Positions 1 to 64,000 of a stretch of DNA of 64,000 nucleotides are shown piece by piece. The DNA comes from Turritopsis dohrnii (Eukaryota > Cnidaria > Hydrozoa > Anthoathecata > Oceaniidae). Under the pieces are notes generated by a model. It saw only the letters and a program-made list of their open reading frames with translations. It did not search any database and was not told the DNA's origin. Numbering within the stretch: the first letter of the stretch is position 1; every line of letters begins with the position of its first letter. The stretch lies in NCBI GenBank assembly GCA_027922465.2, contig BQMF02000095.1, forward strand, positions 806,001 to 870,000, written 5' to 3'. The position numbers were made by a program, and so were the translations under genes.

Positions 1-69
1 TCATTGTGCTCAGATTTATCAGTGGTCTTCTTTCCAGTGAACATGAAAGCAATATGATTGTAGACTTAC

Positions 70-240
70 AATGGCATGGCTGCAGAAAACATGAAGTAGA
101 TTCGACACTTCCACCTATACAAGGCTTCCCTCCATTTTCAGGAGCAGGGTTATCACACTCACGATTACGTTGACGAAAACCTGTCCCACATGTCTGTGAA
201 CATTGTGTCCAATTACTCCAGTCTCCCCAATTCCCATCAA
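70..240 (-). CDS. TSP1 repeat exon (block 5, third repeat)
   Basis: 57 codons, phase 1 at both ends, acceptor at 241-242 and donor GTAAGT at 69-68. It shows WGDWSNWTQCSQTCGTG with the GG..C spacing of a TSP1 repeat. It is the most 3' exon of the gene that I can place in the window. Confidence 0.85.
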
Positions 241-663
241 CTATAAAAAAGTACATTTTTTGTTAGAATAATGAAATGCATCTAGTTGTCAAAAAATAAG
301 TAATTCTCTTACTTATACAGGGGATAGTGTTACAGATCTCAGTTTCAGTGTCATTTCCAGGGCAACTGGCACCATTATATTGAGGAGGTGGTGCATTACA
401 TTCTCTTTGATGAGTTCTAGTCCCTCCACCACATGAAACTGTGCAAACTGTGAACGAGCCCCATGGAGTCCAATTTCCATCAACTAGAAAAAAAAGAGTT
501 ATTATCATCCAGTTATAGAAGCATAAAAAAAATATAGTAACATATATATATATATATATATAAAACGTAACAGTCAGTTCACGTATGTGTTGAGTATTAT
601 AGTAAACAAGAAAAACACATTATTTCTTATCACAATATTTCGACTTTTGCTAGTCTTTATCAA

Positions 664-700
<37 letters not shown>

Positions 701-3700
701 GTAATATCTATCTTAATTTAATTATTTAATTATTATTTAATTTACGCCTACCAGGACATGGTTCTATGTAACATGATTGGCCTTCAAAGAGTGTTTCTGT
801 ACATGGTAGGCCACCAAATGACAGGGGTGGATAGTTGTCATTTCTTGTTCGATCTTGAGTACCATTACCACATGATGTTGAGCAGCTAGTCCACTGTGAC
901 CATTGTGTATACCCACAATTCACAGGAATTACTAAAATAAGCAACCAATAGAATTATTTGAATTATGTGTGTAGCTAGAATGTGAAAGACACGCAAAAAC
1001 TTTCATTGTCAATAACATTTTAAAATGTAATATTGTAACCAAAAGAGCGCATTTAAACAAATTTGCTAAAACCAATCAATTAACGTGATAAAAACACAAC
1101 TTCACTCCACAGTGTTAAACTTTTTGTATTTAAATTTTGTGGTAACTATATATCTTCTGGTTGTAGCTGGAGATACTTGATACATATTGATGCTCCAGAT
1201 TTTGATAACAAACCATAAAACATTATATGAATAATGTTATAACATCAAAAAGAACAAAACAAATAACAACTAAAAGGCTAGATGGCTTTAACCAGCTTCT
1301 GCTAAACATTTCAAATCTTTGATAGATTTACCACACCGTCATTATTGACCCACTTTCATTGTGTCCATGTTAATCAAATAGAAAAGAAAATTGTTTTGCT
1401 CATCAGAGGTTTCCAAGCAGACTTTAACAAAGTTGGTTGCTATTTTTTGCGAAATAACTCCGTAATCAGTAACAATAGTTACAAGAGCCAAATGGTGCAA
1501 AACAGTAGCAGCAAAATGTAGTTGTCACAAAAACACCTTTGAAAGTATTTTAAGTGAGATAAGGCTTCGTTCCTTCATTAGATTTTATATAGCATTATGA
1601 GCTGAGTCTCACAGAGTTTGGAGCATAAGCTAGGCTTTCAAAAATTCGGATCAAATAGATAGATGAAAAGTCTATTTTAAGCAGTTTCCATGAGCTTACA
1701 CGTCGAAAGTGAAAAAAATTGTTAAAGTAAGGTTATTAAAAAAATAACGTTTAAGGGTTTGTTATCAAATTTCCCTGGAAAATCACGTATTCCTACAAAT
1801 TTCCCTGAAAAAATCACGTATTCCTACAAATTTCCCTGAAAAAATCACGTGTTCCTACAAATTCTGTCCTTTTTTGTGTCATAAATTATTATCAAAACAA
1901 TTACAAAACAAAATTTCAACAAAATGTTTTTACATCATACAATAGTTTTCTACATTCTTGTGTTTTCTTATGATGTTTGGGCTTTTATTGATGGCAGTTG
2001 CTGAGAAGTTACTTTTGAAAGTAATTGAAAAAACATGAGCAATGAACTTACTGTTATCTAATCCATATACAAACATTGTATTGTCATCAGATCCAGCACA
2101 ATGTTGGTCAGCTGACTGGCACATTGTGTAGGTATTATTTGTAATGGAAGGAGGGTCTGTTGTCCTTGAAACACACTTAGATGATGTAACCTAATGAAAA
2201 GGGTTTTTGCATTAGGACAATATCATTGTTACAACAAACAAAAAAACAAACACTGAGCATAATTATAATAACCTACATAGAAGTCAGTGTTGTTGTAGGT
2301 AGAGGCAAGATCTGGTCCGGAAAAACAAACACCCAGATCGTGCAGCGCAAAATGAGTATATTTGGCATCTTTTGCTTTTTCTGCACACTGACAAACAAGC
2401 TGTGGAAGGTAACTATTCCAGTCATTGTATCTATTATGAGCAGCATCAGAGTAATTAAAAATTACAATTGGCAATGTTGCTTTCTCTGTCCTTTGATAAC
2501 AACCAAGGCGGGTGTAGGGCACATCACCTAAGAAAGTCTCATTGAAATTATAAGTTCTAAGGTAACTTGACTCTATAACTAAAAAACGTTAAAAGATTGT
2601 ACTAATGACATAGATGAAAATAACGTCAGCTTACAGCATTCTACATAACATGATTTTGATTCATTTGTTGCACCACTACAGTTTCCATTGAGTGGGTTAG
2701 GATTTCTATTGCGAACCTGCGTGCCATAACCACAATTGACACTACAACCACTCCACTGTTCCCAATTTGACCAAGTACATGCTAAAAAGACAAATGTAGA
2801 GTTGTTAATTTTAAACATAACACAGATGCTATATTACAACAACAAAAAATTTCACTTCTTACGTATTTCACATGCTGGGCGTATGCATATTTCAGCTTCT
2901 GTATCATTACCAAAATTTTGGTCGATACAATTTAGGCCACCATTAGCAGGAGAAGGATTATTACAGGACCTTCTTCTTACTATAGTACCATTTCCACAAG
3001 TAACATCACAAATACTCCATGAAGTCCAATTTGAATAATTCCCATTTCCTAAAAATCATTTTCATATGTATTGACATCAAGTATTAATAATAATTTCAAA
3101 ATTTTCAACTGGGACGGTTTCATTTACTTGGGCAAAGGACATCACAGTTACAATCCCTGTGCTCTTCACCAATGCCTTCACATGGCCTACCACCAAACTG
3201 TGCAGGGTGACAAGTTCTTTTTCGAGTTTGATTTCCACATCCACATGTCACTGAACATTCGCTGTAAAGGCTCCATTCTGACCAAATGCCAGGTTCTAAA
3301 CAGATAATGTTCCAATAAACTTCATTTACAATTGAAAGAAATAAAGGATTAAAAGGCCAATTCAATTTTTACCAATATTTATATAAAAATCATAACTTAT
3401 TTCATTATTCTCTGAAAATAGACTTACTTGGACAGCTGGTAATATTACAGGTTCGAGATTCAACTTTAGGGCATGGACATGTATTGTCAGCAGTTGCTTT
3501 CAGACAATTACGCATACGATTTTGTTTACCAATACCACATGAAACACTGCATTGAGACCATTCACCCCAAGCAAAATTTTCCAATCCTATCTGTTTTACT
3601 GAAAAGAATACATTTTTAGGGCAAAATTTGATATTGAAAAGTATTATTGTTGCTGACAAGGCAAAAGGGTCAATGTCAAAATTGTTATTTTGGGAAATCG

Positions 3701-6700
3701 CAAATAAAAATTTTTTAAACATATTTTTGCAATTGCTTTTTCGCTATAAAGGCTAGAGCTGCCTTTTTTGGTATGTAAATTTTTTTACCGAGTTTAACTT
3801 CGAAAAGGATGTGTCAAATTCGCCTTTCCCGTGTGCGAACCACATGACGAAAAATTCAATTTGGGAATTGTAAACAGAAAATATATGCATCTACAACAGC
3901 TTGAAAAACATAATAAAAAAAGTCATGATGCCATTTGATAGAGTTAGGCCCCTAGTTTCAGATTTTCAAATAAAAAAACCATTTTTGATTTTTGAGATTG
4001 GCCCTTATGCCTTGTCAACGATGTTATGCTAGTAAGAATATCACTAAGAATCATCATACTGGGACAGTCCTGCAATTTACAAGACACAGTTTCTTTCTGG
4101 AATTCCGCTAGCGATCCATTTTCTCCAGTACTACACATTCCGCCACCATTTGATGGCACAGGTGCAGAGCAATTACGAGACCTTTCAGCAAGCCCATTCC
4201 CACAAGATACTGAGCACCCTGACCATACTGACCATTTTGCCCAGTTTCCATCAACTAGATAGAAAATTAACGAGATTTAAGTAGTGAGCTGTTTTAAAAC
4301 TAATGAAAACTTATGCAGAAAAATAACCTACCAGGGCACAGAAATTCATTACATGGTTCAACAGTTGTTTCTTCTCCCAAGTGTGTGCAATCATTACCAC
4401 CATATTTTGGTTGAGGATTTGTACAAGTTCTATATGCTGTTCGAAGACCACCGTCACATGGCCTTGAACAGTTTCCCCAGCTGCTCCACCCACTATAACC
4501 ACCATCTCCTTCAGAAACTAAGGATTTAAAAACATGTAGAATAAAGACATCATGTTTTTGGATACCTTTTTTCATAAATGAATGGATGATTTTATAGATT
4601 TTTACAGGTTGTTTCTTTTGTGAATTAATGTACACTGGGTTTTACAATACTTTTTATATCATTTTTATTTAAAATTTTATTGAAAAATAATGTACTTGTC
4701 ATACAAATTTATAAATAAGAAATTATTCAAAATGAATTAATCAATAGAAGAATTACAAATCCAAGATATCTTACCATTACTGACACTGTAAACATAAACA
4801 GAGCCAACTGGTCCGGCACACTGAAGGCTACCTTCTACACATGTTTCATATGTTGCTGGGTTTGGGGTAGGTTGTTCCCAGGCACTAAGGTTTTTCGGTG
4901 GGGATCCAAGCAGTGGCGTCATGCTAATACATTGATTGGATTTACCATGGACTGCATATGTGTCTTTTACATTCGGACCAGACCAACATTCTCCGTAGTT
5001 GCTAATGCCAAAATGTGTATATTGCTTGGATTTTGCTCTACTAGCACAATCACATATTAATTGCATTAATATGTCTTCCCATATAACATAACCAATGTCT
5101 TCTTTCATAGAATTCATCATCTCTGGGAAGGCTCTAGTTCCTATCTGAATATCTTGAAAACAGCCAATTGCTTCATATGGATCCTGGCCTAACAAAACAA
5201 AGTTTGAATTAAAGCTTAGGAATATCCATTATTAACAACATCATGAAGTTTTATTTTTCAACACATACAAATAAATACATACAACATTCTGTTTGTTTGC
5301 ATAATCTTGCTTGAACATCTTCTCCAACACAAGGCATGCCGCCTTCCTGTGCAATTGGGTTACTGCAGGATCTCTCTCTTGTCTGACGTCCCTCACCGCA
5401 GGATTGAGAACAACTGGTCCATGTTGACCAAGTAGACCATCCACCATCAACTAAATCATTAATTACCTTACCTATAGCTTTTTTATTTAAAAGGGATTTC
5501 TCAATTCATAATTGTCATTTTTAAAATATCATACCTGGACAGCTTCCTAAAATACAAAACTCTAGTTCTTCTGACTCTCCTAAATTTTGTGCAATACAAG
5601 TTTCACCACCAAAGACTGGGGCAGGGTTATTGCAAGAACGCGATCTTGACTTAGTTCCATTTCCACATGTATGGTCGCAAGATGTCCACAATGTCCAAGG
5701 GGAATAATTCCCATTTACTAGATGTATAAAGTAGGATATATAATGCAGATAATAATAAGTACGAGTAAGAGCAGTACAAAAACAGAGCTTATTCAGAGCT
5801 TCATCTCGGAAACATCTTGTTACCTGGACAACCAGTCACATTACAATCTTTACAATCCTCTTCTAACCCAAAGCAAGGACTGCCACCATTGACAGGTTCA
5901 GGGCATGCACAAACTCGATTTCGATTAGAATTACCAAGGCCACAGGAGGCAGAGCATTCACTCCAAGATGACCAAGAGCACCATTTTCCATCCACTGTTA
6001 ATGGAAAATGAGCACAATTACATAACCATTGATATCACTTCTTTAAATATATTAGGCATTAGTACAATGGAACTATCAAAGTAAAAGGCAAAAAGTTCAA
6101 TGAAAAAATACCAGGACAATCTTCCAGCTTGAAAAATTCCATTTCTTGAGAATTGCCAAAACAATTTTTCCCTCCATAGGCAGGAGCAGGATTTGTACAT
6201 GTTCGCAACCTGATTCGTGTTGCATTGCCACATGTTGCAGACCAAATTCCCCATTGACCCCATACAGTCCAATTACCATCAACTTAAAAAGAATAACTTA
6301 ATTATTAGCAGTTTTGAAAGATCAGTCAAACTTATTTAGGACTATTGAAAAACCCTGATAGTAGATTAAAGTACTACAAAAAGCTACAATTAACTGAATA
6401 CTGCATTACCAGGACAATGTCCCAGATTACAACTATCCACTTCTGCTCTTATTTCAGAACAGTTCTTGCCACCATACTTTGCTTGAGAAAGAACAGAACG
6501 AGTACGTTCCATTACACCATCACCACAAGGAACTGAGCAATTTGACCATGATGTCCAATTAGACAAAACACAATCCTCTTTAAATAAGAAAAAATTCCAT
6601 GATTATGAGTTATAAGAAACACACTGTTTACTACACTATTCTATCAAATAGTCTAAAAGAATTTACCTGGGCAATAAACTAAAGGGCATGAATCAGTTTC

Positions 6701-9700
6701 CTCAGCAGGACCTAACCCTTGATCAATACATGATTTACCACCGTGGCTTGGCATTGGATTAGTACAAGTGCGATACCTTGTTCGATTTCCTGGCCCACAG
6801 GGAACATTACATGCACTCCATTGTGACCATTCTGTATAGTTTCCATTTCTTGGTGGAACTAAGTAAGTATATAAGTAAGCTACATCAAGTACTTATTGAA
6901 CATTTGAAATATCAAAAATATGAAGTACTTCACATATAAATATTTCGTATGTAACTCTTGATATTCTTAGTTCAAATACAGAATAACTATGCATGGAGCG
7001 TCTTACTATTCTGAAATGAGTAGGTGAATCAAAAAAGTGCCAACAAACCATTTTTTAATCCATAAACATAAACAGTTTTGTCCATTCCAGTGCAGGGCTT
7101 GGCAATATTCACACATTGGGAAAATTGATCTTGTCTTGGATTTCCACCAGTTGTCACACAAGATGTGGAAGGGCCAAAACGACTATATGTATTTTCCACA
7201 TTTTCACCAGAAAGACATTTACCAAGTGCTTCAACACCAAAATATGAGAAAGTTGCATCCAATGTTTTTTGTGCACACTTACAAACTAGCTCATCTAAAT
7301 ACTCATCCCAGTTATCAAGATCAATGTTTTCTTGATCATCAAATAACTCCAAAGGAAGAGGCTTAGATGATGGTGTGGCTGCAAGATCATTAAAACAACC
7401 CAAATGCTGATAGTCAATATTACCTAAAAAATGAGTGCATTAATACACGATAATTTCACCATGTTGATGGAAGGAGTTTCCTCAATGAAGTCGTTCATGC
7501 AATAACACTCCCACTTCATGATTATGAATTACAAAATATTCAATAATATTCATAACAATATTGATAATTGCTTACAACAAGAAACTTCAGAGGAGCAATT
7601 TCTAATTTCTTGAGCTTCTCCAAAACAAGGTAGACCATTATATTGAGGTGGAGGATTTGTACATGATCTTTCTCTTGTTTGCGAACCCCCAAAACCACAA
7701 GTCTTTGAACACGTACTCCAAATCCCCCATAAGGTCCACCCTCCTGGAACTATTGACAAAAAAGTGTTATGAAAGAATATTTTGTTTAATGGAACATTTG
7801 AATTCTAATAACAAAACCAAAACGAACTTGGACAATTAATGGAAGCCTCGCATGGTTCAATTTCAAGATAGTTCGGATCAGCAACTGTGCAATCTTTCCC
7901 ACCACAAGATGGAAATGGATTATCACATTTCCTAGATCGTGAGTGAGTACCATTACCACAAGTAACATCACAAGGACCCCATGACATCCAATCAGAATAC
8001 TGGCCATCAACTAAAAATATAATATCTGAGTCTCTTTCTATCTGCACAATTAATAGTTAAATTTTTACAATAATAATCACAATACTCTATTACCCGGACA
8101 ACAAGCTGTGTTGCAGTCCATTTGCTGCTTTGGACCACCTAAACCTAATGTAATACAGTCTTTTCCACCATACTGAGGAACCGGGTTGGTACATGTTCTT
8201 GTTCTTTCCTTAATGCCACCTCCACATGTTTTTGAGCAAGGTGACCAGGGTGAATAGTCTGTGTAACCACCATTGATAGCTGTAATGAGAAAACAATAAA
8301 ATTTCAACTGAATTCTGAATATTAACTGAACAGTCTAATAAATTCTATATATAAAAAACATACGGCAATCTACAGGTGCTGTACAATTTCTCAGTTCTTC
8401 CATTTCATCACTACATTCAACACCACCACCTGAAGCAGGTGGGTTATCTGGGGTACGTTTGCGCATCTGATTTCCAATTCCACAAGTAACACTGCAGTCA
8501 CTCCATTGTGACCACATTGACCAACCACAATCTTCTATAAGGAAACAGAATAATGATTTGATCAATATTATTATGGTAAGTTTAAAGAATTTGTCAATGT
8601 ATAAAAGGAGAAATCAATAAATTTCAAAACAGTGTTCTCCCTACATAATGTAGTAGTTTTGAGCATCAGAAGACATAAAATGTGATGGGTTGAGGGAAAA
8701 TCATCTATATACTAATACACGCTGTGCATCCAGTTTTTAGTTTAGAGAGTGAATGTTTCGGGTTGTTTTTAATCTTCTTAATCAGGGTCATATAGCGGCA
8801 CTTAGACTGCACAAGACACATTCACAAAAGCAGAAACCCTTCAGTGCATCTGATTGTTTCAAATGTTTGGATTGTTTGCAAGATCAAGAATCGATAGCGT
8901 TGACATTTGTTTGCCCACAAGTTTTCATTTGCTATTTTGAAAAGCAGGTAATGAAACATACGAGAGTACGAAATTTCAAGACAATAAAGTTTTTAAAATC
9001 AAAACACGTAAAATGTTTTACACATTATTTTAGAGAGTGAAAATAGCGGATGCACAGCGCGTATTTTTTATTTTTGATGGGTTTCGGATCTTCCAAGTAA
9101 AACGATTTTTTTTGTTCTGCACTCCAGTGTTAATTGCAAACTTGGAAAAATGTTTTATCTAGGTTGTGGCTGTTTAAGTGGGTCTTTAAAATCAGGGGAA
9201 CCATCGCATTGCCTCCTAAATTAGACTCGAAATTATTTGGAAAACATCTTTAAAACCTCTAAGAAAATAACTGGTATTTTTATGGTCCGCGTTATTGACG
9301 AAGGGGTGACTACAACACTAATGCACTTTCTGTTTGTCATTTTGTAAATTAATTTTTCGACACCATTTTTGAGACGTCATTTTCAGAATTAAAATCCCTA
9401 AAAGTTTTTTACACGGGCTACTAGTAACCATTGTAATTACTGATACTTTATTCAAATTATCGATTTGTCTGTAATACTGATAATTGCTGATATCAGTAAA
9501 ATACTGATTATTATCCAAGACTTAACATGTATTCTTTCATCTTAAATAAACTTATCCATAATTTTTCCAGACCTTTTGGATAAACTTACTGTATCTCCAC
9601 ACCTTGAAAAGTCAAACAAGAAATAGTTTAATAAATAATTCAATAGATTTATTTGCCTTCTATCAACAAACTCTTCCATGTTTGGATGAATTTTAATTGA

Positions 9701-12700
9701 ATTTTAATTTATAATTATATAATGTTATTCTTTTTAAAATAACATTACCTTAACAGTGTTAAAATGTTCTACCTTAAAGGCACAAAAAGTGGCGAACACA
9801 AAAATTCGCGAGCAAATTGTTATAACTTTCCTTGTTCGTGACTTTTTGATATTTTCACAAAAAATATTTTGTGAATTTCCAAATGTTTTTCCTCGTTTCT
9901 GGAAAAAGTGAATCCTGAAAATTTCTCGATATTGCTTTTATGTGTGCAAAATTTTTCTCAAAATGGCGTCTCGCGACTTTTAATGTATGTGACTTTTATC
10001 AGTTTAAGCTATTCACAACAATTAATGCTGGCGACTTTTTTTGTAAAAGTTGCAAAAAGATTTTCGTGACGTTTTGTGCCTTTAAGGTATATGAAATTAA
10101 ATCATAATGTTATAAATAAAGTTTTGAAAACCACTTCTTGAAATTGTTGTAATCACAGCAAAATCCCATTCAGTTTTGCAGTTGTTAACACATTTTGATA
10201 CAAACTTGAAAAGGAAGGATGCTGTTTCTCCATTTCTGAAACATGCAAAATCGTACTCCAGTCAATTGAATATACATTGAGTTTTTATTCAGTAACCTAT
10301 CAATGCCTTTAGAGATTTGTTAAACCTTTTTAATCAATTGAAAGATAAGAATTCATAGCAACCCTCTCATTTGTAATTAATCAGTCTTGTTAAAATTCAA
10401 GAATAACATTCGAGATTGGATTTGCACCTTTGCTTTCAGTGTTCTGTGATAGATCAATTTTTACTGGCCACAAGTTGTTTTAACCGGAGATACATGGAGA
10501 ATTGCTGGTTTATCATAATTTTAAAATTATTACACCAAAAATTATTATAATCAAAAAAATCATCAGGCTAAATTAGGCTAAATTACATGGTAAATTTAAT
10601 TGGACTAATTAGTTGTAACATAAAAAAACTTATTGTGAAGTATCATGAAGAAGTAAAGCATCAAAAAAGAAAAAAAAAGAAAAATTAATTGGGGTGTAGT
10701 GTACATTAAAAGCACCATATTAAAACCCAAGACTCCACCCAAGTGCTTTTTTTCTTTTTTTACCCTATTATTTTCTTTTATGATATTTGATGCTGCCATA
10801 GCTACTGAGGCTATGTCTACACTCAGTTAACTTATAAGTTTAAACTGATCATGTATACAAGCAGGAATCTACATTGAACAAGGGTAATCAAGTGTTATCT
10901 GTGACATACCAGGACAATCAGAAAGCAAACAGTCTTGTTTTTCATATGCTAAACCATCACATGGCTTTCCACCATCTTTAGGAGCAGGGCTGTCACAAAA
11001 TCTTTGCCGAACAACTTCCCCAGAATTGCAAGTTTGAGAGCATGGGCCAAAGTCAGACCATTGCCCCCAGTTTCCATCAACTTTTGTTCAACAAAATAAA
11101 AAAAAGTAAAGTTAATTCAAAGGAAATTAATGGGAGGAATTTCAGGAATTTTTTTAAGTTACCTGGACAATCTTTTATACAATCTTTTGTTTCCAAACCT
11201 GGACCCAAATAAGAACAATTTCTTCCACCAAACGCTGGCCTTGGGTTTGTACATTCTCTCCTTCTGTACTGAGTACCATTTCCACATGTTACAGAGCAAG
11301 CACTCCATGTATTCCAATTTGTGTAATTTCCATTGATTGGGTTTACTAAGAACAATAATTATTATGTGAAATAACTGATTAAAGATTGTATAATAATTAC
11401 AATGTTGAAAGTGCTACAGAAAAGAACAACAGAAACTAAGAGCTGATTTAGAAGATTTTATACCATTTTCTAACCCATATACAAAGTTAGTATCTTCCAT
11501 CCCCACACAAGTAAGTGAATTTTCCAAACATATATCATGATCAACATCCATGCAGCCAACCCAAGGGTGGGATTCAGGTCGAAAGTGAAACATTGGCTGA
11601 ATTCCAAAGTTGTTGTAAGTGAAGGCTGCATTTGCACCTGACAAACATTCACCAAAATCTTGTATACCAAAATGAGTGTACTTTTTTTCTTTTGTTGATT
11701 TTGCACACCTATGATTAACAAATCAGTTAAGACAATATAGTTCATTTTGAAGATCAATGTTTTCACTTAATATTTTAACAAACTTTTCAAAAAACAACCT
11801 GCATATCAAATCAGTTATATAGCCTTGAAAATCCAAGCCATGCACAGGTTTTCCTGTGTATAAATTACTTTGAGGGTCACGATCAGTAAACATTAATTCT
11901 GGTAATGGGCGAGGATCATGTCCAGGATCCTTGAAACAGCCTATTCGTTTATAGGGGATATCACCTAAAATTAAAAATTTAAACCATTATATTCAAAATT
12001 CACATAATCTTTCCTTTTACTACGTAGTATAGCCAAATGTAACTTACAGCAATCAGTATCTTTGCAACCCATAAGCTCTGTATCATTTCCAGCACAAATT
12101 TTTCCACCATTACTGGGTTGTGGATTTGAACATGATCGATTTCGAACAGAAAAACCATCTCCACAGCTTCGTGAGCATTGAGACCACAAGGACCACTCTG
12201 CCCAATTTCCATCAACTGCATTGGTAACAAAAATGAATATGAGTAAGAAGATATAAATTGTAGAGCACGGTATCATCATGATGAAATGCTTTATGAATGA
12301 AACAAAAGATTTTTACCAGGGCATTGATTTTCATTATAACAGTGTAAAGTTTCTTCATAGTCTCCAATTTTTTTGCAATCATTTCCTCCATATTTCGGTG
12401 TTGGATTAGTGCATTGTCTGGTACGTAATTGAGTACCTTCACCACAAGTAACTGAACAAGGAGACCATGGAGTCCAGTTTGTAAAGTTTCCATGTACTAT
12501 AACAATAAAAATATATCAGTTTGATACCGGTTTTTGTTGATGGCTAATGTTTCACACACACATGCACACACAAAAACATGCTTACCAGGACACTTTTTTA
12601 TCATACACGAAGTAGCATCACTTTCAGGTCCATCACATCCTTTTCCACCAAATTTAGGTGCAGGACAATTACAAGCCCTTGACCGTGATTTACTTCCGGG

Positions 12701-13188
12701 TCCACATGGAACATTGCATTCTGTCCAATTTGACCAAGCACAAAATATACCATCCACTAATAACAACATCATTTAATAGAACTGTGATTCTATACACTTT
12801 TAAAAGCTATAAAAGCTACAAATTTTCATGAGTTAAGTTATTTTTGACATAAAAGTATAGGAATGTTTTAAAAAGCCACTGAAAGTTCACTTTCAAAGCG
12901 TAAAATCTTGATTTCATTGGAGCTGTTTACAACCATTATGGAGACATTATTTTAGCAGTCACATAATACTTGCTTTTTTGCTGCTTAAATCAATTAACTT
13001 ACCTGGACATGGTGTTTCATTGCAAGAAGATGCTTCAGTATCATTTCCAAGTTCTATCTGTTCGGAACATTCAAGTCCGCCATATTGTGGTTCAGGATTG
13101 TTACACTCCCGTGTTCGTATTTTTTCTCCACCACCACAGCTTTCGGAACATAATCCCCATGTACTCCATTCCCCATACTTTCCATTAA
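70..13188 (-). CDS. Multi-exon TSP1/WSC-like repeat protein (partial gene, continues past left edge)
   Basis: Thirty-one exons with clean AG/GT borders on the minus strand encode 25 thrombospondin type-1 repeats and four copies of a cysteine-rich WSC-like domain. Nearly every intron is phase 1, so exons can be duplicated or skipped without frame loss. Domain order from the 5' side is 4 TSP1, WSC-like, 6 TSP1, WSC-like, 6 TSP1, WSC-like, 6 TSP1, WSC-like, at least 3 TSP1. TSP1 repeats normally fold in the secretory pathway, carry Trp C-mannosylation (WxxW) and O-fucose, and bind glycans or matrix. No signal-peptide exon is visible between 13,188 and 14,204, so this is either a separate gene with an unseen 5' exon or the downstream part of the gene that starts at 41,578. 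Coordinates given are the first and last exon seen; the stop lies outside the window. Confidence 0.85.
313..483 (-). CDS. TSP1 repeat exon (block 5, second repeat)
   Basis: 57 codons, phase 1-1, with WTPWGSFTVCTVSCGGG. I chose the GTAAGAG donor at 312 rather than an upstream GTATAAG because it keeps the 57-codon size of its paralogues. Confidence 0.84.
   Translation of the reverse strand: MMEIGLHGARSQFAQFHVVEGLELIKENVMHHLLNIMVPVALEMTLKLRSVTLSPV
541..698. repeat. (TA)n microsatellites
   Basis: Two TA runs (541-562 and 666-698) sit in the intron between two TSP1 exons. Confidence 0.9.
752..931 (-). CDS. TSP1 repeat exon (block 5, first repeat)
   Basis: 60 codons, phase 1-1, with YTQWSQWTSCSTSCGNG and a CPG end at the GTAGGC donor. 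It directly follows the WSC-like domain of the preceding block. Confidence 0.85.
932..2051. other. Intron with no recognised gene
   Basis: A 1.1-kb AT-rich intron. Apart from the short tandem repeat listed separately I see no coding signal in it. Confidence 0.6.
1766..1860. repeat. 31-bp tandem repeat, three copies
   Basis: Three consecutive near-identical units of about 31 bp share the motifs TTTCCCTG and AATCACGT. The first copy differs by a few bases. Confidence 0.85.
2052..2190 (-). CDS. WSC-like domain exon, 3' half (block 4)
   Basis: Begins at a phase-0 acceptor and ends in phase 1 at GTAAGTT. It holds the C-terminal half of the domain, with three cysteines (KCVSR, MCQS, HCAGS) and the closing motif MFVYGLDN. 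The intron before it is only 86 bp. Confidence 0.82.
2277..2527 (-). CDS. WSC-like domain exon, 5' half (block 4)
   Basis: Starts in phase 1 with LGCYQR. It contains QLVCQCAEKAKDAKYTHFA and GVCFSG, the core signature shared with the copies at 4.8-5.2, 7.0-7.4 and 11.5-12.0 kb, and ends in phase 0 after NNTDFY. The overall pattern is similar to WSC/cysteine-rich carbohydrate-binding modules, but I could not assign it firmly. Confidence 0.8.
2635..2781 (-). CDS. TSP1 repeat exon ending in CC (block 4, last repeat)
   Basis: 49 codons, phase 1-1, with WSNWEQWSGCSVNCGYG. It ends in CC instead of CPG, as in the other repeats that immediately precede a WSC-like domain. It is shorter than its siblings. 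Confidence 0.85.
2863..3048 (-). CDS. TSP1 repeat exon (block 4)
   Basis: 62 codons, phase 1-1, with YSNWTSWSICDVTCGNG. Its CDVTCGNG core resembles the exons at 7,828 and 5,535, which hold the same place in their blocks. Confidence 0.85.
3128..3295 (-). CDS. TSP1 repeat exon (block 4)
   Basis: 56 codons, phase 1-1, with WSEWSLYSECSVTCGCG. It has an extra cysteine after the CSVTCG core and a CPS end. Confidence 0.84.
3428..3598 (-). CDS. TSP1 repeat exon (block 4)
   Basis: 57 codons, phase 1-1, with AWGEWSQCSVSCGIG, a CPCP segment, and donor GTAAGTC. Confidence 0.84.
4060..4254 (-). CDS. TSP1 repeat exon (block 4)
   Basis: 65 codons, phase 1-1, with WAKWSVWSGCSVSCGNG. It is the longest TSP1 exon here because of an insertion before the last cysteine pair. 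Confidence 0.84.
4332..4517 (-). CDS. TSP1 repeat exon (block 4, first repeat)
   Basis: 62 codons, phase 1-1, with YSGWSSWGNCSRPCDGG and a CPG end. It opens the fourth block. Confidence 0.85.
4775..5188 (-). CDS. WSC-like domain exon, undivided (block 3)
   Basis: 138 codons in one exon, phase 1-1. It starts with AIGCFQD and contains LICDCASRAKSKQYTHFGI, GECWSG and the closing motif VYVYSVSN. It carries a longer Pro-rich insert than the other copies. Confidence 0.84.
5283..5450 (-). CDS. TSP1 repeat exon ending in CC (block 3, last repeat)
   Basis: 56 codons, phase 1-1, with WSTWSTWTSCSQSCGEG, ending in ECC before the WSC-like exon. Confidence 0.85.
5535..5717 (-). CDS. TSP1 repeat exon (block 3)
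   Basis: 61 codons, phase 1-1, with YSPWTLWTSCDHTCGNG and a CPG end. Confidence 0.85.
5824..5994 (-). CDS. TSP1 repeat exon (block 3)
   Basis: 57 codons, phase 1-1, with WCSWSSWSECSASCGLG and a CACPEP segment like the CNCPAP of the exon at 12,586. Confidence 0.85.
6112..6282 (-). CDS. TSP1 repeat exon with a replaced first cysteine (block 3)
   Basis: 57 codons, phase 1-1, with WTVWGQWGIWSATCGN. The first cysteine of the usual CSxTCG core is Trp here, so one disulfide of the fold is probably altered. Confidence 0.84.
6410..6577 (-). CDS. TSP1 repeat exon (block 3)
   Basis: 56 codons, phase 1-1, with NWTSWSNCSVPCGDG and a CPG end. Confidence 0.84.
6667..6858 (-). CDS. TSP1 repeat exon (block 3, first repeat)
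   Basis: 64 codons, phase 1-1, with YTEWSQWSACNVPCGPG and a CPG end. It follows the WSC-like domain of block 2. Confidence 0.85.
7049..7423 (-). CDS. WSC-like domain exon, undivided (block 2)
   Basis: 125 codons, phase 1-1. It contains LGCFND, ELVCKCAQKT, FSYFGVEALGKCLSG and the closing YVYGLKN, the same order of motifs as the other three copies. Confidence 0.84.
7576..7749 (-). CDS. TSP1 repeat exon ending in CC (block 2, last repeat)
   Basis: 58 codons, phase 1-1, with WTLWGIWSTCSKTCGFG. It ends in SCC. Confidence 0.85.
7828..8010 (-). CDS. TSP1 repeat exon (block 2)
   Basis: 61 codons, phase 1-1, with YSDWMSWGPCDVTCGNG. The donor is a weaker GTTCGT. Confidence 0.83.
8094..8279 (-). CDS. 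TSP1 repeat exon (block 2)
   Basis: 62 codons, phase 1-1, with YTDYSPWSPCSKTCGGG and a CCPG end. Confidence 0.85.
8364..8534 (-). CDS. TSP1 repeat exon (block 2)
   Basis: 57 codons, phase 1-1, with WSMWSQWSDCSVTCGIG. A 2.4-kb intron with two MITEs separates it from the previous exon. Confidence 0.85.
8715..9064. mobile_element. MITE-like element with 17-bp terminal inverted repeats
   Basis: Ends are ATACACGCTGTGCATCC (8,715-8,731) and its reverse complement with one mismatch (9,048-9,064). A second inner motif, TTTAGAGAGTGAA, appears near both ends in the same orientation. The short plus-strand frame inside is not recognisable. Family unassigned. Confidence 0.6.
9772..10087. mobile_element. 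MITE with TA target-site duplication
   Basis: A perfect 16-bp terminal inverted repeat, CCTTAAAGGCACAAAA, bounds a 316-bp AT-rich core, with TA on both sides. This is typical of non-autonomous Tc1/mariner-type elements. It lies in an intron of the TSP1 gene. Confidence 0.8.
10910..11080 (-). CDS. TSP1 repeat exon (block 2, second repeat)
   Basis: 57 codons, phase 1-1, with WGQWSDFGPCSQTCNSG. Asn replaces the Gly that usually follows the second cysteine. Confidence 0.84.
11163..11345 (-). CDS. TSP1 repeat exon (block 2, first repeat)
   Basis: 61 codons, phase 1-1, with YTNWNTWSACSVTCGNG and a CPG end. Confidence 0.85.
11464..11708 (-). CDS. WSC-like domain exon, 3' half (block 1)
   Basis: Starts in phase 2 with CAKSTKEKKYTHFGI, continues through GECLSG, and ends in phase 1 after FVYGLEN. 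The intron before it is 90 bp. Confidence 0.82.
11799..11964 (-). CDS. WSC-like domain exon, 5' half (block 1)
   Basis: Starts in phase 1 with RIGCFKD and ends in phase 2 after DLICR, splitting an Arg codon. This break is not where the copy at 2.2 kb is broken. Confidence 0.8.
12048..12215 (-). CDS. TSP1 repeat exon ending in CC (block 1, last repeat)
   Basis: 56 codons, phase 1-1, with WAEWSLWSQCSRSCGDG and a DCC end before the WSC-like domain. Confidence 0.85.
12317..12496 (-). CDS. TSP1 repeat exon (block 1)
   Basis: 60 codons, phase 1-1, with WTPWSPCSVTCGEG and a CPG end. Confidence 0.85.
12586..12756 (-). CDS. TSP1 repeat exon (block 1)
   Basis: 57 codons, phase 1-1, with FCAWSNWTECNVPCGPG and a CNCPAP segment. 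Confidence 0.85.
13003..13188 (-). CDS. TSP1 repeat exon (most 5' exon of this cluster)
   Basis: 62 codons, phase 1-1, with YGEWSTWGLCSESCGGG and a CPG end. It has a normal acceptor, so at least one exon must lie upstream. The nearest candidates are the exons of the 14-41 kb gene. Confidence 0.84.
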
Positions 13189-14203
13189 CTGAAAACATCA
13201 GTAGCAATCATCAAAACTTCACCCTTACATTTTAATAAACCGCCAAACTCAGCTGAACTTTGCATTTGAAGCAAAATATTATTTTTGTAAAAATTTCTTC
13301 CCCAGACTCAAAAGCAATTGAAACCTATTCAAAATGCTTCAATTATACCCATCTTATGTTAAACAAAAAGGATTTGATTAAAATGTTTGCCATTCAAGAA
13401 TCATTTCCAAATTATCTTTCATATCAATTTCTTTCATTTTAAAAAGTTATTTGGCATATCAATACCTTAACAAGAACCTGAATCATTTTTATACAGTTGG
13501 CATAATTTTTTTAGAAAATTTTAATGTACAAAATATGAATTATTGCAAAAGAAAAAATGCAGAAATTAGTCTTTGATTTTATTTGCAGTTTATCTTTGAA
13601 ATTTCTGCTTTCATTCTGTGTAGTCTAATAGACAAGTTGACAGGATGTACTTCTGTTAATAAATCATACACTTTCTTTAGAGTATTATGTTTAATCCCTT
13701 CATAAATCTTAAATTTGCATTGTTTTATTGTTTTGCCTCTGACTTTCCACTCACTTTTCCATTAACATGTTTGTAAACATCTTCTAATTACCTTCTATTT
13801 TTGTTTTTTCATTATTCTGAAAATTATAATAGAATTATGGTGAAACATGTACATTATTATTCAATTTATTATTATACTTTCAATTCCTTGACACAGTGAA
13901 ATACTTAGGAACTTGTTTGATTCACTTGACTTCTATAACAGTACTGACATATTGGGAGAACGCAGAGAAGGGCAGCACAAGTTTTGAAATGTATGCCATA
14001 ATTCAAGTAAAAAGGAGTACTAAAACTTGAAATGCCCTTCCCATTACAAATGGAAAAATGGGTTCTAAAATGTCATATATTTCTCACAAAAAATGCATTT
14101 CAAGCCTTAGTACAGTGTATATGCATGTTTAAATGAGACCAAAAATAATGAAGTATAAGCGTCACTGACAACATCGTCATTCCTTATCAATAAATGCACC
14201 AGT
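13189..14203. other. Gap between the two TSP1 exon groups
   Basis: No TSP1, signal-peptide or other exon recognised. TTTATT stretches near 13,715 and 13,864 read as AATAAA on the minus strand and could be polyadenylation signals for the exon that stops at 14,204. Confidence 0.4.
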
Positions 14204-14571
14204 TTATCGATTAGTACGTTGCTGTTGTTTAAATGACAAAAACGATGATGATGATACAACGTGACTTATGTGTGTTCTTGGTTTACCAACCATACGTTCC
14301 TCAGACATCACTTTTCTGGAAAACATTGGGTGCTTATTGGATGAAAACTCTTGATTTTTAGACATTGATTTTGAAATCTTAAAAAGGTTTTGAGAATCCT
14401 GTTTCAAATAGGCTTCAGAATCATTAGAATCTGTGTTTGGAGTGGAAGTCTGATATCCAGGAACTGGAGAATGGTTATTACTTGGTTCAACAGGTGGCTT
14501 TTCTGTGGTTGTAGTTATGCAGTTATCGCATGGTGGACAAATCCCCAACAAAGGAGATGGGCAACCCTCAC
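14204..14571 (-). CDS. Terminal exon with stop codon
   Basis: Opens in phase 1 with GEGCPSP and GICPPCDNC, then a Thr/Pro/Ser/Asn-rich tail with basic patches, and a stop at 14,204. No domain recognised. It is either the true 3' end or an alternative last exon. Confidence 0.6.
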
Positions 14572-17500
14572 CTAGAAAAACCAAAGCAGAATGATTATTT
14601 AGATTGTCAGTGATGTGAGGCTCTTAGTCAATTTTAAAATTTTAACAATACAAACTATTTGTTGCAATTAATGTAACAATAGAAACACTTTTTGGACACG
14701 TTTATACAATATCAATTAACATCAATTCAAAAGTTATTACAAACAACTTCCTACTAGGTTGTTTTCTTAAACAATTCATTTGTGTCTAAAATCAGTTGAG
14801 TGGTTTCACCATTGCAATTGACTGAGATTGAAACAGAACAAGATTATCTGATATCATTATTGCCATATCTTTAGCTTAGACTTTAACATTACAATAAATT
14901 TATAAGATATACTGTATTTTCTGAAAAAGCCTTGGATTCTTTAAATTTTAGTGTGGAGTATGACACAATATTCCTTTGTTAATCCTTTTTTCTGTTTTTC
15001 AGAATTTATATTTACAATTTGGTCATCTAGACCTAGGACCAAATAGGTAAAACTAAATTTCACAAACATAAATTCTGCAAAATCTTCTAACCATAAAAAC
15101 AGATTTCACTAAGGTACTTGATGTTATAAACTTTTAACCAAGTCATCTCTTGAGATTTATTTTGGAAGAAGTTAAATTTTGAATCAATTGTAAATTCTCC
15201 ATTCATAGTTGGTGAAAAGTATGGATACAAAACCTTTTGATTATCTAGATTGCTTGATGACCCAATATCTAACAATTTAATGTAAAACCTACACTCTACA
15301 AATCTACACTCATACTTTTAACACTGTAGCAAAAGTAAAAAAAATATTGTTGCAGAAATTTCTTTTTCTTATCAATCCTCTGGTTTCTTTATTTCCATTT
15401 ACATTAAGAAAATTTTCAGTATTTCTGATATTTTCAGTTGATATTTTGTATTCCTGACTTTTAATGTTAAGTAATTATAGTGCAGTTAATAGTAGAATGA
15501 AATACAGTCATTTTCAACTTGGGGGTGTCTCTTGTTTCTGAAAAACTTCCATGTGCGTAGAAATTTACTGCCAGCTAACTCAATTTTCAGCTACTTGGGT
15601 AAAAAATAGAGCAGCTTTTATCAAGAATATAATGGTCTAAGGTTTCACAGGTTTCACTTAAGCCTAGTTTCCACTGACGAAAATAAGTTCAGCGCTTTTT
15701 TTCTTATAAATTCCGCACTTATTGGCTCCCGAAATGTTCATCGCTTTTCTGTTCCCATTGCAAAGAACATAAAGACACACAAAAAAATCATTAACCAGAT
15801 GAATATGGATGAAGCAAGATGCAGACAGAGTTTTGCACTTTTGTATGTGATTTTGCAAAGATGATCAGAAAGGAGATCGAAGTGAAATTCCAGGCGTTTT
15901 GAAATGGTTTGTTTTCCTTGTGACCAGCATCAGCCTTGTCATAAATACAAGGGTACTTTTGAACCTCGATTGTGAGGAGTTCATGGTCGCGAATACTGCA
16001 GTTTTTTGGCATTAGCTAAATTTCACACAATTCAAAAACAGCGTACACAATGCACTGAAATGTTAAAATAGTAGTTTACTTTTGAAGTTGAAACTGAAAA
16101 AAATTTCAGAAACTAAAGATTCTTTTATCTTGCTAGTGGTGCTTCTTTGATGTTAGATTTTGATCACAATATCACAAAAAATAAGTTTGTCGCTTTTCAT
16201 GAAGAAGGAAAAATTTTGATATTCATGAAAAGCTATGAACTTATTAAGATACGTTCTTTGCCGAATATGCGATGAAGTTATTCTGTTTCCACTGAACAAA
16301 TAAGTTCTGAGAAATAAGTGATGAATGTTTTTCCAGGCTGCCTTAGTGTGTAATTGTTGTAATTATCAATGTAAACGAAAGGTAGTGCAATAAATTATTT
16401 AACATTATATACAATGACTGAATTTCAAATAAGAAGGTCTATAAAACAGGTGAAATATTTCACTTCACTTTGTTATAAGACAGATAAAAAACTTTAATAA
16501 AGAACTTTAAAATAAGGAGATGAGAAGGTAAACAATGGTTTAAATAGATTACGAACAATTACCAGTATTATGGCATTATACTGACAAAAATCAGTCTTTC
16601 TTGGTGCTTATTATAATTATAATTATCATAAGTCAAGTAAATGATGTTATCATACCAGTATTTTTTCTGCAAGTATTGGCAACTTCTATAATTTCACTTA
16701 TCGACAGTGAACAATTGTATATGTAGAACTCATCAATAAAACCAACATAATCATTTTCATAAACTGGTATAGCAATTCCAGCTAATATGTCCCAATTTGG
16801 AAACAATGCCCCACCTAAATAACACAATAACAGCAAATTAACACAAAGAATGATGGACATCATTAAGTTGTTTTTATTTTGACTATTCTAACTTCTCACC
16901 TTGAAATTTTTTTGAAGTAACTTCCACTCCATTAACAACTATGGTTGCAATTCCAGTAGTTGCATTGTAGGTGACAGCAACATGAGCCCAGTCATTTTCT
17001 TGAACAATTTTCTCAGTAACAATGGAAAAATGTTGCTTTCCACTGCTGGGGTTATTGTAATTCCAATATATCCTTCCGCCATTTATGTCAAGATTGATGT
17101 TTTCTAGGAAGAAAACCAATAAAGCAAAGTTGTTTGATGAAGAAAAGGAAAGATTTCTATCTGAAATTCTATGATCTCACACTGCACATCTGAATCAGTT
17201 CCTCAAACAAAACCTACAAATATTACTGCACATGTGTAAGAAAAGGCTACTCAAAGAAAAAACGATACTTAGTAGAAAATTATTTTTTAAGCTATTAATT
17301 CACCCAAGGTTCACATGCTGCTGTTTTCATTCTTTTAACAAAAAGGTGCCTCAAAACTGTAATAAACTTGTCATTACGTAAATTCATCAACTTTGATGAT
17401 ACTCACATGACATATGTATAAGCAATACTGGAGAATATTGCTTTAAACAAAGAACGTTGAATTTGATTAGGATTACTACTCGTGTAAACATTGACAAATA

Positions 17501-20500
17501 TGAATGAAAATAATAAATGAAAACAATAAACCTAGTAACATTGAAAGATCAACATGTATCAAATCATTTAGGAGTTGTGATGGTTAAACTGTTATAGATA
17601 ATCAACACACCTGCAACACTATTTAATGCTCGTGTTGAAAATAGAGATAGTTGATTGGAAACTGATCCAGGATAAATCCATGTTGCAATTGTAATTCCTT
17701 GATGTGGTATATTTTTGAATTCAGAACCATTAAAATAAATTTCTCCATTATGTTTTAAATTTGTAGCATTGCCACATGTATAATTCGCATTGACGAAGTC
17801 AACTTCATCGGTGTAAGAAGCATGGTTTCCATGAGGCCCTTCATCATAAATCACCTTGTTTTTTTCATCAACTACGTCAAAACTCAGGTATGCCACGATA
17901 CATTCAATCACTTAAAAACAAAAATGAAAATACACATTGTTTTGATATTTTTATGAAAATTTTAAGTGATTTGTTTGAATTGGTTTCCAATCTCAATTAC
18001 CAGGAATTGTTATTTCAGGACATGCTTGTTCATTGCAGATACGTGTTTCAATTTCTTGCTGGAAGGACTGACAAGTTCGAAACCTTTGTTGAAAACCTCC
18101 ACCACAGGACTGAGTACAATCAGACCATTCAGACCACACAGTACAATCTAAAGAAAATTAAATTACACTACATGAAACTCCTGATTAAAATACTGGTATG
18201 ATCAGAAGAGAAATTACTTACTGGAGGGGCAAGGATTTGTGTTGCAAGGTCTAGCTTGTAATTCATCATAATCATTGGTAGCATTTTTACAATGTCGAAC
18301 ACGTGTTTGCATGCCATTACATGTAGCACTACAGTCACTCCAGTTCCCCCATGGCTGGCAAACTAAATAAGCATCAATGTACGTATTTTTCGGATAGTAC
18401 CAAAATGTGAACACCTTAACTATTATTTTACAAACTGGACATCACCTGCTTCAGTAGGACAAGGAGGGAGGTTTGGACACAATCTGGACTCTTCTTCAGG
18501 TGCTGTGTAACTTTGATTGTCATTAAAAAAAATGGTTACATTTCTGCTACGGTATTGAAAACCTTTATCACATGTGGCAGAGCATGATGACCATGCTGTC
18601 CATTCAGAATGATCTAAATATAAAATATTGTAGCTTTGAAAACATGTCTCTATCATTCCTGTGTATGAATCCCGTGTGAAAAAAAGTTGACAAACAACAG
18701 AATCATCTAATGGTGAATGGAAAGTACATCCATGTTTTGGAGAAGCAGCTATAAGAACCAACAATGTATGATGATTGAAAAAAATGATTAGTATAAGTTA
18801 TTTAGTTTCAAGGGGGATTCGTGATAAATCAAGCTTTTCAAAAGTTATTGAAAACAATCTGGAAAAAAACGAGGAATCGAGAGAATAAATTTTAAGTGGT
18901 TCAATATAATGACAATGGTATGATGAAAACATTTGGATCTAAAACATTTTTGTGTTCTCTGGGGTAATGAAAAAATTTTGGTCAAAAGTTTTCAAAAGGT
19001 TATAGGGACAGTTTAGTAACAATACATTGTATAATACAATACATGTACTTCTATGCACAGTAGCGTGTGTCAATTTCTTATCAAGAGTGATTAATTGCTC
19101 ACATGATATTATTTTGACTGTTAGAAAACTATATTCCTTCCCTCTCTTCTTTTTTAGTGATTTGGATTTAGTTCTCCTAGGATTTGTTGTTATAAAAACA
19201 GTTTGTATACAGGTTTAGTTTTCTCTTTACTAACAGCATCTGTAATCTAGAACTCATTTTTTCTTTTCGATAAGAAAGCTATTTCATGAAACACTGTTAC
19301 CTGAAACTCACTTGTTTCTTTTGTACACATTATCAGTTTTTGAAGATCGCTTGTGTAAACCCACTTTATAAGAGGCATTTTAGATAAAATGTTTGTATCA
19401 TTTTATTCAAGAACAAGTAAAAAATTACATTACTGTCAGTTTCACGCTGAACGATTATCAAATGCAAAATAAACTATACTTTAAAAATAAATAACAAAGT
19501 TGAAACCCCGAAGGGAATAAATAGAGGATGAATAATAAGCTATTCACATGAGATTAGTGTAAAAATGATAAAAGAAGGTTGTAAAAAGGTTGTAAAAAAT
19601 TGAAATGTAGAAAATTCAAAGGTAAAATCATTTGTCTGGAGGGACTGTGTTATAATTGTTGAAATAATCAGCTTTATTGATTTTTGTTTGGCATTGAGCA
19701 CCTTTTACAATGGAAATTATTTCTTTGATTCTAAAATTTGTCACTCAACACAAACGTTTATTTCATACATGGCCAAAAGTGCAGGAATGAATTTATTGTC
19801 ACTTACTGGTCCGAAAACAGGGTTGTTCATTACATGTAACATTCTCTTCCTCATAATTTCCACCACAAGTTCTCCATCTGATTTTTATCCCCCCATCGCA
19901 AGATGCTGTGCAGTCAGTAAAAGCAGACCACTCACCACAGACTAAAAAACATGACAACATACCGAAATAAGAAACGGAACAAAAAAAACATAAGTGAATA
20001 TTTGAAAAAATTCTTACAGGAAGGTTCACATGATATATTATTGCAAATTCTTTTATCCACCTCTAAGGAGACTCCGTTGGATGAGGAGCATTCTCGTTGT
20101 CTTTGTTGCTCTCCTCCTCCACAGGTTTTTGTACACTCAGAAAAGTCGGACCATACTGAGCATGTATCTAAAAAATTTGATATTCTTTTGATTGGTATTA
20201 TTATGTAAAAGATTTTATCATTAAAAGTTGTGTAATCATTAATAGATAAAAACTCTCTTACATGGACATTCAACTATGCATGTTCTACTTTGGTGCTCAA
20301 TAACATTGATAAAACGGCCAAGGTCTTCCCATGTACAGTTTCTCTCCCTTGTTTGCAATCCCAATACACCACACAAAGAAGAACAGTTAGACCAAGCTGA
20401 CCAAGCTGAACATACTATAGGAAAATAAAAAAGTAAACAAAATTCACCAGTCAATAAAACCTACATCAGCTTCGAAAATCTTTATCTAAGGAAGTTTTGG

Positions 20501-23500
20501 AAGAATAACTTCAGTGTAACATCTTTCGGACAAATTTTGAATTTCAGAGGAAAAACTTTCAGACAGCTTTTTCAAGCGGAACAACTTTTGAATAAGTGTT
20601 TTCAACAATAAAACACAAAATTTTAGTTTCAAACTAAGAGAAATGAGTCAAAAGGGTATGATGGAAAGTTTGACGATTCCAGTGATGATGTCATCTTGAT
20701 AAATTAATCTTCCTGTTTTGTACTTTCACAAACTGAATAAAGATAAACTAAAAAATTTAAGCATTATTTTGTTGTCATTAACCCCCCAATCTATACTTTT
20801 TAATTCAAAATTTAAACAAAATACGAGAAAAACCAAAACTTTCGTACGGAAAAGTTTTCAGCAGAGCCAAATTTCAGATGGAAAAATTTACAGACAAAAA
20901 AGATCTGAAAGCTTTTCCATCTGAAATTTTTTGAATTTTATATTTTGAATTGATACTATTAACATAATTAAGGCAATTGATCTCATGACTTGAGACCTTT
21001 TTTGAATAAATTGTTCCTATATAAAATACTGTGTATAAACAGAAATCATACTTGGAGGACAAGGTTCTGTATTACAAAGCCTTGATTCAGTAACCTCAGT
21101 AATGTTTGTGTGAATATTATCTGTGAAAGAGCAGTTTCTGCTGTGAATCTGAAATCCACCACCGCAACTCTTACTACAAGATGTGTAGTTGGACCATGGG
21201 TCACATTCTAAAATGGAACAAGAACATGTTTACACTCTAACAATTGCACTGAGATTATTATTGATTATTGATGCATAAATTCATTTCAAACGAATGTAGT
21301 TGAGCTGTGGATATACTCTGATAAAAAAATGATAAAAAAGTCCTAATAGAAATGGCCTTAATATGTCAAATCACTTAAGTGCAAATTTAAAAGTTTGAGG
21401 TACATTTGGTCTAAATAAAGATCAAATTTTCATTTCTTAAAATATGGAGATATTTTTGGAATAAAATAAAAAAAATTACTTAAGAAAAATAGATCACTTT
21501 GAAAAATTTGGTCAAATTAGAAAAAAGTTTAATAGACTTAACTTACAGAAACACTAATGGTAATTCAAATTCAGCATAGCTGAATTTTATACACATATAA
21601 ATTTTCATGAAAATCATTTGAATTTGGTCCAAAATTCTCTGTTGACTATTGGAAATAATCAAAACCCAATTTATCTATGATTTTGTAGATTGTGGAGTTT
21701 CTAGGCTATTGTGTCCCGGAGAATTTCGGTCTGAGATTTTAACAGCCTATAACTTTTCACTATCAGATTTCAGCGATTTTTACACCATTCAATAGGATTT
21801 TCTTCAAAAATTTTAAAAACATAAATTTTGTTCTCCAAAATGTTTTACTTTGGAAGCAATTAAGGATTTTGCCATGAAAAAATCTTCTTAATGGTTAATT
21901 AACACATTTAGCAAAAAGAACTATCAAAGGTCATTACCAAAAACAATAAAAAGTAAAACGGTTGTAAAACACAAAAATCATTAAAAATAAAAATTTTAAG
22001 CTGTCTCGATATGTCCCCCGTTTCCGTGAACACAGCCATGTGCTCTTACTGTCATTTTGTGAAAAGAACGAGAAATAAAATTTTGGTTTTATCGAAATTC
22101 ATTTGTTGCATCAACAATTTTTCTTATTAACTTTGGTAAATTCTGGATCTCAGTGGAGAAAACTTTTTGTTTTAAGTAGCCCCACAGAAAAAAATCACAA
22201 GGGGTTAAGTCTGGGGATCTGGGAGGCCACTCGATGCCATGATGCAACGCCACAACTCAATCTTCAAACTTTTGCTCCAAAAGCCGTCGTACCAACAAAG
22301 TTCTATGGGCGGGTGTACCATCTTGAATCCACCAAACACCATCAAACGTTAACCCAAACTGATGATAAATTCTTGCTATAGCAGGAAAGACAAACTGTCA
22401 CAACATTTCACCGTAGGTAAGACCATTAACATTTCGATTTAAAAAAAAATATGGTCCAATCATTTCTCCACTTCCACAAAGCCCAATCCAAATGTGAAGC
22501 TTATCCTGTGAATGATGCCTTTCAAACTTGAAATCTGGAGGGTTACCTTTCAGTGCATAGCATCGAAAATTTTGCCTGCTGACAAGAAAACACGGCTTCA
22601 TCCCCAATAACGAGCTTGCACAGAAATCTATTGTTGCCTGCATGGTGTATAAACCAACGACAGAATGATAACCATCGACCATAATCTGCTGCTTCCAGCT
22701 TTTGCACTTCCTGGATCCTGTACAGATGCCACTGCAAATCATTTTTTACGGTGCGATTAAAACTTGATTTTGACAAGCCAAGAGTGTTTCTCCTACATGA
22801 TAGTTGACGTTGGCCAAGTTGTCAATGGAAGCAAAATTAGAACATTATTCTGTTTATATACAAGGCAAGTTGAATGGAAAAGGTAAAGCAAATGTTTTCA
22901 TGCAAGGACTTAAGTATCACTAGCTACTTTAAAATACATAGTTAGCTACATAAACAAAAAAGCCATTAGCCTGTTTAGCCATCAGACAGACAGATTCTTA
23001 ATTTTGCTTGGGAACCATTAAAAACATATGAATGGCATATTAATGCAAACTTTATTTGCATAAATCTTTTTGTGTTGCTTTTACACGGCAGTATTCAATA
23101 CTTAACTGCTTACTTTTTTGGACGTAAAAGGCAAAATACAAAGTTCATGTGTAAGGTATTCCTTCTATCTACAAACCCATTTTGGCTACGTTTTTGTTTT
23201 GAATCAAAGTTTGAAACACAAATGTCTAATGAATTTTTCCCTTTGATTTTTTTTTTCAAAAAAGTTTGTTTTTTTCTTTTGGCTCTTACATAATCTCTTT
23301 AAATCTTATTTTGATATACCATATGTACCCATAGTTACAGTTCACAAATTGTGCATATTTCTTTTGTTTGCAGCAACTACTTTCCATTATTTCTAATTAA
23401 TCCTTATTTACACTTTTTAAAAGGTATATTAGCATCAGTGTGACTTAGGCCTACGAGATAACAAAATAATAAAGTTTTGTGTAGACTTTCAGTTTAGATC

Positions 23501-26500
23501 CATCTTGGTTTGTATATTGCAAGTTTGTTTTGAAATACCGCTAACAGTTTGTGCCACATGGTCACACTACTCATTAAACTCTTTGTTTTATTGTAAAAGT
23601 AAATATATTAGAACATTTTCGTTCTGCGTTCTGACACTTTAGTGTACTAAACATATGATAGAGACTCAACCTGCAAAATGAATAATCAAAATAAAAGCAG
23701 TTAACTAAAAAAAATAAAGTAATAAAATTATTACTTGATTCTAAGGTTATAAAATATATGCTACCACATACCAGGCTGACAATCTTTTAAGAAACATTCT
23801 TTGGTTTCATTATAGACTTTTCTTTCATCACCAAGAAAGCACTCCTTTTTTCTAACCTGCTCGCCAAATCCACATTCTTTTGAACAGTTACTCCATAAAC
23901 TCCATTCATAGCACCTTTCAACTGAGTGATTAAAATATAAAAACTAGTTACATTATACACAAACAGTACTACAGCAACCATTAAAATGAGCAAAATATTG
24001 CACCTGGTTTTGTTGTTGTTGCTGCAGTTGTAGCGGCTGGTGTTGTTGATGTTGATACTGTAGTCATTGGAGTTGTTAAAGTTGGACACCATGGTTGCAA
24101 GCATGCTATAATGCATAACACAGAAATGCACATTTTCCAATGTGGGAAAAATGATAATATTTAGTGTTCCCTTAAATATTCATTAAAATAAGCAAAATAT
24201 TGCACCTGGTTTTGTTGTTTCTGCAGTTGTAGGGGCTGGTGTTGTTGATGTTGACACAGTAGTTATTGGAGTTGTTAAAGTTGGACACCCAGGTTGCAAG
24301 CATGCTATAATGCATAACAAAGAAAAATATGTTTCCAATGTTCTCTTAAATGTGCAGCAGCTGCAACGCTACATATTATGGTGACACATTGGTCACTCTC
24401 CACTTGCAGGTAAAGAGGTGCTAGTGACAGTGCTGTCAGGGACCATTTACGGGTGTGTGAAAAACATCAATTATCCTTTGACAATTTCATAATTTTGGCT
24501 AATGGGAGTAATTCCTTCGATCTCAAAGCAAAAGAGAGCTTGTTATTCTTCTTATTAAAATTAATCTTATGTTTTCCGTAAACTTAAGAAAACGGCGATG
24601 TGAATGCGATTTATCAGCGGTAAAATATGAAGATGCGGACTGAATTTATTTGAAAAATAATGAGATTCACTGCCAATTTTTACTTGCAGAAACCAAGTAC
24701 GCACATAACTTTTCTTACAATATAAGCGATGCACAATGTACTACAAGGGCTACCATATTGAGTGCTTCATAGGTACGAAGCCATAGAAACTGATCTCAAT
24801 TTTTAAGGTTTGGTTTATATGGTAAAAATCTTCGAGTCTATAGTATGCCAAATTCTTTTGAAAAGTTTCTCAATTCAACAATCACGCACTACAATTTGAT
24901 TTATTGAGCTGAGATTCATACTCTCAAAGGTGTTTAGTATTGTAAACATTTGACAGATTTCTCCAAAACCATGACAGTCTACGTCGTATAGTAGTAGAGC
25001 ACTGATACGACCCGACAAATAGCTGCATACAATGCAGATCTTATTATTCCTTGTCGTAGTATCCCAGGAAAACTTTTTACCGAGTTTAACTTCAAAAACA
25101 ATGAGTCAAATTCCTGTGATAGTGTATTATTGTTTGTAAAACGATTTTTCTTTAATGTAGTAAAATCTGAAAGTATTATTATTTTTTATTCATAACAATT
25201 ATGAAGAAACTATATACTTTTTTAAAAGTTTAAGGAAAATAAAATAAATTGTATTCATGCATGAAAATGACAATAAGAAGGCTTCATACGCCAGGTTTTT
25301 CAACATGTGCGTGGTTAAGCAAAACAGAAAATCAATTTTTTGTGGCCTTATTCCTCTCAATAGAAATATTCAGTCCATGCCTTATCATAATTATATCATT
25401 ATCAGCTATTTATTTGTTACGCTGTAAAGATTATACTACTTGTAACTTCAACATTGTAAAATATTTAGTTGTATCTTGAAAATGGATGTTGATACCCAAA
25501 ACGCATTGAAACTTCATTTTTTTAAAATATTAGTTTTCAGTGAATCAAATAATTATATTGCAGTTCTCAATTCAGTTCATTTGGGGAAGAATGCAAAACC
25601 TATTTTTATACCTGTCTGCCCTGAGAAGTGCGAGTTACTTTCCTCTAACTTTCCTTTCATTGATTTTCATATAAAAAATGTAGGCTTGAGAATACTTTTA
25701 GATTTCACTAAGGTAATTTTGATGTGTCCTTTTTACCTCATCTTTGTCAGGGCAGCCTGCAGTTAGGAACTTGTTTTCCCTAGGGATTTCTTCAAACCTG
25801 AACCTCTTCCACTTTTGTTAATCAATGGGATGGTAAGGTTCTCTACTTGATAAAATATCAGTTGAATATCATTTTGTAGGACCAACAAAACTACTTTTTC
25901 ATTGGGGAGGATAATGCATCTTTAATACATGATTTACTAATTCCATTAGTTTAGTGACTCTGTGAGGGTAGAGAATGGCTTACACAAGTTAAAAGCTTTG
26001 GAAATTTGATGATCATAGAATGCCAGAAAATGCAATACCCAGAGGAAACGTCAACATATACGACCACCAAAGAAAGGAAAGAAAAAAATTTCTTTCAAAT
26101 CAGTCCTCTGAATTTACGACGACATTCAGCTTTAGTCGTCGTGAAGCTGTTGTAGATAAAATTTACCACGGCAAAATTTTGCAGTGTTTTTTTAAAAAAA
26201 AATATATTGTATAATTAATACTTTAAGAAGTCCTTTCATTTCTATTATTCTATCTTATCTATATATTAATAGCCGATTCTCCGTCCGTCTGTCACGCAAA
26301 ATGGTAGATTGAGTTGTGGGAGTATTTTTTTTGTGTGACGTCAGTGTGAAACCATTGTATTGAGACCCTAATCGAATCTCCGTAGCGGTTGGCCGTAGCA
26401 AAAGGATCCCATACATTTTTTTTATCAGTTTTTCGAGCTCTACAACATGCCAATTACTTAATTTTATTTTTCGTGAACTCAAGGCAGGCTGAACATGGGC

Positions 26501-29500
26501 ATTTTCTTGCTCAGAATTTCGAGCTCTACAAGATGGTAACACTTTCCATTGTCAATTCGTTAATTCTATTTTTCGTGAACTCTTTGGGAGGTGACATAAC
26601 GCAGGCTGAACATGGGCGGCGAGGGACGCCGCCTTGGCGTCTAGTTCTTTCTATTTTCTCAATTATGTTAGTTTGTCTGGTTTGCTTACGATGAAATAAA
26701 ATCATTCATTTCTTTTTCTTTGACAACTGGTGCCACCTTGAATATCTCTAATGAACATTTCATTTCATCTTTTGAGAGGAAAACCAAAGAGAAACTGGCG
26801 AGACTTAAACAATAGCAAAACAATGGCGAGCTATATCTAACGTAAGGGTGATTTTGGCAATTCCTGGGAATTCCCGACATCTTCCATTCATTCAGTGTCT
26901 AATCTTAGCGGTGGCCCGACTGTCTGAGACAGTCAAAAGTTGGTTCGGGCCACCAAAAATTTTGAAAATCAGTGTTGTGGTGGCCTGACTGGACAGGCCA
27001 AAAAATAAATATACAAACGAGAGATTTGAAAGAAAAAAAACAAGAACAAAAAAGTATAACTTTGTAAGTTTAGCAAAGTGTCTTTACCTCCTCCTTCGAA
27101 CAACATTACAACAGTTCCTAACTATTTTTATTATGTAATAAATACTACGGCACTCCACCATGTCTTAATAGCCAATCAGAAACTTTGATTTGATGTGCCT
27201 TATTATCAACTAAGATGGAGAACATTTTTTACAAGCTTTGCAGGTGTTTTCTTAGTGACGCTATATTGTTCAATTACAAAAGATTTCTATACACCTTCTT
27301 AGTGCTACTAATTTTCGCGAGCGCCAACTATTGCGGTTTTCGTTAATTTTTTGTTCTTGTTTTTGTTCTTCAAACAATAATGTCATCGTGAGATTCATTT
27401 TTCGAATAAATGTTTTGAAATTTACATTCCATCGAACGTGAGCAATCAATTTCGTGTCTAAAGCATGGTCAAAAGAAAAATATGTTTCTTTTCTGTTGAT
27501 ATGTACAAAGTGAGAGAGTTCAGATGATTTTTTTAAACAATGTCACTTTTCACTTTTTTAAACCCGTCAGTGAAAAAATCAAAATTTTAAAAGAAGAACG
27601 AACACAGAAAGAACAGAAACAGAATGAAAATAAGTCAAAGTAATCAAAGAAGCAAGCGACCATATTTTTGTGATAACAAGGAGCATAAAAAACCTGGACC
27701 AAAGCCTAAAAAGCAAAAAGATGTTGATACTATTGAACTTTCTTAAACACTTTATTTCTTTTTGAAAACCATTCCTATTTGTTGTATATATCATGTGCAG
27801 ACATTCTTGCTAACTTTCCTTTTGTTTTATATCGTATTTATTCTACTGTATGCTGCATACATCCAGACTTCCGATGGATGTCCCTCCTACGTAAAGGTTG
27901 AATTAACGGAAAGCCTTTATGACCTAGCAAAATTTTCGTTGGGCCACCAAAGTTTCCATCGGGCCACCAAAAATTCTAAAACCAATGATGTCAATGGCCC
28001 GATGTGACACCCAGATAAAATCTTAAGATTAGACACTGTCATTTTCAAAAATTTTCTTTCCATAGTATATTTGTTTACTCCATGTCATCGATTTATAAAG
28101 TGAATAAGACGAACATGTTTTCCTTTCAAAAATCTTTCAACGATACGCACATAATGCCAAATAGAAAGCCTTTACGCAACATCTTACACGGTGGCATTGT
28201 TATGCCATTGCAATTTTCAAATACAATCGCAGTTTTTTGCTGTCAGACTTTTTTCCTAATTCAGAGGGCTGCAAAATTAATGAGTTTTTGGCAAACAGTA
28301 AATTTCTAAAACTTTTATTTTGAGATATTAATTCATTCATACAATTATATTAGCAATGATTACCTCCACATTGCCCCCAAAGTTGATCTTGATCAAAATT
28401 TGGTGTAGTGGCACACCAAGGGTAACCATTATTACCCATCATGACACAGGAATATTGAGGATAACCATTATATATGAATGGAAAAGTGCAGCAGTTACCA
28501 TTTGAATTCCCACCATAAGAAGGCACATGACATGAATCTAGAAATGATACCAGATCATTTAATATTTCTTACACCACATCACACAACAATTCTAGTAACA
28601 GCCCTTTCCATCAACGAATTACCTTGTTGCTTAACAGATACTTGAGGATGTGAATCGTTTGGAATCTTTGTCATAGAATGGTTATTAACAAGTGTTTTGT
28701 TTTCCTTGTTTAATTTACTGAGTGGTAGTTTGGCATTTGCTAAAATTAGATTAAAATAAACATCCCAAATTATCATGTAGCAAGAAAATTTAATACTATA
28801 TTCTAGTTACTCCAGTTAGTAATCAAAGGAACCAGGCTGAACCAAGAACAAGTAAAAGTATATGTAAAGACCGTTTTAATTAAGCGAACCTCATATTACT
28901 TACAGACATGAATATCTTTTAGAAAAAAGTTGCTATTTAATTTTTAGTACTAGAATAATGCAATTCTCTGTAATGTCTTTTGTTAAAAGAAAATATATAA
29001 TAGCAGAAAAAACATTAATTCTATTTCTTTACATTTTGACATGAAGTTTTTTTCTCTCCAAGTTTTTTTTGACTGAAACTTAAATAATTACTTTTGATAT
29101 GTTTCTAGGGGTGAATAATTCCTAACTAACTAAATAAATGGATAAATTCATATCAACATACTGGCAGTAGCAGCTTTTTCTTTCTTCAAGCACATATTTG
29201 GACAATGTCGTTGCATCCAAGCTTGATAACATATGTCTGGAGTGTAACTCTTGCATCTTGGATCATCTAACAAATGACAGAAGCCAAATAAAGGAAGAAA
29301 TTGCTAGCTAAACACAATCTATACATTCATGAGAAATGATCATGCATACCAATATTTTTCTCATTTGAATTTTGTGCATGGTTATAAGCAGAATTATGCC
29401 CTTTTGCATTTTCCAATGCAGCTTGTAAATCTTGACCAAGGTTAATCAGAGTAACTGGATAGGAAAATTCACTTGAAAGTCTCTGTTTCCCGTTATAATT

Positions 29501-32500
29501 GATTTCATTGCTGCCACCAATTTCAGCAATTGGTTCCAAATTATGGTACGGCTTGGAGATGGGCAAATTATTCTTGTTTTCTATCTGAGGATGACCAATA
29601 GTTGTGTTGAAAGTTGTTGGCGAAACCTTAGGTGAGTTTTTTAAGTTATCAACATTTTGATAAGCTGGATTTTTCGAACTCTGTTGCTTCTGATACCCTC
29701 CTAGTAAACAGAATGATGAAAATAAACAAACTATCACAAAAAAGAGAATAAGCCAAAAGTTAAAAATTACAGCTAACCATTTTTCATGGATGTATTGGAA
29801 GGTGGACCATAGACCGTTTGACCATCACTATTAACATAAGGTGGGTATCTGCTAACACCAGTATAATTGGCATCATTATTTCGGTGAGTGATGACTGCAT
29901 CTGCTGTATAATGCTGATGAACACCATCTATAATAATTGAACCACAATAGACCTTTTTTACAAATTACATAATGGACCATGGACCTCTTTTCCAATTTTT
30001 CTAAAATTACTTACATACTTATGAATGATAAAAAACAAAATATCATTTCCTTTCACAAACAACACCTTTAAAAGGATCAGAAACAAAGTTATGGCTGTTG
30101 TGATGTAATTTCCCAAATGGCCTATAGTAACATTGAATAATTAAGATAATAAGCTGTGTTGTGTATTGAATTTTTTATACCAGCAGGTAGGATTTTTTCT
30201 CCTCTATCTAAAGATTAGTTTTCAATTTTTAGGGAAGAACATTTCAGAAGTCATCGAATATGGTATATACTTCAAAAAATGATATTTTTCAGTTAAACAT
30301 CAATAGACCCAAGAATTGACAGTGACAAAGATCTTGGAAACAAAATATAATGAAGAATTAAGAAAATTTAAAGGAGCTATCTGAATATCGAAATGCTCAC
30401 CAAGAACCAGCGAAGTGAAACTGCTTAAAAATGAAAACAGAATTGCCGCCCAAGTGTCAATAAATTGAAATCATTGAAGAACGAACAAGCAATTAATGTA
30501 TAAAAATCTTAAAGCTGGTGTTACATGTTACATATCATTTGGGAAGTGTGTTATCTTGAAAATTTCAATTTCTTAAAGCTCGTTACACATTTAAAAACTT
30601 ATTTCACGCTTTCAGCTTAAAGGAGTGGTTCACTCAAAAAGTCGAAACATTACCAAAATAAACACACTTGTTCATGACATGATAAACTCTGACTTATTCA
30701 ATTATAATGACTGAACAGATAAGTGAAAATATTTTTCAAGTAAGCTAAATGGCAGCTTGGAAAAATATCTATCTAATGGTATATAAAAATATAAATAATG
30801 AACCAACAAATATTTAAAAAGATATACTCATTTAAAAAGTGGGACCTCTTTTTCCCGGGCACTGTATAACTAAATAAATTGTTTTATGAAACAGAGCAAA
30901 AGAGAGCAATTACCACAAACACATGAATAATTAAACCAGTTGCTGATGACAAATAAAAGTTGAACAACTTGGGGGCCAAAACCAAATCACTTTCAAATCA
31001 TCAAATAAACCAAAATCCTGATTTTTGAAAAAACATTTAAGGGGCTGTGTCGGGAGATTGTAAGGGTTTAATGACGTCACACCATAGGTTAAAACATTTA
31101 TAGACGTCAAATTTGTTTTATATACAAGCATATCAACTTATAAATATCTTATTTCTGAGTAAATAATGCAATAACATCAATATCTTAAGGCCAATACTTC
31201 AGTGGCTATAGGAGGGATAAAATCAGCTTGACGACATCATGATTTTAAGCATTGTACACGGCTGGAAGCACATTTTTGCTAAAGGATCGTTCAGGAAGTA
31301 TATCAGTCTGAATGGGAAAGTAGATTGAGCATAAGGTTAGGGACATAGTAGGAGCAAGGGATTGACATCATACGGTTTGTAATGCGCTATACAAAAGTTA
31401 ATCAAAAAAACATTTAGTCAGATTCAGAAAAACCTGATTCATTATCTTGGTTGTCATCATTGGACAAACTACTCGTGCATTACACGCAAAAGGATTGAAA
31501 TTATAACAATCCCCCAAAAATATGCCGAGAAGATCCAACAATTGAACAATGAGCGATCTCTTTTTCTGGTAAATTATAATTATTTATTATATAATTTTTC
31601 ATAAATTATCACAGCCATTGTCTTTCTTGGTATCATCGACAGCATCAATCACTTACCACCGCTTAGGTTGAAGGCTCCGAAGAATTTGACAAAATTCGCA
31701 AAAATTTTTTGGCCCTAATTAGTCAGCCCCCTGAAAGATATTCTGCTCTGCGGTGCCTGCATTGACAATTGACTTTGAATTCAATATATGTGACGTTCCA
31801 GGGGATTTTGATAACAAAACGTTTTTCAAAAAACGTTAAAAACGTTGTAAAAACAATAGAAAAAAACGTTAGAAAACATTTTGATAAAAACCATAAAACG
31901 TTTTTACCAAAATTTAAAAACGTTTCAAGAATTCGAAAGAGAAAACGTTTAAACGTTTCTTTAAATGTTTTATGCAGTAACATTAAAAACGTTTAAACGT
32001 TTTATTGTTAAAAACGTTTTATTGTTTTAAAACTTTAATTTTTTACTTTCAGGTTGCTCCACAGTAAACATAAAGTTAAGAAAGTTCAAAAAGAACCTAA
32101 AAAACGATATTTAATTCTCAAAATTCTAAAAGGAAGACCAGATACTGACCACAATAATCATTTTCACTAATAGTCGGTGAGCAGTTACTTCGGCAGCTAT
32201 TTAGCTAGGAAGACGAAACTAAAGGCCGGTTTCCATATCAATCGCTGTGGTCGCGCGTATGAGCGTACTGATTTTTGATTCAGTCCCACACATCATTCAT
32301 CAGTTCATCTCAGAACCTTAAAATATTATCAAAATGAAGTCCATAAGGATAACTAAAAACGTTGTGAAGCAATTTGATTAAAAGTGCATCTTCACTTAGC
32401 GAAAGTGAGATGTCTCTTAAAAAAGAATGTAAGGTTTTCCTAGATCTGACATTTTCTGTAAAAATCATCCATTTTCAACGACTTTCGCCAAGTGAAAATA

Positions 32501-35500
32501 CATCAAATTATGATAAACATGTAACTTTGCCCCAAGGATTTACAAGATAGAAATTCTATCAACTTCGTTCTATTATAGAATTAATAGAATTATAGCGGAC
32601 GGTTTCTATTTGTAGTAACTTTTGAAACAGCTGTTGTTTCTTTAATCTTTAACTGAATGAGAACCAGGTAATCAGTTTATTAATATACTTACATGTGTTA
32701 CCTGCGAATGTATTTATGAACAAGGCGTGTTCTTCTGCTTGATTGAGTTTAATGACGTCAATGTTTTTCTCTCAAGTGAATGGTTATACAAAATGTATTA
32801 TAACTGGTTTTAATAACGAATTACAGCCACCAGTTATTACTGACATTATGTATTATGGATTAAACCGTATTCCAGGATTTAAATTCTAACGTAAAACTAC
32901 ACTTGTTCAGTACAATTTATAGCGTAATTATTTATAGAAAACAATTGAAAGAAATTTGAAATTTTTCTGAAGGCTAGAAAGCTTCATGACTAACTACGAT
33001 CATATAGTTGTAAAAAACGTTACAAGCGTCAAAATGAGTAAAAAGTTAACAGATTATTTGTTTAAAAGAAAGGATAAAGTTTTTTCAATGACACCAACTG
33101 AACAAAGTATGTCTGTAAATAACGATGTAAATATGCTTGATATAAATACTGCAAATCGATCATGTGAAGCTTCTTGGTTTATTAAATATCCTTGGATACA
33201 TTACAATGAAAGGTTTGTATACTTCCTTGTAGGTATGCTTTTTGGTGAAAGCCATAATTAAGGGTGATATATTTAAATTACAAAATTTGTTTGGTATTAG
33301 CCAGGAATCTTTTATTCGACTGTTTGGTGTTATTAAAGAAAAGTTAGGGCTTGTTAAGAATCTTTGGCTAGCTGAATATATAGGTGACACAGGAAAATGT
33401 CTCAGCATAAAATTAATTGACAGCCAGTTATAATCAAATGTATCATTCACATTGCATCTTTTTATTTTTGCAATTTAGGAACGACTGCTTACTGTGTTTC
33501 TACCTCACAATCAAAGAGAGGAACATTGTCGTCTGAACGTAACAAAGAGGAAACATACATTAGCAAAGGTTTTTGTTCTTGGAAAAAGGCTCCCAAATGT
33601 TTTAATGACCATCAAATCTCAAATTGTCACAAAGCCGCTGCTCCATACCACGCCATTCAAACAAATGATATTGGAGATATAGTAAATAAAAATTCAGCTG
33701 ATTCTTGGAAGGACAATAGGTCATACTTAATTACAGTTGTTAGAGCACTTTGATATTTGGCAAGGCAAGGTACTCCTATTCAAGGGACACATGGCTCTGA
33801 CAATTTCACACCTTTCAGGGCCGTCAACACTTTTTTGCAGAAAAAAGTTTTATTAAATCAACCAAAAAGATATAAGTAAATAAAGAAGGCAATTTCTACA
33901 GCACGGTGGATTAAAGTCTTGGCTCAGGGCATCTATGACAAGCAAACGTTTTAACACTCTTGCCATATTGAACATCTATAAAGATCTTACCAATCAATTG
34001 AATTTGTTAGAGATAGCATATGAATTTAGCTCTAAGAATGATGAACGTCTCAGTCAATTTGGTCGATTTGTTGATAAGAATTTTACTTCATTATTTTTTA
34101 CTTAATGTAAAAAAGCCTGTGTTGAAATCTTATAATACATTCTTTAAGTTTGAGATGGTGTGGTTTTAACCAATCTAGAGGTACAAAATTTCAAAATTTT
34201 CTGGCGCGCTGCACCCAACCACAGTGCCGTAATTTATTCAAAAATATTGAGGGGGGTAAAAAAAATTGAGCGAGCGAGAAAATGTTTTGAGCAGGGTCGG
34301 GAGGGGTGCTCTAAACCCACCAGCAGGGATTTTAGGAGTGAGAAGGTTTCCCTAATGCTTTACTTCAATTTTTCTTATAATCATTCCAAATTCTAGCTTT
34401 TAAGTGTTTTAAAAACAATTTTTATTTTCAACCCAAAAATATTGGAGGGGCTTCAGCCCCCCAGAAATTACAGCCTTGAACCATGCTGCGTCCTCCTGTG
34501 TCACTGATTATATATGGGCCCCCAACTTGCAACTTGACAGCTTGCAACAGCTTTGGGTCCTCTGCTTGCAAGAAAAGCTAACAACTGATGTTTGCTCAAG
34601 AATTATTGGATGTCAGGCACAAATGCAATCTTTCAAGTCCTTTTTTGGTCTATGTTTGGGACGAAGACTTTATATCCACACAGATAATTTGTCAAAAGCC
34701 CTGCAGAGCAAAACATTTGTATTTTGAAGCAATCGCCTCCATCGTTCAAGCTCTTATGTCCCGCTTTGAGCAACCAAGCTTTAAATCAGTTTGCACAATG
34801 GAACAGGTGCTCCTTAAAGGAATAGTATGTAAAGATGCGAGTGACGAAATTGAGGAGATGAAAAAGATGCTTGGTGACGATGTTGATGGTATGTTGCTGA
34901 GACTGAGCTTGAAGTTTTAAAGAGTATTCGTAACAAAAGCAAACCTTCAGCTTCACACACATTAGAAATCATAGAAGTACTAAAACAATGTTATCTGATA
35001 ATTGGCTTATAATCCCCTGAGTTATAAAAATGGTCAAGCTTTTGCTAGTAGTGGGGCCAACAACTGCGACAGCTGCAGACCTCCCAGAGCAAAATCAAGT
35101 ACTTTTTTTATGAATTTAGGACAATTTTAGATAGTATTTTTGGACATTTTAGGGCAAAATTTGAGAAAATTTAGCACCAAGACTAAAACGTTAGGACAAC
35201 TTTAGGACAATTCCCAAATTATGGAACTGTTACAGTAAACATATCTTTATTTAAGCATATCATTAAATTAAACCATCAAAAGATAATCAAGAGTAGACAT
35301 AAACGAAGAACAACATAAAGTTTCCCTTGGCTTCGACTTTTAGTGAGTGTAAATAAGCATAAACAACTATCAAACCTTGTATACCTTAAGTGCGGAAAAA
35401 CCTAAAAATTAGGGTAAAAACAACAAGAAAACAAATGCTGTCTGTTATCTACATTTTGAGTAATATGAAATTGCAAATGATTCGACTTTGTTAAAAGCTA

Positions 35501-38500
35501 GTTCTTTAGCTTCCTGTTCATTATCAATCCATGTAGTCTTGTTTTGTTCAATGTAAAGTCTACTAGATAACTCAAGGTATAATCAAAAGTGATATATACA
35601 AAAGAAACTCATTAACTTCAACTGGTAAAAATACTGTAGTAATATACACGTTTTTTTTTTTATAAGAAAAATTTTTATAAGAAAATGAGGCTCAAAAACC
35701 TCAAAACCTTAAGAAAATCTTAAGAAAATGCCAAGCCTCAGTTTTTCAGAAATCAATAGTTTTTCTTCTTGTTTTTTTGTACACATTTTGAGCAAGCAAA
35801 TATACTCTTCTCCCTACTGACTATTCTGTGACATTAGATAACTGGGGAGTGTTTTTGAAGGAAAAAAGGTTGTCATTCAAACTTCCCTCCTGAATTCAGC
35901 AGGAAATCGCATTGCTATGTGGAGGAAAAAGTGATTTTGTTTCTCCAAAATTGATGTTTCTAATTGCTTATGATTAAAACAAAGTCTTAACAAAAGGAAA
36001 TTCAGAGCGGAGAAGTTAAGAAAATATTAAGAAAATCTCAGCCTCATTTGGTCAAAAACCTTAAGAAAATCGAGGCTCGGGCCAAAAAGTGACTTTCTTA
36101 TAAAAAAAAAAAACGTGTAGTTAACTCAAAAGCTAAATGAAAACAAAAACTCTCAAAAACTATTTACAATTGAAACGAGATCTATTCAAGTTCTTTTTTC
36201 CGAAATTTCAAAACTAAATTTCTCATATCTTCTAGTTAAAGATCTTTCAAATAAGGATACATTCCAAACTGAATAGTGTATTCTGTTTTACAGCTTAGCA
36301 ATTTCTGAGTCAAGAAACATCTTCATTAGTTGAAGAGAATAAAAAGTTAGACTCAACACATTTTGAAGCCGGAACAATTCTGCTTTCCTGGTTAATTCAA
36401 CTCTAGTTAACGTTATTTATGGACATTTTAATCTTAATGCATTGTCACTGTCCTGTCTTAAGTTTCTTTTTCCCTCCTTCTCCCTGGTACAATGATGCAG
36501 CTTGCTACTTGTAACACTCCTGATTTGTGATAATATATACCACTTCTATTAACTGAGAAGACCTTTTGGCATTTTTTGTATTCCGCTGAAAAAATATCTC
36601 CTTTACAAGGTTGTATTCAGTCAAAAATCAGAATGATAGTAGACAATTCAACGAAAGCTGAAACAAAATATACTCAAAATATATCATGTATTGAAAAAGA
36701 GGCAAATGAATTCAGTCTGACTTTTTAAATATCATTTTATTTCAAACGTTAGTTAGTTATAATGTAAATCAATTTAAAAAAAAAATGCGTAGAATTAAGT
36801 GTATTTTTTTGTTTATTACCCCCGTCTTGAAATACTGTAGAAGGAAATGTTTTGAAATTCGAATTCGAAAATAAAAACTTCTATGATGGTGTACATGAAG
36901 TGAGGAATGACGAGTAAAACTTGACATTGCTTTTTTGTTACATTTTGATCCTTAAAGAAAATTTGGATAATCGGGTTTTGGTTTTGGTTTATATATATTA
37001 AGTAGATGACTCATGAATTTTGTCTTTTTTTGTCCCTAGAGTTTGCATTGTTTCCATTTTTTTTTGGCCATCAGCTGCCTGTCTATTTCAATCTCAATCA
37101 ATAACTACAGAAATTGTTTTGTTTTCATTTGAACTTTATCCTAAATTTTATGACATTTAGGACAATATACCAAAAGTTAGGACAATTTAGGACAAAATTA
37201 CTAAAATTTATAACTTTAGGACATTTTAGGATTTTAGGACACTCTGGGAGGTCTGCAGCTGTCTGAGCGTTTATTTTCGAAGATGCGAAGGCTAAAAACA
37301 TGGTTACGGGCCACCATGAAACAAAAGAAAAGGTTCAACTCAAAGGTTCAACGCATAAAGATATCACTGATGATTTATACTTTACACAGAAGCAGCAAAC
37401 ATATTCGTTTCAGGATATGACACAAGATTTTCAAATGGTGACTTGTAACTGCAATCGTACTCGAGCTGACAAATCCCTTTAGATTCCTTTAAATTTCTAG
37501 TGAGAATTATTCCCAGAAATCGATTTAGAGGCCATTCTAGAGACTCTGGAAACCAAAATTTTCTTCGTCGCCCAACCATGGTGGGTGACATTCTTAGACA
37601 AATTATTCTACTTTTTTACGTTGATTTTCAGATTTCCCGCGTAATCTTAAAAAATGTAAACAAAAGAATAAGACGGGGGTTGCAAAGCATGGTTTTACCG
37701 TGGCTGATTCGTACAACATGGTTTTATTTTTAAACAAATAAAAATGATGGAAACTAAAATATGCGGCCGCACGTTTAAAATATGCGGCCGCACGTTTAAA
37801 ATATGCGGCCGCACTTTATAATATGCGGCCGCACGTTTAAATATGCGGCCGCACGTTTATAATATGCGGCCGCATATTTAAAACGTGCGGCCGCATATTT
37901 CGTCGATGGCTTTAAATAATATTTATCTAGTCTATATTTTTATCTTTTCTGGTCAGTAAATCTCAGTGTCGAAAGAATTCACAAGTTGTTGACTCCCTGT
38001 CCATAGAAATTATTTGAAACACCACATTACAGCATACATTTCATTTCACAATGGGGGTTGTTGATACGATAGTTTGGTGGAGTATTACTTCCACATCAAA
38101 CCGAAGCTCAAGTATGAGCACATTTATAATATTAATCTCCAACAACAACACACCTTCACATACGACGCCATATTTTGTAACTTAAAATATGCTGACGATG
38201 CTGTAGATTTTAATTCGACAGACCTCATAATTATACGCCATCGAGTTGTAGTGTAAAGTTTCCAGACCATGTTTAATAGAAAACGCTCAGAAATAACATC
38301 CTGTCATCAAAATATGCGGCCGCACATTTTAAACGTTCGGCCGCACGTTTATAATATGCGGCCGCACCTTATAACATGCGGCCGCATATTATAAACGTGC
38401 GGCCGCATATTTAAACGTGCGGCCGCATATTTAAAACGTGCGGCCGCATATTTAAACGTGCGGCCGCATATTTTAAAGTGCGGCCGCATATTATAAAGTG

Positions 38501-41500
38501 CGGCCGCATATTTTAAACGTGCGGCCGCATATTTTAGTTTTCATCATTTTTATTGTTTTAAAAACAAAACCATGTTGTTCGAATCAGCCACGGTATGGTT
38601 TATTGTTGGGAATAAATGTATTTCTTTACGTGAACGTAACGTAAACACCTTACGTAAAAAATTACGTGCATATGTGGAACGAGCTTAAGGGAAGAAATTT
38701 TGAAAGAATTGAACTTATTTTTGCGGATTTTGCTCAAATCCGAAAAAATAAATTCCGCAAAAACGAATAAATATTGGTCATTCGCAAAAATAAATTCCAA
38801 AAGTTTCCAGTCCAAAAAATTTGCTCCGCAAAATTTTCGAAATTGTTCATCCGTTAAGAATTGATTTTTCACTTTGCTTTGCATATTAATGAAAGTCTCG
38901 TCTTTACAAAACGTTTGGAAAATGAAAAAAGGGAGTTGAAAAAGGAAAGAAGTCGAGGTTATTGAACATCTAAGGATTTATTTATCACTCTTCCTCAACA
39001 ACAATACAAGCAGCATCAGCACTTACAACAGGTTTTGCGCTTCGTATTGTTGCTTTTACTTTGAGAAACGATCTTATGTCGGCGGCGGAGGTATGACAGT
39101 TTTTCTTTATTGTTTTTTTTGCTCTTTTTCTTCATGGAAATATATAGTAATATACTCAGTTGCATGCGTTACATTGACCTAAATAGGTACTAAATAAAGT
39201 GTTTTCCGAATTTCGATTTTACTAAATTTCTTCCACAAAAATATGGCATTTTTGGGTCATTTATCCGCAAAAGTATATTCCGCAAAAATTTCTTCCGAAA
39301 ACAATTTCTTCCTTTAAGGTATTGTTAAAATAATAAAAACATGGAGGACGGTTTAGTGAAGAAAACTGTATGAGTATTGTTGGGGTTCGGCATTCCCGAG
39401 TTACAAAACCGAGTTTTCAAACCGAGTTTTCAAACCGAGTTAAGCATTATGACGTCACAAAACGAGTTAGTAACTCGAAAATTCTTAACTTTCTATTTTT
39501 CTCGAGTTGCTAACTCGGAAATTTTTAAATTATAATTTTTCTCGAGTTATAAACTCGAGAATTTTATTTGCTACACGTTTTCCGAGTAAGTAACTGGTAT
39601 TTTTTAACTTGCCTTATGTTTTTCACAAAATGAACTGAAATGAAAATGAAATGAAAAGATGATTTTGGACCAAATATTCAAACAATTCATAACTTACAAT
39701 TTAGACAAAAAGGCCTAAATTTCTAAAGTGCTTAAACTTTATTTGAAATTTTTACATACATTAGTCTAACAATTTGTTCACGAAGGAAAATAAAATTTCA
39801 GAGTCTAATAACTCGAGAAAAATCAAAATTTTAAAATTTCCGAGTTAGGAACTAGAGAAAACAAAAAATAAGAATTTTCGAGTTACTTACTCGGTTTGTG
39901 ACGTCATAATGCGTAACTCGGTTTTGTAACTCGGTAATTCCGAACCTCAGTGTTGTTGAATTGTTTTTTGATATTATAACTCAGTCCTTAAAGATTTTTT
40001 TTGAAAATCGGGAACTGCTAAATCAGCTACTTGACTAAATGGACAGCGTATGATGGGCTACTTTATTCATTATTATATATCGTTAAAAAAATGTCTGTGA
40101 ATTGCTATGGTAGAATTAACTTTCTAAAAGCATTTTTCTGAATTCATTTTCATTCGTCAACTAATTCCAATTATAGTTTCATGATTACAATCATTTTGGA
40201 TCATATGCTATATGGAGGCCCCACCATGGTTGAAGACGACGGTTGTATAAAGTTTTTGAATAATATTCCTGCTATAAAATCTGCAGAGAACAAACACAGA
40301 GACACGTGCTTCTAAGTACTAAGTATTAGTGACATTATTAATTAATTTAAATACTTACGTTAATAATGTGAGTTAATTTTCCACTTAAACCCCCGAGGAA
40401 GTCGAACTTACGCAATAATTATTCATAAAATCGGCTAAGGGCTTTACTAACAAAACAGAAATGCTCGGATGACAGGAAAGCGAGAAATGTTTCTATTTAA
40501 CCACCCAGAAAAGTTTCACACACGCAAAACTTCTTAAAGAGAGTAAAATTAAACAAAGTCGGAAAGTCGGAAGTTTCTGGATGCGTCGATCTTGTGATAA
40601 AGGTTTTTGATAAGTAAAGTACTTTTTTGTCCACTCGCAATCATGTTTGTAGTGGTAGTCAGTAATAAGCAGACTATAAACAAAAAATCTACTATTTTAA
40701 GAATTGTTGATTTAAAAATATGAAATACCTGGATGAGTTGCATTAGGTGGAATATGACTTTTACTGATAGGTACTCCTGATTTCTTTGCATCACTACCAA
40801 TTGTCATTTCATTCCCATGATAAGGATATTCATTGATATATTGCATTGTGCCAGATTGTGATCCCAAATTGATATCTTTTTCAAACTCATTTGGATTTAA
40901 ACGTTCCACTGGTTCATTTAATCCTGTTTTAGAAAATCGATAATCGTTGATGTTGAAAGGACTAGCTAAATCATCACCGGGATACACAATCGATCGACCA
41001 AAACCAGCACTTGTTCGTTCCTTTGAAGGCTTTGTTCTGTCACGTGATTCTGTATTTCCATTTCGAGAAACATCGAAGTGCTCACTGTTTATATAATTGT
41101 AAGCATCATCAAGGTCTTTCTGCTTGATATGAGAGAGATGTTCAGCTGTTTCTGCCATTTCTTTACGGTGTTCTTCCGTATCGTATGGACCTTGTGGCTG
41201 ACTCATATCGAGAAATGATTGTGAAGCCTCATTAGAAGGATAATCATTGCCGTAACCATAATAATCAGACTTTTTGTCACTATTCCCATCTGAAGGTGAT
41301 CTCTTATTCTTATTAGCTTGTATAAATGTGCTACGTAAGTGTGGTTTTGCTATAAGGCAAAAAACAAAGTAGTTTTACAAGAGCGATGTCCCTTTATAAT
41401 TTCTTGACCTCTCCAACACAATTGTAGGTTCACATGACTTGTGAAAGTGAATATCAAATCAGTTTAATTGAATGAATCAGAATAAGAAAAGAATAAAAAA

Positions 41501-41578
41501 GTTTATAAAACACTATTCCATACCAATACTCCACTGGATATGAAAGAAAACTATCAGTAGTAGCAGTACTTTTGTCAT
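14204..41578 (-). CDS. Secreted protein with fibronectin type II, Thr-rich, TSP1 and LamG-like domains
   Basis: Twenty-one phase-compatible exons on the minus strand. Exon 1 encodes a start Met and a hydrophobic signal peptide. Exon 2 has a basic KNKR site followed by a polar, disordered region. Three more low-complexity exons and a short Cys exon follow, then a fibronectin type II domain, two duplicated Thr-rich exons, eight TSP1 repeats, a three-exon LamG/concanavalin-like domain, and a terminal exon with a stop. Signal peptide plus these domains predicts an extracellular matrix or secreted adhesive protein. A 10.8-kb intron (29,928-40,728) is full of transposons. The joining of all exons into one transcript is inferred from strand, phase and spacing; the stop exon may be an alternative end of a longer gene that continues to the left. 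Confidence 0.72.
14572..15658. other. Intron, nothing recognised
   Basis: AT-rich sequence without splice-bounded coding segments that I can support. Confidence 0.5.
15659..16345 (-). mobile_element. Remnant with MADF-like DNA-binding segment
   Basis: A minus-strand frame (16,012-15,791) reads ELLTIEVQKYPCIYDKADA followed by a downstream Trp, the pattern of the first two helices of a MADF domain. MADF proteins accompany PIF/Harbinger transposases. A related motif (GTTTCCACTGA plus AATAAGTT) flanks it on both sides in direct orientation. I read it as a decayed Harbinger-associated fragment; boundaries are approximate. Confidence 0.45.
16656..16814 (-). CDS. LamG-like domain exon 3
   Basis: 53 codons, phase 1-1. 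It contains GFIDEFYIYNCSLSISEI, the classical C-terminal strand of a LamG/concanavalin A-like domain (YxGxIDEVRIYNRALS type), and a final Cys. Confidence 0.82.
16900..17103 (-). CDS. LamG-like domain exon 2
   Basis: 68 codons, phase 1-1. It contains NDWAHVAVTYN and TIVVNGVEV, typical central LamG strands (W.HVA.TYD..G....YVNG). Confidence 0.85.
17611..17910 (-). CDS. LamG-like domain exon 1
   Basis: 100 codons, phase 1-1. It contains VAYLSFD, GPHGNHA and GITIATWIYP, the N-terminal part of a LamG/pentraxin-like jelly roll. Confidence 0.83.
18001..18147 (-). CDS. TSP1 repeat exon
   Basis: 49 codons, phase 1-1, with TVWSEWSDCTQSCGGGFQQR. It is the last TSP1 before the LamG-like exons. Confidence 0.85.
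18222..18362 (-). CDS. TSP1 repeat exon
   Basis: 47 codons, phase 1-1, with QPWGNWSDCSATCNGMQTR and donor GTAAGTA. Confidence 0.85.
18446..18613 (-). CDS. TSP1 repeat exon, possibly longer at its 5' end
   Basis: 56 codons, phase 1-1, with HSEWTAWSSCSATCDKG. The frame stays open upstream to another good acceptor at 18,749, including a short cysteine-containing segment (KHGCTFHSPLDD). That segment may be a separate exon with a weak donor or a 5' extension. Confidence 0.78.
18749..19806. other. Intron, nothing recognised
   Basis: About 1 kb of AT-rich sequence with no supported exon. Confidence 0.5.
19807..19941 (-). CDS. TSP1 repeat exon
   Basis: 45 codons, phase 1-1, with CGEWSAFTDCTASCDGG and donor GTAAGTG. 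Confidence 0.84.
20018..20167 (-). CDS. TSP1 repeat exon
   Basis: 50 codons, phase 1-1, with CSVWSDFSECTKTCGGG. The intron to the next exon is only 76 bp. Confidence 0.85.
20262..20414 (-). CDS. TSP1 repeat exon
   Basis: 51 codons, phase 1-1, with CSAWSAWSNCSSLCGVLG and a CP end. Confidence 0.84.
21052..21207 (-). CDS. TSP1 repeat exon
   Basis: 52 codons, phase 1-1, with CDPWSNYTSCSKSCGGG and several NxT/S glycosylation sites. Confidence 0.84.
22095..22800 (-). pseudogene. Tc1/mariner-type transposase remnant
   Basis: Minus-strand frames, interrupted by stops and a frame change, carry IGDEAVFS (first catalytic Asp region), QDGTPAH (second Asp) and IEWPPRSPDLTPCDFFLWG (third acidic-site region) in the order of a DDE/D transposase. 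An N-terminal piece with LGLSKSSFNRTVKNDLQWH resembles the helix-turn-helix linker. It sits in the intron between the TSP1 exons at 21.1 and 23.8 kb and is inactive. Confidence 0.75.
23772..23921 (-). CDS. TSP1 repeat exon
   Basis: 50 codons, phase 1-1, with YEWSLWSNCSKECGFG. First TSP1 repeat of this protein, directly after the Thr-rich exons. Confidence 0.85.
24004..24105 (-). CDS. Thr/Pro-rich mucin-like exon, copy 2
   Basis: 34 codons, phase 1-1, with CLQPWCP then a Thr/Ser/Pro/Ala-rich linker (likely O-glycosylated). Near-duplicate of the exon at 24,206, introns included. Confidence 0.8.
24206..24304 (-). CDS. Thr/Pro-rich mucin-like exon, copy 1
   Basis: 33 codons, phase 1-1, with CLQPGCP followed by a Thr-rich linker. 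Tandem duplicate of the next exon. Confidence 0.8.
24305..26257. other. Intron, nothing firmly recognised
   Basis: AT-rich intron. A short segment near 25,074 (ACCGAGTTTAACTTC) recurs near 3,788, so an old dispersed repeat is present, but I cannot define its ends. Confidence 0.4.
26258..26644 (+). mobile_element. Short non-autonomous Helitron
   Basis: Begins TCTATATATTAATAGCCG and ends with a 7-bp-stem hairpin (26,615-26,633) followed by CTAG, inserted between host A (26,257) and T (26,645). These are Helitron ends and target rule. A segment of roughly 100 bp containing TCGAGCTCTACAA and GCAGGCTGAACATGGGC occurs twice inside. Same family ends as the five-copy array at 49-53 kb. Confidence 0.85.
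26893..28038. mobile_element. Non-autonomous DNA transposon with 15-bp inverted repeats
   Basis: Perfect ends CAGTGTCTAATCTTA and the reverse complement, with TCATT directly repeated on both flanks. Subterminal copies of GGGCCACC/GGTGGCC occur near both ends. A plus-strand frame closes with KKPGPKPKKQKD and a stop near 27,746, an AT-hook-like tail that could be the last remnant of a protein. Superfamily not assigned. Confidence 0.7.
28364..28537 (-). CDS. Fibronectin type II domain exon
   Basis: 58 codons, phase 1-1. It has the FN2 pattern: CCTFPFIYNG, YSCVMMG, WCATTPNFDQDQLWGQC. FN2 modules bind collagen or glycans. Four cysteines and both conserved Trp positions are present. Confidence 0.9.
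28623..28739 (-). CDS. Low-complexity linker exon
   Basis: 39 codons, phase 1-1, rich in Lys/Asn/Gln, no domain. Supported by splice borders and phase between the FN2 exon and the Cys exon. Confidence 0.6.
29162..29266 (-). CDS. Short cysteine-motif exon
   Basis: 35 codons, phase 1-1, with CKSYTPDICYQAWMQRHCPN and a further Cys. The spacing recalls part of a ShKT module but two cysteines are lacking, so the assignment is weak. Confidence 0.65.
29350..29700 (-). CDS. Asn/Gln/Ser-rich exon
   Basis: 117 codons, phase 1-1, no cysteines, probably disordered, with NxT/S sites. It opens with GGYQKQQSSKNP. Confidence 0.7.
29778..29927 (-). CDS. Polar Tyr/Asn-rich exon
   Basis: 50 codons, phase 1-1, with YTADAVITHRNND and YPPYVNSDG. 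No domain. Good acceptor and GTTAGC donor. Confidence 0.65.
29928..31814. other. Start of the 10.8-kb intron, nothing recognised
   Basis: AT-rich sequence. No exon, and no element with ends I can define. Confidence 0.4.
31815..32030. repeat. Iterated AACGTT tract
   Basis: About a dozen irregularly spaced AACGTT or AAACGTTT palindromes within 216 bp, far above chance in this AT-rich intron. Confidence 0.75.
32031..32985. other. Intronic sequence, nothing recognised
   Basis: No feature supported. A GGCCGGTTTCCAT segment at 32,222 resembles some Harbinger ends but has no partner. Confidence 0.3.
35079..37252. mobile_element. 2.2-kb inverted-repeat element inside the hAT remnant
   Basis: Terminal inverted repeat ACCTCCCAGAG and CTCTGGGAGGT, flanked by CTGCAG on both sides (35,073-35,078 and 37,253-37,258). 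Both ends carry many TTTAGGACA-type subterminal repeats. No coding capacity seen. It splits the hAT dimerisation motif, so it inserted later. Confidence 0.75.
35647..36117. mobile_element. MITE nested in the 2.2-kb element
   Basis: Inverted ends CACGTTTTTTTTTTTATAAG and its reverse complement with TA on both sides. Interior repeats the motif TTAAGAAAAT with GAGGCT. Third level of nesting. Confidence 0.75.
37761..37904. repeat. Left NotI-palindrome array
   Basis: Seven GCGGCCGC sites separated by AT spacers such as ACGTTTAAAATA. Confidence 0.9.
38313..38535. repeat. Right NotI-palindrome array
   Basis: Eleven units, ten with perfect GCGGCCGC and one degenerate (CGGCCGC at about 38,337), mostly in the opposite spacer orientation to the left array. 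Confidence 0.9.
38684..39318. mobile_element. MITE-like element
   Basis: Ends CTTAAGGGAAGAAATT and its reverse complement with one mismatch. Inner motif TTCCGCAAAAA repeats near both ends. Target duplication unclear. Confidence 0.5.
39382..39949. mobile_element. Inverted-repeat element with iterated CGAGTT
   Basis: Left and right ends share GGTTCGG, CCGAGTTACAAAACCGAGTT and ATTATGACGTCACAAA in inverted orientation over about 90 bp. CGAGTT/AACTCG occurs many times across the element. Confidence 0.7.
39950..40728. other. End of the large intron, nothing recognised
   Basis: No supported feature before the acceptor-side exon. Confidence 0.4.
40729..41349 (-). CDS. N-terminal polar exon with KNKR site
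   Basis: 207 codons, phase 1-1, between a good acceptor and the donor GTATTT. Early in the exon KNKRSPSD gives a likely furin-type cleavage site. The rest is charged, Asn/Ser/Gly-rich and probably disordered. Part of this exon is present a second time at 43,256-43,497. Confidence 0.78.
41524..41578 (-). CDS. Signal-peptide exon
   Basis: Starts with ATG and encodes MTKVLLLLIVFFHIQWSI, a short basic start and hydrophobic core typical of a secretory signal peptide, ending in phase 1 at GTATGG to match the next exon. Confidence 0.82.
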
Positions 41579-41683
41579 TTTCTAAGTTTGCTATTTGCTT
41601 TTGTCCAGATTCCTATGAAATAGTATTTATCCTTCATGGCAGATTAAAAATAATTTGTCGAACGTTTGAGGAGAAAGAAGCCA

Positions 41684-41696
41684 GAATTTATAAAAA
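41684..41696 (-). promoter_or_regulatory. Possible TATA box of the TSP1 gene
   Basis: TATAAATT on the minus strand, about 110 bp upstream of the start codon. Position fits a short 5' UTR, but AT-richness makes chance matches common. Confidence 0.25.
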
Positions 41697-43144
41697 TGTA
41701 CTTACTATCTAAAGTTGAATCATGACATCACCAGTCTGCCTACCTCTCTTCCTAAAAGCTCTTCGATTTAAGAAGCATAGTAGTGAGAAGATGAGTTATT
41801 GATCACTTAAGTAGACCAAAAGATCAAAGGTTTTTTCGTGCAATTGAGCATAATACAATAACGCTAGGCAATTAGTAAATTCAAATTTCTTGAGTATTTT
41901 TTTTTTTTTTTTTGATTTTCACAATCTTTCACTCCTTGCAAACTATGTGGTTTAAGTTTTGGCCAGTAAAAAATAAAATTAATTTGTGAAAATTAATAAA
42001 ATAATAATAACAAAAAATTATACAAAAATAGCCCTTAACTGATACTATATTTCCATTATATCGGATAGCTTTTTTGTCCTATTCTCTCCAATATCCAATC
42101 GAAACAGAGAGCTCATATCAATATTAACAAGTTACGGCATAGTATCTTTTCGGAGGCTTCCATATCTTCTTAAATATGAGAATTAGATTGGAGTGAGTGA
42201 AAACAGGAGGTTTACCCGATATACTTTTTCGATCGCTCAAATGGCTATCAAGGCACCATGGAAACAGGGTTTCATACACCGACAGTCGGACGTCTTTACT
42301 AGGACCTGATATCTCCCACCTTTGGTTTGCCTATCTAACGCAGACCAAACTAATCGCTAATATTAGTAATAATAAACAATAACAAACATTTTATTTTGCA
42401 ATAACCATATTATAATCGTCCTAGCATAAATATCGTAAACATTACTTTTTTTTATTTGTTTGTGTTGGTTTTTTTTGGCTTTAAGTTTTTATTTATTTAT
42501 TTGTTTGTTTATTATATAAAAATAACTGCATATAAAACTTTGGTAAAAAGGGTTGTGGAGTTATCCATCAAATATTGTTTTACGTTTCTCATGACAATTT
42601 TTGCTTTCCCTGATGTATTTTCTTTGAAGATTTGGACCGTATCTTGTTGGAATGAGGAATGCTTACGTGTTGTTTCCAAAGGAATACCAGTGTTCTCTTG
42701 ATTGTTTCTAAGTTTCCGTTTATCAACTTTAATATCACTTTTATGTTTCTTTTTTTCAGTGTTACATGATGATTGATAAATTCTATAATTGATTGACTGA
42801 AAATATATGATTATTCGTCTGGATCTTTATATATGGTATTGGACGAAATTGATTTACAAAAACCTTTTACCTGAACTAATACCGTAATTATCTTTGAAAG
42901 ATTTTCAAGGCACTTAATTTAGTGCGGACCGCATACTTTTCTTGAAACTTTGAAGAAGAAAAATTACTCGAATTGTGTTAGATTTTATTTTTCTTGTTTC
43001 ACAAAGTGTGCAATATAATCAATACTATAAAAAATCTGATTTGGTTTATCGCTGATTCGTTGTTACTCCACAAATGAAAGGGTTCATTTCATTACATCCT
43101 GCAGCCCACCTTGTTCTAGATCTTTCGAAAAAAAGTGTCAGTTC
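41697..43144. other. Intergenic, nothing recognised
   Basis: Contains a T17 run near 41,899-41,915. Short plus-strand frames here look like chance. Confidence 0.4.
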
Positions 43145-43580
43145 AAACTTCGGGATATGACCAACCGAAACTGAACCATCATTAATTAACACAGGTAATT
43201 GCAAATTTGTCGCCTGATATTGAAGAAAGGTAGCTAACTCTGAGGATATGCATTAATAATCGTTGATGTTGAAAGGACTAGCTAAATCATCACCGGGATA
43301 CACAATCGATCGACCAAAACCAGCACTTGTTCGTTCCTTTGAAGGCTTTGTTCTGTCACGTGATTCTGTATTTCCATTTCGAGAAACATCGAAGTGCTCA
43401 CTGTTTATATAATTGTAAGCATCATCAAGGTCTTTCTGCTTGATATGAGAGAGATGTTCAGCTGTTTCTGCCATTTCTTTACGGTGTTCTTCCGTATCCG
43501 TATCTTCAATATCAGGCGACAAATTTGCAATTGCCTGTGTTAATGATGGTTCAGTTTCGGTTGGTCATATCCCGAAGTTT
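43145..43580. mobile_element. Inverted-repeat element carrying a copied exon fragment
   Basis: About 80-bp arms (43,145-43,225 and 43,504-43,580) are inverted copies that differ only by a 4-bp indel and one substitution. The loop holds about 240 bp that looks identical to the middle of the TSP1 gene's second coding exon (40,942-41,183). It resembles a Pack-type transposon or a fold-back duplication. Confidence 0.75.
43256..43497 (-). pseudogene. Copy of part of the TSP1 gene's second coding exon
   Basis: Encodes the same stretch (from EEHRKEMAET to FNINDY) as 40,942-41,183, with no difference visible by eye. It lacks splice sites and lies upstream of the gene's start. Confidence 0.85.
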
Positions 43581-44329
43581 GATCGTTTATAGTAGATATT
43601 CATACCGAGTTTTCGTTTGTTTTGAAATAGAAATTTCTGCCATTTCATTACAGGTGTCCTTGCAGTTCAGAATAATATCACATGACATACAAGAATTTAG
43701 TGAAAGTCATGTGATTAAAGTGACGAAAAAAGATATAGACGAAAAGAAAATGGCGTAGATATATGCTCCGGTAAAATGAAAGTCGTGGGAGATCGTGGTC
43801 TTCCCTGATTCTATTTTCACGAGATTTGATAAATTTAATGCTTTATCTTGCCTTGACAATTAGCAGGATATCAGGGAATTCCTCCTTCCATCGATATAAC
43901 ACCAACAGATTTCGCTCTGTGCGAGGCTATAAATGGCTGTTTATCATCCTTATAAGGCAGGATACAATTTCAATCTTGTTTAAAAGTCTAAAAGCTTCTT
44001 TGACAAAAGTCTATCTGAACTGAGATTTTACAGAAAACGTATAGATGAAGTAAAAAGTGGCTTTTTGTAACTTATCATTTTGATCGCTTCATGCCGCTTG
44101 GCCGCCATTTTTGACAACACACATAGGACCGTCTTTGTTTTCTTAAAACAAAAGAAATTCAATGAACATTTTTGTTTGTCGAATCTCGCTCTGCATCCAG
44201 CTACGCTTTAACATATCCCTGGTCGTATGTGCCAAAAGAAGTTCAGAAAACCAATAACGTTTAGTATTTAAATATACGCTATCTATCTTCAACATTCCAC
44301 CACCAAAAAGGAGGTTGAAGATCATTACT
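43581..44329. other. Intergenic, nothing recognised
   Basis: No supported gene. The last part may grade into the LINE fragment that follows. Confidence 0.35.
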
Positions 44330-44648
44330 GTCAACAAAATCGATGTTTGCTTTGTGTACATAGCACGTTCTTGAAACTGTTGATGATGTTGACGATGTTA
44401 CCCATCTTCGGCAATCTATGTTTAAAGACATCCTGAAAAACCACTATCGACCAATAAAACTTAAAAAGAGAAAGCAAAATAAACCGTGGATACGGTCCAG
44501 ATAACATAAAATCTGTCCACATGAAAGCCATCGGGCCACAATCATGAGGTCTTTATAATGCAATTAAATGCTCAATTATCCAAGGTCAATTCCCAACGTA
44601 GTGGAGAGTTGGAAGAGTATCATGTCAGCAAAGGATCTAAGCAAGACT
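44330..44648 (+). mobile_element. 5' part of a LINE (non-LTR) fragment
   Basis: The frame LYNAIKCSIIQGQFPT followed by WRVGRV (about 44,552-44,615) matches the region just before the reverse transcriptase fingers of LINE ORF2. It is cut by the hAT that starts at 44,649 and resumes at 46,731. Confidence 0.5.
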
Positions 44649-44673
44649 CAGGGCCGACACAAGCGGGGGGGCT

Positions 44674-44705
<32 letters not shown>
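44674..44705 (+). repeat. G32 homopolymer
   Basis: A run of 32 G just inside the hAT left end, facing a C7 run at 44,712-44,718. It could form a quadruplex or reflect assembly length uncertainty. Confidence 0.9.
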
Positions 44706-45138
44706 CTATAGCCCCCCCTCTTGTAAATTTGACCAAGGTTTGGTCCTTTTTAAGAAAATTCCTGACATTAACCATCACTTTTTTAGGATCATATTTCTAT
44801 CCCGCTAAGAGACTGTTTTGCAATCCTGATTAAAGATTACCACCCCCATCTTCTGACCATCGCCAAAGTTAGATCACATGATCACAAATAGATCGCATCT
44901 TCACTCATTTTGTTTACGTTCAATTTCCTAGAATCTGTACAATTTCCTGGAGGAATTCGCAACGTTCCAATTGTGCAAACATTCGAATTCGAATAAGGTC
45001 ACATTCGAAGCTGCTTTTCGAAGCACCTCAAAACAAAAGCAGATTCTGACAGTCGAAAAAAAAACAATACCACAAGCAAGGGGCACTTGGTTGTGAAAAG
45101 ATACTTGATACTACATTTGTACCCGTGGATTCTTCACC

Positions 45139-45579
45139 ATGCCTACGAAAGCTAAAGCCCTGAGAAAGGCAAGTAAGGGATGTCACTCCATAAGCTTGAT
45201 GTTCCAACGGGTGCAAAGCACAAGCATCGAAGTAAATCAAGCTAGGGAACACATTCCGGATCCAAATGAAGTAAGTGTTTGTCCGAGTGAAAGTGACATA
45301 CCAATTCCTGTACAGTCTACAGCAGAAACCAGCCAAGAACAGAGTTCTGAAACTGAGAGCGGAGAAGAAAAAGTAGAGGAGATCATAGTCGACTTTCCTC
45401 CGCAGTTTCGTCCTGGAAAGACTTTTCCGTTTCCTAACACCCGCTTTGGAGTGCAGCAACGACACTGTCAGCCGCAGTGGTTTGAAACATTTTCCTGGCT
45501 TCATTACGATCAAAGCAAAGATGCGTTATTCTGCTACACCTGCATGAAGAGTGAGCAATATAAGCCAAATTTACTATAG
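45139..45579 (+). CDS. hAT N-terminal fragment (TTF-type zinc finger)
   Basis: 147 codons. C-terminal part reads CQPQWFETFSWLHYD, then DALFCYTCMK, the typical TTF-type zinc finger that precedes ZMYM1-like hAT transposases. N-terminal half is Ser/Glu-rich. Stops shortly after, so it is a fragment. Confidence 0.7.
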   Translation: MPTKAKALRKASKGCHSISLMFQRVQSTSIEVNQAREHIPDPNEVSVCPSESDIPIPVQSTAETSQEQSSETESGEEKVEEIIVDFPPQFRPGKTFPFPNTRFGVQQRHCQPQWFETFSWLHYDQSKDALFCYTCMKSEQYKPNLL

Positions 45580-45617
45580 CAACTCTCGAGAAGCTACGCA
45601 ATGATAATTCGTTTTCA

Positions 45618-46346
45618 ATGCTTTGGAGTCACACTCTCGCGGAGACACAGAAACTGGATCTACCAGAGCCAAAGTTGCAGCGAAAACGAAAACTTCCGCG
45701 TAAGTTTTTAGACGATGGTGTCGATGGAACATATGATACCGTCTCAGACGTAGAGGTTTTCTATAGACGTCATTATTACGATGCTATCGACCGAGTGAAA
45801 GCTGCCATCAACCAACGTTTCGACCAACCCGGATTCAAACATTACGCCAACATAGAGGAGGTCTTATTGAGATCAATCAAAGGTGAAGATATCTCTCCCT
45901 GGATTGACGATGTAATAGCGACTTACGGTGACGATCTGAATCAGCAAAGTCTCCGTGTGCAGCTTCAACTTCTTTGCACAATGATGGAAGAGAGAGAGGA
46001 TAAATCCATTAAAGGCATTGTTAATTTCATTAAAACAATGAAAGATCCCAGTCGAGGATTTCTCTCTGAAGTAATTATCATCCTAAGACTTCTTCTCCTC
46101 GCACCAGCAACAAATGCCGTGAGCGAACGTTCTGGATCATGCCTTCGTCGAGTTAAAAACTGGCTACGCACTACTATGCGGCAAGAACGTTTAAATCATG
46201 TCATGATTCTCACAACACACAAAGAAAAAACTGACAATTTAGATCTAGTGGCAATTGCGAATCAATTCTGCTTTGGAAATGAGGAGAGACTTAGAACATT
46301 TGGCACTTTTACATCGGCTGATTTGCCAAATATTTTGCCAATTTGA
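45618..46346 (+). CDS. hAT C-terminal fragment with dimerisation domain
   Basis: 242 codons. It contains RFDQPGFKHYANIEEVLL and APATNAVSERSGS, RRVKNWLRTTM, ERLNHVMIL, the canonical hAT C-terminal dimerisation block. A normal transposase would have several hundred residues between this and the zinc finger; here only 38 bases separate the two frames. Confidence 0.75.
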   Translation: MLWSHTLAETQKLDLPEPKLQRKRKLPRKFLDDGVDGTYDTVSDVEVFYRRHYYDAIDRVKAAINQRFDQPGFKHYANIEEVLLRSIKGEDISPWIDDVIATYGDDLNQQSLRVQLQLLCTMMEEREDKSIKGIVNFIKTMKDPSRGFLSEVIIILRLLLLAPATNAVSERSGSCLRRVKNWLRTTMRQERLNHVMILTTHKEKTDNLDLVAIANQFCFGNEERLRTFGTFTSADLPNILPI

Positions 46347-46730
46347 AAGAAAAAATACTTTGTGAATACAAAAAACTCTTAAAATAGAAAACTCTCTCAT
46401 GAACTTTCTTATACTTTTAGATTCATTACTTTTAACAGCCAATTTTTCTATTGTATTGAATAGTTGTATGCATCGCCCAATTATTCACACAGATACGGTT
46501 GGGCATTAGTTTCCGTTGAAAATTGCAAAGAGATAGTCATAATCTGACAAGCTTTCGATTCAAACTAATTTTATAGCAATGCAAACCCTCTAACGCCCTC
46601 AAAAAGCACCCCCTCCAAAAGCAACCCCTGGACCCCTGCTCCCTTCGGGAGCACGATTCCAGGTCACTTGACTCAAGTCCTTTTTAAACATTTTAGCCCC
46701 CACACCCTGAAATGGCTTGTGTCGGCCCTG

Positions 46731-47822
46731 AAGACTGTAATAACTAACTTAAGTAGATCGACCGAATTCATCCTATTAAGAATGACAGAGCGTTGGCATA
46801 AAGCATTAGACAAAGAAAAAGTTATCGCTGTCGTTTTCGTCGATTTTAACAAAGCATTTGATGTTGTCCCACACGAAGTTCTACTCAAAAAACTCTAAGG
46901 AAGTGAGAGTTCTGGTGACATCTTCTTGAAATCCTATCACAGTAACCGTAAACAATACACTGTGACAAACGGATCTTAGTCTGAGCCAAAACCAGTCGAT
47001 AGCAGGGTTGCACAAGGGTCGCTACTAGGGACCCAACTCTTTTCTGTCGACATAAATGACTTATCCGACAACCTGGATGAAGGTGAAACAGATATGTCTG
47101 CAATTGATACCACGGCATCTGCAATCTGCGATGGTCACACTGAAGCATTTTTGAAAGCGCAAGCCATGTATGGTCAGATAGAAATGGCTTTCAAATACAC
47201 AGTGATCGTGATAAGATAGAAATCGGTCCATTTCCAAACTTCACACTTAAATCCAAAACCTTTCATGTTGCATCAACCGAAAGTGCCTCGGTTTGAATAT
47301 TGACAGTTAGCTTTCTTGGCAGTCTCATACCAGCAACATATGTAAGGTCTTCTAAGGTTTCTTGGACAATCAAAACTGAGAGACATCTACTACAAGGGAA
47401 TCTTACCAATTGTACTACCTTATTGTAGCTCTATAATTTTCACCTGGGGTTGTTTGTCCCATCAAACTCTTGTTGATAGGCCCTTGAGAATAGTTTGACA
47501 GTGAATTGTCAATGAACAGAGTTTGACAAGCATAATTGTTCCTTAATTATCTATAACGTTTTTTATGTTTCAATGTTGTACAAATCGTGCACTCTTGTTC
47601 TTTTGTCAATGAAAAGTTTGTTCACTATTTGGGAGATCAATATGGAGTGTCGAATCAGGATCGTTTTCGTCCATTGCGCTCTCCAAAGTGTTCGCTACTC
47701 ATTAAGCCTCAATTGTTCACTACGTAAGACGTGAACTATTCCTTTTGTAATGGAACGGTTCGCGGATACCATTCACAAGGAATACATTGTTCCAATGTCA
47801 AATAAATAAATGAATAAATGAC
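46731..47822 (+). mobile_element. 3' part of the LINE fragment
   Basis: Resumes with LSRSTEFILL, then VIAVVFVDFNKAFDVVPHEV (reverse transcriptase motif with catalytic Asp) and, after stops, VAQGSLLGTQLFSVDINDLS. It ends in AATAAATGAATAAATG-type repeats near 47,800-47,820, a typical LINE tail. Broken by several stops. Confidence 0.72.
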
Positions 47823-47849
47823 TCTCCTGTGAAGCGCAATATGGTATAA

Positions 47850-47859
47850 ATAAGTCATT
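47850..47859 (+). promoter_or_regulatory. Possible TATA box for the recombinase copy
   Basis: GTATAAATAA about 105 bp before the ATG at 47,957. Confidence 0.25.
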
Positions 47860-47956
47860 CAAGTGTGAAGAACCCAGTATTCGTTTTTTAATTTGTATCA
47901 ATCGTTAAAAAATAAGAAGTATAAACAGTGAAAAGATACGTTGTTTTTTTTTTTAA

Positions 47957-49061
47957 ATGTCGAAGAGAACATTATTTGTGAACTGGGTTGGAATCAATGG
48001 CGCTGCTAAACACAAAGAGAAAGTTGGTATTACGTCCAAATGACAGAAATATTTACATCTGCCCTGTGCAGCATTGGTTTTAAAAGCAGTCGAGGTTTAC
48101 GCAAGCATATCGATGTCAAACATTGTTGGTATTACTATTTTGACGAAGCTCCAGATATCAAAAGGGAAGAAGTCGAGGCACAACGGCCAATCAGAAAGAA
48201 AGTGTGTACGACACACAAGCCTTCTTTTTCTATTAACGATGGTATTGGAAAGATGTTTTAGAACTGGCTGCGTACACCATGTTGAGGAGGGAAGCGAAGC
48301 AATGTGCACAACGATGTATGAAATTTTTAATGGCTAGTTCTAACGACGTCGAATCAAAATCGTGTTTAACCGAAGAATTTGTCGATTGGTCTGGGTACAC
48401 CTTCTATCATTATGACTTCCTTAAAATACTTAAGATTGGATATTAAGTTGTTTGGCGTCGTTAAATTACTTAAAATCAATATCAGACATACTGGACTTTC
48501 GAAAAAAAAAGGTGTATCCGCGGTCACCGAAGTTTACATACGACGTGGTAAAGAAAATCTGGGAAAGAGAAAGAGACTCGAGTATTCTCGCCACCTGGAT
48601 TTGGAAACGCTCATTGCTTAAAACAGTTGGCAGAGGCGTAGCCAGAGGTCAGTCAAAATTTGTGGAGGAGAGTTCAGTCTTTTAAGGTAGAAAAGGAAAG
48701 CGTGCAGGTGACCTAATCGCCACTTAGGACTGAAAAGAAATATCACAATGTTGAACTCCTCCAGGTTTTTTTGACTGACCCTAACTACGTCTCTGGTTGG
48801 GAGACCTTGGAGGAAATGGAAAACGTCATCCCATGTCACATCAATCGTTTCCGAGACATCTTACAAGAATGCAGAGACCAGCGAGATGTGTCGGCATCTC
48901 AACTGGCTTTTGCAACGAGATTTATTGCTTCGTATTTATTTGTTCGAATTAAGTGCTCCAGACCAATGACCTATCAATACATAACTATAGAAATGATTAA
49001 TAAAGCAAAGACCAATGGAGGCTACATCGATCAGAAGGAATTCAAAACTGCCGATAGATAA
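47957..49061 (+). pseudogene. Truncated zinc finger / tyrosine recombinase copy
   Basis: ATG, then after a frame change a C2H2-type segment (RGLRKHIDVKHCWYYYFDEAP) and later WETLEEMENVIPCHINRFRD and IKCSRPMTYQYITIEM, each matching the intact-looking recombinase at 58.8-60.1 kb. The Arg of SRPMTY is the likely first catalytic residue. Several frameshifts, and the rest of the catalytic domain (Lys, second Arg, Tyr) is missing because the frame ends in an AAT-rich microsatellite beside the Helitron array. Confidence 0.75.
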
Positions 49062-49128
49062 TAATAATAATAACAAGAAGAAGAAGAACAATAATAATAA
49101 TAATAATAACAATAATAATAATAATATA
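49062..49128. repeat. (AAT/AAG)n microsatellite
   Basis: Irregular ATA/AAG/AAT triplets between the truncated recombinase and the Helitron array. Confidence 0.9.
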
Positions 49129-49983
49129 CTAGCCGCCAAGGCGGCGTCGCTCGCCGCCGATGTTCACATGCTCTGTATCACTGTATCAATAAACGTCAAA
49201 TTTCCTTATAAACGGCTCGTACAACTTGTGTTCAACCAGAAGCATATTCGAAGTCACAACCTCTGATAAAACCAATCTTTTATCAGTGTAACAATACACT
49301 CAAAATGTAGAGAGAGAAAACTTCAACTTTTTATTAGCTTTTGTTTTAAAAAAGTTACCCACTCTAACATGGGTGCTATCAAACGTAAGGAAGAAATAGT
49401 TTCTCTTCTTAAAAACATCACGACGGAGGAGAGAAAAAAGGCACGTGCTAATTGAATAAATAGAATAAAAAACGTTCGATCAGAACGCTTAACAATTAAA
49501 AGAAGAAATTAATTTGTTAAAAGAAAAGCAAAAAAAAAAAAAAAAACACATTTTGTTTTGATATAATACTCTTTTTTTACCTATCGGTTTTTAAACATTT
49601 TGATTGCTCAAAAAAAAAGTTCACCCGTCTCAGACAGTCAGGCAAGAGATAGTGGCAAATCGCACATGCTGCCACGTTTTGCCACTGCTGCTTTTTGTCC
49701 AAAATGTTTAATCAGTTAGTTTCTTTGTATTTAGTTGATGTACTGTTTTCAAAGCCAAGTCAACGTGGAATATAAAACTAACAATAATGATAAAAACAAA
49801 ACGTTATTCCTATTAGTTCATCAGCCAAAAAAAGTCACGTTCGATTGGGGTTGCAATGTATTTGCTTCGAACTCACGTCGCACACAAAAAAAGAAATAAT
49901 TTCGCTCACAACTCAATCTACCATTTTGCGTGACAGACAAACAAACAGACAAACAAACAGAGAATCGGCTATTAATATATAGA
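49129..49983 (-). mobile_element. Helitron copy 1
   Basis: 855 bp, with both ends. It carries a short antisense frame starting MGAIKRK at about 49,371. Confidence 0.85.
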
Positions 49984-50501
49984 CTAGCCGCCAAGGCGGC
50001 GTCGCTCGCCGCCCATGTCCACCTGCTCTGTATTATTGTGTCAATAAACGTCAAATTTCCTTATAAACGGCTCGTACAACTTGTGCTCAACCAGAAGCAG
50101 ATTCGAAGTCACAACCTCTGGTAAAACCAATCGTTTATCAGTATAACAATACACTCAAAACGTAGAGAGAGAAAACTTCAACTTTTTATTAGCTTTTGTT
50201 TTAAAAAAGTTACGCGCTCTAACATGGGTGCTATCAAACAGGGCGAAAATGGTTTCTCTTCTTAAAAAGTTCACACCGGAGGAGAGAAAAAAGGCACGTG
50301 CTAAATGAATAAACTGAGTAAAAGAAACGTTCGATCAGAAGCGCTTAACAAATAAAAGAAATTAATTATTAAAAGAAAAGCAAAAAACATTTTGTTTCAT
50401 GACACACCATTAAATAATTTCGCTCACAAGTCAATCTACCATTTTGCGTGACTTACAAACAAACAAACAAACAGACAGAGAATCGGCTATTAATATATAG
50501 A
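49984..50501 (-). mobile_element. Helitron copy 2, internally deleted
   Basis: 518 bp. Lacks the segment found in copies 1, 3 and 5 from the poly-T/ACCTATCGG stretch to the CACGTCGCACAC stretch. Confidence 0.85.
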
Positions 50502-51369
50502 CTAGCCGCCAAGGCGGCGTCGCTCGCCGCCCATGTCCACTGTCCATGTATCACTGTATCAATAAACGTAAAATTTCCTTATAAACGGCTCGTACAACTT
50601 GTGTTCAACCAGAAGCAGATTCGAAGTCACAACCTCTGGTAAAACCAATCTTTTATCAGTGTAACAATACACTCAAAACGTATAGAGAGAAAACTTCAAC
50701 TTTTTATTAACTTTTGCTTTAAAAAAGTTACGCGCTCTAACATGGGTGCTATCAAACGTAAGGGGAAAATGGTTTCTCTTCTTAAAAAGATCACACGGGA
50801 GGAGAGAAAAAAAGGCACGTGCTAAATGAATAAAGTGAATAAAAAAAAACGTTCGATCTGACTAAAATAGATTAAAAGAAATCGATTAAAACAAATTATG
50901 ACAAAAGCAAAAAAAAATATTTTGTATCATGATACTTTTTTTTTACCTATCGGTTTAAACATTTTGATTGCTCGAAAAAAAGTTCACCCGTCTCAGACAG
51001 TCAGGCAAGGATACGTTAGGATACACTGGTAAACCGCACATGCTGCCACGTTCTGCCACTGCTGCTTTATGTCCAAAACGTTTAATCAGTTAGTTTCTTT
51101 GTATTTAGTTGATGTATTGTTTTCAAAGCCAAGTCAACGTGGTATATAAAAGTAACAATAATAATAAAAACAAAACGTTATTCCTATTAGTTCATCAGCC
51201 AAAAAAAGTCACGTTCGATTGGGGGTTGCAATGTATTTGCTTCGAACTCACGTCGCACACAAAAAAATAATAATTTCGCTCACAACTCAATCTACCATTT
51301 TGCGTGACTTACAAACAAACGAACAAACAAACAAACAAACAGACAGAGAATCGGCTATTAATATATAGA
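50502..51369 (-). mobile_element. Helitron copy 3
   Basis: 868 bp, full structure. Confidence 0.85.
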
Positions 51370-52369
51370 CTAGCCGCCAAGGCGGCGTCGCTCGCCGCCC
51401 ATGTTCAGCCTGCGTTGTATCACCACCTGCTACAAATTATTGCACTTAAAACCAGCGATAAGATTTCCTTTGCTGCTGGCTTTATCGGTTAATAAAGCTC
51501 GTTTGCACGTGAAGAGAAATACGTTCCTGGTGTTTCAAATCTTGCATGTTCTTAACTCCGCCGTTTATTGTCGCGGTCGCATTTAAAATGTCAACAGACT
51601 TTCTTGCTTTACACAATACATTCCGAACGTGAACTTCACGTGGTTTTTCTTTACGATTTTAAACCAATTAAATATCAGTTTAACAATACACTCAAAACGC
51701 AGAGAGAAAAAACTTTTCAACTTATTATTAGCTTTTGTTTTACGCACTCTAACATGGGTGCTGTCAGAAGTAGGTGAAAAAAATGGTTTCTCTTAAAAAG
51801 ATCACACGGGAGGAAAAAAAAATGCACGTGCTAAATGAATGAAGTCAATAAAAAACGTTCGATCAGATTAAAATAGATTAAAAGAAATCGATTAAAAGAA
51901 ATTAAGACAACTATTAAGACAAAAGCAAAAAATATTTTGTTTCATGATACTCTTTTTTTACCTATCGGTTTTTAAAATTTTGATTGCTCGAAAAAAAGTT
52001 CACCCGTCTCAGACAGTTAGGCAAGCTTTAGGATACACTGGGAAACCGCACATGCTACCACGTTCTGCCACTGCTGCTTTTTGTCCAAAATGTATAATCA
52101 GTTAGTTTCTTTGTATTTAGTTGATGTATTGTTTTCGAAGCCAAGTCAACGTAGAATATAAAACTAACAATAATAGTAAAAACAAAACGTTATTCCTATT
52201 AGTTCATCAGCCAAAAAAAGTCACGTTCGGTTGGGGTTGCAATGTATTTGCTACGAACTCAAGTCGCACACAAAAAAAGAAATAATTTCGCTCACAACTC
52301 AATCTACCATTTTGCGTGACTTACAAACAAACAAACAGACAGACGGAGAATCGGGTATTAATATATAGA
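51370..52369 (-). mobile_element. Helitron copy 4, chimeric
   Basis: 1,000 bp. The 3' portion (51,400-51,660 on the plus strand) is unrelated to the other units and starts with the GTTCAGCCTGC motif seen near the end of the single Helitron at 26.3 kb. The rest matches copies 3 and 5. Confidence 0.8.
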
Positions 52370-53234
52370 CTAGCCGCCAAGGCGGCGTCGCTCGCCGCCC
52401 ATGTCCACCTGCTCTGTATCACTCTATCAATAAACGTCAAATTTCCTTATAAACGTGTGTTCAACCAGAAGCAGATTCGAAGTCACAACATCTGGTAAAA
52501 CCAATCTTTGATCAGTGTAACAATACACTCAAAACGTATAGAGAGAAAACTTCAACTTTTTATTAACTTTTGTTTTAGAAAAGTTACGCGCTCTAACATG
52601 GGTGCTATCAAACGTAAGGGGGAAATGGTTTCTCTTTTTAAAAAGTTCACACGGGAGGAGAGAAAAAAGGCACGTGCTAAATGAATAAAGTGAATAAAAA
52701 AAAACGTTCGATCTGATTAAAATAGATTAAAAGAAATCGATTAAAAGAAATTAAGACAACTATTAAGACAAAAGCGAAAAAAAATATTTTGTATCATGAT
52801 ACTCTTTTTTAACGTATCGGTTTTTAAACATTTTGATTCCTCGAAAAAAAGTTCACCCGTCTCAGACAGTCAGGCAAGCGTTAGGATACACTGGCAAACC
52901 GAACATGCTGCCACGTTCTGCCACTGCTGCTTTTGGTCCAAAATGTTTAATCAGTTAGTTTCTTTGTATTTAGTTGATGTACTGTTTTCAAAGCCAAGTC
53001 AACGTGGAATATAAAACTAACAATAATGATAAAAACAAAACGTTATTCCTATTAGTTCATCAGCCAAAAAAAGTCACGTTCGATTGGGGTTGCAATGTAT
53101 TTGCTTCGAACTCACGTCGCACACAAAAAAGGAAATAATTTCGCTCACAACTCAATCTACCATTTTGCGTGACTTACAAACAAACAAACAAACAAACAGA
53201 CAGACAGACGGAGAATCGACTATTAATATATAGA
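52370..53234 (-). mobile_element. Helitron copy 5
   Basis: 865 bp. Its 5' end lies 51 bp upstream of the helicase gene start and supplies TATATA in the position of that gene's TATA box. Confidence 0.85.
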
Positions 53235-53257
53235 TAACCGTATAAGAAAAAAAATGT
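53224..53257 (+). promoter_or_regulatory. Promoter-like segment of helicase gene A
   Basis: TAATATATA (from the Helitron end) followed by AACCGTATAAGAAAAA, the latter shared with the same position before gene B. It lies 30-60 bp before the ATG. Confidence 0.45.
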
Positions 53258-53285
53258 TCCTCTTGACTCAGAATTTATTTGTAAA

Positions 53286-56200
53286 ATGTCGAACGTAAAT
53301 ATGTCTGCGAAGCCTGCTCGATCTCTCAGAGATGAACCTTTAAAACGGGCATTAAAATGTTTTATTGTGCCTGCGTTTGTTGCTAAGTACCAAATTGTGG
53401 CAGTTCGCACGCTCTGGAAATGCGAAGATGGATTTGAATTAATGTGGGGAAAACGAGAGCAACTAGAGACAATTATGAAATCTTTGAGCAACGTAGTGGC
53501 ATTTTTTAGCTGTGTTACAGCACTAGAAGATAGAAGTAGTGATGGACAAAAATCGGACCCAGGCTTTGCTTTTTGGATAGCTTTTGACTGGCCAGAAGCG
53601 TGCACATCGACATTTGAAAACAAGGTGGTCCAAAAGTTGTTGGGTGCAGGTTTAGATATAAACTCCTGCAAGATTATAAAAGGAAGAGGTAAAATTTGTA
53701 ATTTTAAACATGTGTGATTCGAGTTTGTAGTAGTTTGGACTAGCACTTTTCTGATTGTATGTGCAGATGAACATAATCAGTCCACGGAGGACGCTTATGC
53801 AAGTTCCTTGTACATAACATTGAAGGATCACAAGTGCCAAAGTTCCTTACAGTCACTGATGGTCAGCAAAATGCGTCTTGTGAGAACAGCCGCTCAAGAA
53901 AGAGGATATCAGATGGATCACGTTGCTGTTGAGGAACATACCATCAAACCTGTGCAATTACATCTGCTTCCAACACTGGATGGTTGCGTTCGAGAAGTAG
54001 TCCTAAACGCCGTAGAAAAAATTAAATTCACCGGGTTATCGTTGCATGTTGTCGATGAGCAATACCAAGGTATGACATCAATACATCGTAAGTTCGTTTC
54101 ATGAATAACCATGTTATGATTTTGTGCATGATTTCTCTCAAGGAGGTGCCAGAGTGACAGTTCCGGATCGTCCTCAGTCAAAAATCGGTCAGGCTATCGA
54201 CATGATCAGAAGAGTAATGGTGGAGCGAGGCTACAAAATCTGCAATGGCGGTATATACAAAAATCCACCTGAAGCTAAGCGCACGTTTATTTACTGCACT
54301 GTTGTGAAGGATTTCCTCCTAAGTTTGCTTGGTGAAGTGAGAATTGCTGATGTGGTTGCCCCATACATCGCTCAAGTAACTGCGCTATTGTCAGAGCCAT
54401 CTTGTCGCGCAATAAAGCCCATGGTAATCAACTACAACTTCATCGAAGTGTTGGATGACAACTATTTCAACATTAGAAGGAAAGGATTCCAAAAGCATCC
54501 AAAGATGTCGGGATCACCGCGTGCTTTTGTCAAATACAAATACACAGTTCCATATCCCGAACCGTTCGTAGAAGGTATTGTTACGTAAAGTCTACATTTC
54601 ATTGCCTGTGTGTAATTGTATGTGCAATTTAATTGCTTCATCATCAAATGTTCAGGCATCGAAAACAGTTTTCCTGACGAGAAAGTACGAACGTTATTTT
54701 ATAAAAAGTATTATCAACTTTTGTGTCACCAACAGTTCCCAGTTAAGGAATCGAAATTGATGTTGGTCGGTCCGTCTGATAGTGGAAAAACAAGCTGGTT
54801 TTCTCCGTTTCAAGGTACAAAGTCAACTTACATGTCAATTTTACTCGCATAATGCCGACAATGATGCTTTAAACTGTATGATTTCGAATGTTTAGGAATT
54901 ATTCCATCAAAATACATTGCTACGGTTGTTGCTGACGGACGTTTTTCAGCGGCGAATATAAATGAAAACACGCAAATAGTCTTGATGGACGAGTGGACCA
55001 GTGACTCTCTTAGTTGTGAGGATGCAAAAAGAGTACTTCAAGGTAAACAGCTCCCTTAAATGTTAGCATTGTTATGGAAAATATCTCAGATGAATTAACA
55101 TCCAATCCATTTCTATTACAGGTGGGTTAATGGCGGTCTCAAGGAAACACAGGGACTCGTTTCAGCTTAAATATAACAGTGGTTTCTTCATCACAACAAA
55201 CGAGTACCCTGACTTTGGCGATGGAAGACATGGCGAGGCCATCCGAAACCGACTGTGTGTGTTTTCCACAAAGGCCCTTCCAAAGAAAAATCCATCAGTA
55301 AGCGGTACGTGAGACTTGCACTTTCGTTGTTCTCTTTCACATTTTCGTCCAACCCGTGATGGGTGCATTCATTTCCCATCGTTTTATTTGTTCATCTTTA
55401 ATTTGATAGCTTGGCTCAGAACGCACTGCATGGATGTTTTTCATTACGTGGCCTCCAAAATACGTCGAAAATCATTGTTTGAAAATGAGTGTCCTACTTC
55501 TGGAAACGGAGATGGAGCTGTGTACAACGATTTTGACTATAATTGTCGTCAATTGATGTTCAACGATCAGAATTCGTTGAGCTTTTCGCAAATCACCATT
55601 TCCGAGTCTGATGAAGACATCGATGAGTCTATCGTACCGCGATCGGCAGTCGATCACGCCGTTCTGGAAGCCGATAGAAACGAAGGCATTCTTTACAATG
55701 CACTGACGTTTGATACGCCACACTTTGATTGCGAGTCCAGCAGCGCCAACGAAGAGTACCAACGGAAAGTCTTTAATCTTGTAAAAGAAAACCTGTCTAG
55801 CGTTAGTATAAGCGAAGAGACAGCTGAAGCGTTCTGTATGCGGCACCGATCAGGATGGGATGGACCCGATTCTGTGTACGACGCATGGTTGTACATGAAC
55901 GACCTCGAACGCGAATGGTTTCCCATTTCCGAGTTTAAACGTCATTTCATCGATACCGTCGAAGTTACCGACACCGAAGGAGACGGTCTAGAGGACGACC
56001 AAAACACCGAAAATTCTGCTTTGGAACTCGCAAACCCGAGACGTGACGAGGACGACACGCACGAGGAAAGAAAACCCGACCACTGCACCCTTCAGCGTTT
56101 TGTTGCTAAAACAACCTGTTTGGAAGTCATAATGGTCAGTAGTGATGATGAAGAAGATCGTTACGCTGAACTGAAAGCGAAGTACGGAAAATGGTTTCCA

Positions 56201-56425
56201 ATGGATGAGGATTTGTCTTCTGAAGATGAAACCACACTTCCGATGTCTTCTTGCAAAAGAGCTGGAGTGGAATTGGAAAATGTGTTACCAACTTCTCAAA
56301 AGAAACCGAGGCTCAACGAAGATGGAGAGGAGTGCAAGCCACATTTGCAGTGTTTGCAACGCTTTGAGAGCAACATTGACGTCGCAGAAGCCATTGTTAT
56401 AAGCAGTGATGAAGAAAATAGCTAA
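53286..56425 (+). CDS. SF3 helicase protein, gene A (seven exons)
   Basis: Exons 53286-53688, 53767-54069, 54143-54574, 54656-54814, 54896-55042, 55122-55304 and 55410-56425 join in phase 1 throughout to about 880 codons without stops. Superfamily 3 helicase motifs are in order: Walker A GPSDSGKTS (exon 4), Walker B IVLMDEWTSD (exon 5), and motif C FFITTNEYP then IRNRLCVFST with an Arg-finger-like position (exon 6). SF3 helicases replicate small viral and mobile DNAs as hexamers. The N-terminal 300 residues are unrecognised; I see no HUH nickase motif. The C-terminus is acidic with two SUMO-interaction-like motifs (VIMVSSDDEED, AIVISSDEE). The start aligns with gene B. Confidence 0.82.
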
Positions 56426-57800
56426 AACGATAAATTTCTATTTACTTCCCTTCAAATCCTAGTCACTACAAGTGTCGTATACCGTCGAAAGGGCCCCGTT
56501 AATCCTTGTGCATGCTATTCTCAGCTGATTCTTGTTACAGCTTGTTACATCTAGTTACATGTAGTTACACGTTGTCACACATTTCCAAGGAATGAATGAA
56601 AATATTACGTCATTTACTTTGTCGTCATCACGCATGCCATTCTCAGCTGTTTCTTGTTACAGCTTGTTACATCTAGTTACATGTAGTTACACGTTGTCAC
56701 AGGTTTCTAAAGAATAAGTTGGCCACTTACGTCATCTCTTCGTTGCGTCATTTATGTCAGCTGATATGTAGAAGCATGTGACGTCGTGAAGAATGACGTA
56801 TGAAGAGGAACTTATTCCCTGTAAACCTGTGACAAGCTGTGACAACGTGTAACTAGATGTAACAAGCTGTAACTAAAATCAGCTGATGTGAAGGGGGGAA
56901 ATGACGTCAGGGAAATCATGCAGTCCATTCTCAGCTGATTCTTGTTACAGCTTGTTACATCTAGTTACATGTAGTTACACGTTGTCACAGGTTTCTAAAG
57001 AATAAGTTGGCCACTTACGTCATCTCTTCGTTGCGTCATTTATGTCAGCTGATATGTAGAAGCATGTGACGTCGTGAAGAATGACGTATGAAGAGGAACT
57101 TATTCCCTGTAAACCTGTGACAAGCTGTGACAAAGTGTAACTAGATGTAACAAGCTGTAACTAAGATCAGCTGATGTGAAGGGGGGAAATGACGTCAGGG
57201 AAATCATGCAATCCATTCTCAGCTGATTCTTGTTACAGCTTGTTACATCTAGTTACATGTAGTTACACGTTGTCACAGGTTTCTAAAGAATAAGTTGGCC
57301 ACTTACGTCATCTCTTCGTTGCGTCATTTATGTCAGCTGATATGTAGAAGCATGTGACGTCGTGAAGAATGACGTATGAAGAGCAACTTTATTCCTTGTA
57401 AACCTGTGACAAGCTGTGACAACGTGTAACTAGATGTAACAAGCTGTAACTAAAATCAGCTGACATGATGGACAATGTGACGTCACGACGAATGACGTAA
57501 GAAATGGTACTTATTCCCTGTAAACCTGTGACAAGCTGTGACAACATGTAATTTGATGTAACAAGCTGTAACAAAAATCAGCTGATGTGAAGGGGTATGT
57601 GACGCTATAGCACATGACGTAGGAAATGAAACTTATTCCTTGTAAACCTGTGACTAGTTGTGACAACGTGTAACTAGATGTAACTACATGTAACAGTTAT
57701 CATGTTATTTGTAGCAGTAGCTGATGCCGTCATGGAATATGACGTACAAGATGACTTTATCTCTTGAAAAATTGTGAAAAGGTATGACAACCTGGCACTA
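56426..57800. repeat. Iteron-rich palindromic satellite, origin-like
   Basis: Four forward arms (starting near 56,522, 56,643, 56,932 and 57,220) and five reverse arms (near 56,824, 57,112, 57,402, 57,521, 57,645). Each arm has five GTTACA/GTCACA units at an exact 10-bp period, then spacers with CAGCTG and many ACGTCA sites. The main unit repeats about every 288 bp. It lies between helicase gene A and the recombinase and could be the helicase-binding origin. Confidence 0.85.
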
Positions 57801-57907
57801 GATATGGTACACGTGAAAAATAGAACTGGCACGATTGACTAAAAGTTGTAGTTAAAAGTACCGGTGTGGTATTGGCAGGGTGTGGTTACATATAAGACAA
57901 TTCTTGT

Positions 57908-58213
57908 TTATGTAATATTTTTCCAATTCATACATTTTCGTTTACACGATGTCTGGTTTCTTTTAATAATTATAATATATGCACTGTCCTTGTGTAGTAG
58001 TAGCTTCTGACATTTTTGTTTTCTCAAAACTAACAGTTTCGCCATTATTCCGGTACGATCCGACATATTGGTAAACTTAAATGTTGAACCAGACTTTATC
58101 TTGTGTGTCCTTAGTATATCTCTTACGATGTCCTTGTCACGTTCTGTAAGTGGATGTTTCGACACTATATCGCCGCTTTCTGTATATAAACACTTCTTGG
58201 AGTTAAAGAACAT
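57908..58213 (-). CDS. Small unknown protein
   Basis: 101 codons, basic C-terminus, with LTERDKDIVRDILRTHKIKS. No known domain. It follows the recombinase/Myb frame on the same strand, beside the iteron array, and could be a separate gene or a downstream exon. Confidence 0.35.
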   Translation of the reverse strand: MFFNSKKCLYTESGDIVSKHPLTERDKDIVRDILRTHKIKSGSTFKFTNMSDRTGIMAKLLVLRKQKCQKLLLHKDSAYIIIIKRNQTSCKRKCMNWKNIT

Positions 58214-58304
58214 CTTTCTTCTCTGACAGCAAAAGCAAAAAGGAATATATTCTTGTATGTCACTGTTTTTATAACGGTTTAATAGTTATGAAACCGATGG
58301 AAAA

Positions 58305-60080
58305 TCAAATCAGCTTCATTGTCTTTGCCCTAATCATCAATGTACTTGGTTTTCGTGAAGGGTGAAAACTATACTCGGGATCTCGTAAAATCGCCGTCCA
58401 TTTTCCAGGGTCATATTTCTTCAAACCGTACGACAGAAATGAATCTTCATTAGCTGAAAACGATACTTTGCACTGCCTCTTGGTAGCTCTTTCCGTTGTC
58501 TTGTCTGCAACGAGTAATGCTTTGGTTGACGCAACGTCAGAGGCCGAGTTTGCTCGTTCATTCTGTTGATTCAGTGCATTTTTGCTAAACTCCATAGATA
58601 CTGATGTCGTAGAACGTTCGTTAAAATTACTGTTTTGCAAAAATTCATGGTCCATGGTTGTCAGCTTTTCCATACATTGCCGCCCTTGACGTGCTACTTC
58701 GGCTGACTGAAGTTTCTGATAGTGTATTCGAGCTACGTGGGAGGTATGCTTTTGATCACGTGATAAAGCCGCTTGGTCACGTTCGTTCAGTTTACCCTAA
58801 GCTTTCCGTTTCGATAATCTGTCTGTATCGTGTCGGATTTATATACTTTCCAATAGCCTGGTAAACAATTCTTCCGAAAATATCACTTAACTGTTTCAGC
58901 TGAGTTCCATTCTTTGTTACCAAAACGTACTCGCAAATAGGATTTAGTCTAGTCCGAATACAAGCTATGTACCCATTCAAAATATCAACAACTCTTTTGG
59001 AAATAATGAGTGTATCAAATCCATATTTATAATTTGTTTTGAATCGTGTTTGATCGATAACACCGCCTTCATTTCCAACACCACGTACCATTGCAACAGT
59101 CAAATACTGATATGTCATTGGTCGACTTGCTTTCACTATTAGAAACAGTACAGCTACAACAAACGAAGTGCTGAAAGATAAATCGTGTGTGGAATGATGG
59201 CATTCGAATCACTAGCGTTAATCAATATCTGTGAAAATTTGTTGGCATGAAACGGAATAACATTTTGTAAATCTTCCAGACTAGCCCAACAATTGATAGT
59301 TTCAAGGTATTCCTTGCTCAGTACTGTACTCCATTCAATCCTCATTTGTTTTGCTAAGCACTTTTTTACCCTGTCTAAGTAAATTTCAGCTGCAATGAAT
59401 ACAGGTATATTCTCGCTTTTAATTGCATTACTCCTTCTGAAGTCAAGCGTGTGAGAAATGGCGTTCATGTAGCCAATAATTCCAGAATGACCAAGTTTCC
59501 AAGTGTCCTTCAAGTAATCCACAAAGTCAGAAAGCATTGTAATCGATCCAACGCAATAGTCTATAACACATCCTGGTACGTCCCAGAGAATAGATACGTC
59601 ATCGCAACAGAATTTCGCATACTTTAATAGTTTGGCTGTTACTTGTTCCGCTTGACACAAACTTTTACCTCCTCCACCTGGACTTTGTAGCCATTTTGAA
59701 AACAGTTTTCCAACAGTACATGTTTTAACAAACATCGGCATTGAAGAAGTGCAGCCACGTTTTCGTTTACTTTGAGTGGATACTCGTGTTGCAAATTCAG
59801 GAAATATAGTGGTAACGTCAGGTTTCTCGTCAAAAAAGTAAAACCAACCATGCTTTGTATAAACGTGTTTTCTACAACCTCTTTGCGTTTTAAAGCCTTC
59901 GCTTTCACATGACTTCACAGGGCATATGTACACTCCATTGCTAGTAGTTTTTAAGGACAACCTTTTCGGTTTCCTTTCATTTCCAACAGCTTTTTGCCAC
60001 ATCTTCTTTGATAAAATGCGTCTTTTCAACATCTCTGTCACGTAGTGAATCAGAAGATCAAGACGATCCCTTTTATGCAA
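58305..60080 (-). pseudogene. Zinc finger, tyrosine recombinase and Myb protein, frameshifted
   Basis: Three successive frames give one colinear protein of roughly 590 residues. N-terminal C2H2-like segment (CPVKSCESEGFKTQRGCRKH, then TKHGWFYFFDEKP), then a recombinase fold with the expected residues: Arg in ASRPMTYQYLT, Lys in VLVTKNG, Arg in NPTRYRQ, His and Tyr in KHTSHVARIHYQK. The last part is a Myb/SANT-like domain (SANEDSFLSYGLKKYDPGKW). Frame changes occur near 59,150 and 58,800, so it is either broken or has homopolymer sequence errors. Tyrosine recombinases move Crypton-type elements. Confidence 0.75.
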
Positions 60081-60556
60081 ATGTTTTAATTAGGAAACGT
60101 GTGAATTTCGACCAATCAAAAAGCTGTTCTTTTATTGTAAACTTGCGGAAACTGACAGACCGAATTAAAGTGGTCAGCAGAAAGTTTTTAGGGTTTTCCA
60201 CTTGTGTTCTGTATTATACACGACTGCATGATTTTTATAATGATTACACCAATAGGAACATTCTGTCTCATATATAACGGAACAAAGCCTTCCGTACAAA
60301 TACATTGCAAGTTAGCAGAATACAGAACAACATAGACCGTTTAGGATATTAAACATCGGTCTTGCAAAGACTTTTCTATTCTATAAAACACCGTGCATCT
60401 GAAAAAAACTTTAAAGGTCCCAAGAGTGCCTCAGAAATTGTTCCTTTTATAACAAAAGGAACTAACGAAATAGGAACACGTGCAAATGATAAAAATGTTT
60501 ATGCTCCATTGCTTTGCAAATTTACTTATACAAAGGAACAAAATAAGTTTATACGC
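60081..60556. other. Divergent intergenic region
   Basis: Separates the minus-strand recombinase from plus-strand helicase gene B. A TATATA stretch at 60,270-60,276 could serve the recombinase. Otherwise nothing recognised. Confidence 0.4.
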
Positions 60557-60584
60557 TATATAACCGTATAAGAAAAAATGTGTT
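60557..60584 (+). promoter_or_regulatory. Promoter-like segment of helicase gene B
   Basis: TATATAACCGTATAAG then AAAAAATG, 40-68 bp before the ATG at 60,625. The ACCGTATAAG part is shared with gene A. Confidence 0.5.
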
Positions 60585-60624
60585 CCTCTCACTGTACATA
60601 AAACATCTAAAAGAAGGAACAAAA

Positions 60625-63619
60625 ATGGATACTGCTACTTTTAAAGGTAATCTTTCTTTGCGAGAAGAACCTTTAAAAAGGGCGTTACGTAGTTTTATTG
60701 TGTCTCCATTTGCTTTAAAATACCGCGTTGTCGCTGTTCGAACACTTTGGAAGAGCGAAGATGCTTTTCATAGATTGTGGGGAAAGCGAGAACAACTACA
60801 GAAGATTTTAAAATCGATACCGCAGGTTGTAGCGTTTTTTAGTTGTGTTACCGCGCTGGAAAATCGGAATAGTGATGCAGCAAATCGATCCTCCGATCCT
60901 GGGTTTTCTTTCTGGATCGTATTTGACTGGCCAGAAATCAGTGGTACTGTGGTCGAAGATAGGATAGTTCAAAAGCTTTTGACAGCTGGCTTAGATGTCA
61001 GTTCATGCAAGATTGTGAGAGGAAGAGGTTTGTTACGTTGAGAAATATTAAACAGTCATTTCGTAAATGTCCCTTTCAAGAAGTCAAATTGCTTTTCCAC
61101 TTTGTTTATATCCATATAGGTGAAAGTAATCAATCAGCTGAAGATGCATATGCAAGTAGCCTGTACATCACATCGAAGGACCACAAGTGTCAGGAGGCTC
61201 TGCAAGCACTTGTTCTCAGTAAAACGCGTCTAGTCAGGAGTGTCGCTCAAGAGGAGGGTTACGAAATGAATTTCGTGGCTGTGGAAGAAGATACAGTCAA
61301 ACCAGTGCAGTTATATTTGCTGTCCACGCTTGATGACTGCGTACGTGAAGTTGTTCTTAACGCCGTCGAAAAAATCAAATTTACCGGTATCTCGTTGCAG
61401 GTCATCAATGAAAAGTCTCACGGTATGTCGTAACTTTACCATTAGTTCTTCCTGGAAAATGGTGAAATGATAAAATTGCACATGTGATTTTATTTACAGG
61501 CGCTGGTGAATTGTCGATACCCGATCGGCCTCGATCAAAAATCGGTCAGGCCATTGACGTGATTCGGCGTGTGATGTCGGAGAAAGGGTACAACATATGT
61601 AATGGTGGCATCTACAAGAAACCACCTGAAGCAACAAAAACATTCATCTACTGTAGCTCAGTGAAAGAGTTTTTGCTAAGTCTGCTGGGAGACGTTGTAT
61701 TTGCTGATGAAGTTGCTCCATACATCAACCAAGTTACCTGTCTTCTGTCAGAGCCAGCTTGCCGAGCCATTACGCCAATGGTCATTGACTACAATTTCAT
61801 TGAAGTTCTGGACGGGTACTTTTTCAATATCAAGCGAAAGGGGTTTCAACGACATCCGAAAATGGCAGGATCACCACGGGCTTTTGTGAAATACAAATAT
61901 ACCGGCAACGTTCCCTATCCGAAACATTTTGTGGAAGGTTAGTGTACCATGTTTTTCTTTGAGCGAGTGTTGACATTTAGAATTAACTTTGTCACATTGT
62001 TTTTAGGAGTTGAAAATAGTTTTCCCGATGAAAAGATTCGCATAATGTTCTATAAGAAGTATTACCAGTTGTTGTGCCATCAACAATTTCCTGTAAAAGA
62101 ATCGAAGCTGATGCTGGTAGGTCCATCCGACAGTGGAAAGACAAGCTGGTTTTCTCCCTTTCAAGGTACGACAGTCTGTCTCTTGCTTCAACATGTAGTT
62201 TATGAGTTGCACTTAACTTTGTGACTTTTGCGTTAAGGAATTATACCGTCAAAGTATATCGCTACCGTTGTAGCCGATGGACGCTTCTCTGCTGCTAACA
62301 TCAACGAGAACACACAGATCGTGTTAATGGACGAGTGGACCAGCGATTCGCTCAGCTGCGAAGATGCCAAAAGAGTACTACAAGGTTAACCGTTTACTTA
62401 TACCTGCATTTTTGTTAATGGTACCATATTTGCGTTAATTTATCACTGTTGAGTTTTATTTGCAGGTGGGTTAATGGCAGTGTCGAGGAAACACAAAGAC
62501 TCGTTCCAATTCAAATACAACAGTGGCTTTTTCATTACCACAAACGAGTACCCTGACTTTGGAGATGGAAGAGATGGCCAGGCGATTAGAAATCGGTTGT
62601 GCGTATTTAGCACAAAACCTCTGCCGAAGAAAAATGCTACAATAAGTGGTAATGCCAACTTTTAGTTCTTAATCAAACATTGATATGTGTATGTTAACAA
62701 CTGAATTTCTCTCATCATTTTACTAGCCTGGTTACGAACACACTGCATGGACGTCTTCCATTATGTGTCCCACCAAATACGCCGTAAGTCGATATTTGAA
62801 AATGGCTGTCCCACTTCTGCAAATGGCGAAGGTTCCGTATACAACGACTTTGATTACAACTGCCGTCAATTATTATTTGATGACAATAGCTCGATCAGCT
62901 TCTCGCAAATCAGTCGGTTTGAGTCTGACGAAGAACTAGCCGATGCTACTGTGCCTCAGTCAGCCGTCGACCATGCTGTACTTGAAGCAGATAGAACCGA
63001 AGGTATTCTATACGAGGAGCTAACGTTTACAACGCCGGATTTCGACTGCGAGTCGGTCGTTCCAGATGAGCAATACCAACAAAAAGTATACAGTCTGGTG
63101 AAGAGAAACCTTTGCGACGTACCGAACAGCGCAGCCACGAGAAAGGCATTTCTCATGCGACATCGCTCGGGATGGGTGGGCGCTGATTCAGTTTACGACG
63201 CATGGTTGTGCCTGAATGCCATGGAACGAAGCTGGTTCCCAATGGCCCAGTTTAGAGAGTCCTTTATCGATACGGTTGACGCAAGTACGTCCGATGGCGA
63301 CAACTGTGGCGAAAACGATGACGATATCGGTGAAAGGAAAAACGATAGCCGGGAAGATATGGAGACGAAACCCGTTTTTGAACGTTTCGTCCCTCGTAGC
63401 AAACCAGCTGAAGCTATTGTCATCAGCAGTGACGAGGAGTGCGAAATACAACCTGAATTGTTACGCGCATATCAGGCATGTTTCGGGACTACAGAAGTTT
63501 TGTCGTGGGACGAAGGAGCGATTGAAGTCGTAGAGGCAACCAAACGTAAGTTGTGTGGTGACGGTAACGATTTGTCACCGAAACGATCGAAACAAAACGA
63601 GATGTGTGAAGGAGTATGA
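60625..63619 (+). CDS. SF3 helicase protein, gene B (seven exons, tail truncated by MITE)
   Basis: Exons 60625-61027, 61120-61422, 61500-61937, 62007-62165, 62238-62384, 62466-62648 and 62727-63619 join in phase 1 to about 841 codons. Exon lengths equal gene A in exons 1, 2, 4, 5 and 6, and exon 3 is 6 bases longer. Walker A GPSDSGKTS, Walker B IVLMDEWTSD, motif C FFITTNEYP and IRNRLCVFST are all present. The C-terminus has one SUMO-interaction-like motif (AIVISSDEE). The stop is the first codon of an inserted MITE. I chose the ATG at 60,625 over the one at 60,580 because it aligns with gene A. Confidence 0.8.
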
Positions 63620-63776
63620 GAAAGGTCCCATTTGGAATTCATCAAACTTTTTGCAGGAAAGTCTTATAAAAATGTTTGAAAGAACGAGGCATGACGTAAT
63701 TTTATGCTCACTGACCCAAGCAAATTTAACAAGGTTTTCACCATGAATTTTGCTCTTCCAAATGGGACCTTTCTCA
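63617..63776. mobile_element. 160-bp MITE in the last exon of helicase gene B
   Basis: Inverted ends TGAGAAAGGTCCCATTTGGA with TA target duplication at 63,615-63,616 and 63,777-63,778. Its first three bases are the TGA stop of gene B. Confidence 0.9.
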
Positions 63777-63778
63777 TA

Positions 63779-63874
63779 GTGGAAGACGTCAAGCCGAGCA
63801 CCGAAACTCTACAGCGCTTCGCATCTGTCAATAATGTAACAGACACTATTGTAATCAGTAGTAATGAAGAATAA
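63779..63874 (+). pseudogene. Severed C-terminal tail of helicase gene B
   Basis: In the frame that would follow the pre-insertion sequence there are about 31 codons ending in TIVISSNEE and a stop at 63,874, similar to the tail of gene A. It is cut off by the MITE. Confidence 0.7.
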
Positions 63875-64000
63875 ACAAAAACGTTTAGTGTTATGTCTCA
63901 ATTTCATTAAAAACAGCCTCACCTATTTAACAGTTATGTCTACACGCCCTTACATTTGGAAAAATTCCTGTTGCTATAGACATCACTTGACATTTCAGCT
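63875..64000. other. Right edge, nothing recognised
   Basis: Short AT-rich sequence after helicase gene B. No iterons are visible before the window ends. Confidence 0.4.

Follow-up and report, generated by a model that had tools for sequence, protein, structure and literature searches.

Tandem mobile elements of the hydrozoan Turritopsis dohrnii combine an SF3 helicase gene, a 10-bp repeat array and a tyrosine recombinase gene

Background

To our knowledge, eukaryotic DNA transposons with a tyrosine recombinase have no evident means of their own of raising copy number. Integrative plasmids that possess both an initiator and an integrase are known to us from prokaryotes only, while the 2-micron plasmid of yeast is not an integrated transposon and, as far as we know, encodes no replicative helicase.

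Among the described mobile elements, Cryptons are tyrosine-recombinase DNA elements of eukaryotes with short direct terminal repeats and a proposed circular intermediate; the animal Cryptons are described as having neither a C-terminal domain nor terminal repeats, in a paper whose main text lacks the word helicase (PMC3212892). Polinton-like viruses, by description, have capsid proteins and a packaging ATPase in common, and some of them encode a tyrosine recombinase while subsets encode a primase-superfamily 3 helicase (PMC4642659). A literature search at the level of titles and abstract openings, whose coverage stopped short of Repbase and most subscription papers, gave among the papers listed none on a transposon that has an SF3 helicase and a tyrosine recombinase but is free of capsid. 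About 60% of repeats are unclassified in PMC11067881, in which no mention of Crypton, tyrosine recombinase or helicase came up. The element described below is apparently undescribed.

In this paper we analyse a stretch of 64,000 nucleotides from Turritopsis dohrnii (contig BQMF02000095.1, positions 806,001 to 870,000), hereafter the window. The original prediction for this DNA had proposed a single mobile system, in which two intact seven-exon SF3 helicase genes flank an iteron array and a frame with zinc finger, tyrosine recombinase and Myb domain, with a second recombinase nearby.

Results and Discussion

Two elements joined at one core

The window contains two head-to-tail mobile elements, A and B, which meet at one recombination core, TATATAA, at 60557-60563 (GGAACAAAATAAGTTTATACGC TATATAA CCGTATAAGAAAAAATGTGTTCC). 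Element A (53235-60563, plus strand) comprises a helicase gene, a 10-bp repeat array, a small ORF (orf3) and a recombinase gene. Element B (plus strand) is present with its left part only, at 60557-64000; it continues to C95:873204, so that it ends 3.2 kb beyond the window, measures 6648 bp in total and meets (TAA)n at its right end. Both elements contain a helicase gene and a 10-bp repeat array, and on the opposite strand of each lies a recombinase gene, broken in A and truncated in B (frame of 502 aa). The predicted parts are thus present, but they do not form one shared unit: helicase A, array and recombinase make up element A, and helicase B opens element B. A single unit of 16 kb is ruled out, A and B being separate units joined at the core; ten units measured in the genome are 6.6-8.7 kb long, and the window holds two in tandem. 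Beyond B, across a common TAA repeat, lies a third element, C (L039:3238 to about L039:7200), in which most of the helicase is missing and the recombinase is broken, with two matched pieces.

The SF3 helicase genes

Both predicted helicase genes were recovered as seven-exon, GT-AG spliced genes on the plus strand, each with six introns of 69-105 bp and no internal stop. Gene helA, within 53286-56425, encodes 880 aa (exons 53286-53688, 53767-54069, 54143-54574, 54656-54814, 54896-55042, 55122-55304 and 55410-56425), and helB, within 60625-63619, encodes 841 aa (exons 60625-61027, 61120-61422, 61500-61937, 62007-62165, 62238-62384, 62466-62648 and 62727-63619). The two proteins are identical at 568 of 820 aligned positions (69%). 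Synonymous sites are saturated (pS 0.77) and pN is 0.19, which argues that these frames are under purifying selection and did not arise by chance; judged by these substitutions, each is a gene long maintained by selection. The frame of helB ends at 63619, whereas the last-exon frame of the relatives on C79 is 27 aa longer, and the sequence downstream of its stop (63620-63873) resembles the tail of those relatives.

The helicases carry GPSDSGKTS, QIVLMDEW and FFITTNEYPDF, the SF3 motifs A, B and C. A match of helA to Pfam PPV_E1_C (E 1.6e-6, 28 bits, cut-off 26.5) is accompanied by one to a papillomavirus E1 chain in PDB (0.0014). However, PPV_E1_C was matched by only 6 of 13 relatives, even at E 0.5, and in structural comparison the SaPI5 primase-helicase and AAV Rep outscore papillomavirus E1; for these reasons we make no claim that the helicase descends from E1. 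A PDB profile search with the helicase alignment gave no match. In the whole-protein model, the N-terminal part is predicted to follow the order beta-alpha-beta-beta-alpha-beta, presumably that of HUH nickase domains, and inspection of the alignment by eye revealed no conserved HUH motif. Relatives of the helicase are present in Clytia and Hydractinia, and a homologue search with the alignment returned nine proteins, two of them new and one from Hydractinia symbiolongicarpus.

The tyrosine recombinase gene

The predicted zinc finger, tyrosine recombinase and TRF-like Myb gene exists in element A (58305-60032, minus strand), but in this copy it is broken into three frames (59157-60089, 58795-59208 and 58308-58796), and it is recognisable because its relatives have a single open frame. 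The Myb domain is C-terminal to the recombinase. R304, K332, R402, H429 and Y438 are invariant in all 43 aligned recombinases, and the fold matches tyrosine recombinases, its Foldseek E-value being just 0.02. DUF3504 and Phage_integrase are absent from the 16 Pfam families matched at E 0.1 by the 43 recombinases, and one member matched Phage_int_SAM_5 at 0.019; the Pfam test is weak here, as the recombinases diverge strongly. A second recombinase does lie nearby, at 48018-49049, but as a degraded plus-strand relic of another such gene, assembled from tblastn pieces of 27-44% identity.

The 10-bp repeat array

The iteron array of the original prediction occupies 56510-57700 and is a putative origin; its 10-bp units (e.g. 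GCTTGTTACA) form direct and inverted blocks, and longer units of 288 and 122 bp are built upon the 10-bp period. In the stretch between both genes of element A, the autocorrelation at lag 10 is 0.388, above the shuffle maximum of 0.302. This periodicity recurs in other copies: lag 10 exceeds the shuffle maximum in all nine arrays analysed, and it is the best lag in seven and among the top three in the remaining two (C659 and C231). In two helicase stretches and one flank, by contrast, no lag exceeded the shuffle maximum, although lag 10 ranked fifth in the flank. The commonest unit differs among families, being GCTTGTTACA in A, CCTTGTTACA in B and C1, CTTCTTACGC in C13, and CCTTGTAACA or similar in C659, and CAGCTG and TGACGTCA motifs also occur inside the arrays of A and B. 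A spacing of 10 bases puts the units on approximately the same face of the helix, as with initiator sites.

The small ORF orf3

Three families (A, C79 and C1) have a small conserved ORF of 95-102 aa, orf3 (57914-58213 in element A, minus strand, 100 aa), which stands beside the recombinase gene and shares its strand; the orf3 of the C79 family is 45% identical to the window copy, and that of the C1 family 39%. An orf3 profile found copies in C1, C10, C132, C139, all three C79 copies, A and element C, and none in C618, B, C659, C487 and C231; three C13 units gave weak matches on the other strand (E 0.0036-0.0082). In all three pairs compared pN is lower than pS (0.33-0.40 vs 0.62-0.74), a modest sign that orf3 may be under selection. 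Against Pfam, orf3 matched nothing above the cut-off.

Copies, ends and target sites

A genome search with a Clytia helicase, in which the best 45 of at least 634 candidates were scored, gave at least 144 exon matches on at least 33 contigs. For the recombinase, at least 888 first-look candidates were obtained and the best 75 scored; since both first-look totals are lower bounds and helicases are counted per exon, they do not support the idea that recombinases far outnumber helicases. We compared 20 stretches of 10 kb, mostly picked by near-identical helicase matches and none by recombinases.

Five copies of a sister family, each on a different contig, are 7.5-8.1 kb long and 97.9-99.6% identical in pairwise comparison over 4.4-7.7 kb aligned per pair, the unaligned remainder being partly due to changes in array length. 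Their left ends start with TATATAACCGTATAAGAAAAAAAATGTTCC and their right ends finish with GGAACAAAAAAACGTGAAACGTTATATAA, while the DNA outside differs. The left flanks are TAA repeats, with 18-20 of 20 positions matching at the six ends scored, of which five belong to the sister family and one to element C. Right flanks reach at least 13 of 20 in four cases out of five; by comparison, 12 of 20 is reached by 2.4% of random positions. Element B is 98.6% identical over 5.9 kb to three tandem copies on C79. The C1, C79 and B copies have TATATAA at either end, and 16-17 bp inward from the core stand TGTTCC and GGAACA, inverted relative to each other. The C13 family, also tandem, has AAGAAAAAAAATGTTCCTC at its left end but no TATATAA, and a pattern search did not find the ends of the C659, C487 and C231 copies in their stretches. 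The C659/C487 pair was set aside as evidence of mobility: the 99.9% match between the two begins right at base 1 of C659 and extends through the flank, so that they are possible haplotypes or products of duplication.

The right end of element A (GGAACAAAATAAG..CGCTATATAA) resembles those of the other copies. Its left end (TAACCGTATAAG) is exceptional in that its flank is a satellite, with neither (TAA)n nor a perfect core, and reads TATATAGA/TAACCG. Here the satellite match stops at 53234, whereas four other monomers continue with CTAGCCGCC. We regard it as close to shown that the element has been mobile in recent times and has site-specific ends.

Head-to-tail neighbours with one common TATATAA occur not only at A/B but also at C1, at C10 and at two C79 junctions. 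Of the aligned positions of A and B, 23% differ, the C10 neighbour belongs to the A family, and the left-end sequence of the C1 neighbour is a different one. Since the neighbours differ, tandem duplication did not produce these three junctions; they are exactly what would result if a circle inserted into the core of an element already in place.

A recurring plan and helicase-less derivatives

All 15 testable helicase genes (C1, C10, C132, C139, C618, three each on C79 and C13, C487, C659, A and B) are followed by an opposite-strand recombinase, whole or broken. These genes form five family groups and hence are not independent, and C487 and C659, which may be alleles, are both counted; outside the 15 stand C231, with one complete and one partial helicase and too little sequence downstream, and 20 loci of 3.4-3.7 kb. 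Other loci that unite helicase, recombinase and iterons, for which the original prediction had proposed a search, do exist as recurring copies with defined ends, and the genome search did not present the helicases as single-copy host genes away from recombinase or iterons. The reading of the original prediction as a large replicative element or a domesticated descendant holds up as far as a mobile multi-copy element is concerned, while domestication finds no support.

Element A is closer to the C1 family at its recombinase end (76.6% over 2288 bp, against 67.2% over 3927 bp, array included, for C79) and closer to C79 in its helicase half (64.9% over 4114 bp, array included, against 58-60% in two pieces for C1), which may reflect an exchange of modules among the families.

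Distances of 4.2-5.7 kb separate several recombinase copies that share one orientation. In the second element of C10, whose right end lies outside the stretch analysed, the helicase body is gone; 151 bp of the left end are kept (80% identical to A), and 3274 bp, which include the array, orf3 and most of the recombinase, are 98.2% identical to A. A second type is the helicase-less tandem pair on C57, with junctions 4.48 kb apart and 99.8% identity over 2479 bp, which keeps orf3 (38%), the recombinase (76%), the TATATAA core and the 10-bp array. Lag-10 autocorrelation in its two arrays is 0.364 and 0.363 (shuffle maxima 0.305 and 0.304), against 0.279 (shuffle maximum 0.306) in a recombinase stretch used as control. 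No significant helicase match was obtained by tblastn in this pair; short stretches resemble the helicase ends by eye, and they too are not significant in tblastn. Both types of derivative retain more than 1 kb of 10-bp array. Their existence indicates that the helicase is dispensable in cis, and the fact that two element types lost the helicase but kept the array is as predicted for a cis-acting origin with a trans-acting initiator.

Comparison with described systems

With Cryptons the elements have in common an R-H-R-Y tyrosine recombinase and, in the C1, C79 and B copies, short direct repeats (TATATAA) at both ends, from which the imperfect left end of A and the C13 family without TATATAA depart. 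They differ from the animal Cryptons (CryptonA/CryptonI) in the C-terminal Myb domain, the replication-type helicase gene, the 10-bp array and a third gene. Polinton-like viruses resemble them, by description, in having a tyrosine recombinase and an SF3 helicase within the group, perhaps in different genomes, but the capsid proteins and packaging ATPase reported for those viruses were not seen in three elements here. RepE1 cressviruses and papillomaviruses have an E1-type SF3 helicase (PMC11071296); the present elements differ from them by the tyrosine recombinase and defined integration sites, and no capsid gene was seen. A reverse transcriptase, a trait of DIRS and Ngaro elements, was absent in so far as the three elements have no third large frame and the Pfam scans of helicase and recombinase contained none. 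Given that two features of animal Cryptons are not matched and no capsid gene was seen, we file the element neither as a Crypton nor as a virus. Finally, the elements would work like a plasmid with its own recombinase and cis-acting repeats, in which they resemble the yeast 2-micron plasmid and prokaryotic integrative plasmids.

Proposed mechanism and alternative explanations

We infer, with fair confidence, a eukaryotic DNA transposon that would work like an integrative plasmid, as a replicating circle. The recombinase would cut and rejoin the DNA at the core and thereby excise the element as a circle; the N-terminal domain of the helicase would recognise the helically phased repeats, a predicted hexamer would unwind the circle, and host polymerases would then copy it. 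Re-insertion would take place at TAA repeats or into the core of copies already resident, which would raise copy number and build up tandem arrays, and helicase-less derivatives would be replicated in trans, much as satellite plasmids are. Binding to the ends or to the array is the probable role of the Myb and zinc-finger domains of the recombinase. A broader claim, which to us seems evenly balanced, is that such a capsid-less nuclear integrative plasmid represents a previously undescribed class of animal mobile DNA, with an E1-like initiator helicase, an iteron origin, tyrosine recombination into TAA microsatellites or its own core and helicase-less satellites that keep array and recombinase, and is related, on the cellular side, to the machinery with which small DNA tumour viruses replicate.

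Alternatively, the element could be a tyrosine-recombinase transposon that moves by cut-and-paste, as a Crypton would, without replication of the circle; its helicase and repeats would then be accessories that serve to control expression or to exploit host replication. The existence of helicase-less elements with recombinase, orf3 and array, the near identity of the C57 tandem pair and the abundance of recombinase copies (the best 75 scored of at least 888 first-look candidates) would suit such an element. Nevertheless, both derivative types have lost the helicase and yet retain more than 1 kb of array, purifying selection acts on both window helicases, and a recombinase stands beside each of the 15 testable helicase genes, and we consider this explanation unlikely. 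An endogenous DNA virus akin to RepE1 cressviruses or papillomaviruses, whose capsid genes have been lost or are provided from elsewhere, appears a quite improbable reading: the helicase does have an E1-type profile match, and PMC11071296 reports endogenised RepE1 cressvirus sequences in sea anemones, but the ten measured units are just 6.6-8.7 kb long, neither the helicase nor the recombinase alignment led to a confirmed relative in scans of IMG/VR, and no capsid-sized frame was found in C1, C79_1 and B, where all frames of more than 130 aa overlap the helicase or recombinase genes (an intron-split capsid gene could escape this listing). The intact helicase frames under purifying selection might even suggest a tandemly duplicated family of domesticated host genes, a reading that is contradicted by the distribution of copies and that we find scarcely credible in view of helicase matches on at least 33 contigs, near-identical copies between sharp ends in differing flanks, and broken or deleted versions.

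If the integrative-plasmid reading is true, an own initiator helicase and origin would provide tyrosine-recombinase transposons of eukaryotes with a means of raising copy number, and the element would form a connection between transposons, plasmids and small DNA viruses with E1. Culturable hydrozoans would then offer an animal system in which the replication of a circular nuclear element can be studied directly, and the helicase-less derivatives a naturally occurring example of satellites that depend on a borrowed replicase.

Neighbouring repeats

Between the recombinase relic and element A, the window is occupied by a satellite (49126-53234), the last monomer of which is interrupted by element A; its copies are about 0.5-1.4 kb apart and consist of an AT-rich unit with a GC-rich stretch, CTAGCCGCCAAGGCGGCGTCGCTCGCCGCC. 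At 37755-37895 and 38315-38536 a 20-21-bp unit that contains GCGGCCGC is repeated in tandem, the two arrays being on opposite strands. The region 44665-46700 is transposon-like, with a poly-G run at 44665-44705 and two frames (45109-45579 and 45564-46346) that, judged by eye, resemble a hAT/ZMYM1-type protein, and it is followed at 46760-47200 by what reads by eye as the remnant of a non-LTR reverse transcriptase (FVDFNKAFDVVPHE).
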